Assembly: GCF_013337045.2 (NCBI RefSeq)
Contig: NZ_CP118261.1
Span: forward strand, 372,001 to 436,000
Length of the DNA stretch: 64,000 nucleotides
Reading direction: 5' to 3'
From: Agrobacterium vitis
Lineage (GTDB): Bacteria; Pseudomonadota; Alphaproteobacteria; Rhizobiales; Rhizobiaceae
This document shows positions 1-64,000 of the stretch, piece after piece. The notes under the pieces were generated by a model. It had not been told where the DNA came from and ran no database searches. It saw only the letters and a list, made by a program, of their open reading frames with translations. Position 1 is the first letter of the stretch. Every line of letters starts with the position of its first letter. A program made the position numbers and the translations under genes.

Positions 1-2
1 GC

Positions 3-719
3 GCAAGGCAGGAAGGCGTCGCATTGCTTTCGATCCGCAATTCTCATCATTTCAGCGCGCTTTGGCCGGATGTCGTGCCCTTCGCCGAAGAGGGCCTACT
101 GGCCATCGCGATGGTCAACAGCTTCGCCTGCACTGCGCCTTTCGATGCCAAGGTGCCGGTTTTCGGCACCAATCCGGTTGCCTTTGCTGCGCCCTGTGAC
201 GGCATGGCGCCTATGGTCGTCGATATGGCCACGAGCGCCATCGCCAATGGCGATGTGCAGATTGCTGCGCGTGAAGGCTTCAGCCTGCCGCCTGGGCTAG
301 GCATCGACCGGAGTGGAGAGCCAACCGTCAATCCGCGTGCGGTACTGGATGGCGGCGCACTGCTGACATTCGGCGGCTACAAGGGCTCGGCCATTTCCAT
401 GCTGGTGGAAGTGATGAGCGCCGCTTTGACCGGAGGCAAGTTTTCCTATGAAGTGGACTGGTCCGACTATCCTGGAGCGCAGACGCCGCATACGGGCCAG
501 CTCGTTATTTTGATCGATCCGGATGTTGGCCGCAACGCGCAATTCAGCCACCGCGTCCGGCATCTGGTCGAACGGCTCCGGCTCGCAAAGGTCTCGCGCC
601 TGCCAGGCGATCGCCGGCTGGCGACACGCGAGCGTTCGATGCGGGAGGGGGTGTGCCTGCAAAAGAGCGACCTGGAGAAAATGGAATTTCTCGCGCAGCA
701 AAGGTGGGCATCAACCTGA
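3..719 (+). CDS. Ldh2/MDH2-family NAD(P)H reductase, 5'-partial
   Basis: The reading frame is already open at the window edge, so the N-terminus lies outside. The visible 238 residues carry hallmarks of the YlbC/Ldh2-type malate/lactate dehydrogenase family: a RNSHHFSALW segment, a FGTNPVAFAAP segment, a GGYKGSAISMLVEV segment and an LPGDRR tail near the C-terminus. Members reduce 2-oxoacids or cyclic imino acids such as delta1-piperideine-2-carboxylate with NAD(P)H in the cytosol. The exact substrate cannot be read here. It precedes an XRE-cupin regulator on the same strand and may belong to the same amino-acid/cyclic-amide catabolic region. The end looks intact. Confidence 0.8.
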   Translation, partial: ARQEGVALLSIRNSHHFSALWPDVVPFAEEGLLAIAMVNSFACTAPFDAKVPVFGTNPVAFAAPCDGMAPMVVDMATSAIANGDVQIAAREGFSLPPGLGIDRSGEPTVNPRAVLDGGALLTFGGYKGSAISMLVEVMSAALTGGKFSYEVDWSDYPGAQTPHTGQLVILIDPDVGRNAQFSHRVRHLVERLRLAKVSRLPGDRRLATRERSMREGVCLQKSDLEKMEFLAQQRWAST

Positions 720-847
720 TGTCGCGGGGCGGGACTCAGGTTGATCCTTGCAGAAGTTGCGGCTCTGTGGCATGGGCCATCGGAAGTTACATAAGAAACA
801 ACGTCTACAAGTGATGCACCTGAGACGTGACAATGGGAAGATCGAAT

Positions 848-1462
848 ATGGAGACGGAGACCTCTCAGCGCAGCTCGCCGCGAGCGGGTACGAAATCTCT
901 TTCGGTAATTTTGCGCAAACTGCGAAAGAATGCGGGCCTCAGCATCGGCGAACTCGCGGAAAGGAGTACTCTAGCCCCCTCGACGCTCTCGAAAATCGAG
1001 AACGCGCAGATGTCGCCGACCTATGAGACGATCCTCAGTCTGGCAAGCGGCCTGGGTGTCGATGTATCTGAACTGTTCGCCCACAAGCCTAGTTCACCAG
1101 TCAGTGGACGCCGCGCCGTCACCCGTGTCGGCGAAGGCTCAAAGCTGAAGACCAGTCATTACGAATACGAACTTCTCTGTGCAGACATTGCCAACAAAAA
1201 AATCATTCCGCTACTGACGCGGATCAACGCGCATTCGGTACAGGAATTCGAGACATTGGTTGTCCATCCTGGAGAGGAATTCGTCTACGTTCTCGAGGGC
1301 AGCGTCACTCTACATACCGATCTCTACGCCCCCACCGTCCTCAATGCTGGCGACAGCTGCTATTTCGACAGCATGATGGGACATGCGCTGGTCAGCACCT
1401 CCAGCGAGCCTGCCACCATCCTTTGGGTTTGCTCGAATGTCATAAGTCCATTGATCGGCTGA
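848..1462 (+). CDS. XRE-family regulator with C-terminal cupin domain
   Basis: A 204-residue two-domain protein. An N-terminal lambda-repressor-type HTH spans roughly residues 16-70 (LRKLRKNAGLSIGELAE, then TLSKIENAQMSPTYETI). A C-terminal cupin_2 barrel follows (HPGEEFVYVLEGSV, then LNAGDSCYFDS). This architecture is common in regulators of amine and amino-acid catabolism, where the cupin binds a small effector. Start at 848 is chosen because GGGAAG lies seven bases upstream; GTG 827 and ATG 833 in the same frame lack as good a site. It is divergent-facing to the M20 gene and lies upstream of the HyuAB transport operon, so it could control either. Confidence 0.85.
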   Translation: METETSQRSSPRAGTKSLSVILRKLRKNAGLSIGELAERSTLAPSTLSKIENAQMSPTYETILSLASGLGVDVSELFAHKPSSPVSGRRAVTRVGEGSKLKTSHYEYELLCADIANKKIIPLLTRINAHSVQEFETLVVHPGEEFVYVLEGSVTLHTDLYAPTVLNAGDSCYFDSMMGHALVSTSSEPATILWVCSNVISPLIG

Positions 1463-1560
1463 CCTTAATAGATCTGAACCGCCAATTAACCTATATTTTC
1501 GCAAAATGGTCCGTGTCCGGGCAAAACTAAGATACCGACAATCGCTGGGTGTTCAAACGA

Positions 1561-2889
1561 TCAACCGGACGCCACCGATATCTGCCTTAGTCCACACCAA
1601 TCTGCAATAAAAATTGCGATGATTTTTGTCATGGATTTCACGCTATCAAGATCTGTCCGTTCCCGAGGAGAATGGCTGTCGAAACCTCTACCGCCGTAGC
1701 AAAGCGTCGGAATGCCATAGTATAGGTCGTACTGCCGTGTGTCGCTCGTTGCGGTCTGGCTGAACGTTTCCAATTCCGTTCCCATGACGTAGCGGTGGCA
1801 CCTGGAAAGGACGGCTTCCGCCTCCGAACCGGGTTCGAAGACGTGGCCGTCTGCCTGGAATCCAATCCAGGTGACGTCCGGAATTTTTTCAGCGGACAGG
1901 CGTTTCGCACAGGCGGAGATGCAATCCAGAACACGTTGCCTGACCATTGGCAGCGGATGGTCCGGCAGGACCGACAGCCGGCATTCGATCTCGCACCAAG
2001 AGGGTACGGAGCCAAGCCAGTCTCCTCCCTGAATCTTGCCGAGACTGAACTTGACCGGGCTTTCAATGTGACCGAACCAGGGATGCTGTTTTGCCTCCTC
2101 GTTGATCGTTTTTGTGAGCTCCTCGAGGTCGGCGACATATTCGAATGCGGCGAGAATCGCGTTCGAGGTGCGCGAGGCGCTCAGGACATGGCCGGGTCGT
2201 CCAAGGATCCGGGCTCGAAACCAGACGGATCCGAGCTCGGCCCGCAGCAGGCGATGATCGAGCGATTCCGGGATAAGGCAGGCGTCCGCCCTGTAGCCAC
2301 GCTCGAGCGTCGCAAGGGCGCCATTACCGGTGCACTCCTCTTCACTCACCGTCTCGACGAAGACTTTTCCGGCTGGGACATAGCCGAGCGTGCGGAGAGC
2401 ATCGAGCGCGAAGACCATCTCGCAGACACCGGCTTTCATATCGTTGGTGCCGCGTCCCCACATGAAACCATTTTCGACCTTTGGCTGGAATGGATCACGA
2501 TCCCACAATTCTGGCGCGCCCGGCGGCACCACGTCGATGTGCCCTTGCAAGATAAGGCTACGATGGGCGGGATCGGGATCGGGAAGCGAGGCAACGACCT
2601 GCATGGCCTTCGCATAGTCCACATCCACTGCCGGCGAAGCGCCAGGCTTTCCCGCGATCGGCACGTCGGCAATCGCGAACTGGTCCACCAGCCAGCCGCG
2701 CGCCTGGAACTCCGATGCCAGCCAATCCTGGCACGGCGCCTCGTTGCCACGAACCGATCCGAAAGAGACGAGCTGGCCCAGCCACTGTACCTGCCTCTGG
2801 AACCCCGCCTCGATCACGTCATCAAGCGCTTCTGAAAGTGTGGCCAGATCCAAAGGCAGATCTGATTTTGCAGTTTCATTCGATGGCAT
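1561..2889 (-). CDS. M20-family amidohydrolase (ArgE/DapE type)
   Basis: A 442-residue metallohydrolase of the ArgE/DapE/ACY1 family, which removes acyl or carbamoyl groups from amino acids using a two-metal centre. Visible motifs are ILQGHIDVVPPG (first metal His and Asp), WGRGTNDMKAG (bridging Asp), ETVSEEECTGNG (catalytic Glu and metal Glu) and the C-terminal YGGRGFDSHSPRE with the last metal His. A dimerisation domain lies between them. Start 2889 is supported by AAGGAG four to five bases upstream. An upstream in-frame start at 2931 is possible but has no good site. The gene is transcribed away from the HyuAB operon. The substrate may be an N-acyl or N-carbamoyl amino acid released by that pathway (inference). 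Confidence 0.85.
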   Translation of the reverse strand: MPSNETAKSDLPLDLATLSEALDDVIEAGFQRQVQWLGQLVSFGSVRGNEAPCQDWLASEFQARGWLVDQFAIADVPIAGKPGASPAVDVDYAKAMQVVASLPDPDPAHRSLILQGHIDVVPPGAPELWDRDPFQPKVENGFMWGRGTNDMKAGVCEMVFALDALRTLGYVPAGKVFVETVSEEECTGNGALATLERGYRADACLIPESLDHRLLRAELGSVWFRARILGRPGHVLSASRTSNAILAAFEYVADLEELTKTINEEAKQHPWFGHIESPVKFSLGKIQGGDWLGSVPSWCEIECRLSVLPDHPLPMVRQRVLDCISACAKRLSAEKIPDVTWIGFQADGHVFEPGSEAEAVLSRCHRYVMGTELETFSQTATSDTRQYDLYYGIPTLCYGGRGFDSHSPRERTDLDSVKSMTKIIAIFIADWCGLRQISVASG

Positions 2890-3127
2890 TGAAACTCCTT
2901 CTTGGACGCATCGACATGCACCCATTCCCAAGCGTGATCGTCAACCAGAACCTCTCACAGACCCTCGACGCGAACAACCGCAATGAAAATATTATTTGTC
3001 GACAGATGAAATTTTGGGTGATAGCTTTTTTGATATAGGACGCCAGATGCCGAAATCGCATTGCGATGATCGTTCTTACGAGATCGACGAACCAAGACTG
3101 GCTCGACTGGACGGAGAGAGTTCACAG

Positions 3128-3679
3128 ATGAGACACCCGTACGATGTCGAAGAGGTTTGGAGACGGGCAGCCGGGCCGGACGCTGCCGCTTCACTTTTCA
3201 GCTATCTCCGCGATGGCATCCATCGCGACGTCGGCTGTGGTCTCCTCACGGCGTCGATCTACGACGTTGCCAACATGCGATCACGCCGCGTCTTTTCCGA
3301 GAATGTCGAAGCCTATCCGACAGGCAATTTTAAACGTCTCGACCGCAACCTCTATTTCGAGACCGTTCTGGTCGGACGGAAGCACTTTTCATCCACGACC
3401 ATTGAGGAAATTGCAGAGGTCTTTTTCGACTGGGAGAAAATCCGCGACCTTGGCTTCGAGTCCAATCTGAACATTCCGGCAGTCGCGAGCGATGTCGTCA
3501 TCGGCTCGGTGAACCTCCTGGCAAAGAAGGGCCACTACGATGCCGAGTGCGTCGGGCGCGCGCTCCTCTGGCAACCGATCGTCACGCTCTGCTTCCTTCT
3601 GCTCTCTCAGAGCAGTTTTGAGAACGCCTCGTTCAGCCCAGACTTCGACGGCACCGCCCATCCGGCAACGGAAGGGTAG
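3128..3679 (+). CDS. GAF-domain-like protein, possible effector sensor
   Basis: A 183-residue protein with the look of a single GAF-type sensory domain: an early LLTASIYD strand, the sequence ARRVFSENVEAYP-like (here RRVFSENVEAYPTG) and later NIPAVASDVVIGSVNLL. Such proteins are often found next to amidohydrolase and hydantoinase operons in Rhizobiales, but their function is not established. Start 3128 is chosen because GGAGAGAG lies seven bases upstream; the frame stays open back to 2996 without a comparable site. It is the first gene before the ribose-type ABC importer, with a 76-base gap, so it may be the first cistron of that operon. Confidence 0.6.
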   Translation: MRHPYDVEEVWRRAAGPDAAASLFSYLRDGIHRDVGCGLLTASIYDVANMRSRRVFSENVEAYPTGNFKRLDRNLYFETVLVGRKHFSSTTIEEIAEVFFDWEKIRDLGFESNLNIPAVASDVVIGSVNLLAKKGHYDAECVGRALLWQPIVTLCFLLLSQSSFENASFSPDFDGTAHPATEG

Positions 3680-3755
3680 ACTCCGTCCCTCAGTTCAACC
3701 TGAAGAGCCGGAAAGGCCGCAGGTCCAACATCCAGAGAACAAGGAACCTAAGCCC

Positions 3756-4754
3756 ATGAAATACCGAATGCTTGCCGCCGCCCTTCTGCTTGGCACCTGC
3801 CTCACGCCGTTTGCGACCACCGCCCAGGACAAACCTTTGAAGATCGCCTTTCTGGCGGCCTCTAGCCAGAACGGCTTCAATCAGGCCATCTATGCTGGCA
3901 TTGAAAAGGCGGCCAAGGCGGCGGGAAATGTCACCACCGAGATATTCGATGGTGAATTCTCCGCCCCGACGCAGTTTAGCCAGGTCGAAGACCTGACCGC
4001 CGGAAAGCGCTTCGACGCGATCATCATCGCGCCGAACGATACGGTCGGCATAGCCACCGCGCTTGAGGACGCGACGGCTGCGGGCATCAAGGTCGCAACC
4101 ACCCTCTTCCCCATCGGTCCAGACCTCAAGAACATGCAGCCGCAGGTCAAGGGACTGACGACGACAGTCGCGTCCGACCCGTCGATCGGTGCCTCCGCGC
4201 AGGCAGAGGCGGTGGTAAAATCCTGTGAGGGCAAGCGCCCCTGCAACGTCGTCATCATGATCGGACAGTTGATCTATCCATTCGACAATCTGCGCTACGA
4301 GACGTTCAAGACCGTTCTCGCCAAGCATGACAACATCAAAATCGTGGCGACCGGCGAAGGAAATTACAGCCCCGACACGTCCCTCAAGGCTATGCAGGAT
4401 ATCCTCCAGGCCAATCCGAAGATCGACGCAGTGCTGTCCAACGCCGACCAGCATCTGCTAGGCGTCGAGATCGCGTTAGAAGATGCCGGCATTGATCCCT
4501 CATCCGTCTATCTCATCGGCGGCGGGCTGAACCAGATCACCGTCGATAAGATCCGCAACGGCACCTTCAAGGCGTCGCTTGCCAACTTCCCGGTCTCCAT
4601 GGGTTCCGCGGCGCTTGAATCCGTCGTCACTTCGCTGAAGGGCGGCACCGTACCTGTCTGGACTGACGAATCCAAGCTGCGAGATATTCCGCAGATCGTC
4701 GATAAGGCCTGGCTCGATGCTCATCCAGATTTTACGGCTGAATGGCAGGGCTGA
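3756..4754 (+). CDS. Ribose-type (CUT2) ABC substrate-binding protein
   Basis: A 332-residue periplasmic binding protein. Residues 1-23 form a Sec signal peptide (MKYRMLAAALLLGTC, cleavage near TTAQD). The mature part starts KPLKIAFLAASSQNGFNQAIY, typical of the Peripla_BP_4 family, with NADQHLLGVEIALEDAG near the hinge. The family delivers sugars, but also purine-like and other small polar ligands, to RbsA/RbsC-type transporters. Start 3756 follows AAGGAA by nine bases. The ATPase and permease follow directly, then HyuA and HyuB, so the ligand is likely the hydantoinase substrate or a conjugate of it rather than ribose (inference from context). Confidence 0.88.
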   Translation: MKYRMLAAALLLGTCLTPFATTAQDKPLKIAFLAASSQNGFNQAIYAGIEKAAKAAGNVTTEIFDGEFSAPTQFSQVEDLTAGKRFDAIIIAPNDTVGIATALEDATAAGIKVATTLFPIGPDLKNMQPQVKGLTTTVASDPSIGASAQAEAVVKSCEGKRPCNVVIMIGQLIYPFDNLRYETFKTVLAKHDNIKIVATGEGNYSPDTSLKAMQDILQANPKIDAVLSNADQHLLGVEIALEDAGIDPSSVYLIGGGLNQITVDKIRNGTFKASLANFPVSMGSAALESVVTSLKGGTVPVWTDESKLRDIPQIVDKAWLDAHPDFTAEWQG

Positions 4755-4826
4755 TTATCGCCCCATGACATCGCAGCTATTCCAGGTGCGCAGGACGCAT
4801 CTCGGTACACCCGGAGATCACGCTCT

Positions 4827-6362
4827 ATGACGAAAAGCGACATCGCCGTTCGTATTCATGGCGTTGCGAAGAGTTTCGGAGGCACCCGCATTCTTCACGA
4901 CATCAGCATCGATTTCGAAGCGGGCAAGGTCCACGCGCTGGTCGGTGAAAATGGCGCGGGCAAATCCAGTGTGGGTAAGATCGTCGGTGGATACTATTCC
5001 GCTGACGAAGGCGAGATCATCGTCTTTGGCGAGCAGATGACCCGCTATTCCCCGCGCGAAGCGCTTCTGCGCGGCATTGCCATGATCCACCAGGAACTTC
5101 AGCTGGTGCCGGAACTGTCTGTGCTGCAGAACGTCTTCCTCGGCCGGGAGACAAACAAGGTAGGCTTTCTCACGCGCGGCGATCGAGACCGCTTTGCGGC
5201 ACTCGAAATCACCTGTGACTTCGGGCTCGACCCGGATGCGAAGGTGGCGGACCTCAGGATCGCCGAACGGCAGAAGGTCGAGATCATGCGGGCAATCGCC
5301 CGCGATGCCCGCGTCATCATCATGGACGAACCAACCTCGTCGCTGACGGAGGACGAGGCAGAACGCCTGCATCTTCTCATCCGCCGACTGAAAAGCCAGG
5401 GCGTAACGATCATCTATGTCAGCCATTTTCTCGACCATATCATTGCCAATTGCGATCGTGTCACCATCATGCGCGACGGCCATGTGGTGCGCACAACGAA
5501 CATTGCCGACGAAAGCAAGGAGAGCCTTGTCGACAGCATGCTCGGACGGGCTCTCGAAATCGTCTGGCCACCCCTGCCCGCCGCACCTTCGCGCGAGATC
5601 GCCCCGGTCGCGGAAATGCGTGAGGTCTCGACCCACACCGGTCTGCACGATATCTCGTTGACGGTCAGACCGGGTGAGATCGTCGGACTGATCGGCCTTG
5701 TCGGCTCCGGTCGCACGGAGGTGGCCCGCGCGCTGTTCGGTGCAGACACCATTACACAGGGCGACTATTTCATCCGGGGGCAGCGACAAAATCGGCTCGA
5801 TATTCCCTCGGCAGTGGCACAGGGCATCGCCCTCGTTCCCGAGGATCGTCGCAAGCAGGGCCTTGTTCTGACCCAGACCACCCGGCCCAACATCAGCCTT
5901 GCGACACTGGACCGGATCAGTCGCTTCGGTTTACTAAAGAGGCGCCAGGAGTGCAACCGCACGGCTGGGATGATCCGGCATTTCGGTATCGTACCGGAAA
6001 AGATCGACGGGGACGTCGCCTATTATTCCGGTGGCAACCAGCAGAAAGTGCTTCTGGCCAAATGGGCCGTTGCTAAACCAAGGCTTCTTATTCTGGACGA
6101 GCCGAGCCGCGGCGTCGACATCGGCGCACGCCAGCGCATTCACGCCTTTATTCTTGAAATGGCTGCAAACGGAGTGGGCGTCGTACTGATCTCGTCCGAA
6201 CTCGAGGAAGTCATCAATCTTTCGCATCGCGGCTACCTCATGAGCGAAGGCCGCATTTTCGGCGAGGAAGATTGCCGCACCCTAACGGTCGAAAGGGCCC
6301 TCAAGCGCATCTTCGAAATCCAGAGCCGAAACATGCCATCCGAGGAGTTTAAGGTTCCATGA
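4827..6362 (+). CDS. CUT2 ABC transporter ATPase with two ABC domains (RbsA-like)
   Basis: A 511-residue ATPase with two tandem nucleotide-binding domains. The first has Walker A GENGAGKSS around residue 40 and Walker B IIMDEPTSSL; its signature region is degenerate (LRIAERQKVEIMRA). The second has a weakened Walker A (GLVGSGRTEV), an intact YSGGNQQKVLLAKW signature and LLILDEPSRGVDIGARQ. One strong and one weak site is normal for RbsA/XylG-type ATPases. It energises import through the permease encoded immediately downstream, with which it overlaps by four bases (ATGA). Confidence 0.92.
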   Translation: MTKSDIAVRIHGVAKSFGGTRILHDISIDFEAGKVHALVGENGAGKSSVGKIVGGYYSADEGEIIVFGEQMTRYSPREALLRGIAMIHQELQLVPELSVLQNVFLGRETNKVGFLTRGDRDRFAALEITCDFGLDPDAKVADLRIAERQKVEIMRAIARDARVIIMDEPTSSLTEDEAERLHLLIRRLKSQGVTIIYVSHFLDHIIANCDRVTIMRDGHVVRTTNIADESKESLVDSMLGRALEIVWPPLPAAPSREIAPVAEMREVSTHTGLHDISLTVRPGEIVGLIGLVGSGRTEVARALFGADTITQGDYFIRGQRQNRLDIPSAVAQGIALVPEDRRKQGLVLTQTTRPNISLATLDRISRFGLLKRRQECNRTAGMIRHFGIVPEKIDGDVAYYSGGNQQKVLLAKWAVAKPRLLILDEPSRGVDIGARQRIHAFILEMAANGVGVVLISSELEEVINLSHRGYLMSEGRIFGEEDCRTLTVERALKRIFEIQSRNMPSEEFKVP

Positions 6363-7333
6363 ACAAATCACCGACAGCCGGATCTGCAAAAAATGAAGGC
6401 AGACCTTTCAACGCAGGCGCCTTTGCCCGCGAATACGGCGTTCTCGTCATCATTGCGGCTTTGCTGATCGGGCTCAGCCTGGTCTCGGACAGTTTTCTGA
6501 CGGTGCGCAACCTGCTCAATATCGTCAATCAAAGCGCACCGCTGATGATTATCGCCTGCGCATTGACACTGGTCATCATTGGCGGCGGATTCGACCTGTC
6601 GACCGGTGCCATCTTTGGCGTGGCCGCTGTCTCGTCCGGTTGGATCGCAACGCAGGTCGATCCCTATGTCGCCATCCTTGCGGGCCCATTGATCGGGCTG
6701 GCTCTCGGCGCTGTCAACGGATTGATCATCACCACCTTCAACGTACATTCCTTCCTCGTTACCCTCGCAACCAGTCTCGTTTATCGCGGTATCGCGATCC
6801 TGATCACAGGCGGCTCGCTCATTCCTGTGCGGATCGAAGCCTTTTCCTGGCTCGGACGCGGGCGCATCGGCATGGTCAACGTGGCGGTTATTGTCGTCAT
6901 CGTTTTCATGATCATGATGGTGGTGCTGCTCAACCGCACGACCTTCGGGCGCAAGGTCTTCGCTGTCGGCGGCAATGAAGAGGCGGCCATCCTCTCCGGC
7001 ATCAGAACCAATCTGGTCAAGATAATCACCTTCACGCTCAGTGGCGGCGCTGCAGGGCTTGCCGGTGTGATTACTGTGTCGCGCCTCTCCATGGCCGAAC
7101 CGCAGGCGGGCGCCGGTCTTGAACTGGAGGCAATCGCGGCCGTCATTCTCGGTGGCACGGCAATCACGGGCGGCGCGGGCGCAATCTGGCGATCGATCGC
7201 CGGTGTGCTCCTAATGGCGCTCATCGGCAATGGCTTCAATATTCTCAACGTCAATCCTTTCTTCAAGGACCTGACAACGGGAGTGATCATCGTGATCGCG
7301 GTCGCGCTCGCCGCATCGAATTCGCGGCGCTGA
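6359..7333 (+). CDS. CUT2 ABC transporter permease (RbsC-like)
   Basis: A 324-residue inner-membrane permease of the RbsC/BPD_transp_2 family with about eight to ten hydrophobic helices. Characteristic segments are GGGFDLSTGAIFG around residue 75 and the cytoplasmic-loop/ATPase contact region AEPQAGAGLELEAIAAVILGG near residue 250. The start overlaps the ATPase stop, indicating translational coupling. A 56-base gap separates it from hyuA, so importer and hydantoinase are probably co-transcribed. Confidence 0.92.
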   Translation: MNKSPTAGSAKNEGRPFNAGAFAREYGVLVIIAALLIGLSLVSDSFLTVRNLLNIVNQSAPLMIIACALTLVIIGGGFDLSTGAIFGVAAVSSGWIATQVDPYVAILAGPLIGLALGAVNGLIITTFNVHSFLVTLATSLVYRGIAILITGGSLIPVRIEAFSWLGRGRIGMVNVAVIVVIVFMIMMVVLLNRTTFGRKVFAVGGNEEAAILSGIRTNLVKIITFTLSGGAAGLAGVITVSRLSMAEPQAGAGLELEAIAAVILGGTAITGGAGAIWRSIAGVLLMALIGNGFNILNVNPFFKDLTTGVIIVIAVALAASNSRR

Positions 7334-7389
7334 ACGTTGCCAACCCGGCGACACCGGCAGGTTCGCATCGTCTTTAGGGAACACCACAC

Positions 7390-9459
7390 ATGACGGACAA
7401 AACTATCCGTGTCTCCACCGATGTTGGCGGCACTTTTACGGATCTGGTTTATTTCGAAACCGATCGCGTGAGCGGCGTACAGACCGTACGCACGGAAAAA
7501 TCGGACACGACCCCTCCGGACTTTGAAAAAGGCGTGCTCAACGTGCTTGATAAGGCCGGGGTCGACATCGCCAGCGTCGATTTATTTGCCCACGGCACCA
7601 CTGTTATCATCAACGCGTTGACGGAGCGGAAAGGCGCAAAGGTGGGGTTGATCACCACGAAGGGTTTCCGGGATACGCTGGAAATCGGACGTGGCAACCG
7701 GCCCGACTTCTTCAACCTGATGTACCGCAAGCCGGCACCTTTCGTGCCGCGCCACCTGCGGCAGGAACTGCCTGGGCGGATGGACTATCAGGGCCATGAA
7801 ACCATACCGCTCGACCTTTCTTTCCTCGACACCATCCTTGCCGGATACAAGGCTGAGAAGGTAGAGGCAATCGCCATCTGTCTTCTGCATTCCTATGCGA
7901 ACCCCGCGCATGAAAGCGCCGTTCTACAGGCGATCCGCGAACGCTGGCCGGAGATTGCTGCCGTCGCCTCCCACCAGATCACTCGCGAGTGGCGCGAATA
8001 CGAGCGTTCCAACACCACGGTGCTTTCGGCCTATGTACAGCCAAAGGCACAGCGCTATCTCGAAAAGCTGGAAACTGGCCTGAGGGACAAGGGATATCGC
8101 GGCAACCTGTTCATCATGCAGTCCAATTGCGGCGTGGATTCTGTCGATGCCGTAAAGGCCGTGCCGATCACCATGGTCGAAAGCGGTCCTGCCTCCGGCT
8201 TCTGGGGTGCTGCCGAACTTGGCCGGATTATCGACGAACCCAACGTGCTAGCGCTAGACATCGGCGGCACCACCGCCAAATGCTCGTTAATCGAGAATGG
8301 TCAGGTGCGGATCAAGACCGACTACTGGATCGAGCGCAACAAAACATCGGCCGGTTATCCCATCATGGTGCCGGTGGTCGATCTGGTGGAAATCGGCAAT
8401 GGCGGCGGATCGATCGCCTGGGTGGACGATTTCAACAAGCTTCATGTCGGTCCGCAGTCCGCTGGCGCATCGCCCGGTCCTGCCGCTTATGGCAGGGGTG
8501 GAACGAACGTCACAACGACGGATGCCAATCTGGCACTTGGCCGCATCAATCACGACTATTTCTGCGGCGGCTCTGTCATCGCCGACATCGCAGCGCTCGA
8601 TACAGCACTGGAAGCACTTGCCGGGCAACTCGGCGTCTCCCCCACCGAGGCTGCGCGTGGCATTGTACGCATCGCGAATTCCAACATGGTCAATGCGCTC
8701 AAGTTGGTTTCCGTCAATCGCGGTTACGATCCGCGCGACTTCACTCTGGTCGCGTTCGGCGGCGGCGGCGCCATGCATGCCGTGTCGCTCGGCCAGGAAC
8801 TGAATGTCAAGAAGGTGGTGATCCCACGCGGAGCTGCGGTCTTTTCTGCCTGGGGCATGATGATGTCGGATCTACGCCGGGATTATTTCGTCACCCGCCT
8901 GCTAGACGAAACGGATCACGCAGCACTCGACGATCTGGTCTCGCAGACGATAGCGCTTGCCGTTTCGGAGTTTGCGCATGAGGGGGTCGAGGCGGCGAAG
9001 GTGACGATGCGCCCGATGATCCGCTGCCGCTACCGCAACCAGGAATTCGCCGTCGAGGTTCCCGTCATTTCCGGGCCTATAGGTGCGGAAGAGACCGCCC
9101 GCATGGTAGCGGATTTCCACGAGATCTACGAGCGAGAATACACCTACCGGCTGGATGCCGACGTCGAAATCATCGGCCTGCATCTGATCGCGTCGAGCGA
9201 AATCGGCAAGCTGGAGCTTGTTCCCTTGCCACGAGCCGGAGCCTCTGTCGAGCAGGCCATCAAGGGTCGACGCAGCGTGGACTACGCGACGGAAGGTGTC
9301 CACGAAGCCGTGATCTATGACGCGAGAAAGCTCGAGCCGGGAATGCAGTTCGCCGGACCGGCAATCATCGAGGATCCCGGCACCACCATCGTCGTTCACC
9401 CAGACAATATCGTCCTGATCGATGATTACGGCAACACGCACATCACCATCCGGAGTTGA
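7390..9459 (+). CDS. hyuA: Hydantoinase/oxoprolinase A subunit (HyuA)
   Basis: A 689-residue member of the ATP-dependent hydantoinase/5-oxoprolinase A family, which with HyuB opens five-membered cyclic amides such as N-methylhydantoin or 5-oxoproline, or carboxylates small ketones in the acetone carboxylase branch. Visible features are the N-terminal STDVGGTFTDLVYF phosphate-binding segment, FAHGTTVIINALTERKGAKV, and the central ASKHA-type LALDIGGTTAKCSLI. A metal/ATP region DLVEIGNGGGSIAW follows. Length is typical for HyuA. It is paired with HyuB four bases downstream. The substrate is not determined by these motifs. Confidence 0.9.
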   Translation: MTDKTIRVSTDVGGTFTDLVYFETDRVSGVQTVRTEKSDTTPPDFEKGVLNVLDKAGVDIASVDLFAHGTTVIINALTERKGAKVGLITTKGFRDTLEIGRGNRPDFFNLMYRKPAPFVPRHLRQELPGRMDYQGHETIPLDLSFLDTILAGYKAEKVEAIAICLLHSYANPAHESAVLQAIRERWPEIAAVASHQITREWREYERSNTTVLSAYVQPKAQRYLEKLETGLRDKGYRGNLFIMQSNCGVDSVDAVKAVPITMVESGPASGFWGAAELGRIIDEPNVLALDIGGTTAKCSLIENGQVRIKTDYWIERNKTSAGYPIMVPVVDLVEIGNGGGSIAWVDDFNKLHVGPQSAGASPGPAAYGRGGTNVTTTDANLALGRINHDYFCGGSVIADIAALDTALEALAGQLGVSPTEAARGIVRIANSNMVNALKLVSVNRGYDPRDFTLVAFGGGGAMHAVSLGQELNVKKVVIPRGAAVFSAWGMMMSDLRRDYFVTRLLDETDHAALDDLVSQTIALAVSEFAHEGVEAAKVTMRPMIRCRYRNQEFAVEVPVISGPIGAEETARMVADFHEIYEREYTYRLDADVEIIGLHLIASSEIGKLELVPLPRAGASVEQAIKGRRSVDYATEGVHEAVIYDARKLEPGMQFAGPAIIEDPGTTIVVHPDNIVLIDDYGNTHITIRS

Positions 9460-9463
9460 TCTG

Positions 9464-11110
9464 ATGACCGAGCCCCACGATCCCGTTACTTTCGACATCA
9501 TCCAGAACGCACTGGAAGCGGTGGCCGACGAGATGTTCGTTGCTCAGCGCAAAACCTCAATGAGCGCCATCATTTACGAGGTCCTCGACCTGTCCACCTC
9601 TGTCCTCGACAAGGATGGTCAGATCGCCGCGTCGGGCGCCGGCATTCCCGCCTTCATCGGCGTGCTCGACAAGGCGATTGCCGGCATCTTCAAGAAATTT
9701 AAGCCGGAAGATATCCGGCCGGGTGATCTTTTCGCCTCCAACGACCCGTATTTCGGCGGCGTCACCCACCTCAACGACATGGTTCTTGCCGCCCCGGTCT
9801 TCCACGACGGCAAGCTGATCGCCTGGGTTGCCAACATCGCCCACTGGAACGATGTGGGCGGCAACGTTCCGGGCTCCATGTCATCGGATGCGACTGAAAT
9901 CTTCCAGGAGGGGATCCGCATTCCTGCTGTGAAGCTGTTTGAGGAAGGACGTGCGAACCAGGCGGTTTTCGACATTCTCTATGTCAATACGCGGCTGCCG
10001 GACTTTCTGCGTGGCGATCTCTGGGCCGGCATTGCTGGATTGCGGATTGGCGAGCGGCGCATTCTGGAGTTGGTCGTGAAATACGGCGCGGCCACATTCG
10101 AGGCTGCCGTGGCCGACTTCATGGCATTCGGCGCGCGCCGCGCGCGCGCTGCCCTCAAGCGCATCCCAGCCGGCACCTACACATTCGAGGAAGAACAGGA
10201 TACTGGCGCGATCCATAAGGTTGTCCTCACCATCACTGATGAGGAATTCATCGTCGATCTGCGCGACAATCCCGCACAGAAGGGTTCGTCCAACTCCAGC
10301 CGCGAAGGCACCGAAATTGCTGTCCAGCTCGCCTTCAAGTCCTTCACGGACCCGGAAGCGCCTGGCAATGGCGGCTTCTTCCAACCGCTCAAGGTGGTTA
10401 CGAAGCCGGGCACGATCTTCCATGTCGAGGCACCGGGGGCGCTCGGCTATTATTCCGAGGTCGAGATACGCCTTTTCGATATGCTGTTGCGGGCGCTCTC
10501 CTCGCACTTTCCCGGCGTCGTCCCTGCCGGTAATTTCGCTTCCATCTGCGGTACAGTCGTGGGCGGACCGCATCCCGTCACCGGACGTCATTACACGATC
10601 GTCGAGCCACAGGTCGGCGGCTGGGGTGCCTGGGAGGGTTGCGACGGGAACAGCGGCCAGTTTTCCGGATTTCACGGCGAGACCTTCAATTGCCCGGCCG
10701 AGATCGCCGAAGCCCGTTATGGCCTGTCGGTGGACCAGGCCATGCTGAACGCGGAGCCCGGCGGCGAGGGCCAGTGGCGCGGCGGCAAGGGGATCGACGT
10801 CCATTACCGCGTGCTGGCCGACAACAATTTCCTGTCAGTGGGCTACACCCGCACCCGCATCCCTCCATGGGGCGTGGCGGGCGGGCTCGACGGGTCGGTC
10901 AATTATGTGGAAGTTCGACGGACGGACGGCACCCGCGAACGCCTGTCCTTTGCGACCAATGTCGTTGTCAACACCGGCGATGTCATCCGTGTCGTAACCG
11001 GCAATGGCGGCGGCTTTGGCGACCCAAAACTGCGCGCGCCCGAGGCCGTCGCCGAAGACATCAAGAACGGATATCTAACGGAAGAAAGAGCACAGGCCGT
11101 CCATCGTTAA
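9464..11110 (+). CDS. hyuB: Hydantoinase/oxoprolinase B subunit (HyuB)
   Basis: A 548-residue hydantoinase B family subunit. Diagnostic stretches are DPVTFDIIQNALEAV at the start, FASNDPYFGGVTHLNDM around residue 90, the HWNDVGGNVPGSMS block near 130, and the C-terminal GGGFGDPKLR. The partner HyuA supplies ATP binding; both together catalyse ATP-dependent ring opening in the cytosol. Start 9464 (ATG) lies four bases after the hyuA stop; an in-frame upstream start at 9422 would lie inside hyuA and lacks family similarity. It is the last gene of the importer-hydantoinase operon; no strong terminator hairpin was seen after it. Confidence 0.9.
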   Translation: MTEPHDPVTFDIIQNALEAVADEMFVAQRKTSMSAIIYEVLDLSTSVLDKDGQIAASGAGIPAFIGVLDKAIAGIFKKFKPEDIRPGDLFASNDPYFGGVTHLNDMVLAAPVFHDGKLIAWVANIAHWNDVGGNVPGSMSSDATEIFQEGIRIPAVKLFEEGRANQAVFDILYVNTRLPDFLRGDLWAGIAGLRIGERRILELVVKYGAATFEAAVADFMAFGARRARAALKRIPAGTYTFEEEQDTGAIHKVVLTITDEEFIVDLRDNPAQKGSSNSSREGTEIAVQLAFKSFTDPEAPGNGGFFQPLKVVTKPGTIFHVEAPGALGYYSEVEIRLFDMLLRALSSHFPGVVPAGNFASICGTVVGGPHPVTGRHYTIVEPQVGGWGAWEGCDGNSGQFSGFHGETFNCPAEIAEARYGLSVDQAMLNAEPGGEGQWRGGKGIDVHYRVLADNNFLSVGYTRTRIPPWGVAGGLDGSVNYVEVRRTDGTRERLSFATNVVVNTGDVIRVVTGNGGGFGDPKLRAPEAVAEDIKNGYLTEERAQAVHR

Positions 11111-11487
11111 GCCTGGCAACAAGGTCCTCCGCTCTCGCCGATTCCGCCCTCACTTGGTTTCGCTGACGCGCAGTGATCCGCACCAAAGGGACGGTTAACC
11201 GAACGGCGGTATAGCTGAGGTCAAGCGGTTGCAGAGAAATCAGCGCGGGGACGGAGAGGAAGGTGCCGCAGATATCACTGGCTTGTATTCGCTCACCGCT
11301 TTCAAAGGCGAGATTGTCTTTGCTTGTGCAGTTTTCGAAATGCCCGCCTACCCTACTCTATACTGAAGCTTGCCCATAACCTCACGAGCGAGGCCTATGT
11401 TCATTCTCTCGGCGACTGCCAATGCAGCGGCGACCTTGTCTTTGAATGTGACGTGCACCCCGGTTTTGGGCCAGCGGGAGCTGGGGA
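11111..11487. other. Intergenic region, no convincing gene
   Basis: About 380 bases after hyuB. One 84-codon open frame on the plus strand (11324-11578) runs through it, but its start has no good ribosome-binding site, its composition is not protein-like and it covers the opposite-strand small membrane peptide. I see no tRNA, repeat or clear terminator here. Confidence 0.5.
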
Positions 11488-11589
11488 TCAGAGTATGCCA
11501 ACGGCGATGAGAGCTAAGAATAGAAGGGTGGCTGCTGAGATCAGGGTCACCATACGCGAACGAACGCCCATTCGGTGAATTATAGACAT
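11488..11589 (-). CDS. Possible 33-residue single-helix membrane peptide
   Basis: A short frame that starts ATG at 11589, with GAGGA about six bases upstream, and ends at TGA 11490-11488. The peptide has a basic N-terminus (MSIIHRMGVRSRM) followed by an uninterrupted hydrophobic stretch of about 18 residues (VTLISAATLLFLALIAVG). Basic head plus one helix fits a small inner-membrane protein, but a frame this short can arise by chance. It lies upstream of nothing on its own strand within 370 bases and is not in an operon. An imperfect palindrome (GCTAC-7-GTAGC) lies about 35 bases upstream, around 11623-11639. Confidence 0.4.
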   Translation of the reverse strand: MSIIHRMGVRSRMVTLISAATLLFLALIAVGIL

Positions 11590-11736
11590 TCTCGTTCCTC
11601 GTAAGAATGATATCAACCTGAACGCTACTATAAGTGTAGCATCAGCGAACGGCTTATATCACGACACAATCAGAGGCTGAGAGCAATGCAATAGCATCGG
11701 GAATAGGCCGATCTTCAGCCCCTTGGAACGTAGACA

Positions 11737-11765
11737 AGAAAGGCAGGCTCATCGCCTGCCTTTCT
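11737..11765 (-). terminator. Hairpin terminator after DUF4394 gene
   Basis: A perfect 12-base-pair stem (AGAAAGGCAGGC with GCCTGCCTTTCT) around a five-base loop, starting nine bases beyond the stop of the DUF4394 gene on the minus strand. The 3' arm ends in TTTCT in the direction of that gene, consistent with intrinsic termination. Confidence 0.75.
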
Positions 11766-11773
11766 CTTGAGTA

Positions 11774-12562
11774 TCAGGTTGCCGGCAGGACTGCGATGTC
11801 CCGCACTTCATTTTCCAGACCGGAGATCGCGCCGACTTCGGTCGCGGCGCCCGTTTCAAGATTGACGGTGTAAAGCATCTTGTTTGCCACCAGATAGGCC
11901 GCGTTCTTGCCGCCCTCCATTCCCTGAATGTCGAAGGCATAGGTCGCAGGCTTGTCTTTCAGGCCAAGCTTGCCGATGGCTTTCAATGTGCCGTCATTCG
12001 GCTTTGTCTGCTGGATCAACGCTCCGATTGTGGCGTCGATATCGTACATTGCAGTCTTTTCCGGCTTGCCTATGGAATTGGTATAGGCGGCGGCTGCAAT
12101 ATTCGGGGTCTCGCCCTTATGCATATCGCCCTCTTCGAAAGCGAGTACGCCGTCAACCGTCACTGCCCCCGTATCGGGGTGAACGCGGTGGTTGGTGGTG
12201 CCGGTCATGAAGCGCAGGCGGTCTGCCATCGGGTTGAAATCGACCACGACAGGCGCATCCGTCATGGTCAGCATCTTGTCCATCTTCGCCACTTCGCTTG
12301 CAGCGCCCGTCTCCAGGTTGATGCTGACGATGCGGTGGTCGGGCGTCACTCCGATTACGGTCTTGTTTCCGGGACGGTAATCGATGCCGACGAGCTTATC
12401 GACGCCGGTAACATCCATCGTCTTTGTCACGGAAGGCTTTTCCGTATCGAACATGACGAGCGTCTTGTCGCCGCTTAATGCCAGAACGGGTGCCGCAAAG
12501 GCGGATGTTGCCGTGGCAATGACGGATATGGATGCTGCTAAAGCAAAACGAATGGTCTGCAT
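11774..12562 (-). CDS. Secreted DUF4394 domain protein
   Basis: A 262-residue protein with a clear Sec signal peptide (MQTIRFALAASISVIATATSA, cleavage after AFA). The rest is made of repeated beta-propeller-like units: VLALSGDKTLVMFD, GIDYRPGNKTVIGVTPDHR, VDFNPMADRLRFMTG and NHRVHPDTGAV. These match the DUF4394 family, whose function is unknown; members often sit next to ECF sigma/anti-sigma genes. Start 12562 is chosen because GGAG precedes it by six bases and it opens the signal peptide; the frame is open further upstream to 12958 but that part overlaps the divergent sigma gene. Likely a regulon member of that sigma factor (inference). Confidence 0.85.
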   Translation of the reverse strand: MQTIRFALAASISVIATATSAFAAPVLALSGDKTLVMFDTEKPSVTKTMDVTGVDKLVGIDYRPGNKTVIGVTPDHRIVSINLETGAASEVAKMDKMLTMTDAPVVVDFNPMADRLRFMTGTTNHRVHPDTGAVTVDGVLAFEEGDMHKGETPNIAAAAYTNSIGKPEKTAMYDIDATIGALIQQTKPNDGTLKAIGKLGLKDKPATYAFDIQGMEGGKNAAYLVANKMLYTVNLETGAATEVGAISGLENEVRDIAVLPAT

Positions 12563-12751
12563 GTTTTTCTCCCGTGCGTTCAAAATCGAAGAAGGTTCCG
12601 CCGTATGGCTCACGACCTTCCATCTTGAAGACACAACAGAAGATGCGTTTGGATGCAGCGCTCGAAAATATTTTTGGTGACTGCATCTATTCAGCTGTCG
12701 CGGCGGGTATAGTTTGCAAGAGGCAGGCGGTTTGCGCTCTGATCTAAGGAG
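12563..12751. promoter_or_regulatory. Divergent promoter region, possible ECF sigma promoters
   Basis: The 189 bases between the DUF4394 gene and the ECF sigma gene. Both directions contain a TGCATC-type hexamer (TGCATCT on plus near 12682, TGCATCC on minus near 12656), each followed after 16-18 bases by a GT-rich element (GGTATAG and GTGTCT). This could be a shared autoregulated ECF promoter pair, but spacing differs by two bases and no transcription start is known. Confidence 0.3.
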
Positions 12752-13312
12752 ATGGTTTTGACAGTGATGGGCTCCAGGCCGGTTAATCTCGATGAGGCGC
12801 TTAATGGCTGCGCAAAGGGCGACCGCCTGGCATTGCGAAACATCTTTGATCAGGAGGCGGGTAAGCTCATCGCGGTTGCCCAGCGCATCGTCAGACGTCG
12901 CGAGCTTGCTGAAGAGGTCGTGCAGGACTCTTTCATCCGTATATGGACGCATGCCCATCAGTACCGCTCCGATAGCGGCTCGGCGCGCGGCTGGATCTAT
13001 GCCATCGTTCGAAACCGGGCCATCAACCTATTGCGTGATGGCAAGCGGGAACACTCCGTCGAGGAGGTTGAAACGCTTCAGGACGATCAGCAGACGGATG
13101 AAATCATGGCGGCATGGCACCGTCTGGATCGCAATTCCCGTCTCTATGACTGTCTCGGTTCGCTGGAAGATACGAAGCGGCAGGGGATTCTCATGGCCTA
13201 TGTTGGCGGTTATTCCCATGGCGAAATTGCAGGCAGGCTGCGCATTCCGCTTGGCACCACCAAGTCGTGGATCAGGCGCGGGCTTCTGGCGCTGCGGGAG
13301 TGCATGGCATGA
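12752..13312 (+). CDS. ECF sigma-70 family sigma factor
   Basis: A sigma factor of about 186 residues with region 2 (DQEAGKLIAVAQRIVRRRELAEEVVQDSFIRIW-like, including AEEVVQDSFIRIWTHAHQY) and region 4 (YVGGYSHGEIAGRLRIPLGTTKSWIRRGL HTH). No region 1 or 3 is present, as expected for ECF factors. It directs RNA polymerase to a small stress or envelope regulon. AAGGAG ends immediately before ATG 12752, which is too close; TTG 12758 (six-base spacing) or ATG 12767 may be the real start. The stop overlaps the anti-sigma start, so the two are translationally coupled. Confidence 0.9.
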   Translation: MVLTVMGSRPVNLDEALNGCAKGDRLALRNIFDQEAGKLIAVAQRIVRRRELAEEVVQDSFIRIWTHAHQYRSDSGSARGWIYAIVRNRAINLLRDGKREHSVEEVETLQDDQQTDEIMAAWHRLDRNSRLYDCLGSLEDTKRQGILMAYVGGYSHGEIAGRLRIPLGTTKSWIRRGLLALRECMA

Positions 13313-14013
13313 GCTACGACCGCAAAGACATGGCGCATCTCGCCGACGAATATGTGCTGGGGTTGCTCGAGCCAACACAGGCGGAAGAAATCGAGGATGC
13401 GATGGAAGGTGATCCTGAACTCAAGGCTGCCATTGCCGCAAGTCGAGATCGTTTCCTGCCGCTCGATACGAGCATGGCTCCGCAACCCGTCAGCGAGGAT
13501 CTCTGGAATCGTATCGAGGCCTCCCTGCCGGGTCAGGACAACCGTCGCGCCAAATCAAACACACACATCGCAAACGATAATGGCTCTCGCCGCTGGAAGT
13601 TGGCTACACTCACGTCGCTTGCCGCCTCGCTGCTGCTTACCGTCGGCCTCGTCTACAGCCTGACCAGAACGATGGAGCCACTCGTCGTCGCCGTCCTTGT
13701 CAACGAGGCAGGAGAGGTTCAGGCGGTTGTCGAGGATTTCGGCAACGACGAGGCCTCCGTGCGGCTTCTGACGGATTTCGTCGTTCCGCGTGACAAGACG
13801 ATCCAAGTTTGGACCCTGCCGTCTCGCGATGTCGGGCCGGTCCCTCTCGGCCTGCTGGAAGGCGTGCGTTCCGCCCGCCTGCATGGGCCGACGCTGCCGA
13901 AGCCGCGCAACGATCAGCTTTATGAGTTGACGCTTGAGCAGGCAGGCGGTTCGCCGACAGGCCGTCCCACCGGGCCGATACTTGCCAAGGGATTTGCCCG
14001 TATACCGCGGTGA
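13309..14013 (+). CDS. Anti-sigma factor (RskA-like, membrane-anchored)
   Basis: A 234-residue protein. The first about 90 residues are a cytoplasmic anti-sigma domain (DMAHLADEYVLGLLEPTQAEEIE), followed by one membrane helix around residues 98-118 (LATLTSLAASLLLTVGLVYSL) and a periplasmic RskA domain ending in a Gly/Pro-rich stretch. It should hold the ECF factor encoded just upstream at the membrane until a signal releases it. ATG at 13309 overlaps the sigma stop in an ATGA arrangement. No HxxxCxxC zinc motif was seen, so it is not a ZAS-type redox anti-sigma factor. Confidence 0.88.
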   Translation: MSYDRKDMAHLADEYVLGLLEPTQAEEIEDAMEGDPELKAAIAASRDRFLPLDTSMAPQPVSEDLWNRIEASLPGQDNRRAKSNTHIANDNGSRRWKLATLTSLAASLLLTVGLVYSLTRTMEPLVVAVLVNEAGEVQAVVEDFGNDEASVRLLTDFVVPRDKTIQVWTLPSRDVGPVPLGLLEGVRSARLHGPTLPKPRNDQLYELTLEQAGGSPTGRPTGPILAKGFARIPR

Positions 14014-14059
14014 CGCTCCAGGACATAGGCAACTGAGCAAATGACCGGTTCGCCGAAGA

Positions 14060-14601
14060 CTAGGTGTTTAGTCCCAGCATTTTATGGATTGGATTTATGA
14101 TGAATCGTTCCGGCTCCAAAGTCCATCGTTTACAGATGAACTCGTAGGGCGTGAGACACCTTTAGTGTCTTGAGCCTTCGTCCGAAATTATAGGCATCGA
14201 TGAAGTCGGCGAGATGCTTTTTGAGCTGTTCGTGATCATCGTATTGGAAACGCTTGACGGTCGCATCGCTCAATATCGTTCTCGTCACACACGCGGTCGA
14301 AGATGTGATGGAAAGCGTAGAGATCGCAGGCCCGATTGGTGAACTGAGTGCCATTGTCCGTCAGAACAGTATGGATAGTATAGGGCACAGCCTTGACCAG
14401 ATTGCGCAGGAATTGGGCTGCATTCATCTTTCCAGCTTTGGCGTAAAGCTCGACGAAGGCAAACTTGGATGTTCTATCAATCGCCACAAAAAGATAGAGC
14501 TTGCCCTCAGCGGTCTGGACCTCAGCGATATCGATGTAAGGACGAGCGCGTCAGATGTGGGATTGTCGGCTGAAGGGCATAAAGGCAATCATCCAAGGGC
14601 A
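14060..14601 (-). mobile_element. Degenerate IS481-family transposase remnant
   Basis: Fragments of an IS481-type DDE integrase on the minus strand, in several frames: a piece ending LTRSSLHRYR then stop, a core piece with AIDRTSKFAFVELYAKAG and VLTDNGTQFTNRACDLY, and a C-terminal piece with KRFQYDDHEQLKKHLADF and then TPYEFICKRW up to a stop at 14060. Internal deletions remove the segment with the third catalytic acidic residue. No terminal inverted repeats were identified. Clearly inactive. Confidence 0.75.
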
Positions 14602-14730
14602 GAAGCGTGTGTCTGCGGAAGGCAACAACCCCAGCCCCCTCCTCAAGGCTCAAGACAGTCGAATGCGGTTACTTCGGCCCGGTCGCCAAATCGGCACTCG
14701 GATTTTGTCTGACGCGATCGCTATCCGTTG

Positions 14731-15624
14731 CTACTGGCCGCACATTTCACTGCGAAACGCATGCGGGGTCACGCCTGTCGCGTTCCTGAAGGCGCGGGTG
14801 AAATTGGCGTGGGATGAGAAGCCGGCCGCGATGGCGACGTCTGCGATGTTCCAATTTTCATCGAGCAGTCTTTGCTTGGCGACAGCCATGCGCTTGTCAC
14901 TGACATAGGCATGTGGACTTTTCCCCGTTGCCTGTTTGAATGCGCGGGCAAAGTGGGCAACGCTCATGCACGCGACGGAAGCAAGGTCGGCCACGGAAAA
15001 CTCGTTGTCGAGATGGAATTCGATATAGTCTGTGACGCGTCGCATTCGGCGCGTGTCGAGCGCGCTATCACCGCTGCGCTTACCCTGCTGTCGGGGCGTT
15101 GCAGTCGAATAGGAACGAACCAGATGCGCGGAGAGGGCGACAGCGAGGGTCTCGACCAGCAATCGGCCCGCCGCACTTTCCGTAGACATTTCTTGCAGGA
15201 TCTGTCCCGCGGCAAATTCAATGAACGGATCCTGGTCGATGCTTTCGTATCGCAGTTCTATGGCCGCCGGATCGAGGTCGAATTCCTGCAGGATGGTCGA
15301 GGAGAAGGGCTGCCCTGGCAGGAACAAATGGAGACAGTCGTCCATACGCTCTGTCACCGATATGAACTCCTCCTCAATTCCGGCCGGACAGAGCCAGATG
15401 GTGCCGCGCCGGGCGACCGTGTGTTGCCGCATGCCTCCGCCACGGCGATCAACGATGCTGCGCCCGTGCAGCAGTATGGCGATCTCCGTGTCGTGCGGCA
15501 CCAGCGATGGCAGTTCGCCCGCTTCATGACGCCAGCGCTCGGCCAGAATGTTGCGCCAACCGCTCGCATTCGAGGTCTCTATCATCGTTCCGGTAATATA
15601 CTTGTCGACGGAGTGACCGAGCAT
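14731..15624 (-). CDS. AraC-family transcriptional regulator
   Basis: A 297-residue regulator. The C-terminal third is a two-HTH AraC domain (DYIEFHLDNEFSVADLASVACMS, then ARAFKQATGKSPHAYV and ADVAIAAGFSSHANFTRAFR). The N-terminal part is a ligand-sensing region of the AraC-binding-like type (LPSLVPHDTEIAILLHGRS). Start 15624 is supported by GGAG seven bases upstream; the frame is open to 15918 but that portion would overlap the divergent oxidoreductase gene. It is transcribed away from the molybdopterin oxidoreductase operon with 190 bases between, so it is the likely regulator of that operon. The 14602-14730 stretch downstream shows nothing recognisable. Confidence 0.88.
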   Translation of the reverse strand: MLGHSVDKYITGTMIETSNASGWRNILAERWRHEAGELPSLVPHDTEIAILLHGRSIVDRRGGGMRQHTVARRGTIWLCPAGIEEEFISVTERMDDCLHLFLPGQPFSSTILQEFDLDPAAIELRYESIDQDPFIEFAAGQILQEMSTESAAGRLLVETLAVALSAHLVRSYSTATPRQQGKRSGDSALDTRRMRRVTDYIEFHLDNEFSVADLASVACMSVAHFARAFKQATGKSPHAYVSDKRMAVAKQRLLDENWNIADVAIAAGFSSHANFTRAFRNATGVTPHAFRSEMCGQ

Positions 15625-15814
15625 GGCTTTGCTCCAAGTTCCATTTTGCTGGTGTTGAGAACAAGCAAATTCCGGACCAATCGCCCTAAATGACCACTTG
15701 AGCAGAAATTGAATAAACAAACGCAGTTTTTGATAAAGCCAAAGCCTGCGCTCCGCTCCACACTGCCTAAAGTTCAAGCACTGCTTTTCAACAGGCAAAT
15801 CATGGGAGTTGAAA

Positions 15815-17941
15815 ATGGCTCGCACTACCGTTGTCGGCGCATGCCCGCATGACTGTCCAGACACCTGCTCCATCCTGACGACGGTCGAGGACGGAAAAGC
15901 CGTCGCGGTCCGGGGCAATCCTGATCATCCGTTTACGCGCGGACGCCTGTGCGTGAAGGTCAATAATTATCAAGACCGCGTCTATAGCGACAATCGTCTG
16001 CTGTATCCGATGCGTCGCGTGGGCCCAAAAGGCAGCGGCCAGTTTGAACGCATCAGCTGGGACGATGCGATTGCGGAGATCGCGTCGCGTTTCAAGGATA
16101 TTATCGCGACCGACGGTGCGCAGGCCATCCTGCCTTACAGCTATCTCGGTACGCAGGGCATCATCAACGGGCTGAATGTCGGCGATCCGCTGTTCAACAA
16201 GCTCGGCGCCAGTGTCTGCGAGCGCACCTTCTGCGATTCCGGCTCCTGCACCGCCTATATGATGACGATCGGCCACACACCCGGCGTCGATCCGGAAGCC
16301 TTCATCCATTCGAAATACATCATCCTGTGGGCCTGTAATACGCTGAGCACCAACTCACATCACTGGCCCTTTATCGAACAGGCCCGGAAAAACGGCGCAA
16401 AGCTGGTAGTGATCGATCCGGTGCGCACCCGCACGGCGCGGCTGGCAGACTGGCACATTCCCATCCGCCCCGGCACCGATTGCGCACTGGCCTTGGCGAT
16501 GATCCACATCATCATCAAGGAAAAGCGCATCGATCGAGACTATATCGATGCGCACACCGTTGGTTTTGCGGAGCTGGCGGAGCGGGCAGAACAGTACACG
16601 CCGGAATTCGCCTCCGCAGAAACGGGCATTCCTGTGGAAGACATCTACGCGCTGACGCGCGAATATGCGTCGACCGCGCCAGCGGTTGTGCGCATCGGCG
16701 TTGCGGTGGAACGTCACGCCGGCGGCGGACAGACCGTGCGCGCCATCGCCTGCCTGCCTGCCTTGATCGGGGCCTGGAAGCATGTCGGCGGCGGTCTGCT
16801 GCAATTGCCGATCTGGGCCTTCCCAGTCAACTGGGGCGAGATGATGCGTCCTGATCTCCAGCCCGAGACGATGCGTGTCATCAACTCGTGGCAACTCGGG
16901 CCTGCCTTGACCGGCGATTTGCCACTCGATCCGCCGATCCGCTCGCTGTTTGTCTATAACGCCAATCCCATGGCGATGGTGAGCCAGCAGGACAAGCTGG
17001 AGCAGGGGCTTGCGCGAGACGATCTCTTCACTGTGGTCAGCGAGCATTTCATCACCGATACGGCCCGCTATGCCGATATTCTTCTGCCGGCAACCACCCA
17101 ACTGGAGCAGAAGGACATCATGTTCTCCTGGGGGCATCTCTACCTCTCGTACAACAACCCGGCGATCGAGCCGCTTGGCGAGGCGGTGCCGAATACCGAA
17201 ATGTTCCGCCGGATTGCCCGCGCGCTCGATATAGATGATCCTTTCTTCTTTCGCTCGGACGACGAGATGATCGCGCAGTCGATGGACTGGGCCAATCCTG
17301 TGATGGAGGGTCTCACGCTCGAGGATCTGAAGGAAAAGGGCTTCCTACGTCTTCAACTGCCGGCTGCCGGCGACTGGGCACCGCACCGCGATGGCAATTT
17401 CCCTACGCCGACCGGGAAATGCGAGTTCAAGTCCATGCTGGCCGAGACCGGCAACTTCGTGGTTCCGCTGTTTCGTCAGGGCTATAATGGCGATCAGGCC
17501 GGAGAACCCGTCGATCCTCTACCGCATTACATCAGGCCCAATGAGAGCCCGGCCAGTGCGCCGGCGCTTGCGGAGAAATATCCGCTCAGCCTGATCTCGC
17601 CCAAGAGCCATGCCTTCCTCAATTCCAACTATGGCAATCTGCCGGCTCAGGTTGCGCTGGCGGGCGAGGAGCAGTCGGTGACCCTCCATCCGGACGACGC
17701 AACCGCGCGTGGAATAGAGGTGGGGACGCCCATTCGTGTCTTTAACGATCGGGGCGTCTTCGAAGCCTTTGCCACCGTCTCATCGGATGTGATGCGCGGC
17801 GTGGTGGTGGCGCCTGCCGGCTACTGGCAGCGCTCGAACCGCCGAGGCCCCACGGTTCATGCCCTGACGCCGCCCGCTTTTGCCGATCTGGGCCGCGCAC
17901 CGACATTTTCGGATGTGCTGGTCGAGGTCGCCAAATTCTAA
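15815..17941 (+). CDS. Molybdopterin-dependent oxidoreductase with N-terminal Fe-S site
   Basis: A 708-residue enzyme of the DMSO reductase/formate dehydrogenase superfamily. The N-terminus carries a cysteine cluster (GACPHDCPDTC followed by GRLCVKV) that should bind one [4Fe-4S] centre. Pterin-binding regions include ILWACNTLSTNSHHW, KLVVIDPVRTRTA and, at the C-terminus, the molydopterin dinucleotide-binding domain (SLISPKSHAFLNSNYGN, VTLHPDDATARGI). There is no twin-arginine signal, so it is cytosolic. Start 15815 follows GGGAG by six bases. Downstream ferredoxin, ferredoxin reductase and MoaA suggest it draws electrons from NADPH and has its own cofactor supply. The substrate is unknown. 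Confidence 0.88.
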   Translation: MARTTVVGACPHDCPDTCSILTTVEDGKAVAVRGNPDHPFTRGRLCVKVNNYQDRVYSDNRLLYPMRRVGPKGSGQFERISWDDAIAEIASRFKDIIATDGAQAILPYSYLGTQGIINGLNVGDPLFNKLGASVCERTFCDSGSCTAYMMTIGHTPGVDPEAFIHSKYIILWACNTLSTNSHHWPFIEQARKNGAKLVVIDPVRTRTARLADWHIPIRPGTDCALALAMIHIIIKEKRIDRDYIDAHTVGFAELAERAEQYTPEFASAETGIPVEDIYALTREYASTAPAVVRIGVAVERHAGGGQTVRAIACLPALIGAWKHVGGGLLQLPIWAFPVNWGEMMRPDLQPETMRVINSWQLGPALTGDLPLDPPIRSLFVYNANPMAMVSQQDKLEQGLARDDLFTVVSEHFITDTARYADILLPATTQLEQKDIMFSWGHLYLSYNNPAIEPLGEAVPNTEMFRRIARALDIDDPFFFRSDDEMIAQSMDWANPVMEGLTLEDLKEKGFLRLQLPAAGDWAPHRDGNFPTPTGKCEFKSMLAETGNFVVPLFRQGYNGDQAGEPVDPLPHYIRPNESPASAPALAEKYPLSLISPKSHAFLNSNYGNLPAQVALAGEEQSVTLHPDDATARGIEVGTPIRVFNDRGVFEAFATVSSDVMRGVVVAPAGYWQRSNRRGPTVHALTPPAFADLGRAPTFSDVLVEVAKF

Positions 17942-17978
17942 CGGACAAGTCATGGCTTACTGAAGAGGTTTATCGAGA

Positions 17979-18284
17979 ATGCCCTATGTCGTTACCGACC
18001 ATTGCACCGGATGCCGTTATACGGAATGCGTGACGGTGTGCCCCGTCGAGTGTTTCCATATCGACGATGACATGACCTATATCGATCCCGACAATTGCAT
18101 CGATTGTGGCGGCTGTGTGCCTGTATGTCCGGTTGGCGCGATCCAGCCGTCCTATCTGCTGTCGCCTGATCAGCAGAAATGGATCGAGATCAACAGACGT
18201 CGCTCAGCCGAAACGCCTGTGATCAACATGCGCCTGCCGCCGCTTGCCGGTGCAGACGAACGCAAGAAGGCGATGGGCCTGTGA
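17979..18284 (+). CDS. 7Fe-type ferredoxin (FdxA-like)
   Basis: A 101-residue ferredoxin with two Fe-S binding regions: HCTGCRYTECVTVCPVECF and NCIDCGGCVPVCPVGAI. The spacing of the first cluster resembles bacterial seven-iron ferredoxins (one [3Fe-4S], one [4Fe-4S]). The C-terminal tail (about 40 residues, QQKWIEINRRR) is also typical of the FdxA group. It lies between the molybdoenzyme and an FprA-type reductase, whose GTG start overlaps its stop, so it is the probable electron carrier between them. Confidence 0.92.
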   Translation: MPYVVTDHCTGCRYTECVTVCPVECFHIDDDMTYIDPDNCIDCGGCVPVCPVGAIQPSYLLSPDQQKWIEINRRRSAETPVINMRLPPLAGADERKKAMGL

Positions 18285-19621
18285 CGGTGCCGCGCTATCA
18301 TGTCGCCATCGTCGGTGCCGGTCCTAGTGGGTTCTATGCGGCCGAGGCATTGCTTCGGTCGGATAAGAACATTGCGGTTGATCTGTTCGAACGCTTACCG
18401 GTGCCGTACGGCCTGGTTCGCTTCGGCGTCGCCCCTGATCATCCGAAGCTGAAGCAGGTCACTGCTGTCTTCGAGAGAATCGCGCAGATGCCGGGTTTTC
18501 GTTTTATCGGTGGGGTGGAGATCGGCGTTGACACTAACATCACCGATCTTCGCAGATCCTATCATGCCGTCATCCTGGCGACAGGGGCGGCGCTCGGTCG
18601 TGAGATCGGCCTGCCGGGTGAAAATCTGCCCGGCACGCATCAGGCCAGCGATTTCGTCGGCTGGTACAATGGTCATCCAGATTGCCGGGATCTGACCTTC
18701 GATTTTGGCGGCGAGCGGGCGGTCGTCATCGGTCATGGCAATGTCGCCCTCGACGTGGCGCGTATCCTCGTGAAGACGCCGGAGGAATTGCGCCATACGG
18801 ATATTGCCGGGCATGCTCTGGAAATGCTGGCGGAAAGCCGTATTCGCGAGGTGCATCTGGTCGGGCGGGGCGCTCCGGCCGGGATACGTTTCTCGGCCAA
18901 GGAGCTGCATGAATTCGGCACGCTGGAGAATTGCGATCCGGGCGTGGAGATGGGCGATCTGGCCATTGACCCGTTTGCCTCTCCTGAGGGCGTGGACCCC
19001 GAACGAAAAACCGCCATCGGCCTTATCGATGCGTTCTCCCGCCGCAAATGGGAAAAAAGCAAGAGATGCCTTTTCCGCTTTCATCTCACTCCGGTTTGTT
19101 TCGAAGGACATGAGCGCGTCAGCCGCGCCGTGTTCCGTTGGGGCGCAACGGGCAAGGGAATGGAGCAGGACGTCACGATCGATACGAACCTTGTCTTCCT
19201 GAGTGTCGGCAGGCGCAGCGCACCGGTTACCGATGTTCCCTACGACGCAGACCGGGGCGTCCATGCCAATGCCGGTGGCCGTATCTGGGCAGAGGACGGG
19301 CTGGTTCTTGGCCTTTATGCCTGCGGCTGGAGCAAGCGCGGCCCGCAGGGAACGATCGGTACAAATCGCGCCTGCGCTATCGATACGGTTGAAAAGGTAC
19401 TGGCCGATCTCGATTCTCTGCCATTGCCAGATCCTGCCGCTGCGGACAGTTTCGTCTCCTCGATCTGGGACCGCCAGGGGCTGCGCCTCGACTTCGATGC
19501 CTGGCGTGCCATTGACACGGCGGAGGTGGCGCGGGGCCGGTCGCTGGGCAAGCCGCGCGAAAAGTTCGTCTCCGTTGAAGCGATGATTGCCGCTGCCGGG
19601 GGGAAGGATATTGCATGCTGA
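18281..19621 (+). CDS. Ferredoxin-NADP+ reductase (adrenodoxin reductase/FprA type)
   Basis: A 446-residue flavoprotein. FAD-binding Rossmann motif [16 protein letters not shown] near residue 10, the family segment [23 protein letters not shown]-binding [16 protein letters not shown] around residue 150, and [18 protein letters not shown] near the C-terminus, all diagnostic of the FprA/adrenodoxin reductase family. It moves electrons between NADPH and ferredoxin in the cytosol. The start is GTG at 18281, overlapping the ferredoxin stop; its own stop overlaps the moaA start. The tight packing indicates one operon with the molybdoenzyme. Confidence 0.92.
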
Positions 19622-20631
19622 TGGAAACCTCTCCTGCGTGTGGGCTTGTCGATAGCTTCGGTCGCCGGGTCAGCTATCTCAGGCTTTCGGTGACGGACCG
19701 CTGCGATCTGCGCTGCGTCTATTGCATGTCGGAGCGGATGACCTTCATGCCGCGGCGGGATATTCTTTCGTTGGACGAATTGGCGCGTGTTGCCCACGCC
19801 TTCATCGGTATCGGTGTGCGTAAGATACGGATTACGGGGGGAGAGCCGCTCGTGCGAAAGGGTGTCATCGACCTCTTCCGCAGTCTCTCGCCATGTCTGC
19901 AAGACGGATCCTTGCAGGAACTGACGCTGACGACCAATGGCACTCGCCTTGCCGAACATGCTCGGGATCTGGCAATTGCGGGTGTGCGGCGGGTCAACAT
20001 TTCCCTGGATACGCTCGATCCGCATCGCTTCGCCGCTTTGACCCGTGGCGGGTCGCTCGCAACCGTGCTTGCGGGCCTCGATGCCGCGCAGGATGCTGGT
20101 CTTACGGTGAAGATCAACACGGTTGCACTACGTGGCAGCACGGAAGACGAGATCGATGACCTGATCTCCTTCGCCCACAGGCGCGGCATGGGCCTGACAC
20201 TGATTGAAACCATGCCGCTTGGAGAAACTGGAGAGGATCGGCTCGATCAGTATCTGCCGCTGGACCTTTTGCGTCGCCAGATCGAGGCGCGGTGGTCGCT
20301 GACGGATATCGGTCTGCGCACCGGTGGTCCCGCGCGCTACGCGAGGATTGCCGAAACCGGGGGCCTCATCGGGTTCATCACGCCCATGACGCATAATTTC
20401 TGCGAAAACTGCAATCGTGTGCGCGTCACCGCCGCGGGCGTGCTCCATACCTGTCTCGGACAGAACGATGCGGCGGATCTAAAGGAGGCCATACGCGCAT
20501 CCGATAACAACACGATGCTGCTGGAGACAATCGCCCATGCTCTCAAGCACAAGCCCAAGGGGCACGACTTTGTCTTGGACCGGGCGCGGATTCCGCAGAT
20601 CGCCCGCCACATGTCGGCGACCGGAGGGTGA
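19615..20631 (+). CDS. moaA: GTP 3',8-cyclase MoaA (molybdenum cofactor synthesis)
   Basis: A 338-residue radical SAM enzyme that starts molybdopterin synthesis from GTP. Visible are the radical SAM motif CDLRCVYCM around residue 27, [12 protein letters not shown], and the second cluster [13 protein letters not shown] followed by LHTCL. The protein ends in two glycines, as required in MoaA. ATG at 19615 overlaps the end of the reductase gene. Rhizobia normally have a housekeeping moaA elsewhere, so this copy is probably dedicated to the adjacent molybdoenzyme (inference). Confidence 0.93.
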
Positions 20632-20728
20632 CCACCACCCGTACGCACAGGCGTGCCTAATCACGGGCAAGATTTATAACTCTATAAAATACTTTTGAAT
20701 TCAATGCACTGGAAAAGGTAGGCGGCGC

Positions 20729-21835
20729 GTGGAGCACCGGCGCTTCAATGAGAGCTTCATGCAACATGCCTCCACGTCGCCCTTCTATCCCCTGTTCGCC
20801 TCGCTCGATGTCGGCGCGCAGATGATGAAGGGTCGTTCCGGCGAGGTGCTGTGGGACGATACGATCCGCCTCGGGATCGAACTCAGGAAGAAAATGCGCG
20901 CCGTGCGCAGGGAATTCGAGGACAAGGAGCCACGTGCAGAGCGCCGTTGGTTCTTCGAGCCCTTCGTGCCGGATCGCGTCTTGATCCCTGATGTTGCCAG
21001 CCCCGGCGCCTCGCACGACGTGCCATGGGAGAGTATTGCCACCGACCAGCTGGCGACAAACCCGGCTTTCTGGCACCTCACCCCCGATGCATCCTGGCAT
21101 GGGTTCAGCGGCATGGAACAGGGGTTCGCCATGACGGACCCCAACAAGTTGACGGTGCTGACGCCAGGCTTCGACCGCAAGACTGGTCTCTATGCCGAAC
21201 ATGGCATTCCCGCCCCAATCGTAGCGCAATATCTTCGCGAAAACCGCATTGTTGCCGAAAAGAACGACCTCAACTCCTTACTCTTCCTGCTGACGCCTGG
21301 GGTCGAGGCAAGCAAGGCTGGCACCCTGATAAGCGGCCTCGTGGCCTTCAAGAAGCTGCATGACGACAATTCATTGCTGGAAGAAGTGATCCCGGAATTC
21401 TACCGTCGGCGCCCGGGCCGCTATGCTGGCGTGCGCCTGCGCGATCTCTGCGGCGATCTGCACCGCTTCTTTCGGGATGCCAACGTCAGCGCGTTGCAGG
21501 CAAAGCAGTTTTCTGCTGCGCACCTACCACCAATGGCCATGTCTCCGCATGACGCGGCACGCAGCCTGGTGCGCAACGACGTCGATTACCTGCCGATCGA
21601 CGAGATCACTGGACGCATCGCGACGACACCTTTCGTGGTCTATCCGCCTGGTATCGCCACCATCGTTCCGGGTGAGCGCCTCACCGATCGGGCGCAGCCA
21701 ATGATCGACTATCTCAAGATGTTCGAATCCTGCTTCAACACCTTCCCCGGGTTCGAAGTGGAAATCCAGGGCGTCTATCGCGAAACGGATGCCTCCGGGC
21801 GCGTGCGGCTCTACACCTACGTCGTTGCGGAGTAG
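20729..21835 (+). CDS. C-terminal half of an Orn/Lys/Arg decarboxylase (N-terminally truncated)
   Basis: The 368 residues match the second half of bacterial PLP-dependent Orn/Lys/Arg decarboxylases: EHRRFNESFMQHASTSP, then FASLDVGAQMMKGRSGE, YAEHGIPAPIVAQYLRE, KNDLNSLLFLLTPG and the C-terminal domain FVVYPPGIATIVPGER. Full-length enzymes have about 700-760 residues with the PLP lysine just before this portion; here the lysine and the whole N-terminal half are absent. An in-frame TGA lies 36 bases before GTG 20729. The remaining frame is undamaged over 1.1 kb, so it may be a recent truncation or a retained regulatory/dimerisation domain. It lies 97 bases after moaA. Confidence 0.75.
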   Translation: MEHRRFNESFMQHASTSPFYPLFASLDVGAQMMKGRSGEVLWDDTIRLGIELRKKMRAVRREFEDKEPRAERRWFFEPFVPDRVLIPDVASPGASHDVPWESIATDQLATNPAFWHLTPDASWHGFSGMEQGFAMTDPNKLTVLTPGFDRKTGLYAEHGIPAPIVAQYLRENRIVAEKNDLNSLLFLLTPGVEASKAGTLISGLVAFKKLHDDNSLLEEVIPEFYRRRPGRYAGVRLRDLCGDLHRFFRDANVSALQAKQFSAAHLPPMAMSPHDAARSLVRNDVDYLPIDEITGRIATTPFVVYPPGIATIVPGERLTDRAQPMIDYLKMFESCFNTFPGFEVEIQGVYRETDASGRVRLYTYVVAE

Positions 21836-21842
21836 CCTGGAC

Positions 21843-22418
21843 ATGTCGGAACAAATGATGGAGCAGGAAACCCGGATCGTCATCCGGCCGTCACGCGACG
21901 CAGACGTGGAGGCGATGCTGGCGATTTATCGCCGGCATATCCGCCGAGGCCTCGATGAGGGCGTGGACGAAGGCGACACGCCGGAGCCGGACGACCTGCG
22001 GGAGCGGCGCAAGAACCTCAAGAGCAAACGCTTTCCCCATCTCGTCGCAACCATCGACGGCACGGTCGTGGGCTACGCCTATGTGGTTCTGTTTCGGAAG
22101 CGACCGGCCTATCGCTATACGGTCAAACACTCGATCTATGTGCATCACGACCATATCGGCAAGCGGGTCGGAAGCCAGTTGCTGCGCGGTCTGATCGACG
22201 CCTGTGCTGCTGCGGGATTCCGGCAGATCATCGGCTACATCGACGCCGACAATGTGGCTTCGCTTGCCCTGCACGATCGTTTCAACTTCGTGCGCGTCGG
22301 CCTGTTGCCGGCCGTCGCCTATCGCTACGGCCGCTGGGCGGACAGCGTCATGGTGCAACGTTCGCTGGGGACGGGCGCAACCACGCCACCTCCCCCGCCG
22401 CCGTTATCCACACGCTGA
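21843..22418 (+). CDS. GNAT N-acetyltransferase, phosphinothricin acetyltransferase-like
   Basis: A 191-residue GNAT-fold enzyme. Core segments are IRPSRDADVEAMLAIYRRHI at the start, VVGYAYVVLFRKRPAYR, the acetyl-CoA loop VHHDHIGKRVGSQLLRGLI around residue 105 and the C-terminal DNVASLALHDRFNFVRVG. The arrangement resembles phosphinothricin/methionine-sulfoximine acetyltransferases, which acetylate small amino-group substrates. It ends with an unusual TTPPPPPPLSTR tail. It starts seven bases after the decarboxylase fragment, so the two are likely co-transcribed. ATGs at 21855 and 21858 are alternative starts. Confidence 0.85.
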   Translation: MSEQMMEQETRIVIRPSRDADVEAMLAIYRRHIRRGLDEGVDEGDTPEPDDLRERRKNLKSKRFPHLVATIDGTVVGYAYVVLFRKRPAYRYTVKHSIYVHHDHIGKRVGSQLLRGLIDACAAAGFRQIIGYIDADNVASLALHDRFNFVRVGLLPAVAYRYGRWADSVMVQRSLGTGATTPPPPPPLSTR

Positions 22419-22945
22419 CGCTCCACCGAGGCTTTATGGGGTGGACCACGGACCTGCTGGGCTCCGCAGGCATTCAAAGCGCAGCGCGACCACTGCAACA
22501 GGCTGCCTGGTGGAAGACCAATAGTAGATCCTGGGCTTACGGGGTCGGGCATTTTCTCAGATCATCCGTCTGGCTTCCTATTATTCGAAGGAGCAGAGAT
22601 GCAGCGTTTTCAGCTCAAGTGTGCAGGTTCAAGGTTTCCAAACACCTTGATAAGAGCGCCTTGACGAAGGTCTTATCGACGTCGTTCGCCTTGATGAGGA
22701 TCAGGACCTTTGATTCTGCTTCTTAAGCGGAGCTATACATATGAAATTATCAAATTTTTACGTATTTCTTCGTGCGGAAAACGTCTAATATTGGGCCGGA
22801 AACGGACGATCAAACTCCGCTGCATCGGCCCTTCACCATTTTGATTTTGAGCTTGTCAATTTTCATCTAGGTACACCTGGAGGGGCAGATGAATGTCCCA
22901 TTACGTATGCTTTGGATTAGGCATCGCCTGTAGCTTTCTTTTCGC
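22419..22945. other. Intergenic region without a convincing gene
   Basis: About 530 bases between the GNAT gene and the eut operon terminator. It holds two strong purine-rich ribosome-binding-like sequences with ATGs (near 22599 and 22890), but they open frames of only 21 and 13 codons. A short stretch around 22690 (CGCCTTGATGAGGATCAGGA) has a near-copy around 42480 after the AraC gene. This is probably gene debris. No RNA gene or clear repeat was recognised. Confidence 0.4.
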
Positions 22946-22989
22946 AAAAAGAGCTGCTGAATAACCTTCGCGATCGCGGAATAAGCAGC
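22946..22989 (-). terminator. Probable terminator of the ABC-eut operon
   Basis: On the minus strand, 12 bases after the eutC stop, an outer stem GCTGCT/AGCAGC encloses a palindromic CGCGATCGCG and is followed by TCTTTTT. Position and T-run fit an intrinsic terminator; the stem is imperfect. Confidence 0.5.
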
Positions 22990-23001
22990 AATATCGCGAT
23001 G

Positions 23002-23805
23002 TCAGGTAGCCGCAATTGCAGATCCCACCACGGTGCTTTCGTCTTTCAACGAAACCCCGCTCAATCCGAATTGGAGCGCCATCTGAGTGAGCCAAGTTAG
23101 CTTCGACGCCGCCACATCGGCATCGAGCCCCCCAGGCCGGATATTCGAGACACAATTCCTTTCCGCATCCGTCCGACCGGGACAAGGACCCCATGTCAAG
23201 TAAGCGCCGAGACTATCAGAAGCGGACAAGCCTGGACGTTCCCCGATCAGAATGATCGAAAGGCGTGCACCAAGAAGAGAACCAATTTCATCCGCGAGCG
23301 CGACACGAGCCTGGCTGGCCAGCACAAGTGGGCCGACTGACAGACCCAGACCATAAAGTTTTTGAACCAGAACCGCCAATAGTCCAGGAGCACCTGCCTG
23401 GACGGCGGTGGAGGAAAGACCATCCCCAACAACCAGGATGACGTCGCTTGAACACGGTTGGCGCGCCGTCAGAGCCGCTCGGGAGTTATCGCAGAGACGG
23501 CGGCCGTAATCCGGACGACGCAGATAGACCTGTCTATCTTGGGCCGCACTATCGACCCTCACGATTTCCAGTCCCAACCCTGTGCAATCTCCATGAAGAA
23601 CAGACAAATCAAGCGGGCGCTGAACAGCGTCGCGCGCCCGCGCATGGTCGAGTGTGAACGCAAGCGCAGCGTCGGTCGGCAATCCGGCTCCGACCATCCC
23701 GAGTCCCAGTCGCGCGGTGGTCACTCCAGCGGGCAGCCGCAACCGGTTCGTCCGGATGGCAGGCGAGTAGCATGCGCGCTCATCGCTCATATCACTGCCG
23801 CTCAC
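23002..23805 (-). CDS. eutC: Ethanolamine ammonia-lyase small subunit EutC
   Basis: A 267-residue light subunit of adenosylcobalamin-dependent ethanolamine ammonia-lyase, which with EutB converts ethanolamine to acetaldehyde and ammonia. Family landmarks are AFTLDHARARDAV near residue 50, DVILVVGDGLSSTAVQA, SIILIGERPGLSASDSLGAYLTWGP and the DAERNCVSNIRPGGL block. The GTG start at 23805 overlaps the eutB stop (GTGA); ATG 23790 is an alternative. There are no eut shell, EutA or EutE genes nearby, so this is a cytosolic, non-compartment EutBC. It is the last gene of the operon. Confidence 0.93.
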   Translation of the reverse strand: MSGSDMSDERACYSPAIRTNRLRLPAGVTTARLGLGMVGAGLPTDAALAFTLDHARARDAVQRPLDLSVLHGDCTGLGLEIVRVDSAAQDRQVYLRRPDYGRRLCDNSRAALTARQPCSSDVILVVGDGLSSTAVQAGAPGLLAVLVQKLYGLGLSVGPLVLASQARVALADEIGSLLGARLSIILIGERPGLSASDSLGAYLTWGPCPGRTDAERNCVSNIRPGGLDADVAASKLTWLTQMALQFGLSGVSLKDESTVVGSAIAAT

Positions 23806-25187
23806 GATGCGAGGCTCAAGTGGGCGGCCATCAGCGGATTGTCGCTTTCGATTGGCGTGATCCTTCCTTCATCATCGGCCAGGTTCATCTTGCGAAGCCA
23901 TTCTGCGAACTCAGGTGCACGTTTGAGCCCGAGGAGATCTCGGACATAGAGCTGGTCATGATAAGATGTCGATTGGTAATTCAACATGATGTCATCGGCA
24001 CCGGGAACGGCAATGATGAAATTGTTGCCCGCTGTTCCCAGCAAGGTGAGGAGCACATCCATGTCGTTCTGATCAGCTTCGGCATGGTTCGTGTAGCAAA
24101 TATCGCAACCCATCGGCAGGCCAAGCAGCTTGCCGCAAAAATGATCCTCAAGCCCCGCACGAATGATTTGCTTGCCGTCATAGAGATATTCCGGCCCGAT
24201 AAAGCCAACGACTGTATTGACCAAAAGTGGCGAAAAGGGCCGGCAGACCGCATAGGCACGTGCTTCGCAGGTCTGTTGATCAACGCCGTGATGTGCATTG
24301 GCCGAAAGGCATGAACCCTGGCCGGTTTCAAAGTACATCACGTCTTTACCGATAGTTCCGCGTCTGAGTGATTGTCCGGCCTCATATGCCTCGCGGAGAA
24401 TGGAAAGCGATATCCCGAAGGATTCGTTGGCGGCTTGAGTGCCCGCAACCGATTGGAAGACGAGGTCGACGGGGACATCTTTCTCGATCAATCGGATTGA
24501 GGTCGTTGCATGTGTGAGAACACAGGACTGAGTGGGTATCTCAAAGCGGTGGATCAGTTCATCCAGCATATGGATGATCTGTGCTGCCGCTGCGGGAGAA
24601 TCCGATGCCGGATTGATGCCAATGACGGCATCGCCGCATCCATAGGTTAAACCTTCGAGAATGGATGCTAGAATGCCCTGCGGATCATCCGTTGGATGGT
24701 TCGGCTGCAGTCTCGTTGCCATAGTGCCGGCCAGACCAACCGTGCTGCGGAATTTCTTGACCACCTTGATCTTGCTGGCAACCAGGATCAGATCCTGGTT
24801 TTGCATCAGTTTCGAGACCGCTGCGACCATCTCCGGGGTAAGGCCGGATCCAAGCCTGGCCAGACGCGCAGGCGTCGCATGGTACGACAGCAGCCAATTG
24901 CGGAAATCTCCGACACACATATGGGCGATCGGAGAGAAGGCTGCGGCATCGTGGGTATCGACGATCAAGCGCGTCACTTCATCATCATCGTAAGGAATCA
25001 TCTGCTTTGTCAGAAAGGATTTCAATGGCACCTCCGCGAGACATATTCTCGCCGCCGCAGTCTCTTCCGCCGAGCCTGCAGCTATGCCTGCCAACAGATC
25101 ACCGGACCGCAATAGCGAGGCTTTCGCCATCAGTTCCTTCAGATCCCGAAACACCCAGGTCTGGTTTCCAAGGATGGTCTTGTACAT
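23802..25187 (-). CDS. eutB: Ethanolamine ammonia-lyase large subunit EutB
   Basis: A 461-residue heavy subunit (E. coli EutB is about 450). It carries the TIM-barrel signatures of the family: MIPYDDDEVTRLI, LTYGCGDAVIGINPASDS, FETGQGSCLSANAHHGVDQ and VGFIGPEYLYDGKQI, plus MGCDICYTNHAEADQNDMD. It binds adenosylcobalamin and forms the active site with EutC. Start 25187 is supported by GGGGAG nine bases upstream; the upstream TTG at 25220 would overlap the DadA-like gene. The gene follows that oxidase by 22 bases in one operon. Confidence 0.94.
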   Translation of the reverse strand: MYKTILGNQTWVFRDLKELMAKASLLRSGDLLAGIAAGSAEETAAARICLAEVPLKSFLTKQMIPYDDDEVTRLIVDTHDAAAFSPIAHMCVGDFRNWLLSYHATPARLARLGSGLTPEMVAAVSKLMQNQDLILVASKIKVVKKFRSTVGLAGTMATRLQPNHPTDDPQGILASILEGLTYGCGDAVIGINPASDSPAAAAQIIHMLDELIHRFEIPTQSCVLTHATTSIRLIEKDVPVDLVFQSVAGTQAANESFGISLSILREAYEAGQSLRRGTIGKDVMYFETGQGSCLSANAHHGVDQQTCEARAYAVCRPFSPLLVNTVVGFIGPEYLYDGKQIIRAGLEDHFCGKLLGLPMGCDICYTNHAEADQNDMDVLLTLLGTAGNNFIIAVPGADDIMLNYQSTSYHDQLYVRDLLGLKRAPEFAEWLRKMNLADDEGRITPIESDNPLMAAHLSLAS

Positions 25188-25209
25188 ATCGAACAGCTCC
25201 CCGGTCCGG

Positions 25210-26406
25210 TCAGGCGGCAAGAATGGAGCTAACCATGCGGGCAGTCCGTGGGGCCAAGGTCAGGCCGATATGACCGTGCCCGAATGCGAACACGATATCC
25301 TTGCCGCCTTTCGAAGGCCGGATGACAGGCACGGAGTCGGGCATTGACGGCCGAAATCCCATCCACGTCCGACTCGGTTCGCCAAGATGTGGGAACACAC
25401 GCCGGGCGTTGGAAAGCAGAAGGTCGATCCTCCTCCGGTTCGGGGGGGCAGCCAATCCGCCGAGTTCGACCGTGCCTGCAACGCGCAGTCGCCCCTCCAT
25501 CGGGCAGAAGTAGAAGCCATGATGCGTGGGGCAGACCGGACGTTCTACCGGTGCCGTCTGCATATCGAACTCAAGGTGGTAGCCACGTTCGGTGTCGAGG
25601 GGGACCGGGTCCCCGATCTGACGAGCGAGACGGCCTGAATGGGCCCCCGCCGCTATCACAACCGACCGAGCCTGTATCTCGTGCGTTGTGGACATGATCT
25701 TCACCCCATTTGCCTCGCGCGCGATCGCACTTACCGCAGATCGGATAAACTCCACCCCCGATTGTCGTGCCGCCGCCGCGATCGCGTCCATGACCCGTCC
25801 CGGATCGGTGAAGTTGATGGCGTTCGGAAAGAACAGTCCACCGCCTTCAATCTCTGGGAGGTTCGGCTCCAGGCTGCGGATCTCGTATGAGCTTAAAAGC
25901 TCCTGCGAAATCCCATAGTTCTGTCGCAATGCTATATCCGATGACGCAGCCTTGAAGGCCTCGGTTGTCTGGTAAAGGTAGAGGCAGCCCTTTGCGCTCA
26001 GCAAGTCGGATACGCCGATCTCGGACGCCAGCGTCAACCAGGACGAAGATGCATCAGACAACAGGTTGGCAATACGGCCGGTATTGTCCCGGTACCGATG
26101 GGGAAGGGATTCATAGGCAAACCGCATCAACCAGGGAAACAGCATCGGCAGCGCAGCCTTGCGGATGGACAGCGGACTATCGACGTTGAGCATCAGCGAG
26201 GCAAGGTTTTTGAGGACGGATGGCGTCCCAACCGGAATGATCGCGTAGTCCGCGATCGTTCCGGCATTTCCAAATGACGCACCCGATCCCGGCTCATTCG
26301 GCTCGAATACAAGAACCTCGCGCCCTTCACGTCGCATCTGAAGAGCGACTGCAAGCCCAATGACCCCGCCACCTACGACGGCGATATCTGTCGTTGTCTT
26401 TTTCAT
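25210..26406 (-). CDS. FAD-dependent amine/D-amino-acid dehydrogenase (DadA-like)
   Basis: A 398-residue DAO-fold flavoprotein. The N-terminal FAD motif is AVVGGGVIGLAVALQM, followed by GSGASFGNAGTIADYAIIPVG, the DadA-type GNAG segment. The C-terminal FAD-binding region is WMGFRPSMPDSVPVI then FAFGHGHIGLTLAPRTA. The family oxidises D-amino acids or secondary amines such as sarcosine-like and opine-like compounds at the membrane or in the cytosol. It lies between the ABC importer and eutBC, so a plausible role is to release ethanolamine from an N-substituted derivative (inference). Confidence 0.87.
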   Translation of the reverse strand: MKKTTTDIAVVGGGVIGLAVALQMRREGREVLVFEPNEPGSGASFGNAGTIADYAIIPVGTPSVLKNLASLMLNVDSPLSIRKAALPMLFPWLMRFAYESLPHRYRDNTGRIANLLSDASSSWLTLASEIGVSDLLSAKGCLYLYQTTEAFKAASSDIALRQNYGISQELLSSYEIRSLEPNLPEIEGGGLFFPNAINFTDPGRVMDAIAAAARQSGVEFIRSAVSAIAREANGVKIMSTTHEIQARSVVIAAGAHSGRLARQIGDPVPLDTERGYHLEFDMQTAPVERPVCPTHHGFYFCPMEGRLRVAGTVELGGLAAPPNRRRIDLLLSNARRVFPHLGEPSRTWMGFRPSMPDSVPVIRPSKGGKDIVFAFGHGHIGLTLAPRTARMVSSILAA

Positions 26407-26493
26407 GGAATATGAATGCCTTCACGATGCTAAGTTGGCGCGGTACAGCACAGCGTATCATACGGTCACCTCGCCATTCTGATGTGGTTGGAT

Positions 26494-26528
26494 GGGCGAT
26501 ACGGCAGCCATTGAGAACCGTATCGCCC
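26494..26528 (-). terminator. Hairpin between ABC importer and oxidase/eut genes
   Basis: An 11-base-pair perfect stem (GGGCGATACGG with CCGTATCGCCC) around a 13-base loop, 11 bases beyond the stop of the ABC ATPase on the minus strand. It is not followed by a T-run, so it may be a processing or partial-termination site that lowers downstream oxidase and eutBC expression. Confidence 0.45.
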
Positions 26529-26539
26529 GAAACCCGGTA

Positions 26540-27337
26540 CTAGCCCGGGGATGCGTATCGAGAGACATAGGCTGCGGTACGAGCCTCTCGTGGACGGTCG
26601 AGCACGTCGGCGGCGGTTCCCTGCTCGACAATCTTTCCGCCGTCGATGAAGACGATCCAGTCCGATACTTCCTTTGCAAAGGGCAGTTCGTGCGTGACCA
26701 GGATCATCGTCATGCCGTCATTGGCAAGCTCCCGCATGACCCGCAGCACCTCGCCCGTCGATTCGGGATCGAGCGCGGATGTCGGTTCGTCGAACAGCAG
26801 CACCGTCGGCCCGAGCGCCAGGGCTCGCGCAATTGCAACCCGCTGCTGTTCGCCGCCCGACATCTGTTCCGGGTAGGCCAATGCCCGCTTTGCAAGCCCG
26901 ACACGGGTCAGCAGCTTCACGGCTCTTTCGACAGCATCGCGCTCGCCGATACCGCCGGCATGCATCTGGGCAAGCACGAAGTTCTCAACGGCGGTCAGAT
27001 GCGGAAACAGATTGAAGCGCTGGAACACCATGCCTACGCGCTGCCGGAGCTTTGCGAGATTGCGGCATGTGACCATGCCGGCGGAAAAGATCGTCTCCTC
27101 CCCGATGCTGATCGTGCCTCGATCCGGACATTCGAGCAGATTGACGCAGCGCATGAGGGTGGTTTTTCCTCCGCCGCTTTGGCCGATGATGCTGACGATC
27201 TTGCCGGTCGGCACTTCCAGATCGACGTTATCGAGCACCATACGCCCATCGAAGGATTTTTGTAGACCGGCGATTCTGATCGCGGGGCTGCCAGCCGATT
27301 GATTTTTCACCAGCGCGATGTTCGGCTTTATCGCCAT
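26540..27337 (-). CDS. Polar amino-acid ABC transporter ATPase (GlnQ-like)
   Basis: A 265-residue single-domain ATPase. Walker A is IGQSGGGKTTLMR around residue 50, Q-loop MVFQRFNLFPHLT, signature [15 protein letters not shown], Walker [15 protein letters not shown], and switch histidine VTHELPFA. The sequence groups with GlnQ/HisP importers. The permease stop is three bases upstream and the binding-protein gene follows that, giving a complete importer of PAAT type. Confidence 0.92.
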   Translation of the reverse strand: MAIKPNIALVKNQSAGSPAIRIAGLQKSFDGRMVLDNVDLEVPTGKIVSIIGQSGGGKTTLMRCVNLLECPDRGTISIGEETIFSAGMVTCRNLAKLRQRVGMVFQRFNLFPHLTAVENFVLAQMHAGGIGERDAVERAVKLLTRVGLAKRALAYPEQMSGGEQQRVAIARALALGPTVLLFDEPTSALDPESTGEVLRVMRELANDGMTMILVTHELPFAKEVSDWIVFIDGGKIVEQGTAADVLDRPREARTAAYVSRYASPG

Positions 27338-27340
27338 GCT

Positions 27341-28084
27341 TCACACCCTCCCTTCGGTCAAAAAGGACTTGGCCAACGTGAGGCGTCGGCGTCTGGCCAG
27401 CGAGAGTGGAACGCCTGCATGGATCTTGCGCTCCAGAAGAAGCAGGCATTGCGAGACCGGGTAGCAGATCGCGAAATAGACGGCTGAAATGACAAGATAG
27501 ACCTCGAGCGCACGGAAGGTCTCCGAAGCGATCAATTGCGCCTGCGTCATCAGTTCGGCAGCAGAGATCGTCACCAGCAAGGAGGTCGATTTGATCAAAT
27601 CGACAAACATGGTGTTGGTGCCGGGAAGTGCGAGGCGCACGGCCTGCGGCAAAACCACATGGATGAAGATCTTTACCCGTCCAAGCCCCAGGGCTTCAGA
27701 GGCTTCCTGCTGCCCTCGATGGACCCCCGAGATCGCCGCACGAAAAATCTCGGACAGATAGGCCGCGTAAAACAACACAAGGCTCAAGACCCCCGCCTCG
27801 AACACTTCCAGCCTGATCCCGGCGGATGGCAGACCGAAATAGGTGAGAAAGATGATGGCAAGCAGCGGGATGTTCTTGAAGATTTCCGTGTAGAATGCAG
27901 CAGGTATCCCCAGCAGCCGCGAGCGATGCAATCGCATCAAGGCAAGAGCAAGCCCAAGCAGCGATGCGCCGATAAAGCTTGCTATCGTGTAGCCGAGGGT
28001 CTTCAACAGACCCCCGGCAATGTTTGCGCCATAGTCGCTCCAGGACACCTGAAACACGTCGGCCAATGAGGAGAACGCCGTCAT
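27341..28084 (-). CDS. Polar amino-acid ABC transporter permease
   Basis: A 247-residue inner-membrane permease of the HisMQ family. It shows the usual five hydrophobic helices, the N-terminal LLKTLGYTIASFIGASLLGLAL segment and the cytoplasmic EAA-like loop EASEALGLGRVKIFIHVVLPQA, which contacts the ATPase. A single permease gene is present, so it probably works as a homodimer. It lies nine bases after the binding-protein gene and three before the ATPase. Confidence 0.92.
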   Translation of the reverse strand: MTAFSSLADVFQVSWSDYGANIAGGLLKTLGYTIASFIGASLLGLALALMRLHRSRLLGIPAAFYTEIFKNIPLLAIIFLTYFGLPSAGIRLEVFEAGVLSLVLFYAAYLSEIFRAAISGVHRGQQEASEALGLGRVKIFIHVVLPQAVRLALPGTNTMFVDLIKSTSLLVTISAAELMTQAQLIASETFRALEVYLVISAVYFAICYPVSQCLLLLERKIHAGVPLSLARRRRLTLAKSFLTEGRV

Positions 28085-28093
28085 AGCCCGCTC

Positions 28094-29026
28094 TCACTTT
28101 GCGACCGATGGAGGGGTCCAGTCTGCCGGCCGGTCTATACCGCGCCGCGCCGCCGCCATCTCAGGCGACGGCACCAGGAACTGCTTTGGATCGCCACCCC
28201 ATTTGGTGATGAGGGCCGCGAGCGATCCATCCTTGTACATGGCGTCGATTTGCACAGAGATTGCCTTTTCAAGCTTGGGTGCCTGCTTGGGAAGATAGAA
28301 GCCCGTCATGTAGGATTGGAAATATTTGTAATCGGGGTGAGCCGCTATCTCCTCCTTGGTCAGTGGCGTCATGTATTCGATCCGCACCTTCATATCGGGC
28401 CGCTGCTGTTGCTGGTAGGAGATCAGGAGAGGATCGAGGAAGCCGACATCGAGACGTCCGGTGGCCAGGTCCTGAAACACGCTATCGGCGCCTGGGAAGG
28501 TGCGCGGTGTGGCATTGGGAACCTGGGCGATCGACTTTGCCCAGACATAGCCCGTTACCGTTCCCAGATTCTTGCCCTCGAGGCTTTTCACATCGGAAAA
28601 GGTTTTCTCTCCGCCAACGGCCATGGCCGGCGGAGAATAGTATGGCGGGTCCGTGAACAGGCCGACCTTCTGACGTGCCTCAGACCAAGCGATGCCGCCA
28701 ATGGTGATATCGGCACGCTGGTTCTGGACAGACGCCAGCATGCCTGGGAAGTCCGTGACGTTGACTTCGAGCTTGAGCCCTAGCTTTTCGGCAACCGCCG
28801 CCAAGATGTCACTGTCAAGGCCGACGAGCTTGTCGTCCTTCAATGCCGTGTAAGGCATGTAAGGCTGCACCGTGACAACCAGGATACCAGGCTTGAGCGT
28901 TTCCACGTCGGCTGCGTCGGCTGTTGCGGGTACGATCAGTCCCAGCGCCACAACCCCGATCGGCAGTCCGGCGAACACCATCCTGCCCTTCGACATCAAG
29001 CTTTTCAGTATTTCAGCAGAATTCAT
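28094..29026 (-). CDS. ABC transporter substrate-binding protein (PAAT family)
   Basis: A 310-residue periplasmic protein with a Sec-type signal of about 38 residues (GLPIGVVALGLIVPATADA before ADVETLKPG). The mature part has the SBP_bac_3 pattern: VVTVQPYMPYTALKDDKLVGLDSDILAAVAEKLG, then ADITIGGIAWSEARQKVGLF and GADSVFQDLATGRLDVGF. The ligand is probably an amino acid or amine. It is the first gene of the operon ending in eutC, and its upstream region carries a palindrome likely bound by the divergent GntR regulator. Confidence 0.9.
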   Translation of the reverse strand: MNSAEILKSLMSKGRMVFAGLPIGVVALGLIVPATADAADVETLKPGILVVTVQPYMPYTALKDDKLVGLDSDILAAVAEKLGLKLEVNVTDFPGMLASVQNQRADITIGGIAWSEARQKVGLFTDPPYYSPPAMAVGGEKTFSDVKSLEGKNLGTVTGYVWAKSIAQVPNATPRTFPGADSVFQDLATGRLDVGFLDPLLISYQQQQRPDMKVRIEYMTPLTKEEIAAHPDYKYFQSYMTGFYLPKQAPKLEKAISVQIDAMYKDGSLAALITKWGGDPKQFLVPSPEMAAARRGIDRPADWTPPSVAK

Positions 29027-29048
29027 GATACACCCTCTCTGTTCTTAT

Positions 29049-29072
29049 ATATTGCTGATATATCGACAATAT
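29049..29072. promoter_or_regulatory. Palindromic site between ABC-eut operon and GntR gene
   Basis: The inverted repeat ATATTG-12-CAATAT, with the smaller palindrome GATATATC inside it, lies in the 76-base divergent region and is much more AT-rich than its surroundings. Position and symmetry fit an operator for the GntR regulator overlapping both promoters. Confidence 0.5.
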
Positions 29073-29102
29073 GCACATAGAAGACGGAGTCAAGAAGATT
29101 CG

Positions 29103-29840
29103 ATGGCCGCCTTTTCGGGCGGTGTGAACCAAGGCGAAGTGACGAAAGATGAGTGGATGATGAACACGTTGGGATTCGAGACCGACTACGAAGAAGCGGA
29201 GCCCACGCTCGCTGAGCGGACCTATCTGAGGCTACGCGACGACATCATTACATCAGAGCTTGCTCCGGGAACGCTTCTGCGAGAATCGGAGCTGATGAAA
29301 CGCCTCGACGTTGGTCGAACGCCCGTACGCGAAGCAATTCAGCGTCTTCAACATGACGGGTTTGTCGTCATCAGTGCCCGTCGAGGCACATTTGTAAGTA
29401 CGATCGACATTCACGATCTAACGGCCATCTATGAGGCACGCGCGCGGATTGAATCCTGGGCCACGCGCTTGGCAGCAGAGAGATTGCGCGAATTCGAGCG
29501 ACAGGAAGCCACCAAATTGATGGAGGAACTTCAGCAAGCGTCCGGCCCCATGGCCCTAGAGGACATTCTGGCGCTGGACCGAAAAATTCACCGATTTATC
29601 TACAGAACAGCCAAGAACTCGTATTTACTCAATACGCTCGATCACTATCACAACCTGTCCTTAAGGATCCTGTACGTCTTCATGAAGCGCTTCCCTGTCC
29701 TTGTTCCACGCCTCGAGGACGTTCTTCATGATCAATTCCTGATGCTTCAGGCCGTATGTGCTGGCGATGCGGACCTAGCTGAGAAGATTGCCATGGATCA
29801 TGTGATGAGCTTCGAGCGGGAGGTCAGGAAGGTCATCTGA
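29103..29840 (+). CDS. GntR-family regulator, FCD subfamily
   Basis: A 245-residue regulator. A winged HTH spans roughly residues 37-100 (LAERTYLRLRDDIITSELAPG, VGRTPVREAIQRLQHDGFV), followed by an all-helical FCD ligand domain (IYEARARIESWATRLAAERL and later HDQFLMLQAVCAGDADLAEKI). It is divergent from the ABC-eut operon and likely represses it until the imported compound or a product binds. The start is uncertain: ATG 29103 gives the longest form with weak ribosome binding; ATGs at 29157/29160 would remove an unconserved N-terminus. Confidence 0.88.
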   Translation: MAAFSGGVNQGEVTKDEWMMNTLGFETDYEEAEPTLAERTYLRLRDDIITSELAPGTLLRESELMKRLDVGRTPVREAIQRLQHDGFVVISARRGTFVSTIDIHDLTAIYEARARIESWATRLAAERLREFERQEATKLMEELQQASGPMALEDILALDRKIHRFIYRTAKNSYLLNTLDHYHNLSLRILYVFMKRFPVLVPRLEDVLHDQFLMLQAVCAGDADLAEKIAMDHVMSFEREVRKVI

Positions 29841-30023
29841 TCGATCCAAGGCGAAGACGGGGCAAACTTTAGAGCGCTGCGTATGCTTCTGTCCAACGCT
29901 GACGCGACCACCTGGTGCGGACGACCAACATGGAGGCGCAAAGCTGATCGAGTCTTGAGAGAGGCTCTCTGAGCAAAAGGGCGCGGCCCTAAAACGTGCA
30001 AGGCCGCTCCCCTTAAGATCTCA

Positions 30024-30170
30024 GTCCGCTCGACCAACCCCAGTGCATCCTATATATCCAACGCCAAGATACCTGACCGTGTTTTCAATCTTGGTATGGC
30101 CAAGCAGGATCTGGATCGCTCTAAGGTTGTGTATCCTGAACGTACTAACGACGCGGAGCGCTACACTGGG
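30024..30170 (-). pseudogene. C-terminal fragment of a tyrosine-type integrase
   Basis: The minus strand encodes FRIHNLRAIQILLGHTKIEN followed by TVRYLGV, the box II end of phage-type tyrosine recombinases including the LLGHTKIE segment and the catalytic tyrosine region. Everything upstream is missing and the last residues are replaced by an unrelated sequence. It marks the left edge of a zone of decayed mobile DNA; 29841-30023 holds nothing recognisable. Confidence 0.65.
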
Positions 30171-30360
30171 CAAACTGAAGACGCTGTATGACACCCGCTT
30201 TGGGAAATCGTCTAAGAACCGGAAATTGTCAATCGGCTCGGACTGTTGATCCTGTTGGTTTCCGCGCGGAACTGAGGCGGTTTTAAGTTGAACCCCTCGG
30301 GCTGGACCACGAGACCTGGAAAAACTGATACACTCTGCGGGCCTCAACCGGAGAAGGCTC

Positions 30361-30609
30361 ATGAAGTCCCGAGGTCCATATCGACGGCATTCGACGCCGT
30401 TCAAGTTGCAGCTCTGCCAGGATATCCGAGATCGTGTTATCGGACGGCGGGACGCGCAGCGCACCTACGGCGTTTCGGCCAACCTCATCCAGCTATGGCT
30501 GACGCAGTTCGATCGCGGCGAGCTGAATGATGAGGAGGCCGAGGCCAGTGTCATTGCAGAATACGAGGCCCACATTGCGGCGTTCGAACGCAAAGACGGC
30601 CTTTCATAG
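30361..30609 (+). pseudogene. IS3-like transposase OrfA fragment
   Basis: An 82-residue frame starting MKSRGPYRRHSTPFKLQLCQ with an HTH (RRDAQRTYGVSANLIQLWL) and a tail of the leucine-zipper type (ASVIAEYEAHIAAFERK). This resembles OrfA of IS3-family elements. It stops early (KDGLS), and no OrfB follows, so it is a remnant. The frame continues past the stop with another coiled-coil-like stretch (MDDQLAKLVQKVAELAELTDY, 30628 onward) of unknown origin. Confidence 0.55.
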
Positions 30610-31117
30610 GTGCGTGAAATCGAGATCATGGATGACCAGCTCGCCAAACTCGTGCAGAAGGTAGCCGAGCTGGCCGAATTGACCGATTATCTACGAGCAA
30701 AGCGCGACTGGGTCACGCGCGGCAATCCAGGTGATGAGCCGCGTTTTACCGACGAGACACTTTGCCTGGCTTCGACATGGACGGGCTTGCGACAATGTGT
30801 GGGCTATCGGCCGTATTTGCATAGCATCGCGCAGGATAGCGCGCCATAGCGCACAATTGGCGGGACTGACGGGTCGGGAGGGATTCGGATGCATCATAAA
30901 CAATGTCAGCTTTTGGAATTTGGACAATGCAGCTTTCATGTCCGGTTCGAAGGCGCAAAGTTGCCGCAGCAATACGCACCTTCGCTTAGATAGGAATCGA
31001 ATCGTCTGCCGATGTGAACCCCTTTTCATTTAGCCACCGGACCGTCAAAACGTTTTAAAGCCCAGTGATTGTAAGACTCGATGACAACGCGAGTGACGAA
31101 AATGTAATGGTCTGAAA
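30610..31117. other. Decayed intergenic DNA
   Basis: About 500 bases between the OrfA fragment and the truncated acetyltransferase. Several short frames exist on both strands, but none has a good start or a recognisable family. It is probably IS or gene debris. Confidence 0.4.
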
Positions 31118-31530
31118 TCAACTCTGTCTGACTGGCCGTGCCGGATTGCCAACGACCGTCGCTCCCGCCGCAACGCTGCGAGTAACCACGGCTCCTGCGC
31201 CAATGATCGCGCCATCCCCGACAGTCACCCCGCCGAGTATAACGGCCCCGCCACCGATCCATACATCTTTGCCGATGGTGACTGGCCGCGCGCGTTCAAG
31301 GCCCGCCTTTCGTAGCATCATGTCGCGATGATGTTCGGGGCAGTAGATTTGGACGGCTGGGCCGAGCATCGTGCCGTCGCCGATAGAAACCGATGCGGAA
31401 TCGAGAATGACGCAGCCAGAATTGAGGTACACGCCGCTTCCAAGTGAAATATTCATACCGTATGCGCAATGAAACGCTGCCTCGATAAAGGCTTCCCCAG
31501 GGGCGGCAAACAGCGCATTGAGGTTCTAAA
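31118..31530 (-). pseudogene. LacA/NodL-type O-acetyltransferase, N-terminally truncated
   Basis: A left-handed beta-helix acetyltransferase of the maltose/galactoside family: NISLGSGVYLNSGCVILDSA, MLGPAVQIYCPEHHRD with the catalytic His, then VTIGKDVWIGGGAVILGGVT and VVGNPARPVRQS at the end. Family similarity (AFHCAYGMNISLG) extends upstream of the only good ATG (31456) and then runs into a stop near 31530, so roughly the first 60 residues, including the Mac domain, are lost. Intact relatives have about 185 residues. It is likely not functional, though a 112-residue product from 31456 is possible. Confidence 0.7.
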
Positions 31531-31588
31531 AGAGCCGCCAACTTCAACTGATCGACCCAAACTCATTTCCTGCTGGTCTTGATGGAAA

Positions 31589-31990
31589 GTGAATAACCAC
31601 CCTGCGATCACAATCTTTACAGTTGATGTAATCCGATATGGTGTTCCACTCGAGCCAATCCCTGGTTTGGCCACGTCCAACGCATTGAGGTCAGCGCTGG
31701 CCGGTTGGGCAAAAACGCTGGCAACCGAGGTCGCGGAGGATGGCGTGACAGTCAATGTCGTGATGCCTGGACGCTTTGCGACCCCGCGCACCACGACTGG
31801 ACGCCTTGGATGCTGCTGGTCGTGCGGTGGACGCAAGCGTCATCACCGCCCAAAACCAGAAAGAAACCCCGATAAGACGATATGGGAACCACAAGAGTTT
31901 GGTGAGGTGGTTACCTTTCTGGCCAGTGACGAGGCAAGTATGTTACAGGCACCGCCATGCCTGTCTATGGTGGGCTCAGCCATGCGATGC
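31589..31990 (+). pseudogene. Frameshifted short-chain dehydrogenase (SDR) remnant
   Basis: The C-terminal part of a FabG-like SDR in pieces. One frame gives LEPIPGLATSNALRSALAGW and LATEVAEDGVTVNVVMPGRF; a second frame continues RLDALDAAGRAVDASVITAQ; the first frame returns with EFGEVVTFLASDEAS. The Rossmann N-terminus and the Ser-Tyr-Lys region before the Asn-Ala stretch are missing. Two frameshifts make it non-functional. Confidence 0.65.
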
Positions 31991-32056
31991 TGTGCTCCAC
32001 TTGTCCTGATCCGACCTGTCGTTACTGTTAATGTTTGAAATAGAAAGACCACGAAA

Positions 32057-33148
32057 TTGACGCCGACGCTTCATCTCCCCAACCGTCCGTTCTCGCTGGC
32101 ATCCGATGCTATCTCGATCCCTCGCGCTTACTTCTGGTCTCCTCCCATTATCCTCGCGCTCGCGACCTTTCTCCTTTTCTGGGAGGGACCAGGCGTCTAT
32201 CGCGATTTCCTCATCAGCCAGAACCCAGTGGTGGTGGACGACGGCGATATCCAGGATGGTCAATGCACGACGCGAAAGGCGATCCTCACCGACTGCAAGG
32301 CTCGGCTTGTCTATAACGTCAACGGCCAGAGCTACGACACGAAGGTCGAAGTCATGTTCGTCGATTTTCATGTGGGAGACTATGAAACCGCACTGGTCAT
32401 TTCGGCAGATCATCCAGAACTGGCGACGATAAGCCTTGGCCTCGACAAGCTCTGGAACCGCATCATAACGCTCGCAATCTTCACCCTTGCACTGGGCGGC
32501 TTGGGCATCGGCATGATTTTTCTGGCTCTGCGCATTTTGCGGGTTAAGAGCCAGCTGCGCCGACCGGCTTTGCTCCAGCCCGTGCCGGTGGAAATTACCG
32601 CCTTCGACCGCAAAAGCAATATTCTTTCCGTTACCTACAACGACAAGGTCGCCTCCGATAAAACCGGACGATCCGCCTATACACGGATGGCACAGGGTGC
32701 CGAGCCACTGATCGTCGGCGAAGCCAATGGCAACCTTTTAGGACTGGCTGTCCGGCACGGCAATACGGCCCTGCCAGTGCTTCTGGATGATCGGCTCCAG
32801 CGTGTTGCATTGACCGACGACGAGCGAACAGCGGCACTGGCCCCCTTCGTGAATCACGCCAGTATTGAAGGCACGCCAGTTATCCAAGCGCAGAAAAAGA
32901 CGATGTCGGCCTGGAAAGGCCTTCAAATTTTCTTCGTGACATTGCTGCTGCTTATTGTCGGCATGTTCGGCTTTTGGCTCTGGTATGTGACGACATCGCC
33001 AACACAATTTCAGTCTCCCGGAATGGACATCAACAATATGATGCCTGCACCACTAAACCGCTGGGGCTGCGACCAGCTGAATAAACGCTTTGGTCAGGAC
33101 AGAGCACCGTTCGGATGTGCCGCAGCAGATCACACGAGCTGGAAATGA
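32057..33148 (+). CDS. Two-helix membrane protein of unknown function
   Basis: A 363-residue protein that I do not recognise. Hydrophobic segments lie near residues 30-45 (PPIILALATFLLFW), 138-160 (ITLAIFTLALGGLGIGMIFLAL) and 310-330 (FFVTLLLLIVGMFGFWLWYV). A periplasmic-looking loop between the first two has two cysteines (GQCTTRKAILTDC), and the C-terminus has two more (WGCDQLNKRFGQD, then FGCAAADH). The start appears to be TTG 32057 with weak ribosome binding; no ATG lies near. It is flanked by decayed mobile DNA on the left and a tRNA fragment on the right, so it may be island cargo. Confidence 0.6.
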   Translation: MTPTLHLPNRPFSLASDAISIPRAYFWSPPIILALATFLLFWEGPGVYRDFLISQNPVVVDDGDIQDGQCTTRKAILTDCKARLVYNVNGQSYDTKVEVMFVDFHVGDYETALVISADHPELATISLGLDKLWNRIITLAIFTLALGGLGIGMIFLALRILRVKSQLRRPALLQPVPVEITAFDRKSNILSVTYNDKVASDKTGRSAYTRMAQGAEPLIVGEANGNLLGLAVRHGNTALPVLLDDRLQRVALTDDERTAALAPFVNHASIEGTPVIQAQKKTMSAWKGLQIFFVTLLLLIVGMFGFWLWYVTTSPTQFQSPGMDINNMMPAPLNRWGCDQLNKRFGQDRAPFGCAAADHTSWK

Positions 33149-33272
33149 TGCCGGAGATTCAGCTGATCAAAACGTTGGGACTTGTAAACTTTTAAGCTGT
33201 AACTGAAGTTGCGCCACTTTTTCATTTTCCGGTACACCAGCCAACAACATTTGTGTTCTTGAAGTGCCTAAG

Positions 33273-33297
33273 TGGAGCGGGTGAAGGGATTCGAACC
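33273..33297 (-). repeat. 3' end of a tRNA-Gly gene, probable attachment-site remnant
   Basis: On the minus strand the 25 bases read as T-loop plus acceptor arm plus CCA of tRNA-Gly: GGTTCGAATCC followed by CTTCACCCGCTCCA. From memory this matches rhizobial tRNA-Gly genes at all but one position. The matching 5' acceptor and anticodon arms are not found upstream, so it is only the 3' end. Tyrosine integrases commonly leave such copies at island ends. The rest of the 33149-33359 gap holds nothing else recognisable. Confidence 0.5.
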
Positions 33298-33359
33298 AGC
33301 GACTCGATCGGCACTTGTGGGCCACGAAACTGCTAACGAGTTACGCAAAACACCAATTG

Positions 33360-34613
33360 CTAATCCGCCCACGTGCCGAGGATCGGCGACATCAACTTTA
33401 TGTGGGCGTCAATCCGTTCCAATACTTTATTGGGGAGGACAGCTCGTTCAGGCAGAGACCACCAAGACTGGTTGACGCGCTCGACCGTCTCCGTAACAGC
33501 CTTCAGCACCGCAGCTTCCGGCAGTCGCGCACGATGAGCGAAGACGTTCCATCGCTGGGCGTTCATTGCCTTGAACGGCCTTTCACCGGCCAGCGACAAT
33601 GCCATGGCGTCCGACGGAATGTAAGGGACAGTCGAGAGCACATCATAGACTGGGGCGAGTGCCGGCTTGTCGCCCTTCCCATGATAAATCAGCGACCAAT
33701 TCTTGAGGTGCATGTCGCCGTTTCCTGTCAGCGCAGCCAAAGCCAGTCGTCGGACGAACTCTAGGGCTGCCGCTGAAGAAACGGCGACCCCAAGAGCGGC
33801 GGCTATATCATGATAGGCGGCACCCTCATATTTTCGAGACGGATAGACGCCGAATACCTGAGCGAAATCTTCGATGTGGACGCGCTCACCACCGGCAACC
33901 CGATCGAAACGTTTGACGAGGAGGACTTTTCCGTCAGACAGCGTCTCAAACTCCGCCGGGATACCCTCGAATTGCGATTGTTCCACGAGCTCTCGTTCCG
34001 GCACGTCCATACCAATCGCTTCGGCCAATGCGAGATTGGCAAATTCATTTTCAGAAACACCGGGAAATGATGTCGACGGAAACTTGGCGATATATGAACC
34101 CTGCTCGTCGCCTAAGGGGATCGTCAGACCGCCGCCCTTGCCTGTGTTTTTGATGACGGAAAGTTTCATCTGCACACCGGCAAGTGAAAACCGGGCCTTT
34201 GACCTGGAGGCTGTCAAACCCTCACTATGAGCAACGGCCCCTTCGCTCGGCACAATTCGGACAGCCCCCGGCAGATCCGACCCGAGTGCTGCAAGCAAAT
34301 CGAAATCATTTCCTGCTCGCACGCTACCTGAATGGTGCTTCTCCATCGCCTCGCGCAGTTTATCCTCTGGAAGAAGGTTCGCAAAGAACGATGGCAAAGC
34401 CCTTGCGACAGGCTTCGGGTCCTTCCGCAAACCCCCATGTGCCGCGCGAAATGACAGACTGAGCACTGGGAAACCACCCGTCTGACGATAGCTCTCCTCA
34501 AAGCTGAACGCGTTGAAGTCTCCCGGCGTCCTCACGATCATGCCTACCTTCAGGTCATTTAGCAGCACGTCAAGTGAGGTTATGGATCTTGGATCAAGAT
34601 GCGTATTAGACAT
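33360..34613 (-). CDS. hipA: HipA-family serine/threonine kinase toxin
   Basis: A 417-residue HipA-type toxin kinase, known in E. coli to phosphorylate GltX and induce persistence. Conserved parts: N-terminal couple domain (GGFPVLSLSFR, LPSFFANLLPE), SLAGVQMK at residues 143-150, the ATP-binding lysine in YIAKFPS (K177), LLVKRFDR at 231-238, the catalytic loop GNGDMHLKNWS at 297-307 and the metal-binding PVYDVLST at 321. All kinase residues seem present, so the toxin is likely active. Start 34613 overlaps the hipB stop, with GAAGG upstream. Confidence 0.92.
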   Translation of the reverse strand: MSNTHLDPRSITSLDVLLNDLKVGMIVRTPGDFNAFSFEESYRQTGGFPVLSLSFRAAHGGLRKDPKPVARALPSFFANLLPEDKLREAMEKHHSGSVRAGNDFDLLAALGSDLPGAVRIVPSEGAVAHSEGLTASRSKARFSLAGVQMKLSVIKNTGKGGGLTIPLGDEQGSYIAKFPSTSFPGVSENEFANLALAEAIGMDVPERELVEQSQFEGIPAEFETLSDGKVLLVKRFDRVAGGERVHIEDFAQVFGVYPSRKYEGAAYHDIAAALGVAVSSAAALEFVRRLALAALTGNGDMHLKNWSLIYHGKGDKPALAPVYDVLSTVPYIPSDAMALSLAGERPFKAMNAQRWNVFAHRARLPEAAVLKAVTETVERVNQSWWSLPERAVLPNKVLERIDAHIKLMSPILGTWAD

Positions 34614-34917
34614 TGCCTTCACCATCGGGGCTGGCGACGAAAGCAGGAAGATCATCTTCGGCGCCACCTGGCTGCAGCAAAGCTTCAACCGCCGGGACCA
34701 TAGCCTGCGGGATGAGCATCAGTTCCAGACCAAGCGCACGACCAATGTTGATCAGTGTGGTCGTACGGGCAGCGCTGGCTCCAGCCTCAATCTCGCGGTA
34801 CCGCGGACGCGACATACCCGCCATATCCGCAACCTGCTCCTGGGTTAGGCCCAAAGTCTTGCGCGACGTCTTGAGCAGCCGCCCTATGTCCTGAAGAGCC
34901 TCCGAATCCCACTTCAT
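34606..34917 (-). CDS. hipB: HipB-like XRE antitoxin
   Basis: A 103-residue antitoxin with an HTH of the Cro/CI type (LGLTQEQVADMAGMSRPRYREIE, residues 22-44). The tail (PGGAEDDLPAFVASPDGEGNV) is acidic, as in other HipB proteins. It binds and neutralises HipA and represses the operon. AAGGT lies five bases before the ATG at 34917. The stop overlaps the hipA start by eight bases, giving coupled translation with antitoxin first. Confidence 0.9.
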   Translation of the reverse strand: MKWDSEALQDIGRLLKTSRKTLGLTQEQVADMAGMSRPRYREIEAGASAARTTTLINIGRALGLELMLIPQAMVPAVEALLQPGGAEDDLPAFVASPDGEGNV

Positions 34918-34976
34918 TTGATACCTTAATGTTTCATATTTCTCACTATGATATGTTTACGTATCTCACGGTATCT
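34918..34976 (-). promoter_or_regulatory. hipBA promoter/operator region
   Basis: The AT-rich 60 bases upstream of hipB carry two nested inverted repeats: GATACC near 34920 with GGTATC near 34970, and CATAT with ATATG about 10 bases apart around 34935-34955. HipB proteins bind paired palindromes ahead of their own gene, so these are candidate operators. The remaining sequence to 35123 shows nothing distinctive. Confidence 0.4.
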
Positions 34977-35123
34977 ACGCATGTCAAACTAAATGCCACG
35001 AATAGAGATCATATGACACTAAAAGATCTTCTTACAGATCAATTTTGTTTCCTCTACTGATAGGACGTTAGGCAATCTGCGCACCGAAACTGGAAGCCCA
35101 CCCGCAATACACGCTTCTTTTAA

Positions 35124-36723
35124 ATGTCCGCTCCTACCCGCCCGCGCTCGGCACTGGTGCCGAGAAAACGGAATAAGAGCATGGCAAAACACGATCTTTC
35201 ATCTCATCACTTTCAACGAAACATCTCGGATTTCTGCGAGGTACGCATTGCGCCAATCGCCTCAAAGCGAATGCCGCAAAGCATTAGGACCTTTCTCATC
35301 GGTCTCGTCATCCATCGCCAGTTACCACCGATCGCCAATGGTCGTATGGACTGGACAGCAATCGGTCAGTCTTGCGGGATCGAAAACCAATTGACGGCCG
35401 ATTGGAAGAAGGCGCTCCGTCCGGGGCTGGACGCGATTATCCGCTGGCCCGGAGAACCGCCTGCCGGCGAGGACATACAGTCGACGAAAACACGCACGAA
35501 ATCGCGCAATACCGTTCAGCGCAAGGCTAAAACTGCGGCGTGTTCCAGACCGCGACAGATCCTCTCCGAAAAGCCCCCTGCACAATTACCGCCCGTACCC
35601 CGAGGGCCACCGCCGAAACCAATCAGTCCATTTCCTAAGCCATTGTTTGAGGCGACCGATGATCCGGCAAGTTTCCAGGATGCACTCTTCTATCACGTGC
35701 GCCGGTTCGGCGAGAGCTACTGGCAACTCTACCGCGTCGTCATTCGCCTGGGCGAGACGTTCGATGACAAGCTTCGAGATCCTATCCCGCATCGAGCAGC
35801 GTTATCGACTGGTGCAAGGCTATTTCAAGGCGAACTTGCCGCACCAATCCCGCTCCCTCTACGACCATGATATGGGTGACATCAGCGCTGCGGAACGTCG
35901 GCGTCTTGCATGGCATCTTCCAGGCGATTTCAGCAGCCTGCCGTTCTCTAAGCGAGAGGAAATCATCGAATGGGTGCGCAGGTTCATCATCTCGGGCTCG
36001 ACTGACTATCGCCGCTACCAGGCGGCGGCGATTAAACAGCGCTATGCAATTCGGTTTCCAGGCGTCACCTATGGCGGCAGAGCCCTGTCGCCCCGATCGC
36101 AAATCAATCCAGACAGCACGAGCTAAAATACGGAAACCTTTGAAGATCCTGATCTCCTGTCAGGTGTCGTCGATGCACCGCCACGGCTGGCTATGGAGAT
36201 GGTCGATCTGATCCGCTTCAAGACATCGACGCTGACGGCGATTGGGTTTCAACGCAACGGGGTATGGTACGAGGAAACGGCATCGCAGAAGGTCGAGCAT
36301 TTCGGGCTGATGTTCGGGGCGCTCGCCGCTTCACCCACCGGCATTGTCAAAGGGCGCGGTGTGCTGCTCTGTCCGGCGAAGGATTCCCGGCACCTTGTTC
36401 GTTAGGACGGTCAAAACAATCAGTCTGGACGCGGCATACGATTCCGCCAAATTCTATGAAGCCTGGCAAACCGTGATCCAACGCTATGGCATCTACAATC
36501 CCTATACCGGCCGCGGCGCCATCAAGGGGTTACTGCCGCACGGGCCGCATAATCTTCGGGATATTTTGGCAACGCATATCCTCAAACAGACCGGTTCTTA
36601 CGAGCAGGCGTATGCCATCCAGGACACACCGGATGTCGTTCGCAGCACTACGGCCGCTTCCTACCGCAAGATAAGGCCGCGCTTGCGGCGAAAATCCTCA
36701 ATCAGGTTTGGGAAGCTGCATAG
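35124..36723 (+). pseudogene. Broken large tyrosine-recombinase-like gene
   Basis: A single ancestral coding region of about 530 codons, now split over frames. The first frame (to about 35770) has RTFLIGLVIHRQLPPIANGR and FYHVRRFGESYWQLYRVVI; a second frame continues FEILSRIEQRYRLVQGYF to a stop at 36124; a third has MVDLIRFKTSTLTAIGFQ; the last carries LLPHGPHNLRDILATHILKQ, a tyrosine-recombinase box II-like stretch, then FLPQDKAALAAKILNQVWE and stops at 36723. Such proteins occur on rhizobial plasmids and islands. At least three frameshifts or gaps make it inactive. Confidence 0.65.
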
Positions 36724-36883
36724 CCATTCGGATGAACAGCTGGTCCACATCGCCCATGACACTGCCATGGTCGTCTCCGCCTTGAAGGGATCTGAACCCA
36801 CAGAAGGTATGTGACGGAATCGTGGCATTCGATCTATAGCCGGATTTGTATTCGCCACCTTCCGGCGGCCGTCTCATAACTAA

Positions 36884-37606
36884 CTAGCTTAGGCAAAGCG
36901 CCGTCAGGGATGCAGCAGGCATTACGATACTGCCAAAGCCCAAGGCGACTATGGCGATACCGACGACTTTGCGCAGCGCAGCCTTGGGCAGCGTTGCCCC
37001 CATCACAGCGATTTGGGCGGCGCCGGCAGCTGTCAGAGCCACCGCCGGAACGGTCGCCAAGCCGAAGCTCATCATGAACAAAGCGCCCGTTGCACCCGTG
37101 CCGCTGAGCATGGCAGTCATCAAGGCGTTGTAGACCATGGCGCAGGGCGCAATACCCCATGCCATTCCGAGCAGCAACGCTGAGGGCGTCCCGAAATGGA
37201 CGGGTCCCTGACGACCGCCAAGCAAAAACGTCGAGGCGGCGATCACGCGACGGTCGATGAGCTGAGGACCTGGGACCACGCCAATTAGCGAAAACCCCAC
37301 CCACAGTAGCATGGCTGCGCCCAGGGCCCGCAGTACAGGCTGTAGACCGGCGAGATCAAAAAGCTGCCCCAATGCGTCGCCGGCAATGCCGACGACACAG
37401 CCAGCGATCGTGTAGGTCACCGTGCGGCCGAGCTGGGTGGCCAGCAAAGCCTGCGCTCTTTGCCGCCCGGAACGACCTTGACCCGTCGCGATCAGCAGCG
37501 ACGAGGCGATGCCGCCGCATTGGCCCGCGCAGTGCAGGCTGCCGGCAAGGCCCATCAGGAAGCCAGCGGCAACGGTGCCCGCAAGCATTGGGAGATCCGG
37601 CATCAT
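36884..37606 (-). CDS. DsbD_2/TauE-SafE-like membrane protein, possibly copper-related
   Basis: A 240-residue polytopic protein with about six helices. Cysteines sit in two membrane-edge motifs: GSLHCAGQCGGI near residue 25 and GIAPCAMVYNALM near residue 152. This pattern belongs to the DsbD_2 family, often labelled sulfite exporter TauE/SafE-like, some members of which are found with cytochrome oxidase and copper-handling genes. It ends the minus-strand block with the copper amine oxidase, 46 bases downstream of it, so a role in metal supply or redox maturation of that enzyme is plausible but unproven. Confidence 0.75.
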   Translation of the reverse strand: MMPDLPMLAGTVAAGFLMGLAGSLHCAGQCGGIASSLLIATGQGRSGRQRAQALLATQLGRTVTYTIAGCVVGIAGDALGQLFDLAGLQPVLRALGAAMLLWVGFSLIGVVPGPQLIDRRVIAASTFLLGGRQGPVHFGTPSALLLGMAWGIAPCAMVYNALMTAMLSGTGATGALFMMSFGLATVPAVALTAAGAAQIAVMGATLPKAALRKVVGIAIVALGFGSIVMPAASLTALCLS

Positions 37607-37652
37607 TTCTGCCTCTTCCTGTTCGCCAACGTGCAGTGCATGACGGATATGC

Positions 37653-39584
37653 TCATGCGGCGCAGCTGGCCGTGTTGACCACCGGTGGCAGGTTGATAGC
37701 CGGATTGCGGTCGAAGAAGCCGCTCGGCATCAGCTTAAAGCCGGTGAACACGCAGGGCTGCACCGGAAAATCCTCGACACGCACGGGGTGATGCAGGCCA
37801 AAGACATGCCAGAGCACGATATCGGTGTTCTCGATCGGCCGATTCTTGGCGACGAATTCTATAAGCCCGCTGGCTCCATCGGAATGGTTGACGAAGTCGC
37901 CCGCCGGGAATCTCTCTTCCGGATCGAAGGCCGTGACCCAGACATGATTTTGAACGAACGCAGCGCGTTTTCCGGATGGCGAATCGGGATGAACGAACGG
38001 GGTGACGCAATGGTTCGCCTCGAGCTTGTAGCCAACGGGAGCGCCGGTATAGTTCGTCTTGTTCGGGTTAATGACCTTCCAGTAGCGGTGCGATGCCGGA
38101 TCGGCGCGGCGTGCTGCCTCGCTCTCCCGGGCAAGAACGGTTTGCTCCTCGAAGAATGCATTGCCATAGGGGTTGGCGGGACCAAGCGGCTCGGCATAGG
38201 TGTTGCATTCCACGACGCTGTTGGCATCGCCGTCCACCGCCATGTCCAGGCGGGCGCATAGGATATGCTGGTGGATATGACCGACGACACCAGGTGCCAC
38301 TTCGCGTCCATATTTCGGCGGCTGGCCGGGGATGCAGGCGGCGGTGTTGATGATCCCGGTTGCCTTGACCTCGTGTTCGATCGTCCCGTCGAGAAAAAGA
38401 TACCAGTACAGGCCGTATTCATAATTGCCGACGGTGCAGATCGTTGAGACGACGAGCTTGGCGCCCCGGCGGATTTCGGAGCGTTCTGTCCGGAAATCCA
38501 TATGCTTCCACAAAAGCCCGGAATCTTCCTCGTGAATGCAGATCGCCTTCTCAATCGTCCAGGGATCGCCGTCCATGGTGTTGAGGTGCACGTCGAGATA
38601 CTTGATGACGCCCAGGCAATCGCAGCCGAGCTTCAGGGAATTGGCGAGCTTGCCGATGCCGTATTCGCCGATATCGAAGACATTCTTGCGGAAATGGCCG
38701 TTGTCCGGGCTGCCATACGGCACTGTCATCTCAACGATCGAGGCGCGGTTAACGATCGGTCGCCCGTCGAAGCGGATGTCGTGAAGGGTGAGCGCCTCGC
38801 GCGCATTGAAGCCGACGACCAGCGACCAGTTGCGCCAAGTGAGGCGGTGCCCATCGAAAACGAAGTTCACGCCTTCTTGCTGCACCACGTCGATCGGCTT
38901 GGCCGTTGGCTGAAAGGTTTCTATGAACTGACTTTCATAGTTCACTTCCTGCATCGGAACGGGCACCACGCCATAGTCGTCGACCCGGATAACCTTGCCG
39001 GTGATAAGGTCGATCACCGCATTCAGCCCCTCGATCGGATGGGCGTAGAAGTTCTCATTCTCGCGCAGCCGCAGCCAGCAGAAAATGTGGCAGAGATGGC
39101 GACCCTCCTCGCCGGGCACACCGAAGTTTCCGGCCGACCATGGATCAACGCACACCGTCTCCATGTCGGTGATGCCGCGCTTTGCGCAGGCCGCTATGAA
39201 CTCCGGATCGGCCCGTACGATACCTTCGATGGATAGGAACTGTTCGAGCTGGATCATCGGACGCTTGCCGGGGAAATCCTTGCGGGTGAGGATGGTTTGC
39301 GTATCGAGGCAAACCACGAGACTGGTGACGGTGACGGCGGCGGCGCTGAAAACGTTTACCCGTGCCTTGCGGGCGATCAGCGCGCCGGACGAAAACGCCC
39401 GAACAGTCGCCTTGTCCGGCTCTATCAGTTCGATCGTTTCAAAGCGGGTGTCATCGCCATAAGGCGGATCCTTGCGCACGATCGTTGCCACCGCGCGGAT
39501 TTCGTCCGGGGTCAGGGGCTGCAAGGGATGGGTGACGCTCAGCGGGATCTGACGGGGTGCAGCGGAAACACAGCAGGTGTCCAT
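37653..39584 (-). CDS. Copper-containing primary-amine oxidase
   Basis: A 643-residue copper/topaquinone amine oxidase, which oxidises primary amines to aldehydes with release of ammonia and hydrogen peroxide. The self-processed cofactor tyrosine is Tyr388 in VGNYEYGLYW, the catalytic base Asp304 in NVFDIGEYGIG, and the copper histidines lie in HIHQH (residues 436-440) plus a late one near LHHPVRVEDFPV. Length and residue spacing match the Arthrobacter globiformis enzyme closely. There is no signal peptide, so it appears cytosolic. It is preceded by an APC permease in the same direction, likely importing the amine. Confidence 0.95.
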   Translation of the reverse strand: MDTCCVSAAPRQIPLSVTHPLQPLTPDEIRAVATIVRKDPPYGDDTRFETIELIEPDKATVRAFSSGALIARKARVNVFSAAAVTVTSLVVCLDTQTILTRKDFPGKRPMIQLEQFLSIEGIVRADPEFIAACAKRGITDMETVCVDPWSAGNFGVPGEEGRHLCHIFCWLRLRENENFYAHPIEGLNAVIDLITGKVIRVDDYGVVPVPMQEVNYESQFIETFQPTAKPIDVVQQEGVNFVFDGHRLTWRNWSLVVGFNAREALTLHDIRFDGRPIVNRASIVEMTVPYGSPDNGHFRKNVFDIGEYGIGKLANSLKLGCDCLGVIKYLDVHLNTMDGDPWTIEKAICIHEEDSGLLWKHMDFRTERSEIRRGAKLVVSTICTVGNYEYGLYWYLFLDGTIEHEVKATGIINTAACIPGQPPKYGREVAPGVVGHIHQHILCARLDMAVDGDANSVVECNTYAEPLGPANPYGNAFFEEQTVLARESEAARRADPASHRYWKVINPNKTNYTGAPVGYKLEANHCVTPFVHPDSPSGKRAAFVQNHVWVTAFDPEERFPAGDFVNHSDGASGLIEFVAKNRPIENTDIVLWHVFGLHHPVRVEDFPVQPCVFTGFKLMPSGFFDRNPAINLPPVVNTASCAA

Positions 39585-39709
39585 GGTAGTCTTCCTTAGT
39601 CTGTTCGGCTTTTGCAGCCGGAAAGTGAAGAAGCACGGCGGTTGTGAGCCGCCGTCGCGGTTTTATCGAAGGGCCGCAGCAAGTCTTGCGGTTGAGCCGG
39701 GCCCCACCT

Positions 39710-41152
39710 TTAAGCGAAGGCGCGGCCGAGATTGGCGTAAATGGCCGGCTTGCGGGCCTTCAGCCACACCGCAAAGGTGGCGCCTGCGGCGGCGATGATG
39801 GCCAGGATGACAGGGAAGCTGGCGACGATCGGCGATTGCGAGCCGCTAATCAGCGGCAGGTTGATGATCATCAGCGCCAGGCATGCTACCAATCCGGCCA
39901 TGCTGATGATCGGGGCCACGATCCACTGCCAGACGCTGACGCCACGGGTATCCGTGCGGAAAAAGCCGATGACCGCCAGGCAGACCATTGTCTGTAGGAG
40001 CAGGATGCCGACGCTGGCGAAAGCGCCCATCCAGGCAAACACGACCGCGTAGGGATCCTGCCCGGTGAAGGCGAAGGCCAGGATCAGCGCGACCATCAGT
40101 ATGGTCTGGACGCCACCCGCCATGTGAGGCGAATGATGGGTTCCGTGCGTGCGTGCGAAACCCGACCAGGCGATACCCTCGCGGCCAAGCGAATAGAAAT
40201 AGCGATTGATGGTATTGTGGAAGGACAGCGCGCAGGCAAACAGGCTGGTGATCAGCAGGGCGTTAAGGACAATCCCGGCCGGACCGCCAAGCATGGCCTG
40301 CACGGCGGTCAGGTACAGCGTCGCTGTATTGGCCGTTGCCTCGGAGGCTATGTTGGACGGACCGTAATGCAAGGCAACGGCCCAGGTCACAAATGCATAG
40401 AACACGGCGATGATGATCACCGCAAGGTAGGTGGCACGTGCGATGGTGCGCTTTGGATCGCGGGCTTCCTCGCCAAAGATCGCGGTTGCCTCGAAGCCTA
40501 TGAAGGAGGCGACGACGAAAACCAGCGACACACCTATTCCAGGCCCGGCCACGGCGGAAAGGCCGAAAGGAGCGACAGTAATACCCTCGGGTCCGCCACC
40601 GGAGATCAGCACCGACAAGGCAAACAGGGCGAGAATGGCAATCTCGGCGATCATGCAGTAGCCGAGGACTCGGCCGGAAAATTCGATATTGCGGCGGCCG
40701 CAAGCATAGATCAGGGCCGCAAGTGTGCAGGCATAGATCCACCAGGCGATGCTGGGACCGCCGGATGTCTTGACAATATCGTTCATGAAGAAGCCGAACA
40801 GGCCGCAGACCGCCAGTTCGATGGCGACATAGGTCGCAAGGGCGACGAACGCTCCGGCTACCCCGGCCGGGCGGCCGAGGCCGGCAGCGATATAGGGATA
40901 AAAGCCACCGGCCGAGCCGATAAACCGGCTCATGGCCGTAAAGCCGACGCTGAAGACCAGGTAAAGCGCACCGACCAACAAATAGGTGGCCGGCACGCCA
41001 GCACCGTTTCCGAAGGCAAAGGCGGCAGGTGATGCACCGACCACTGCCGTTAATGGCGCAGCGGCGGCGACGACGAAAAAGACGATATGGCTGACCCCGA
41101 TAGCATTGCGCCGGAGTTCAGTTCCGGCCTCTCCAAGTTCAATTGTGGACAT
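39710..41152 (-). CDS. APC-family amino acid/amine permease
   Basis: A 480-residue secondary transporter with about twelve helices. Family marks include the N-terminal GVSHIVFFVVAAAAPLTAVVGASP, AGGFYPYIAAGLGRPAGV, and FIGFEATAIFGEEARDPKRTI between helices 5 and 6. APC members import amino acids or amines by proton or sodium symport. Start 41152 follows GGGGGA by six bases; the frame is open upstream to 41758 but that overlaps the divergent AraC gene. It lies 125 bases before the amine oxidase and divergently to the AraC regulator. Confidence 0.88.
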   Translation of the reverse strand: MSTIELGEAGTELRRNAIGVSHIVFFVVAAAAPLTAVVGASPAAFAFGNGAGVPATYLLVGALYLVFSVGFTAMSRFIGSAGGFYPYIAAGLGRPAGVAGAFVALATYVAIELAVCGLFGFFMNDIVKTSGGPSIAWWIYACTLAALIYACGRRNIEFSGRVLGYCMIAEIAILALFALSVLISGGGPEGITVAPFGLSAVAGPGIGVSLVFVVASFIGFEATAIFGEEARDPKRTIARATYLAVIIIAVFYAFVTWAVALHYGPSNIASEATANTATLYLTAVQAMLGGPAGIVLNALLITSLFACALSFHNTINRYFYSLGREGIAWSGFARTHGTHHSPHMAGGVQTILMVALILAFAFTGQDPYAVVFAWMGAFASVGILLLQTMVCLAVIGFFRTDTRGVSVWQWIVAPIISMAGLVACLALMIINLPLISGSQSPIVASFPVILAIIAAAGATFAVWLKARKPAIYANLGRAFA

Positions 41153-41426
41153 GGAAATTCCCCCAGATAGAACGTTCATTTTTGATCGATTGTGAATTGT
41201 ATATTTGGTGTATTGCAGAGAAGAAAGGCCGGTATAATTTAGATTTTTCACTAAAAAATACAGGCGATATTTATCTATAGTTTTGTTCTTTTGAGCCGGG
41301 TTTCTACTATGCAAAAATTTTGGGGCCTGTATTTGACACTTCATGCCAAAATGGCCGCCTGTTGCGTCGGTCCATGTGACCCACTTATTGCATGGGCAGA
41401 CTCGAAAGTTCCATTCGGAGCAAGCC

Positions 41427-42467
41427 ATGAAAACAACAGGCATCATTGCCTCCTCTGCCATGAACGGCTTGTTGGCTTCGATCCGTCTCGGAGGGCTCGA
41501 CGCGGATACAGTGTCGGCGCGCATCGGACTTGGCAGCAATGCGTTGTTTGCCGAAAGCGATTTCATGCCGCTGGCCGCCTTCACATCCGCCCTTGAGGTC
41601 GCTTCTGAAGAAACGAACGATCCGATATTTGGATTGAAACTTGGAAAAGAATTTGAATTCCAAGCAATTGGCTCCCTGGCCGCCCTGTTTCTAACGGCAC
41701 CAACGCTCAAAGAAGGACTGACGCAATTCAGTCGCCATTTTCCGGCATTGCAGAGCAACAGCCGGTCGGCGCTGGTCGTAGAAAACGATGTCGCCCGGTT
41801 TTCCTATTCCATCCATGACAATACGGTCCGTCACAAGACCCAGGATGCGGACTTTACCGAAAGCTTGCTGAACACAATGCTGGCAGCGACCATTGGTGAG
41901 GATTGGAAACCGTGCTGCATAGAGTTTGAGCATATGCCGGGCGACAATCTGGCGCTTTATCGATCACAGCTTGCCTGCCCTTTATCGTTCGGCCGTCGGG
42001 AAAACGCGATCGTGTTTCCAAAAAAGTTTCTAGATCGCCCGATCGGCGCCGGCGGGGATGAACATCGCCATTTGCAGATCGCCTGCGAACTGTCCGATCT
42101 TCTTTACCGCCGGGAGAAACGTCTCGATCTCGTGGCCGCGCTGAAGGCATGGATCGCCGCCGCTCTTTGCCAGCATGCGAGCATCGATATAGACCACGCC
42201 GCTGGTGATTTCGGCATGAGCCTGCGCAGTTTCCAGCGCAAGCTCGCAGAAAACGGCGTCAATTATGCGGACCTGCGCAACATGGTCCGGATGGAAATCG
42301 CAAAAAGCCTACTTGCCAACACGCGGCTGCCAATCTCTGTCATCGCCGAGCAGCTTGGCTATAGCGAACTCAGCGCCTTTGCACGCAGCTTTCGCCATCT
42401 GACCGGCTTCACTCCAGCTCGCTTCCGTCAGAAGTCCCGAAACTATACTGACGTGCTCAAGGAATGA
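41427..42467 (+). CDS. AraC-family regulator with arabinose-binding-like domain
   Basis: A 346-residue regulator of the OruR/ArgR-like AraC subgroup. The N-terminal effector domain (SIRLGGLDADTVSARIGLG to FEFEHMPGDN-type segments, here CIEFEHMPGDN) precedes the C-terminal double HTH (HAAGDFGMSLRSFQRKLAENG, ISVIAEQLGYSELSAFARSF). Start 41427 follows GGAG by six bases. It is divergent from the APC permease/amine oxidase genes with 274 bases between, and is their likely activator in response to an amine or its aldehyde. Confidence 0.9.
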   Translation: MKTTGIIASSAMNGLLASIRLGGLDADTVSARIGLGSNALFAESDFMPLAAFTSALEVASEETNDPIFGLKLGKEFEFQAIGSLAALFLTAPTLKEGLTQFSRHFPALQSNSRSALVVENDVARFSYSIHDNTVRHKTQDADFTESLLNTMLAATIGEDWKPCCIEFEHMPGDNLALYRSQLACPLSFGRRENAIVFPKKFLDRPIGAGGDEHRHLQIACELSDLLYRREKRLDLVAALKAWIAAALCQHASIDIDHAAGDFGMSLRSFQRKLAENGVNYADLRNMVRMEIAKSLLANTRLPISVIAEQLGYSELSAFARSFRHLTGFTPARFRQKSRNYTDVLKE

Positions 42468-43105
42468 ACATTCCTCACGCCTTGATCAGGATCGAACCTT
42501 TGATGCGAATTTATTTTATCTTTTATTATCCAGCACCGTAGATTTTTCAGCGTACCGTAACGTTCTGTTTTGAAACTTCTTCCAAGCGCGACTAGACCAC
42601 TGCGGAGTTGGAGAAACACGCGTGTTTGCGGCACGGCGTGCCTTTGTGTCCTTGGTCCTAGGACAAAGGACACCATTCGGAACACGTGATAAAAAGCCAG
42701 CATCCAAGAGCGGGAACAAGAGCAATGGTCGAACACTTCTGCTTAAACGTGCAGGGAGATGCCCAATACTCCGTCCGGAATTTGGCTCGACCTAAACCAA
42801 GCCGACTGCGTTTATGAATCGGGGTCGGAGGTTGGCTCCTTAGATCCGTCCCGTAAGACTCTGATTTGTTGAGACGGAATGGAGATTGTTTCGTGTCACG
42901 ATCAGTGCCTATGATGATCCCGCTCTCGTTACGATTTTACATTTAAATTCAAGTCTTACCGTCCTTTCGAACTGTGTCGACCTTCTGTGCTTATTCACAC
43001 CCCGTTGCCAGTGTTTTATCTGGCCCGAAATTAAGTCTCTAGGGCAAATTCGAAATCGGGAATTTGGTAGAGAATATGCACTATGACAATTCCTTGTCCA
43101 GGCTA
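42468..43105. other. Intergenic region without a recognisable gene
   Basis: About 640 bases between the AraC and GntR genes. It is less GC-rich than its flanks. Open frames on the minus strand (42443-42736) lack a ribosome-binding site and any family feature. A short stretch at 42480 resembles one near 22690. No hairpin terminator with T-run, tRNA or repeat was recognised. It may mark a junction between the amine oxidase and hydantoinase modules. Confidence 0.4.
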
Positions 43106-43765
43106 CTATTCCGTCAGATTTAGATGCATTCTTGCAAAAGAAATCAAGCTTTCGATATGAATTGCGACCGCCTTATACACGGCTTGAGCATCTTTACGTT
43201 GAAGCGCGTCAATAATGACCTGATGTTCTGTTGAGTCGGGCGTGAGCCGATCTTTCAACTGTCCGATTTCAAAAAGGCGGGTCGTGGCACGCAAACTGCG
43301 CAGGACGTTGGCCATAACCTCGTTGCCGCAGTAATCGATAATGAGATTGTGCAGATGATCGTCGGAGAACCAATGCGCATCGGTATGATAAGCGGTTGCT
43401 CCCATCAATTCCTCAATCTCGCGCCGCACCTCAATTAATTTTTGTCCAGGAATGCTGACCATGGCTTCTACCGCAGCCTGCGGTTCAATCAGAAGACGTA
43501 GCTTGAGACTTTGAATATATTCGCCAATGTCAACGTGACGCACAACATAGTTACGCCCCTCGCCCTTGTGCACCAGTCCTTCGCCTTCCAGACGCTGAAG
43601 CGCCTCACGCAACGGAGTCCTTGACACACCAAGCGTTTCAGCAAGACGCGCTTCGACGATCACATGACCTCCGCCTAAACGACGATGGCGGATCATGTCG
43701 GAGACGGCATTATAGGCAAGTGCTGCCAGTTTGTGGCTTGATCGCGCTTGAGTGCGTATTTCCAT
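43106..43765 (-). CDS. GntR-family regulator, FCD subfamily
   Basis: A 219-residue regulator. The winged HTH spans about residues 12-75 (LAYNAVSDMIRHRRLGGGHVI, VSRTPLREALQRLEGEGLV), followed by the FCD domain (YIQSLKLRLLIEPQAAVEAM, with metal/ligand residues around HNLIIDYCGN and STEHQVIIDALQRKD). ATG 43765 is chosen; an upstream GTG at 43786 is less likely. It is divergent from a second FCD regulator with a 150-base gap. The two probably co-regulate the importer-hydantoinase operon starting at 44830. Confidence 0.9.
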   Translation of the reverse strand: MEIRTQARSSHKLAALAYNAVSDMIRHRRLGGGHVIVEARLAETLGVSRTPLREALQRLEGEGLVHKGEGRNYVVRHVDIGEYIQSLKLRLLIEPQAAVEAMVSIPGQKLIEVRREIEELMGATAYHTDAHWFSDDHLHNLIIDYCGNEVMANVLRSLRATTRLFEIGQLKDRLTPDSTEHQVIIDALQRKDAQAVYKAVAIHIESLISFARMHLNLTE

Positions 43766-43916
43766 TTTCTCCTCAGACGGTATCACCTCAGTGTAAATCC
43801 TTTTGATATTGTGTTCTTAGCGTCATTGTCGACCCTTGCCACATGAGAGACTTTTCACGGTGCCCATCATGGTCCATAGCAGTCAGGATTGCCAAAAGCA
43901 TCGGGAACAACAATGC

Positions 43917-44558
43917 ATGAGTGACGCAACCACGAACGACAAGAGCCTTGCCGACGAAACCTATGGTATCTTGCTCGAAGAAATTCTCTCGGCGCAGTTG
44001 GCTGGTGGTGCTGTTATACAAGAAAGAAGGCTTGCCGACCGCCTTCATGTTTCGCGGTCCCCAATGCGCGACGCACTCGGCCGATTGGAAGGTCAAGGTC
44101 TTCTGGTGCGCAATAAAAAGGGTGTATTGACCGTGCGCGTCATCACGCTCAAAGACTACCTCAATAGTCTTGCCATGCGATTGCTTGTGGAGCCAAGTGC
44201 TGCGGCCCTGGCCAGCGTGCATATCGTACCCGCCACAGTGCACTCCCTTGAGGAGATGCTCAAGGCAATTGAAAACGACCCCGATCCAAATCAAGCCTTT
44301 GTTTGGCAGTTTGACGACATGTTGCACCAGGAGATTGGGGAGGCCAGTGGAAACCAGTTCATGGCCGACACGATCGTGCAAATGCGACGCTACACAACGA
44401 TTTTTGAGCGCCAGCGTAAACTTGCGCAACGCAAGCCAGGGCTTGAAGATCATCGTGCCATTATTTTGGCGCTTGGCCAACGAAACGCCGACGCGGCAAA
44501 AGCAGCCATGGCGCTGCACCTCGAGCGTGTCCGTGAAAATGTCTTGGCAAGCTATTAG
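43917..44558 (+). CDS. GntR-family regulator, FCD subfamily
   Basis: A 213-residue relative of the divergent regulator, with HTH LADETYGILLEEILSAQL and VSRSPMRDALGRLEGQGL, then FCD domain (YLNSLAMRLLVEPSAAALAS, DDMLHQEIGEASGNQFMA, LEDHRAIILALGQRN). The two proteins share the order of motifs and are likely ancient paralogues. It reads towards the binding-protein gene at 44830 and is a strong candidate to bind the perfect palindrome at 44743-44758. Start 43917 has only a weak GGGA upstream. Confidence 0.9.
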   Translation: MSDATTNDKSLADETYGILLEEILSAQLAGGAVIQERRLADRLHVSRSPMRDALGRLEGQGLLVRNKKGVLTVRVITLKDYLNSLAMRLLVEPSAAALASVHIVPATVHSLEEMLKAIENDPDPNQAFVWQFDDMLHQEIGEASGNQFMADTIVQMRRYTTIFERQRKLAQRKPGLEDHRAIILALGQRNADAAKAAMALHLERVRENVLASY

Positions 44559-44620
44559 AGCAAATACTCTTTTGTGAAAGATCCACGAGTAGCGCTTTTC
44601 TGCGATTTTCCTAATACCCC

Positions 44621-44809
44621 TCAATGATGCCCCGAATCTTTCTTTGGCTGAGCGTGCGACACGACGTGTGATTTTTCTTTTGCGTTAAAGAATGAAGTCA
44701 TCGCGAAGTAAGGCTTGCCGAGTCGATATTTTGTATGTATGTAATTGGTATACCAATTGAATGCAAACAAAACAAGCATTCCAAAGCATGTCCACAAGAA
44801 GACATCCAT
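44621..44809 (-). CDS. Possible 62-residue single-helix membrane protein
   Basis: A minus-strand frame starting ATG 44809 with GGAG five bases upstream. The peptide has one hydrophobic helix (VFLWTCFGMLVLFAFNW) and a basic, His-rich tail (KSHVVSHAQPKKDSGHH). It overlaps the likely promoter and the palindrome ahead of the binding-protein gene, which argues against it; the good ribosome-binding site and membrane-like profile argue for it. No family recognised. Confidence 0.3.
   Translation of the reverse strand: MDVFLWTCFGMLVLFAFNWYTNYIHTKYRLGKPYFAMTSFFNAKEKSHVVSHAQPKKDSGHH
44743..44758. promoter_or_regulatory. Perfect 16-base palindrome, likely GntR operator
   Basis: AATTGGTATACCAATT is perfectly symmetric and contains TTGGTATACCAA, the form of site typically bound by FCD-type GntR repressors. 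It lies 72 bases before the start of the ABC binding-protein gene and after the plus-strand GntR gene. Confidence 0.7.
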
Positions 44810-44829
44810 CAACGCTCCAGAGGTCAAAA

Positions 44830-45654
44830 ATGAAAATTCACATCCTATCTCTCGCATCAGTCTTCATGCTATCTGCGGCGGCTTGCGCCTTTGCTGAAGA
44901 CTGCAATCCCAAAGTTCCAAATTCTGCGCTGACCAAGCCCGGCACATTGGTCATGTCCACCAATCCAACCCTGCCCCCACTGCAATATGTCGACTCGAGC
45001 GGTGAGCTAAAGGGAATGCGGATCGAGCTTGGTAAAGAAATAGCCAAGCGGCTGTGCTTGACACCAGAATATATCCGCATCGAGTTCTCTGCGATGATTC
45101 CGGGCCTTCAGGCTGGACGCTGGGACATGATCAACACCGGCATTTTCTTCACGCCAGAGCGTGCCGCGATGATGCAAATGATTCCTTATGAAAATCAGGC
45201 GATCAGCGTCTCCGTCGCCAACACGAACACATCCATAAAGATGAAAGAGGACCTCGCCGGCCTGCGGATTGGCGTCGAAATTGGTGGCTTTGAAGAAAGC
45301 AAGACCCGCGTTCTCGACAAAGAACTAACTGCTGCTGGCAAAAAAGGCCTCAACATTCTGACATTCGATAATTTCGCTCTCGCCTTCCAGGCGCTTCGCG
45401 CGGGTCAGGTTGATGGCGTCGTATCCATTGATGGTGTCGCCAAGGAATATGAAACCCGCGGCGATTTCCGCCGCGCCGTGAGCGGCCTCTACCCAGCCCC
45501 GGTCGCTGTCGCCTTTAAGAATCCGGCTCTCGCCGACGCCGTTTCTGGTGTCCTCAAGGGCATGAAAGCAGACGGTTCACTCGGCAAGCTCTTTGAAAGT
45601 TACGGCTTGCCTATGATTGATGGTGACTATTCGGTCAAGGGCCCTAACCGCTAG
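44830..45654 (+). CDS. ABC transporter substrate-binding protein (PAAT family)
   Basis: A 274-residue periplasmic protein. Signal peptide MKIHILSLASVFMLSAAACAFA, then mature EDCNPKVPNSALTKPG. SBP_bac_3 features are MSTNPTLPPLQYVDSSGELKGMRIELGKEIAKRL, WDMINTGIFFTPERAAMM and LAFQALRAGQVDGVVS. Two cysteines in the mature start (EDC and RLC) may form a disulfide. Start 44830 follows GAGGT by five bases. First gene of the operon that ends with DUF3830; the ligand is probably an amino-acid-like or cyclic-amide compound. Confidence 0.9.
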   Translation: MKIHILSLASVFMLSAAACAFAEDCNPKVPNSALTKPGTLVMSTNPTLPPLQYVDSSGELKGMRIELGKEIAKRLCLTPEYIRIEFSAMIPGLQAGRWDMINTGIFFTPERAAMMQMIPYENQAISVSVANTNTSIKMKEDLAGLRIGVEIGGFEESKTRVLDKELTAAGKKGLNILTFDNFALAFQALRAGQVDGVVSIDGVAKEYETRGDFRRAVSGLYPAPVAVAFKNPALADAVSGVLKGMKADGSLGKLFESYGLPMIDGDYSVKGPNR

Positions 45655-45830
45655 AGACCAAAGTCTCATCATGCGTGCGAGGATGCCGACTTCGGTCGGT
45701 ACCTTCTGCAATCGCGAGAGCATGTCCATTTTTATGGAAATGGCAAATGCTCGATATTTCTCTCTTTGCGCATTTCCTCACGCAAAACCGCGACGCGTTT
45801 TTGCTGGAAATTCTCTAAAAAGGACGTCTC

Positions 45831-46523
45831 GTGTCAATCTGGAGCTGGTCCGGTTTTTTCCACTATCTCTTCAACCCATTCATTCTTGATGGGGTATTCA
45901 CCACGATTTGGCTGACATGCGTTTCACTGTTCTTTGGCTTGGCTTTGGCTGTCATTGTGGCTCTCATGCGCCGCTCAAAACGGCGATCCCTGAGGTCAAT
46001 CGGTTGGTTTTATATCTGGCTGTTTCGCGGCACGCCGCTGCTGGTGCAGTTGATCATGATTTATACCGCTCTGCCGCAGCTGGGCGTGCGCTTTTCGGTT
46101 GTTGAAGCGGCGTTGATCGGGCTTGCGATGAACGAAGCTGCCTACCTGGCAGAAATCATCCGGGCTGGGATTGAAGCCGTATCGGAAGGCCAATCACGGG
46201 CGGCCCGCGCCTTGGGCATGAGTGAACGCCAGATCATGCGCTACATCGTCATGCCGCAGGCTTTCAAAATCATCATTCCTCCGCTCGGAAATTCCGTCAA
46301 CGGCCTCCTCAAGACCACGTCGGTGACATCCGTGATTTCGATGGAGGAATTGCTGCGCCGTACGCAGGTTTTGATCCAGGAAAAATTCATGGTGCTGGAG
46401 CTGTTTACCGTAGCGGCCCTCTATTACCTGCTCCTGACCACAGTTTGGGACTTCGTTCAGAGACACATTGAAAAGCGGTTTGGTCGATCCACGGCAGTCG
46501 TAAACCTCTCTGAAAAACGCTGA
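45831..46523 (+). CDS. PAAT-family ABC transporter permease
   Basis: A 230-residue permease of the HisMQ family with five helices. It shows LDGVFTTIWLTCVSLFFGLAL at the start, FRGTPLLVQLIMIYTALPQL, and the cytoplasmic EAA loop RAARALGMSERQIMRYIVMPQA. The start is GTG 45831 with AAGGA about six bases upstream. A 176-base gap separates it from the binding-protein gene; nothing coding was found there. The ATPase is not next to it but lies 3.8 kb downstream, after the lyase and the fused oxidoreductase. Confidence 0.9.
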   Translation: MSIWSWSGFFHYLFNPFILDGVFTTIWLTCVSLFFGLALAVIVALMRRSKRRSLRSIGWFYIWLFRGTPLLVQLIMIYTALPQLGVRFSVVEAALIGLAMNEAAYLAEIIRAGIEAVSEGQSRAARALGMSERQIMRYIVMPQAFKIIIPPLGNSVNGLLKTTSVTSVISMEELLRRTQVLIQEKFMVLELFTVAALYYLLLTTVWDFVQRHIEKRFGRSTAVVNLSEKR

Positions 46524-46544
46524 TATTCTAGAAGGATAAATTCT

Positions 46545-47435
46545 ATGCCTAAGCCATTTCGCGGTGTTTTCACCGTGATGATTACACCGATTGATGCTGA
46601 TGGAAGCGTCAATCTTCCAGCTCTTGCCGCCTTTACCGATTGGCAGATCCGTGAAGGCATTCATGGCCTGATTCCGCTCGGCTCGACGGGTGAGTTCCTC
46701 TCGCTTTCCCAAGATGATCGCGACGCAGTTGCCCGCACCGTGATTGAAACAGCAGCAGGCCGCGTCCCCGTGTTGATCGGCACAGGCGCTGAAGACACAC
46801 GCGAAGCCGTACGTCTCGCGCGCAATGCCCAAGCCATGGGTGCAGATGGTATTATGGTCATTCCTCCATTCTATTGCACACCAACAGAGGATGAATTGGT
46901 CGAGCATTACCGCGCCATTGCGGCATCGATTTCCATTCCGATCATGGTGTATAACAACCCAGCCACGGCCAATGTTGATCTCAAGCCGGAAATTTTGGCC
47001 CGCATAGCGCAGATTGATGGGTGCGACTATGTCAAGGAATCCACCCTCGAAGTCACCCGTATTCGCGACATCGTGCGTCTAGCCGGTCCATCCATGACAC
47101 CCTTTGGCGGCATTCTGGGTTTTGAGTCTTTTGTCATGGGTGCTCAAGGTTGGGTCGCCGTCGCCTCAAATATCGCGCCGGGTCCAATGTCTCGGATCTT
47201 CACATTGGCCGCAGACGAACAGAAATATGATGAGGCGCGTGCGCTCTATCTGGAATGGCTACCTCTCATTCAAGCGGTTGGCGGCCAAGCTTATGTTGCT
47301 GGATCGAAGTCCCTGCTCAATCACATGGGGTTTGCTGCGGGCTCCCCGTTGCCGCCTCGCCTTCCGTTACCTCAGGCACAAGATGCCGACATGAAATCGC
47401 TTGTCGAACGTTTCGGCCTGCGGTTTGAAAACTGA
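46545..47435 (+). CDS. DapA-family lyase (dihydrodipicolinate synthase-like)
   Basis: A 296-residue TIM-barrel aldolase/dehydratase of the DHDPS/NAL family. Residues for Schiff-base chemistry are visible: the GSTGE loop at 46-50, Tyr136 in MVYNNP and the lysine K164 in CDYVKES. Members include dihydrodipicolinate synthase, N-acetylneuraminate lyase, KDG aldolase/dehydratase and the hydroxyproline-pathway pyrroline-4-hydroxy-2-carboxylate deaminase. The neighbouring HcnABC-type dehydrogenase makes a deaminating or dehydrating role on an imino acid attractive (inference). A biosynthetic DapA is less likely in this catabolic operon. Confidence 0.88.
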   Translation: MPKPFRGVFTVMITPIDADGSVNLPALAAFTDWQIREGIHGLIPLGSTGEFLSLSQDDRDAVARTVIETAAGRVPVLIGTGAEDTREAVRLARNAQAMGADGIMVIPPFYCTPTEDELVEHYRAIAASISIPIMVYNNPATANVDLKPEILARIAQIDGCDYVKESTLEVTRIRDIVRLAGPSMTPFGGILGFESFVMGAQGWVAVASNIAPGPMSRIFTLAADEQKYDEARALYLEWLPLIQAVGGQAYVAGSKSLLNHMGFAAGSPLPPRLPLPQAQDADMKSLVERFGLRFEN

Positions 47436-47451
47436 GCAAAAGAGGATACCC

Positions 47452-50352
47452 ATGCCCGCATTGATCACGAGAGGCGCAAAAAACTCTGTCTATATTGACG
47501 GGGTTGCGCATCGAGTCGATGCTGGCATGTCCGTTGCCGCCGTTCTCAGTCACCTTGGTCAACCGGGCTTTTCAACGGATACCAAAGGTCACGGGCGCGG
47601 CCTGTTTTGTGGCATGGGTATATGCCACGAATGTCTGGTCACGGTGGATGGCCGCACAAGCCAGCGTTCCTGCATGACACCTATCCGTGATGGCATGCGT
47701 ATTGTGCGTCAACAGCCGCGCCCGGATATTGCCGAAACGGGCCTTGCCGATCTAGCACCTGTCGCGACCACACTGGCCAATCTCGACGTCGATCTGCTGA
47801 TCATCGGCGCAGGCCCCGGCGGCCTTGCAGCGGCAGAGACTGCGGCTGCCGCAGGGGTCTCTGTCATCATTGTCGATGAAAGGCACATATCAGGCGGTCA
47901 ATTTTACAAGCAACCGAGCACAGTCGACGCAACGCTTGCCCTCGACGGCGATCGTCAAGCCCGCGACGGTGCCGATCTGATCGACCGACTGCATGCTCTT
48001 GGCGTAACGATCTTATCCAGCGTGACCGTTTGGGGTGCATCCCAAGCTGCTGAGGGCCACACTGTGATTGCCTGTCATGGTGCAAAAGGTGCTTTTTATA
48101 TCAAGCCGCGCATGCTGGTTTTTGCCACCGGTGCTTTCGAGCGACCTGCGCCAATTGATGGCTGGACACTTGCAGGCGTTATGACAACCGGTGCGGCGCA
48201 AACATTGTTACGCAGTTATGGCACGCTACCTGGACGCCGAATCCTGATCGCGGGCAATGGCCCGCTCAATTTTCAGGTCGCTGCGGAAATTCACAAAGCC
48301 GGTGGCAAAATTATCTGTGTTGCGGAGCGTGCCGCCGCACCATGGAGCCGTCAACGCGAAGCGTTTGCACTGTTGCGCCAAAGCCCTGCATTGGCACTCA
48401 AAGGGTTGCGTGACATGACGCGGCTGCAGCGCTCGGGGATTAATATCGCATGGCAGACACAGGTTCGGTCCATTGAAGGAGACCAATGTGTCGCCTCGGC
48501 AACCGTGTCAGGGCCGGATGGCGAGCGCAAGATTGAAATTGATACCGTGCTCCTCGGTGGAGATTTCACCCCATCCAATGAATTATCGCGGCTTTTGGGC
48601 TGCGATCACACAGTAGCAGCAGACGGCTCGCTCATCGCAATCTGCGGTGAAGATGGTGAAAGCTCCCTTGCCCATGTGCATATTGTTGGGGAAGCGGTGC
48701 GTTTCGGCGGTGCTCATATGGCTATGGCAAGGGGTCGGCTGGCAGGGCTGTCGATCGCGAAGAAGCTGGGACATGCCATCACGACTGATCGGGAGGCCCA
48801 TCGACGGCTCGTCCGCGCAACGGCCTTTCAATCTGCCCTTTGGCGACTGTTTTCGCCGGACATCACCGCCCACCCTCCTTCCGATGATACTCTGGCCTGC
48901 CGGTGTGAAAGCATTACTTTTGGAACATTGAAGGGCCTTGCCGAACAGGGGCCACCCGATATTGCAACGCTCAAACGTGTGAGCCGTGCTGGCATGGGGC
49001 GATGCCAGGGCCGTTACTGCAACCGCACACTCACATTGCTGTCTGGGCACCCCGAAAATCACACACAAGGCTATCTGGCACCACAAATGCCGCTGAGGCC
49101 TGTGCCGCTTGCAGCATTGGCTGTCGAAAAGCCTGAATGGGGCGGCCACAAACGTGCGCTGCTGCCACACAGGCCGCCGCTTACACATTCAGAACCTCTG
49201 CCGGTACAGCAGGCCGCAACGGTCATTATCGGTGCAGGTATTGTGGGCCTATCAACAGCCCTCTTTCTGGCCGAGGCGGGCGAAGACGTTGTGGTACTTG
49301 AAAGGGGTTTTCCGGGCGGTTTGGCGTCTGGCGGCAATGCTGGAAGCCTGCACGGCCAGCTTTTATCCTTCGATCACGGTGCACGAGCCGAGGGTGACGG
49401 CACGCCCGCGGCACGAACCCTGTCATTGCAGCGCGATTCTATCCAGTTGTGGCAGTCCTTAAGCGAACGACTGGAGCGTGACTTCGAAATGAAGATCACG
49501 GGCGGTTTGATGGTTGCCGAGACAGAAGCGCATATGCGCTTTCTGGAAGAAAAGACCCGCGTTGAACGCCAAAGCGGCATAGATTGCCATGTGATCGGCA
49601 AGGACGATCTGCGCCGGTTAGAGCCATTGCTCTCGGATGCCATGATCGGTGCGGCCTACTGCCCTCAGGAAGGCAAAATCAATCCGCTGGTGGCGACGCG
49701 CCATGTGGCTGAAGCCGCCTTAACCGCAGGAGCCCGTGTTTTTGACCGCACAGATGTGCTGTCAATCCAGCATTTGGACACCGGATTTCTGATTAAGACC
49801 TCGCGCGGGGCCATTCGTGCTCGCCGCATTGTCAACGCAGCAGGCGCATTTGCCGCGCGGATTGGTGCTATGCTCGGCCTCGACGTTCCGGTTTTCGGTG
49901 CGCCGCTGCAAATGGTGGTCACTGAGGCGGCAGCACCTGCGATTTCCCACCTCATCGCCCATGCGGATCGGCATTTAACCCTGAAACAGGCTGCAAACGG
50001 CAATTTCCTGATCGGTGGCGGCTGGACCGCAGGCCTTGATCCAGTCCACAGCCATCCCAGGCCACTGTTTTCGAGCATAGAAGGCAACCTTTGGGTGGCA
50101 CAACATGTGGTGCCTAGCTTGCGAAAGCTGCATGTGATCCGCAGTTGGGCCGCGATGAACATCAACATCGACGGGGCGCCGATTCTCGGAGAGCATCCTG
50201 CTATGTCGGGCTTCTTCAACGCGGTTACGTCCAACGGCTATACACTTGGCCCTAGCGTGGGGCAGCTCACCGCAGCCCTCATTCAAGGTCGAGATCCGGG
50301 CCGTGATCTGTCTGCCTATTCCATTTCTCGGTTCCAAGGAGGTCGATCATGA
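47452..50352 (+). CDS. Single-chain HcnA-HcnB-HcnC-type flavin/iron-sulfur dehydrogenase
   Basis: A 966-residue protein joining three enzymes normally encoded separately. Residues 1-90 are a [2Fe-2S] ferredoxin-like domain (C53, C58, C61 in [11 protein letters not shown]74) as in HcnA. Residues 112-530 form an FAD/NAD(P) disulfide-reductase-like domain (GAGPGG at 119) ending in a BFD-like [2Fe-2S] site (C483, C485, C518, C523), as in HcnB. Residues 588-966 are a DAO-fold FAD oxidase (GAGIVG at 594), as in HcnC/DadA. Homologous complexes are glycine-cyanide synthase, opine oxidase and D-hydroxyproline dehydrogenase. Start 47452 follows AGAGGA; no frameshift scars. Probably oxidises an imino/amino acid for the adjacent DapA-type lyase. 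Confidence 0.9.
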
Positions 50353-51077
50353 TCGAGATCACCGGCGTCAGCAAATATTATGGTCAGTTCGCTGTGCTCA
50401 AGAACTGCACGACCCGCGTGGCAAAAGGGGAAGTGGTGGTGGTCTGTGGTCCCTCAGGGTCAGGCAAATCCACCCTGATCAAATGCGTCAATGCGCTTGA
50501 GCCTATTCAGGAGGGATCAATTCGTGTGGATGGCATCGAAGTGGCAGATCCAGCAACCGATCTACCCGACCTGCGATCCCGAGTCGGCATGGTGTTTCAG
50601 AATTTTGAGCTCTTCCCACACCTGACCATCGAAGCGAATATCATGCTGGCTCAGCGCATCGTTTTGGGTCGCAGTGAGGGTTTGGCCAAAAAGTTGACCA
50701 TGGAACTGCTGGAGCGTGTCGGCATGAGCGGTCACGCGGCAAAATACCCATCGCAGCTCTCCGGCGGCCAGCAACAGCGAGTAGCCATTGCGCGGGCGCT
50801 CGCCATGAACCCCAAGGCCATGCTGTTTGATGAACCCACCTCGGCACTTGATCCGGAGATGATCTCGGAAGTTCTCGATGTCATGAGCACTCTTGCCCGC
50901 GAGGGTATGACAATGATGGTGGTGACCCATGAAATGGGCTTTGCTCGCCGCGTTGCCACCCGCATGATTTTTATCGATCAAGGGGAGATCGTCGAGGATC
51001 GGCCAACAGAAGACTTTTTCAACAATCATCACAACCCGCGGACTGAGGCGTTCCTCGGTAAAATCCTGCATCACTGA
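50349..51077 (+). CDS. PAAT-family ABC transporter ATPase (GlnQ-like)
   Basis: A 242-residue ATPase. Walker [13 protein letters not shown] at about residue 33, Q-loop [13 protein letters not shown], signature [16 protein letters not shown], Walker [15 protein letters not shown] and switch VTHEMGFA. The ATG overlaps the stop of the fused dehydrogenase by four bases, so the transporter ATPase is translationally tied to the catabolic enzyme. It should serve the binding protein at 44830 and the permease at 45831. Confidence 0.93.
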
Positions 51078-51086
51078 GAGACGACG

Positions 51087-52499
51087 ATGAGCACATTCGA
51101 CTTGATCATCAAAGGCGGCACGATTGCCACCGCATCCGATATTTTTCACGCCGACATTGGTATCCGCGATGGCAAGATCGTGCAGATTGGCGACAATCTG
51201 AATGGCGACGCGCAAACAATCAACGCCACAGGCAAATTCGTGCTGCCAGGCGGTATTGATAGCCATGTCCACATCTCCCAGCCATCGGGCGCGGGCATTG
51301 TCATGGCTGACGATTTTGAAAGTGGTACACGTTCAGCTCTGTTTGGTGGGAACACCACCATTATGCCTTTTTGCCTGCAAGAAAAAGGTCGACCCATGCG
51401 GGAGGCCCTGACTGCCTACCACGCGCTCGCAAAGGACAATTGCTATACTGATGTCAGTTTTCATCTGATCATTTCGGATCCAACGGAATCGCTCCTGGGG
51501 CAGGAACTGCCAGCACTTGTCGCGGATGGTTACGCCTCTTTGAAGGTGTTCATGACCGATGATGATCTGCGCTTGACTGACGCCGAGATCCTGAAAACGC
51601 TCGATGTTGCGCGATCAACCGGGGCGACTGTTATGGTTCATTGTGAAAACGAGGATGCGATCCGGTTTCTCATCGCACGGCATGAAGCCAACGGAGAGGT
51701 TGCACCACGCGCCCATGCTTCAACGCGGCCCGTGGCTGTCGAGCGCGAAGCGACCCACCGTGCCCTGTCGCTGGCCGAGGTTGTCGATGTCCCTATAGTC
51801 ATCGTGCATATTTCCAACGGCGAATCCATGGACGAAATTGCCCGTGCCCGCGCGCGGGGTGTCAAAGTCGTCGGCGAAACATGCCCCCAATATCTTATGC
51901 TGACGGCAGATCAATTGGACGGAATGGACTGGGAAGGGGCAAAATTTGTCTGCTCGCCGCCGCCACGCAATCAGGCTGCACAGGCAGAATGCTGGCGTGG
52001 GATTGAGATGGGCATTTTCGATCTGTTTTCATCAGACCATTGCCCATTCCGTTATGACGACGAACGCGGCAAGCTCAATCCTAAAGGGCGCGAAAATTTC
52101 CGCCATATTCCCAATGGCATACCCGGTGTGGAGACACGCCTGCCAATCCTGTTTTCCGAAGGGGTCATGACAGGACGCATTGATCTGCCGCGTTTTGTGG
52201 CCCTGTCTGCCACCAACCATGCCAAAACCTACGGACTCTATCCAGAAAAAGGCACGATTGCTATCGGCTCAGACGCCGATCTCGCGATCTGGGATCCCAC
52301 CATACAGCGCACCATTCGCCACGCGGATCTGCATGACGGCGCGGATTACTCGCCCTATGAGGGCATCCCAATCACAGGCTGGCCAACAACCATCATCCTT
52401 GGCGGCCGCATTATGGTGCGTGACGGCAAACTTCTAGGCGCAAAGGGCAATGGTGCATACCGCCCCGCCCGCACACGCAACAATGCTTTAGCAGTTTAA
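51087..52499 (+). CDS. D-hydantoinase/dihydropyrimidinase
   Basis: A 470-residue cyclic amidohydrolase of the dihydropyrimidinase family, which opens hydantoins or dihydropyrimidines to N-carbamoyl amino acids. The two-metal site is complete: H60 and H62 in DSHVHI, the lysine K153 to be carboxylated in SLKVFM, H185 in VMVHCEN, H241 in VHISNGE and D317 in SSDHCPF. It starts nine bases after the ABC ATPase and precedes DUF3830. The reaction product would suit the N-carbamoyl hydrolase-like enzyme encoded at 56727-57596. Confidence 0.9.
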   Translation: MSTFDLIIKGGTIATASDIFHADIGIRDGKIVQIGDNLNGDAQTINATGKFVLPGGIDSHVHISQPSGAGIVMADDFESGTRSALFGGNTTIMPFCLQEKGRPMREALTAYHALAKDNCYTDVSFHLIISDPTESLLGQELPALVADGYASLKVFMTDDDLRLTDAEILKTLDVARSTGATVMVHCENEDAIRFLIARHEANGEVAPRAHASTRPVAVEREATHRALSLAEVVDVPIVIVHISNGESMDEIARARARGVKVVGETCPQYLMLTADQLDGMDWEGAKFVCSPPPRNQAAQAECWRGIEMGIFDLFSSDHCPFRYDDERGKLNPKGRENFRHIPNGIPGVETRLPILFSEGVMTGRIDLPRFVALSATNHAKTYGLYPEKGTIAIGSDADLAIWDPTIQRTIRHADLHDGADYSPYEGIPITGWPTTIILGGRIMVRDGKLLGAKGNGAYRPARTRNNALAV

Positions 52500-52575
52500 A
52501 ATGCTGCATAATTTTCACCTAAAATTGGGTCTGATTTAAAAATCAAGCCCCGATCAACACTGGAGACATACCCTT

Positions 52576-52986
52576 ATGAAGCTGAAGATCACTGCCGGAA
52601 CCTTTGAATTTGACGCCATTCTGGAGACAGAAAAGGCCCCCGAAACCTCCAAAGCCTTCCTGGCGCGCATGCCATTCGAGGGCCAGATCGTGCACGTACG
52701 TTGGTCTGGAGAAGGTGTGTGGATTCCGTTGGGCGACTATAATTTTGGCGTCGGCTATGAAAACCACACGAGCCATCCCGCACCCGGCCATGTCATCCTC
52801 TATCCGGGTGGCATCAGCGAGACCGAGATTCTGATTGCCTACGGCGGTGTGGATTTCTCCTCAAAAATGGGCCAGCTTGCCGGTAACCATTTCATCACCG
52901 TGACGTCAGGTCTCGAGAAACTGGCCGAACTTGGCAAGAAGACGCTTTGGGAAGGTGCCCAGCCAATTCTGTTCGAGTTGGCTTGA
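52576..52986 (+). CDS. DUF3830 family protein (cyclophilin-like fold)
   Basis: A 136-residue protein matching DUF3830, a family with a cyclophilin-like barrel and no proven biochemical role. It begins MKLKITAGTFEFDAILETEK, contains WSGEGVWIPLGDYNFGVGYE and ends with NHFITVTSGLEKL. It is often co-located with hydantoinase and amidohydrolase genes. It is the last gene of the importer-hydantoinase operon, 76 bases after it; start 52576 has GGAG about ten bases upstream. The IS element lies 15 bases downstream. Confidence 0.75.
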   Translation: MKLKITAGTFEFDAILETEKAPETSKAFLARMPFEGQIVHVRWSGEGVWIPLGDYNFGVGYENHTSHPAPGHVILYPGGISETEILIAYGGVDFSSKMGQLAGNHFITVTSGLEKLAELGKKTLWEGAQPILFELA

Positions 52987-53019
52987 TTCCAACCGAACCA
53001 TTGAACCGCGCCGGGTTTG

Positions 53020-53938
53020 CCGGAGAGTGTTGGGTTTAAGTTATGCGGCCAATGCTGGGGTGTCCAGCATGGCGTAGCATCGCTCCTCGGCTTCGGCTGG
53101 TGGGATATTCCGATAGGCTCCAGAAGACGCCGGTTGTTGAACCAGTCGACCCATTCGAGCGTGGTGAACTCCACGGCTTCGAAGTTACGCCCCGGTCCTC
53201 GCCGGTGGATGACCTCGGCCTTGTAAAGCCCGTTGATCGTTTCGGCGAGAGCATTGTCATAACTGTCGCCGACACTTCCGACGGAAGGCTCGATGCCCGC
53301 CTCCGCCAGGCGCTCGGAATATTTGATCGACACGTATTGTACGCGGCGACCGGAATGGTGGATGAGCCTGCCGCGATGGACGGGCCGCCGGTCATGAAGT
53401 GCCTGATCGAGGGAGTCGAGGACGAAACCTGCGTGGGCGGTTCGGCTTGCTCGCCAGCCGGAGATGCGACGGGCGAATGTGTCGATCACAAAAGCCACGT
53501 AAACGAAACCCTGCCAAGTCGCAACATAGGTGAAATCGGATAACCACAGCTTGTTCGGCGCGGGAGCATGGAGCTGCCGGTTCACGCGGTCGAGCGGACA
53601 CGGTGCGGCTTTGTCCGACACGGTGGTTTTGACAGGCTTGCCACGAATGACGCCTTGAAGCCCATCGCCCTCATAAGCCGAGCAACCGTGCAGCGGGCGA
53701 TGTCGTAACCCTCCCGCTGCAACTGCCGCCAGACTTTCCGCAGGCCGTAGACCTGGAAGTTCTCATTGAACACCCGGCGTATCTCGACCTTCATGGCCAT
53801 GTCACGCCGGGCGTGGGCTGACAGGCGATCCGTGCGCTTGGCAACAATATCATAGTAGGTGGACGGGGCAATCGGCAGCAGCCTGCGGATCGGCTCGACC
53901 CCGAGCACCGAGCGGTGTTCGTCGATGAAGGAAATCAT
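53020..53938 (-). pseudogene. IS3 OrfB transposase with frameshift
   Basis: The rve-type DDE transposase of the element. One frame (53938 down to about 53600) has SFIDEHRSVLGVEPIRRLLP and VYGLRKVWRQLQREGYDIAR. A second frame, starting between 53621 and 53582, has KLWLSDFTYVATWQGFVYVA with the first catalytic Asp, and later SVGDSYDNALAETINGLYKA with the last Glu. The frames do not join, so OrfB is broken. The second frame reads on across the inverted repeat into flanking DNA to 52839. Confidence 0.8.
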
Positions 53939-54264
53939 CGCTTCAGTGGGCGGTCGAGCTCCGCCTGGGCAAAATATGCCGAGGCTTTGCGCAAAATTTC
54001 GTTCGCCTGACGAAGCTCGCGGTTTTCCCGCTCCAGAGCCTTCATCTTCTCTGAGACATCGTTTGACAGACCCGCTCGCTTGCGGCTGTCCACCTCGGAC
54101 TTCTTAACCCATTCATTGAGCGTGTGTGCCGAGCACCCTATCTTGGCGGCGATCGAGCAGACAGCCGCTCAACGCGACGGATGCTCCGCTTCTTGCTCCG
54201 CGACCATTCGAACGGCACGGGCGCGGACTTCAGGGGAGAATTTGTTCGTCGTCTTGCTTGTCAT
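53935..54264 (-). pseudogene. IS3 OrfA with internal stop codon
   Basis: A 110-codon frame starting [20 protein letters not shown], with HTH and leucine-zipper-like tail ([20 protein letters not shown]). TGA at 54171-54169 interrupts it at codon 32, where relatives have tryptophan. The 3' end overlaps the OrfB start by four bases, as in IS3 elements that use a programmed frameshift. Confidence 0.8.
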
Positions 54265-54335
54265 AGACCCTACTTCTCACGAGTTGGGGTCTCCGGCAAA
54301 CTTGGCTCGGCTCACACCAATTCCCGCGCCCGTTC

Positions 54336-55298
54336 TTAAATATTCAAACAAAAATTTGATTCTCTCCGGTTTTTATGGGGCAGTTCCGCAAAAACGCTGG
54401 TTCTGTTTTTGGCCTCAGCAAAAATCCAATCCTTAAACGTCTTGACTGCTTTGGAGGCCGGCTGCAGGGGTGAAATGAGATAATAAGGATTGCGAATTGG
54501 ATATGGGTCGCCTAGCCGGATCAACTCTCCAGTTTCCAAGGCGTGCTCAATCAGAATAGAGCGCCCAAGCAGGGCCCCCATCCCCGCTTTGGCCGCTTCG
54601 ATGGCAGGGCCAGCCTGATTGAAGCGTGGGCCTTTGGCAATGTCATTGCGACTGATGCCATATTCACGCAGGTAACGGTCCCAATCTGGATATTGGCCAT
54701 TAATGCTCGCCTTGGCGCGGTCCACGTGAACAAGGGGTAACTCCCGTAAGGAGTCAAAGCTCAACTCACCAAACTCCTCAGCCATTTGCGGCGAACAAAC
54801 GGGAATAATATCCTCTTCTAATAGCAGTTCCACGCGCCGATCGAGATTGGTGTGCCAGTTGCAGATCCAGACATCGGAAGTGTCTGTCTCAATCGTCGAA
54901 CGTTCGATGAAGGTGGTCAGCGAGATATCAATTTCTGGCGCTGTACGATAAAAATTCCGCAATCTTGGCATGAGCCACAAAGAACCAACGGAAGCTGATG
55001 CGCCAACCACCAGACGCTCCGGCATGTCCACCGGCTTGTGAAGTGCGGAAATTGCATCGTCTATGATGTCCAGCGCTTCGGTAAGCTTGGCAAGGCAGGC
55101 CCGCGATTCCGGCGTCAACTCCAAGCGGCTGCTGCGGCGCAAAAACAGTTTGGTTTGTAGAAAATCTTCAAGTTGCCGGATCTGATGACTGACCGCCGTC
55201 GGCGTCACACACAATTCGTCACTGGCCTGCACAAGGCTCATGCGTCTTGCCGCCGCTTCAAAGGCCCGCACAGAGTTAAGAGGTACACGTCTTCTCAT
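54336..55298 (-). CDS. LysR-family regulator (GcvA-like)
   Basis: A 320-residue LysR regulator. N-terminal [37 protein letters not shown] (residues 11-44), typical of the GcvA branch, then the linker [13 protein letters not shown] and a periplasmic-binding-fold effector domain ([34 protein letters not shown]). Start 55298 follows GGGGAC by seven bases. It is last in a minus-strand run of isochorismatase, carbamoyl hydrolase, MFS and LysR genes, and probably controls them and the divergent RutA-like gene. It ends 21 bases from the IS element. Confidence 0.9.
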
Positions 55299-55413
55299 GC
55301 CAACGTCCCCTATTGGTTGTCCTCCCAATCAAAGAAGACCACGAGAGCATAAGAACGGCAAGTCTAAAAATTGATCAAAATCAAAGACGTTCAAAATATA
55401 GGCAAAACTAAGT

Positions 55414-56718
55414 TTATTCGGCAGCTTGTGCCTTTGGGATAGGCTGCGTTCGGCCATTGGGTGCGGGACGGGTGAGATCGAAAGGAAAATACCGTCGCAT
55501 CCTGTGAAAATAGAAAAAGGCGAAAGCCGTGCCAATGCAGCACAACACACCATTGGTGAAAATGGCAGCGGATATGCCAAAATGTTCAGCGAGCACACCA
55601 GTCATCATAGCCCCAATAGGCGATGAGCCGGTAATCAGCAGATGGACCATCGATGCAAAACGCCCGCGCATCTCCGGCGGAGATTGGATCTGCAATGAAC
55701 CGGAGACCGATGTCGAAAAGGTGACTGCTGCGGCACCGACCAGCGAGAACAGCAGGCAGCTGACAACGAGGGAGCCACAGAAGGCAATGGCGATCAGCAC
55801 CAGACCAAAGCTGAGACCGGCAACCAGGATCAGTCCAACGGTTGGCTTTCGACGCCCCGTTAGCATAAATGCGGAAAAAAATGACCCCATACCAAGGCTA
55901 GAGTTCAACAGGCCGAATTCTGCAGCACCCGCATGCACCAGATAATTGGCCGCCAAAGGGACAATGGTCGTGAAGTTCTGCCCGAACATGCCAATAAAGG
56001 CTGTCGCGATCAGCAGAAACAGAATACTGGGGGTTTTGCGGGCATAGCTCAACCCTTCCGCGATCTGAGATAACATGGTGTAACGGCCGCTGAAGCGGAT
56101 GGGTTGCAGATCTCCAGCGCGGATAGATGCCAGCGCAAAGAGGATCGTGCTGCAAGTCAGCGCATTGATCAGGAACGCTGGACCGACCCCGAATGCCGCA
56201 ATCACCACACCGCCAATGGCGGGGCCAATGATGCGGCCAAGATTTTGCATCATTGACACAAGCGCAATGGCGTTGCCAAGCCTTGGCACATCAACCAGTT
56301 CGCTGACGAATGCCTGCCTTAACGGATTATCGAGTGCATTGATCACGCCCAAGCTAAGAGCCAAAAGATAGATATGCCAGAGCGCGATCGTATCTGTCAT
56401 CACCAGCACACCCAGCAACAGTGCCTGCACTGCCGCAAGGCTCTGGGTAATGGCCATCAAGCGGCGTCTTGGAAATCGGTCGGCAACCACGCCGCCCACC
56501 AATGCCAATAGCATGATCGGCAGGAATTGCAGGGATGTCACCGTGGCCAGCGCGAGCGAGGAATCGCTGAGTTTCAACACCAGCCACGCCTGCGCGGTGG
56601 TCTGCATCCATGGACCGGCAAGGGACAAGAGCAGACCGAGATAAAAGATGCGAAAATTGCGGATCTGCAAGGCTGGGAAACGGTTTGCCAGCATCAAACG
56701 GAGTGTCGTGAGAGCCAT
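55414..56718 (-). CDS. MFS transporter, EntS/DHA3-like
   Basis: A 434-residue membrane protein with twelve predicted helices. Early motif FRIFYLGLLLSLAGPWMQTTAQAWLVL and the A-motif GGVVADRFPRRRLM around residue 75 place it in the DHA3/EntS-like major facilitator group, usually exporters. PLRQAFVSELVDVPRLGNAIAL is also typical of that group. It starts eight bases after the carbamoyl-hydrolase-like gene and is probably co-transcribed. It may export or import a pathway compound. Confidence 0.88.
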   Translation of the reverse strand: MALTTLRLMLANRFPALQIRNFRIFYLGLLLSLAGPWMQTTAQAWLVLKLSDSSLALATVTSLQFLPIMLLALVGGVVADRFPRRRLMAITQSLAAVQALLLGVLVMTDTIALWHIYLLALSLGVINALDNPLRQAFVSELVDVPRLGNAIALVSMMQNLGRIIGPAIGGVVIAAFGVGPAFLINALTCSTILFALASIRAGDLQPIRFSGRYTMLSQIAEGLSYARKTPSILFLLIATAFIGMFGQNFTTIVPLAANYLVHAGAAEFGLLNSSLGMGSFFSAFMLTGRRKPTVGLILVAGLSFGLVLIAIAFCGSLVVSCLLFSLVGAAAVTFSTSVSGSLQIQSPPEMRGRFASMVHLLITGSSPIGAMMTGVLAEHFGISAAIFTNGVLCCIGTAFAFFYFHRMRRYFPFDLTRPAPNGRTQPIPKAQAAE

Positions 56719-56726
56719 TGGTGCCG

Positions 56727-57596
56727 TCAGACCGCTGCGCTCATAACATAGCTATCTGCCCGGCGATTGGCCCCGAAATCCCACCTGTCTCGAATAGACT
56801 GCTGTTTTTGTAGATCGATGTCAGCCACCACCAACTCGTCGCTCATGGTTTTCGCTTTCTTGAGAATGTTCCCATCCGGACCAATCACCACGCTGCCGCC
56901 GATGTAACGCAAACCGCCTTCCATGCCCGCTTTGCCCGCCGCAATCACATAGGTGCCGTTTGAATAGGCCCCGCCACACATGGCAAGTTCCGAGGCATGG
57001 CGGCTTGCAGACAGTGTATTGCCGGGCATGACAGGCGTGTTGTAGCCAATACAGATGACATCGACACCCTGCACAAACAGCGAGCGATAGGCCTCGGGAA
57101 AGCGTCGGTCATAGCAAATCAGTCCGCCCAGCTTCCAGGGTGTGCAGTCATAAACGGCAAATCCCTTGTCTCCGGGTGCGAAATAGCGCTTTTCCAGAAT
57201 GGTGACTTCGCCACTTTCCTTCTGCTCCACGAAGCCTGGAATATGCATTTTGCGAAAGGTGCCAACATGCTCGCCTCGGCTATTGATGAAGGCCATGGAA
57301 TTGTAGATGCGATTGCCGTTCTGCTCGGCAAACGGCAGGATCACCGTCATTGCGCAATCGCGGGCCTTGGTTGATATTGCCGAAATTGCTGCATCGTTCT
57401 CCACCTTATCGGCATATTGAGCCGCGCGGTCATGAATCGTGGCAGCAAAATAAGGCGTGAGCGCCAGCTCCGGCAACACCGCCAGCGTGATTTTTTGCTC
57501 TGCCGCCTTATCCAGCAAGGTTAGAATGCGGGAAAGAGTGGCTTTGATCGTGGCACTTGCAGGGCCAAGCTGCACGGCGGCGGCGCGGAAGGTCAT
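56727..57596 (-). CDS. N-carbamoyl-D-amino-acid hydrolase-like nitrilase-family enzyme
   Basis: A 289-residue carbon-nitrogen hydrolase. The catalytic triad is E43 in LPELALTPYF, K116 in RKMHIPG and C161 in ICYDRRFPE. Stretches LEKRYFAPGDKGFAVYD, GYNTPV and AAGKAGMEGG closely resemble Agrobacterium N-carbamoyl-D-amino-acid amidohydrolase, which releases D-amino acid, CO2 and ammonia. It is slightly shorter than that enzyme (about 304). Together with the D-hydantoinase at 51087 it would complete hydantoin-to-D-amino-acid conversion. Confidence 0.85.
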   Translation of the reverse strand: MTFRAAAVQLGPASATIKATLSRILTLLDKAAEQKITLAVLPELALTPYFAATIHDRAAQYADKVENDAAISAISTKARDCAMTVILPFAEQNGNRIYNSMAFINSRGEHVGTFRKMHIPGFVEQKESGEVTILEKRYFAPGDKGFAVYDCTPWKLGGLICYDRRFPEAYRSLFVQGVDVICIGYNTPVMPGNTLSASRHASELAMCGGAYSNGTYVIAAGKAGMEGGLRYIGGSVVIGPDGNILKKAKTMSDELVVADIDLQKQQSIRDRWDFGANRRADSYVMSAAV

Positions 57597-57605
57597 GATG
57601 GCATT

Positions 57606-57713
57606 CTTTCCAGCAAAAGCATTTCCAGAAGAAGCGGCAACCGGTTTTCCTCTGGAGAGACATAAACGAAAGAAAGAGCATTTCCGCGTTTGCGTGAAAA
57701 GTTGAAATGCTCA
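57606..57713. repeat. RIME-like intergenic mosaic repeat
   Basis: About 108 bases between two genes with the style of rhizobial intergenic mosaic elements: AAAGCATTTCCAG near 57618, then CGGCAACCGGTTTTCC, ACATAAACGAAAGAAA, and finally GAGCATTTC at 57676 inverted as GAAATGCTC at 57704-57712 around a 19-base loop. Similar mosaics are scattered in Rhizobium and Brucella-group genomes. The terminal hairpin may also affect transcription from the upstream isochorismatase gene. Confidence 0.5.
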
Positions 57714-57729
57714 CTGTTAAACATGGAGA

Positions 57730-58419
57730 TCAGGCAGCTTGGGTTTTGCGTGCACCATGACTGCTAAACTGGCTCAACGCCTCGTCTTCGCTGATCACAT
57801 CACAGATTTTAAACTGCATATCGAACAAGGCGGCCGCATGGGACATTTCGATGCGATCAAACACCGCCTCTTCGATGACCTGAATTTTATAACCAAGAGC
57901 CGTGCCATCCACAGCCGTGGCCCGCACGCAGCCGCTGGTGCTATTTCCTGCCAGTAACAGACCGTCGACACTCAGATTGCTCAACATCAAATGTAGATTG
58001 GTGAAGGCAAAACAGCTCGGGGTCTGTTTTTCCACCAGAAGATCGCCAGACTGCATGGCAACCTCTGACGGAATATCGGATTTTGCATTGCGGGCGCTGA
58101 AGTTATTGTCGGACCGCGCTTCGGGAAGACCACTGATGTCGTAGAATACATGCTTGGAGTAAATCACCGGCATCTGCGCGGCGCGTGCCGCCGCCAGCAA
58201 GCGTTGTTGCACCGGTATGGCTTTCCAGGCGTGAGGACCGCAGGCACCCGAGTAAAGATCAAGCTGCTCATAAATCGGCTTGTCGAGACCGCAGGCCGTG
58301 ACTTGCATATCAATGATCAGCAAGGCATTGCGACGGCCCGGTCCATTCAGTGGGCGCCGCGCACGCCGCGCCACCACAAGCTTGTCATCGTCAGTCAGAA
58401 ATCGATCCCACACAGCCAT
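57730..58419 (-). CDS. Isochorismatase-fold amidohydrolase (N-carbamoylsarcosine amidase-like)
   Basis: A 229-residue cysteine hydrolase. The triad is D37 in LLIIDMQV, K131 in LLVEKQTPS and C164 in [11 protein letters not shown]. The [13 protein letters not shown] start and GCVRAT motif resemble N-carbamoylsarcosine amidohydrolase and maleamate amidohydrolase; RutB (ureidoacrylate amidohydrolase) belongs to the same fold. It is divergent from the RutA-like gene with 242 bases between, so it is a candidate to hydrolyse the RutA product. Which of those activities it has cannot be told from sequence. Confidence 0.88.
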
Positions 58420-58661
58420 GCGCCTGTCCTCTTTTCCTTACAACTCTGCGCGACGGTAGAGGCAAGCGACGCTATTGGCGATTGCGATTTCCTGATGGTG
58501 GTGATGAGAAATGTTCAGCCTGTCTTTTTCACGCCGTCTGTTTAACGGCCTCCCCTGCGGGCATGAGTTTTTCTCAAGGTACAGCTTCGAATTCGTCGCT
58601 TGGCATTACACGCAAGCCGTTCAACTCTTGTCGCATAACAAGAAAAGAGAGGAACGCGCTT

Positions 58662-59765
58662 ATGACGAAGATTGGAGTTTTCATTCCCATCGGCAGCCGA
58701 GGCTGGCTGATTTCTACCACTTCACCCGCAACCATGCCGAGTTTTGAGCTCAACAAGGCGGTGGTACAGCAGGCAGAACATTACGGCCTCGATTTTGCCC
58801 TGTCGATGATCAAGCTTCGCGGTTACAATGGCCCAAGTGAATATTGGGTCCATAATCTGGAATCCTTCACCCTGATGGCCGGTTTGGCCGCCGTCACCAA
58901 GAAAATTCAGCTGTTTGCATCTGTGGCCATGTTGACCATGCCGCCCGCAGTGGTGGCACGCATGGCCGCGACGATCGATTCGATTGCGCCGGGCCGCTTT
59001 GGCATCAATATGGTCACCGGCTGGCAGCCCAAAGAATACCAGCAGATGGGCATCGAGCTGACACCCGAGCATTTTGCCCGCCGCTATGACTATGCCTCGG
59101 AATATGTGCAGGTGATGCGCGATTTATGGACCAAGGGCGTCTCCAACTTCAAGGGCGAATTCTTCCAGATGGATGACTGCAAGCTGTCGCCACGTCCATC
59201 CGCCCATATTCCAGTGGTTGGTGCGGGCCAGTCGGAACGCGGCATGCGGTTTGTGGCGGAATATGGCGACTACAACTTCATTGGTGCCGGCGGTGATATG
59301 AACCAGACCGATGGTGCCCGCACCATGGTGGCCAAGGTGGAAACCGCAGCAAAGCAAAGCGGACGCGACACCGGCGCCTTTCTGCTTTTGATGGTGATTG
59401 CCGACCGCAGCGACGAGTTGGCCTTTGCAAAATGGGAGCTTTACAAGCAGGGCACCGACATCGAAGCGCTTGAATGGCAGGCCAGTCAGGCCGGGCAGGA
59501 TACGGTCGCCAAAGAAGGCTCAACGGCCGCCGCCCTGGTGCGCCAGATCAAAAATCCGCAACCAACCGGCATGCTGAAGCTGATCGGTTCCTATGAAAAA
59601 GTCGCGGCAATGCTGGATGAAATTGCTTTGAGCACTCCAGGCCTGAAAGGCATCATGCTGACCTTTGATGACTTCGTCATCGGCATGGAGCAGTTTGGCC
59701 AATATATTCAGCCCTTGATGCGTTCCCGCAATCCCAACCTAAAACGCAATCTGGATGCAGCGTGA
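58662..59765 (+). CDS. RutA-like FMN-dependent monooxygenase (LLM class)
   Basis: A 367-residue luciferase-like flavin monooxygenase closely resembling E. coli RutA, which cleaves uracil between N3 and C4 using a flavin peroxide. Shared landmarks: [29 protein letters not shown] (here [12 protein letters not shown]), [45 protein letters not shown] and [19 protein letters not shown]. Start 58662 follows GAGAGGA by eight bases; an open frame upstream to 58350 is not similar to the family. FMNH2 would come from the RutF-like reductase at 61351. The substrate may be uracil or another cyclic amide. Confidence 0.92.
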
Positions 59766-59780
59766 GTTGAACAGAGGGTG

Positions 59781-59820
59781 AAAGCGCCGTGTCTCCATTC
59801 CAGAGTCACGGCGCTTTTTT
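59781..59820 (+). terminator. Strong bidirectional intrinsic terminator
   Basis: An 11-base-pair stem (AAAGCGCCGTG with CACGGCGCTTT) around a 15-base loop, followed by TTT, starting 15 bases after the RutA-like stop. It also lies 13 bases beyond the stop of the convergent amidase gene and can serve both. Confidence 0.88.
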
Positions 59821-59832
59821 GATGAAATCATG

Positions 59833-61137
59833 TTATTCGGCCGCCATGCTCTGTCGGTTTTGCAAGGCTGCACCCAACAAACCAGCATAGGCAATCACCT
59901 TGCGATCCTGATAGCGCTGCGCGGTCAGGGAAACCCCAACGGGCCTACCATTTGGCCCGTATAGGCCGGGAACATTGACGACAGGCACTTGCATCAGCGT
60001 CCATATCGAATTGAATATCGCATCTCCGGTTGTCTCAATACCCTTGGGTGCTTCACCGGTGGAACTCGGCGTGAGGATCACATCAAAGGATGCCGCAATA
60101 TCCTCAAATGCAGCGCGGCATTGATCGGCAAGCCGATAAGCACCCCGGGCCTGAGACGGGGTGATCGCCTCGCAATTTTCAACCATGGATTTCAGCTCAT
60201 CGTGAAGATCAGGTGTTCCATAGGCTTCATTGAGGAAGGCTGCGCGCCCCTCCCGGCGCAAGATGATATGGTGGGCGGTCAGAATGCCATCAAACATCGG
60301 GGGCAAGACAATATCCGAGACCACGGCCCCCGCCTGTTTCAGAGCGTCAATTGCTATGCTCATCGCATGTTGCGTAGCAGCCTCTGCTTTTGGCCAGGCG
60401 GGCGACAAGCAAACACCAACTCGCTTTCCGGCGAGGTCATCGGCAAGCGTCGTTTCCGGGGCATCCAGTGCAAACACATCTGCCAGAAGGGCAAGGTCAT
60501 TGGCCGAGCGGGCATAGAGGCCAAGGGTATCGCAGGTGGCGGAATACATTTTCAACCCTTCCCGGCTGATTGCATTCCAGGTTGGTTTAAAGCCGTAAAT
60601 CCCGCAAAAAGAGGCGGGACGAATGGTCGAGCCTCCCGTCTGGGTGCCAAGCGCCAGCGTTGCCTGAAAATCGGCAACCGCTGCACCCGATCCACTGGAG
60701 GAGCCGCCGGGCGTGCATGCCAGATCGTGCGGATTGCGGGTCACGCTTCCCCGGTTTGTTGTAGCAAATTCAGTGGTGACCGTCTTGCCGATCAACAGTG
60801 CTCCGGCTTGGCGCAGGGTATCGACGCAGGCGGCATCCATTCCCGGCTGGTGTCCCTGATAGCGGGCTGAATTGTGCTGCGTCGGCATATCCTTGGTGTT
60901 GATAACGTCCTTGATGGCGATGGGTACGCCATGCAGCGGCCCTTTATGGGCTGCCGTATCCAGCTGCTGTGCGGCGGCCAGAACCTGGGCGGGATCAAAG
61001 TGAGCATAGGCACGCACGGCACTGTCGCGCTCTTCAATGCGGCGGATAATCGACATTGCGATGTCGGTGACCGAGAGCTGCCCACCGTGGGTGAGGGTCG
61101 TGAGCGTGCAGGCATCCAATTGATAAGGCAATGTCAT
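59833..61137 (-). CDS. Amidase signature family hydrolase
   Basis: A 434-residue enzyme of the amidase signature family. The Ser-cisSer-Lys triad is visible: K76 in VPIAIKDV, a serine in CTPGGSSSGSGA (residues 146-148) and the nucleophile S170 in GTQTGGSTIRPA. Family members hydrolyse amides, N-acyl ureas (allophanate) or mandelamide-like compounds. Start 61137 is preferred over 61143 because AAGGA is seven bases upstream of it. It is convergent with the RutA-like gene and divergent from the RutF-like gene. It may process an amide or ureido intermediate from the same pathway. Confidence 0.88.
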   Translation of the reverse strand: MTLPYQLDACTLTTLTHGGQLSVTDIAMSIIRRIEERDSAVRAYAHFDPAQVLAAAQQLDTAAHKGPLHGVPIAIKDVINTKDMPTQHNSARYQGHQPGMDAACVDTLRQAGALLIGKTVTTEFATTNRGSVTRNPHDLACTPGGSSSGSGAAVADFQATLALGTQTGGSTIRPASFCGIYGFKPTWNAISREGLKMYSATCDTLGLYARSANDLALLADVFALDAPETTLADDLAGKRVGVCLSPAWPKAEAATQHAMSIAIDALKQAGAVVSDIVLPPMFDGILTAHHIILRREGRAAFLNEAYGTPDLHDELKSMVENCEAITPSQARGAYRLADQCRAAFEDIAASFDVILTPSSTGEAPKGIETTGDAIFNSIWTLMQVPVVNVPGLYGPNGRPVGVSLTAQRYQDRKVIAYAGLLGAALQNRQSMAAE

Positions 61138-61350
61138 TCCCATGTCCTTCTTGGTGGGTGCGATCTTGGCGCGCAGGTTACCGTTACTCTTGTTCTATGA
61201 CACGGCAGATTTTCTCACGACGCGGCTGAGAAATGGTCATTTGGCGTCTGCACTCTCGGGCAACATAGTTTCCACCGAAGACTGATGCGCATTTTTAACG
61301 TGTGTTTTGGCAAGAACCATCAAAACAGCATGAAACGGAGATGGAAAACC

Positions 61351-61854
61351 ATGGATATTGCCCGCTTCAAGCTTGGCATGCGCCGTCTGGCCTCTGGCGT
61401 GTCACTGATCACCACACTCTCTGACGGTGCGCGCCACGGATTGGTGGCAACGGCGGTCAACTCCGTCAGCGGTGATCCACCGTCGCTGCTGATCTGCGTC
61501 AACAAGAATGCCTCGGCGCATGGGCATATCGAGCGCTCCGGCATCTACTGCGTCAACATCCTGTCGGAAAGCGCCCAGCCGATTGCCGCCAGCTTTTCCA
61601 GCGTCATTGACCGGGACAAGCGGTTTTTGCGTGGTGAATGGCAGGTGCTGAAGACCGGTGCACCCGCCCTTGTTGACTCACTGGCCAGTTTCGATTGCGA
61701 GGTGCGCCACGCGCTCACCTACGCCACCCATACGATCTTCATCGCTGACATCGTCGCAACAGAGCTTTGGGACAGTACCGATGCACCATTGGTCTATCTG
61801 GATGGCCGCTATCGGCAGGTGCTGGTCGAGCCGGATATGACACCCGCTGAGTGA
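61351..61854 (+). CDS. RutF-like flavin reductase
   Basis: A 167-residue NAD(P)H:FMN reductase of the RutF/HpaC-like family. Marks are FKLGMRRLASGVSLITT, GLVATAVNSVSGDPPSLLICVN (flavin binding) and FCVNILSE-like (here YCVNILSESAQPIA), then DGRYRQVL at the end. It supplies reduced FMN to two-component monooxygenases, here probably the RutA-like enzyme 1.6 kb upstream. Start 61351 has ACGGAG about ten bases upstream; ATG 61330 is an alternative. Confidence 0.9.
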   Translation: MDIARFKLGMRRLASGVSLITTLSDGARHGLVATAVNSVSGDPPSLLICVNKNASAHGHIERSGIYCVNILSESAQPIAASFSSVIDRDKRFLRGEWQVLKTGAPALVDSLASFDCEVRHALTYATHTIFIADIVATELWDSTDAPLVYLDGRYRQVLVEPDMTPAE

Positions 61855-61946
61855 GATTTTCATGAGGCGCCAGGCACCAAGTATAGTTCGTACTGACCAT
61901 AAAACGGGAACAGACGCACGGCAAAAGCCGGCATATGGAGCATCAG

Positions 61947-63242
61947 ATGAGCAACCAAAAGCGCAAGGGGATAACACGGCGCGGATTGATCAAAGGCGCG
62001 GCAGCGGTGGGCGGCATGGCCGCAGGGTCCGGCGCCATATCGGGATTTCCAACAATCTGGGCGCAGAATATCAAGGACGTCAAGTTGGTCCATGTTGGCC
62101 AGTCCTATTCCACCATCAAAAATATTCAGGTACAGGCCAGCAAAGATCTCGGCTTTACCATTGAAATGCAGACGGCTGACGTTGCCACCCAGATGAACCG
62201 CATGTTGACCCAGCCGGAATCGATGGACGTGGCCGACCTTGCCAATACCTCTGTACGCTATCTGCTCGGCCGCAATATTGTTCAGCCGATCACCACCAAG
62301 GAATATAAATGGTGGGATAAGACCATTTCCCTGTTTCAGACAGGCAAATATCCCAATGGCAAAATGGCCTCGCTGGAAGGATTTGCGCCGATCAAGGCGC
62401 AATATTATGCCGACAAGACCGCCAGCGCCTATTCAATGACACCGACAGAATGGCTGGTGGGTATTCCGCTCTATTATAATGCGGATACGCTGGGCGTGCG
62501 GCCCGATCTGATTGGCACGACCAAGATCGACAGTTGGGCGCGCCTGCTGGACCCCGCCTTCAAAGGCCATGTGGCGCTCCAGGAAGGTGTCAATGTCGGC
62601 CTGCCGGATGCCGCCATGGCGCTATCGGCGCTGGGCGAGGTCTCCTATGTTGACAAGGGCAATATGACCCGCAGCGAAATCGACAAAACCATCAAAAAAC
62701 TGATCGAATACAAAAAAGCCGGGCAATTCCGGTCCTTCTGGCTGAATTTCGATCAATCCGTGCAACTGATGGCCTCCGGCGAAGTGGTACTGCAATCCAT
62801 GTGGTCGCCTGCTGTGACAGAAGTACGCACGCGCGGTATTCCCTGTACATTCCAACCGCTGAAAGAGGGTCATCGCGGCTGGTACATCATGATGTTCCAG
62901 ATGCAGCACCTGACCGGGCTGAAGCGCGAGTGCGCCATTGAATACATGAACTGGTACAATTCCGGCTGGGCCGGCGCCTTCATTTCCCGCCAAGGCTTTT
63001 ACAATACCGTGCCTGAAAATGTGAAGCCGCTGATGAGCGCCAATGAATATGGCTATTGGTATGATGGCAAGCCCGCGTCCGAACCTATTCTCAACCCCTT
63101 TGGCAAGGTGATGGAAAAGCCGGGTGCGGTGCGCGACGGCGGCTCACTCTGGGATCGCATGGGCAATATCGGCATCTGGAACACGCTGATGGATGAGGAT
63201 CGCTATCTGGTGCGCCGCTGGCAGGATTTCATCGCGGCGTAA
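61947..63242 (+). CDS. Tat-exported ABC substrate-binding protein (spermidine/putrescine-type)
   Basis: A 431-residue binding protein with a twin-arginine signal (GITRRGLIKGAAAVGGMA) and cleavage near IWAQN. The mature protein follows the SBP_bac_8/PotD-type pattern: KLVHVGQSYSTIKNIQVQA, VGIPLYYNADTLGVRPD and FWLNFDQSVQLMASGEVVL. Start 61947 follows GGAG by six bases. The neighbouring PotB-like permease starts 28 bases downstream. Ligand unknown; context suggests the RutA-pathway substrate or an amine. Confidence 0.9.
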   Translation: MSNQKRKGITRRGLIKGAAAVGGMAAGSGAISGFPTIWAQNIKDVKLVHVGQSYSTIKNIQVQASKDLGFTIEMQTADVATQMNRMLTQPESMDVADLANTSVRYLLGRNIVQPITTKEYKWWDKTISLFQTGKYPNGKMASLEGFAPIKAQYYADKTASAYSMTPTEWLVGIPLYYNADTLGVRPDLIGTTKIDSWARLLDPAFKGHVALQEGVNVGLPDAAMALSALGEVSYVDKGNMTRSEIDKTIKKLIEYKKAGQFRSFWLNFDQSVQLMASGEVVLQSMWSPAVTEVRTRGIPCTFQPLKEGHRGWYIMMFQMQHLTGLKRECAIEYMNWYNSGWAGAFISRQGFYNTVPENVKPLMSANEYGYWYDGKPASEPILNPFGKVMEKPGAVRDGGSLWDRMGNIGIWNTLMDEDRYLVRRWQDFIAA

Positions 63243-63270
63243 GATTTCATTCCAATCAAGGACATTTTCG

Positions 63271-64000
63271 ATGTCACTCTCCTCGGCAAAGCGGGTATCG
63301 CTTGTGCAAATCGCGCCGATGGCGCTGGTTCTGGTGTGTTTCGTGATCCTGCCGCTGGCGATGATCCTTGTTGTGAGTTTCATGGATTACGGTTTTGCCG
63401 AGGTAATCCCGGAATTTATCTGGGAAAATTATCTCGATATTTTCACCTCGGAACTGACGCTCAGGCTGTATCTTCAAACCTTCAAATTCCTGGCGATTGT
63501 CTGGGCCATCACGCTGTTTCTCGGCTTTACCATCGCCTATTACCTGATGTTTCATGTTCGCAGCCCCATCGTGCGGGCGCTGTGCATTGCGGCCTGCGCC
63601 ATACCGTTCTGGACATCAGGGCCAATCCGCATGGTGTCCTGGGTGCCGCTGCTGGGGCGAGAAGGGCTGGTCAATCAGGTCTTGCTGCATCTGCATATCA
63701 TAGAGCAGCCGCTCTCCTGGCTGCTCTATTCTGAATTTTCCGTCATCGTCGTCTACGTCAACGTGCTGACGTTGGCCATGTTGGGGCCGATCGCCAATTC
63801 CATGGCAAAGATTGATAAAAACCTTCTGCATGCCGCCCGCGATCAGGGGGCAAGTGAGGGACAGATCATCCGTCTGGTGATTATTCCGCTGATCAAGCCC
63901 GGCATCGCCATAGGTTCAATCTTTATTGTGACAGCGGTGATGGGTGATTTCTTCATCGTCAAGCAGATGGGCGGCGGTCAGATCAACACGGCGGTGGGGG
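63271..64000 (+). CDS. ABC transporter permease (PotB-like), 3'-partial
   Basis: An open frame from ATG 63271 (AAGGA eight bases upstream) to the window edge, about 243 residues. It is strongly hydrophobic, beginning MSLSSAKRVSLVQIAPMALV, with WAITLFLGFTIAYYLMFHV and a late EAA-type loop AARDQGASEGQIIRLVIIPL, as in PotB/BPD_transp_1 permeases. It completes the importer with the preceding Tat-exported binding protein. A second permease and an ATPase probably follow beyond the window. Confidence 0.88.
   Translation, partial: MSLSSAKRVSLVQIAPMALVLVCFVILPLAMILVVSFMDYGFAEVIPEFIWENYLDIFTSELTLRLYLQTFKFLAIVWAITLFLGFTIAYYLMFHVRSPIVRALCIAACAIPFWTSGPIRMVSWVPLLGREGLVNQVLLHLHIIEQPLSWLLYSEFSVIVVYVNVLTLAMLGPIANSMAKIDKNLLHAARDQGASEGQIIRLVIIPLIKPGIAIGSIFIVTAVMGDFFIVKQMGGGQINTAVG

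Follow-up and report, generated by a model that had tools for sequence, protein, structure and literature searches.

A LysR-linked gene module of Agrobacterium vitis with a RutA-like monooxygenase that may open a cyclic amide other than uracil

The stretch of Agrobacterium vitis DNA analysed here (64,000 nucleotides in total, hereafter the window) carries, from position 54336 to beyond its end, a module of genes for a LysR-type regulator, an MFS protein, a nitrilase, an isochorismatase-family protein, a RutA-like monooxygenase, an amidase, a flavin reductase and an ABC importer. The reading that we favour, with somewhat more confidence than doubt, is that these genes form a LysR-controlled catabolic regulon, in which a cyclic amide, though not uracil, would be taken up, opened by a peroxyflavin and then processed by amide hydrolyses. 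The observed basis of this pathway consists of the gene set and its recurrence, the separate clade of the monooxygenase, its dioxygen pocket, a shared operator-like box and the absence of Rut partners. New here is, in particular, the LysR-type box common to the module's two divergent promoters.

On the reverse strand, a LysR-type, GcvA-like regulator (54336..55298; Pfam HTH_1 and LysR_substrate) is followed by an MFS transporter of the MFS_3 family (55414..56718; Pfam MFS_3, 202 bits), which may serve export or uptake, by a nitrilase-superfamily hydrolase resembling N-carbamoyl-D-amino-acid hydrolases (56727..57596; Pfam CN_hydrolase), and by an isochorismatase-family, CSHase-like amidohydrolase at the position expected for RutB (57730..58419; PDB 26st and 3ot4). 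The RutA-like group C flavin monooxygenase (58662..59765) lies on the forward strand, with an amidase-signature, malonamidase-E2-like hydrolase (59833..61143, reverse strand; Pfam Amidase) between it and a flavin reductase of the HpaC/RutF superfamily (61351..61854, forward strand). The remaining forward-strand genes encode a PotD-type ABC importer, namely its solute-binding protein (61947..63242; Pfam SBP_bac_8), a first permease cut by the window end (63271..64000), and a second permease together with the ATPase (approximately 64144-66102 in window numbering), the permeases and ATPase being taken from L009 10194-13103, annotated on pAtS4e. The start of the monooxygenase was set at 58662, since the longer open reading frame has its start too far upstream, and pAtS4e carries an annotated homologue of 1104 bp; the reading frames of the module genes are all open. 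An earlier note had assigned the monooxygenase, reductase, RutB-fold, amidase and nitrilase genes to 56727..61854, where all five indeed lie; the MFS protein and ABC importer of its cluster are present too, but just outside that interval (55414-56718 and from 61947). An IS3-type insertion adjoins the module. A hydantoinase and a DUF3830 gene (51087-52986) were considered as further members and rejected, as tblastn found neither with the module in the stretches examined of pAtS4e and pRvVAT039a; in a distant locus (L044), homologues stand beside another RutA-like gene, such that a loose link remains.

By the curated RutA model TIGR03612, the monooxygenase narrowly passes, with 506.8 bits against a cut-off of 498.3. 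The same model also accepts the proteins of L092 (517.5 bits), L131 (604.7 bits) and L130 (624.4 bits), and thus cannot tell these groups apart. The tree, built from 96 rows, places the enzyme in a 24-row clade (support 100/99) outside a 52-row clade (likewise 100/99) that contains the rut-operon RutAs; clustering inside the latter, a check fixed in advance, did not occur. Both groups are recovered whole in two further trees with an outgroup, although the trees are to be read as unrooted, the sole correct outgroup row having given a branch length of 10 with the quick method.

The RutA dioxygen motif, namely L65, T/S105, N134, V136 and F224 (motif and RutA numbering from PMC8234197 and PMC7662398), is found complete in the enzyme, and N134 and F224 of the pocket, together with W139, do not vary over the 96 rows. 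At position 105, where RutA has Thr, all 24 rows of the RutA-like clade have Ser, but Ser is not specific to this clade, since a different RutA-like group also carries it in 10 of 10 rows; RutA T105S retains approximately 80% activity (PMC7662398). The conserved pocket supports the predicted flavin-peroxide amide cleavage. It also bears on the alternative that the monooxygenase cleaves no amide and oxidises some other small compound in the manner of SfnG or SsuD, the amidohydrolases of the same regulon serving unrelated nitrogen sources. We consider this very improbable. Namely, in a fold comparison of the enzyme's model within one library, identity to RutA is 60% as against 23% to SfnG, amidohydrolases repeatedly accompany the monooxygenase, and the RutA dioxygen pocket is, according to PMC8234197, not fully shared by MsuD, SsuD and SfnG.

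The enzyme diverges from RutA in the N30-N31 loop. This pair is NN in 29 of 29 rut rows chosen from the 52 and Ser-Arg in the module enzyme, whose structural model suggests that it lies in the loop that follows barrel strand 1; Arg occupies RutA position 31 in all 22 clade rows compared (of 24), and the SR pair occurs in 116 of 120 homologues among the matches listed. That said, RutA makes few side-chain contacts to uracil (PMC7662398), so that the loop changes are no proof of a new substrate.

Could the substrate then be uracil or thymine? The RutA-like enzyme would in that case yield ureidoacrylate, the isochorismatase would perform the RutB step, 3-aminoacrylate would decay alone, the amidases would be side activities, and the importer would replace RutG. 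Apart from the passed RutA model, this reading draws on a related importer that precedes rutA-B-C-D in five Aureimonas loci, whose examined stretches contain no RutG, an arrangement that fits uracil uptake, and on Palleronia, where a different RutA-like gene and two amidases lie near RutE and a Rid protein (under the RutC cut-off), suggesting that uracil-type end products may accompany amidase-type clusters. However, the separate clade and the divergent SR loop count against it, and the nitrilase and the malonamidase-like amidase have no role in such a route. What is more, over the whole genome the best scores stay below the cut-offs for RutB (111 bits versus 378), RutC (47 versus 169), RutD (62 versus 238.5) and RutE (45 versus 152), and RutG has no match at all. 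The lack of rutC, rutD, rutE and rutG claimed earlier is therefore confirmed, and no rutC-E genes turn up just beyond the window, another check named beforehand. In terms of loci, RutB together with RutC is present in 49 of 51 of the RutA clade and in 0 of 14 of the RutA-like clade. Finally, the chromosome (the largest contig) carries reductive pyrimidine-catabolism genes, namely PreA, hydantoinase/carbamoylase and dihydropyrimidinase, and for this reason uracil seems covered. The divergent loop, these chromosomal genes and the absence of RutC-/RutE-type genes favour a substrate other than uracil, which is probably not the main substrate of the module; we rate the uracil or thymine route as a minority option. 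Of the earlier proposal, flavin-peroxide amide cleavage is thus backed by the pocket, while its non-uracil substrate is favoured on the above grounds but has the passed RutA cut-off against it; its other option, uracil routed through different hydrolases, is less probable.

Two known pyrimidine routes can be compared with the module. With the E. coli Rut pathway (RutA-RutF, B, C, D, E, G) the module shares a flavin reductase, a hydrolase of the isochorismatase fold, and a RutA-like FMN monooxygenase in which the dioxygen pocket of RutA is retained. It differs in that its monooxygenase forms a separate clade, its reductase and isochorismatase fall under the RutF and RutB cut-offs, and an amidase, a nitrilase, a LysR regulator and an ABC importer stand in place of RutC, D, E and G. 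The reductive route (PreA, dihydropyrimidinase, beta-ureidopropionase) is alike in that a pyrimidine-type cyclic amide is opened and N-carbamoyl hydrolysis follows, but it uses no O2 and its genes stand apart from the module.

As for the hydrolases, the isochorismatase is by the curated model not RutB (35.1 bits versus a TIGR03614 cut-off of 377.95). Its nearest solved structure is 26st, an N-carbamoylsarcosine amidohydrolase (E 6e-22), in line with the likeness to N-carbamoylsarcosine amidase noticed earlier; 3ot4, which we take to be NicF, the maleamate amidohydrolase of the nicotinate route, matches at E 3e-19, as opposed to merely E 6e-5 for the RutB entries of the PDB. D37, K131 and C164 are invariant across 10 aligned proteins and presumably form the Asp-Lys-Cys triad of isochorismatase-fold amidohydrolases, but this triad is also present in the aligned E. 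coli RutB and consequently does not separate the N-carbamoylsarcosine/maleamate amidohydrolase subgroup. By its solved relatives the enzyme is closest to that subgroup, its activity being predicted from sequence. The creatinine and nicotinate routes of these relatives have such an isochorismatase-fold enzyme in common with the module, but model searches, run on the module genes, named no other gene to them. The nitrilase finds its closest PDB relatives among N-carbamoyl-D-amino-acid hydrolases (6lcg, E 6e-50), and its 162.5 bits lie below the cut-off of 410.25 for AguB, N-carbamoylputrescine amidase (TIGR03381). The best solved relative of the amidase is malonamidase E2, an enzyme of Bradyrhizobium (1ock, E 7e-63; next family 1e-38), and malonamate hydrolysis is its putative activity. 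The flavin reductase, at 132.6 bits, falls short of the RutF cut-off (TIGR03615, 254.75) and matches PDB 2r0x at E 1.5e-29.

These relationships invite another alternative, namely that the monooxygenase acts on orotate or another carboxylated pyrimidine, or else on a barbiturate-like trione. The clade arginine would bind the carboxylate, and the opened ring, an N-carbamoyl acid, would be decarbamoylated by the nitrilase or the isochorismatase; on the trione route, malonamate would be cut by the malonamidase-like amidase. Both the constancy of the arginine at RutA position 31 and the nearest solved relatives of the amidase and the nitrilase agree with this, but the arginine was placed in a ligand-free model only, and in the known oxidative uracil route the barbiturate ring is opened by hydrolysis, without O2. 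The end products of that route are urea and malonic acid (PMC7662398). On balance, we find such a substrate unlikely.

Related loci were taken from the best 80 of 117 relatives in an exact-peptide-pattern scan with this monooxygenase, and our gene calls on L092 agree with its annotation in nearly all genes. The same gene set stands with other flanks on two Allorhizobium/Agrobacterium vitis plasmids, pAtS4e and pRvVAT039a, and large parts of it are found in Rhodobacterales and Terrarubrum, which argues against a chance neighbourhood. One could point to the adjoining insertion and to the plasmid location of relatives in favour of a chance or decayed assembly without joint function; given this recurrence, the shared box and the open state of every reading frame, it is the least credible explanation that we weighed. 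Across 15 clade loci, the importer ATPase is found in 11, the solute-binding protein (at least 50% identical) in 10, the isochorismatase and the amidase in 9 each, the LysR regulator (at least 50%) in 8, the nitrilase in 7, the MFS protein (at least 50%) in 5 and a close copy of the flavin reductase in only 4, as against none for RutB, RutC, RutD or RutG. Within the stretches examined, the PotD-type importer is absent from four of the 15 (L013, L020, L022 and L023), a Bmp-type importer taking its place in L022. Homologues of the RutA-like enzyme and of the isochorismatase (120 and 119 rows compared) share the same longest contig, as judged from its length, in 14 cases. Three further clusters (L131, L161 and L163) likewise combine a RutA-like gene, one or more amidases, an isochorismatase, an ABC importer and an MFS protein, with a flavin reductase in L161 and L163; they differ in a RutA-like enzyme that is 57-60% identical, another importer type, the lack of an exact box, and GntR instead of LysR (from the annotation in L131, by visual reading in L161 and L163). 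Near related importers or RutA-like genes there are also proteins of Asp/Glu-racemase type or placement, six of six unnamed by NCBIfam, and a seventh (L135) matching EutA and arylmalonate decarboxylase only below threshold.

Two or three RutA-like genes of the clade stand side by side in 7 of the 15 loci, and in all 8 rows of second and third copies the dioxygen pocket is complete, as would suit flavin-peroxide amide cleavages in series. We therefore tentatively put forward, as a possibility well short of even, a family of O2-dependent ring-opening pathways under the RutA name, in which paralogues would cut successive amides of a ring or bicyclic non-uracil compound, leaving the last steps to amidases and CSHase-like enzymes.

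The LysR regulator reaches 219 bits with the model of the GcvA subfamily, below its cut-off of 288. Within the window, the box TGAGAAANNNTCA, derived from shared 12-base words, has just three exact copies, all in the module's two divergent promoters: TGAGAAATGTTCA (58505..58517, forward strand) and TGAGAAAAACTCA (58564..58576, reverse strand) before the RutA-like gene, and TGAGAAATGGTCA (61227..61239, forward strand) before the flavin reductase. Genome-wide there are 12. An exact box also precedes the RutA-like gene in L012, L013, L016 and L021 and, in the case of L012 and L021, the flavin reductase gene as well; it is absent from 6 of the 10 clade loci not used for its derivation. With one mismatch allowed, the window holds 4 copies where 3.8 are expected, no more than chance, and hence we put weight only on exact copies and their places; a search for palindromic operators with 7-base arms gave no shared site. 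Because exact boxes are, within the window, confined to the module promoters and recur in place in several related loci, the module genes look like one regulon, and the LysR regulator likely reads the box as a putative operator.

In the favoured pathway, the ABC importer, perhaps together with the MFS protein, would take up a small cyclic amide of the ureide or imide class, and the flavin reductase would provide reduced FMN. O2 bound in the RutA dioxygen pocket of the RutA-like enzyme would give a flavin-N5-peroxide, which would attack the ring amide carbonyl and leave an opened ring, an acid whose tail is a ureido or carboxamide group. The isochorismatase, the nitrilase and the amidase would then cleave the C-N bonds still left, releasing ammonia and CO2 and yielding a small acid. 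We infer the reaction, the order of the hydrolases, the substrate class and the reading of the box by LysR. Counting against this pathway are the passed RutA cut-off, a Ser105 that is not clade-specific, the importer beside Aureimonas rut operons, the patchy conservation of flavin reductase and importer, and the loci lacking an exact box.

What would such a pathway mean? Amide cleavage by flavin-N5-oxide or peroxide has as its hallmark enzyme RutA, whose substrates are uracil and thymine (PMC7662398), and in the titles and abstract openings of open-access papers we found no RutA homologue with another cyclic-amide substrate. Many named homologues, among the matches listed, are annotated as 'pyrimidine utilization protein A' or 'pyrimidine oxygenase'. 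If the clade opens other cyclic amides, these genes would be misnamed, and the chemistry would be broader in nature than one pathway. The module offers a test case for this, with two enzymes to assay, three hydrolases for the later steps, and a regulator box that would report the inducer.

The module begins at 54336 with minus-strand genes for a LysR regulator, an MFS protein, a nitrilase-family and an isochorismatase-family enzyme, from which the gene of the RutA-like monooxygenase diverges; an amidase gene, again on the minus strand, diverges from those for a flavin reductase, a solute-binding protein, two permeases and an ATPase, the whole running past the window end. The monooxygenase is 98.9-99.2% identical to copies on two A. 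vitis/ampelinum plasmids, and the full LysR-to-ATPase set is also present on plasmids pAtS4e and pRvVAT039a. Since it stands there between flanks different from those of the window, we take this set as marking the module's ends. The amidase, nitrilase, MFS protein and ABC importer, which the earlier note had named as partners of the monooxygenase, all belong to it.

The hydantoinase and DUF3830 genes lying upstream were rejected as members, since the stretches of the two plasmids that were compared carry the module without them. They occupy 51087-52986, where a D-hydantoinase/dihydropyrimidinase (TIGR02033, 522 bits against a cut-off of 393; one of three genes of dihydropyrimidinase type above cut-off in this genome) is followed by the DUF3830 protein, and at another locus (L044) homologues of both directly precede another RutA-like gene. 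Between 52839 and 53980 there are transposase-like ORFs, recognized by eye, and an ALIL pseudoknot (Rfam RF01497, 53864-53980), which we read as a probable IS3-type insertion separating the hydantoinase genes from the module. Further upstream (47401-50352), a 983-residue ORF appears by eye to be a head-to-tail fusion of two FAD-dependent oxidase parts. Behind the importer (13382-18481 of the extended own region, L009) lie, by eye, a large gene resembling sigma-54 activators, one resembling zinc alcohol dehydrogenases and one resembling FAD monooxygenases, none of which is found at the corresponding place on pAtS4e.

Is this module Rut? Only partly. Namely, the monooxygenase exceeds the RutA cut-off (TIGR03612) by 8.5 bits, and is the only RutA-like protein above cut-off in its genome (6.08 Mb, 5 contigs), and the window proteins fall far below the cut-offs of both the RutF and the RutB models. 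In a profile search of the whole genome, no protein exceeded the cut-off of the RutB, RutC, RutD, RutE or RutG model, so that the absence of rutC, rutD, rutE and rutG, proposed earlier for the window, is borne out genome-wide. The RutG model passed in none of 14 control genomes either, for which reason the total lack of a match to it is the telling part. A second cluster in this genome (L124, C2 643000-662000) contains two isochorismatase-family genes, which reach 108-111 bits against the RutB model; judged by eye, it also holds amidase genes, one nitrilase-like gene and an importer of the ABC type.

An unrooted tree built on 96 RutA-like rows places the window's monooxygenase in a clade of 24 rows from 15 loci (support 100/99) and outside the 52-row clade (likewise 100/99) which takes in the rows of all loci with RutB and RutC; clustering within RutA would have spoken against the reading of the earlier note. 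Two further groups of 10 rows each lie outside both clades (96/80 and 98/57), and two further runs, also unrooted, gave identical groups. Judged by neighbourhood, RutB and RutC accompany 49 of 51 RutA-clade loci, versus 0 of 14 in the window's clade and 0 of 15 others; two rows of the RutA clade, L037 and L067, come from loci without either.

The module is real and recurs. Of the 15 clade loci, several of which are cut by contig ends, 11 contain the importer ATPase and 10 the solute-binding protein. The isochorismatase (at 60% identity or more) is present in 9 loci, as is an amidase (at 35% or more); 8 loci carry LysR, 7 the nitrilase, 5 the MFS protein and 4 the module's flavin reductase. Two or three RutA-like copies occur in 9 of the 15: all are of the window's clade in L012, L013, L014, L018, L019 and L021, L016 has two such copies plus one of another group, and L022 and L023 have one of each. 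Devosia soli (L019, 10001-13435) carries a tandem of three, all with the dioxygen pocket. In L022 (3230-11784), the two RutA-like genes lie on either side of a Bmp-type ABC importer and a gene of nucleobase-deaminase type, and the isochorismatase is 75% identical. An asparaginase-family gene is found in 4 clade loci. Terrarubrum (L092) additionally has two polysaccharide-deacetylase-type genes; the one compared has its nearest relatives (E ~1e-33) in PuuE allantoinase and in a structure whose function is unnamed, but at 144 bits it is far under the PuuE cut-off of 425. Among the best homologues listed, RutA-like and isochorismatase homologues share the same longest contig, as judged by its length, in 14 cases. 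The window's clade is rare. Of 394 Rhizobiaceae genomes sampled, 33 match at E 1e-100, and among the matches listed only the own genome exceeds 60% identity; of 385 genomes from the class as a whole, 8 match at E 1e-120, only the own genome exceeding 63%. Even so, the best 120 of 3846 homologues (E 1e-100) are all at least 63% identical.

Words common to the intergenic DNA of the window and of L012, L014, L018 and L021 yielded TGAGAAANNNTCA as a box; its T-N11-A pattern is of the kind that LysR proteins use. The window has three exact copies, two between the isochorismatase and monooxygenase genes and one between those for amidase and flavin reductase; the whole genome has 12, versus 3 for the reversed control pattern. 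With L011, near-identical to the window, left out, exact copies precede the isochorismatase or monooxygenase gene in 4 of the 10 clade loci that had no part in deriving the box (L013, L015, L016 with two, and L017), and are absent from L019, L020, L022, L023, L024 and L092. Exact boxes occur in 7 of 8 clade loci with the module's LysR gene, the L018 copy having a mismatch, and in 1 of 7 without (L013). In total, 14 clade loci (263 kb) hold 13 copies, 5 of them in non-derivation loci, versus 6 in the other 66 loci (1273 kb); the reversed pattern has none in either set. Outside the clade, copies lie upstream of the RutA-like and amidase genes of L162 (LysR 53%), and one lies between an amidase gene and an ABC operon in L130 (LysR 52%), 13 kb from the RutA-like gene. 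None was found in four loci with a GntR-type regulator (L131, annotated; L160, L161 and L163, by eye), nor in L027, L039, L048, L053, L076, L093, L132 and L134. The shared putative box would tie the monooxygenase, the isochorismatase with the nitrilase and MFS genes behind it, the amidase, the reductase and the importer to one regulator, and such single control is likely. The four GntR-type loci, from rhizobia and Palleronia, represent a second cluster type, in which a RutA-like gene stands with amidases and/or a CSHase-like isochorismatase, an ABC importer and an MFS gene; in L131, RutE and a Rid protein are nearby.

What, then, would the substrate be? Among solved structures, the three hydrolases come closest to N-carbamoylsarcosine amidohydrolase (together with 3ot4, presumably maleamate amidohydrolase), N-carbamoyl-D-amino-acid hydrolase and malonamidase, and because of these we favour a cyclic ureide or imide. 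The isochorismatase-fold enzyme, which misses the RutB model widely, is indeed nearer to N-carbamoylsarcosine amidase than to RutB, as had been suggested. Uracil is still alive as a rival: importer relatives upstream of true rut operons in five Aureimonas loci point to a pyrimidine-like cargo, although the monooxygenase loop is divergent, RutC- and RutE-type genes are missing, and a reductive route is already encoded on the genome's largest contig (PreA, 744.5 bits against a cut-off of 335; dihydropyrimidinase, 593.9 against 393; hydantoinase/carbamoylase, 393.6 against 204; the PreT-position oxidoreductase has no equivalog call). A study of Rhizobium etli reports the beta-alanine synthase of this route as functional (PMC7142369). 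Five plasmid regions with importer relatives were inspected from 40 hits listed. The importer relative of L132 lies near hydantoinase, polysaccharide-deacetylase and asparaginase genes, those of L133, L138, L139 and L140 adjoin Asp/Glu-racemase-family genes, and in L027, L039 and L040 one shares a same-strand run with a RutA-like gene.

Taken together, this is a real and recurring module, apparently co-regulated, for which the RutA label that automatic annotation assigns is probably too narrow.
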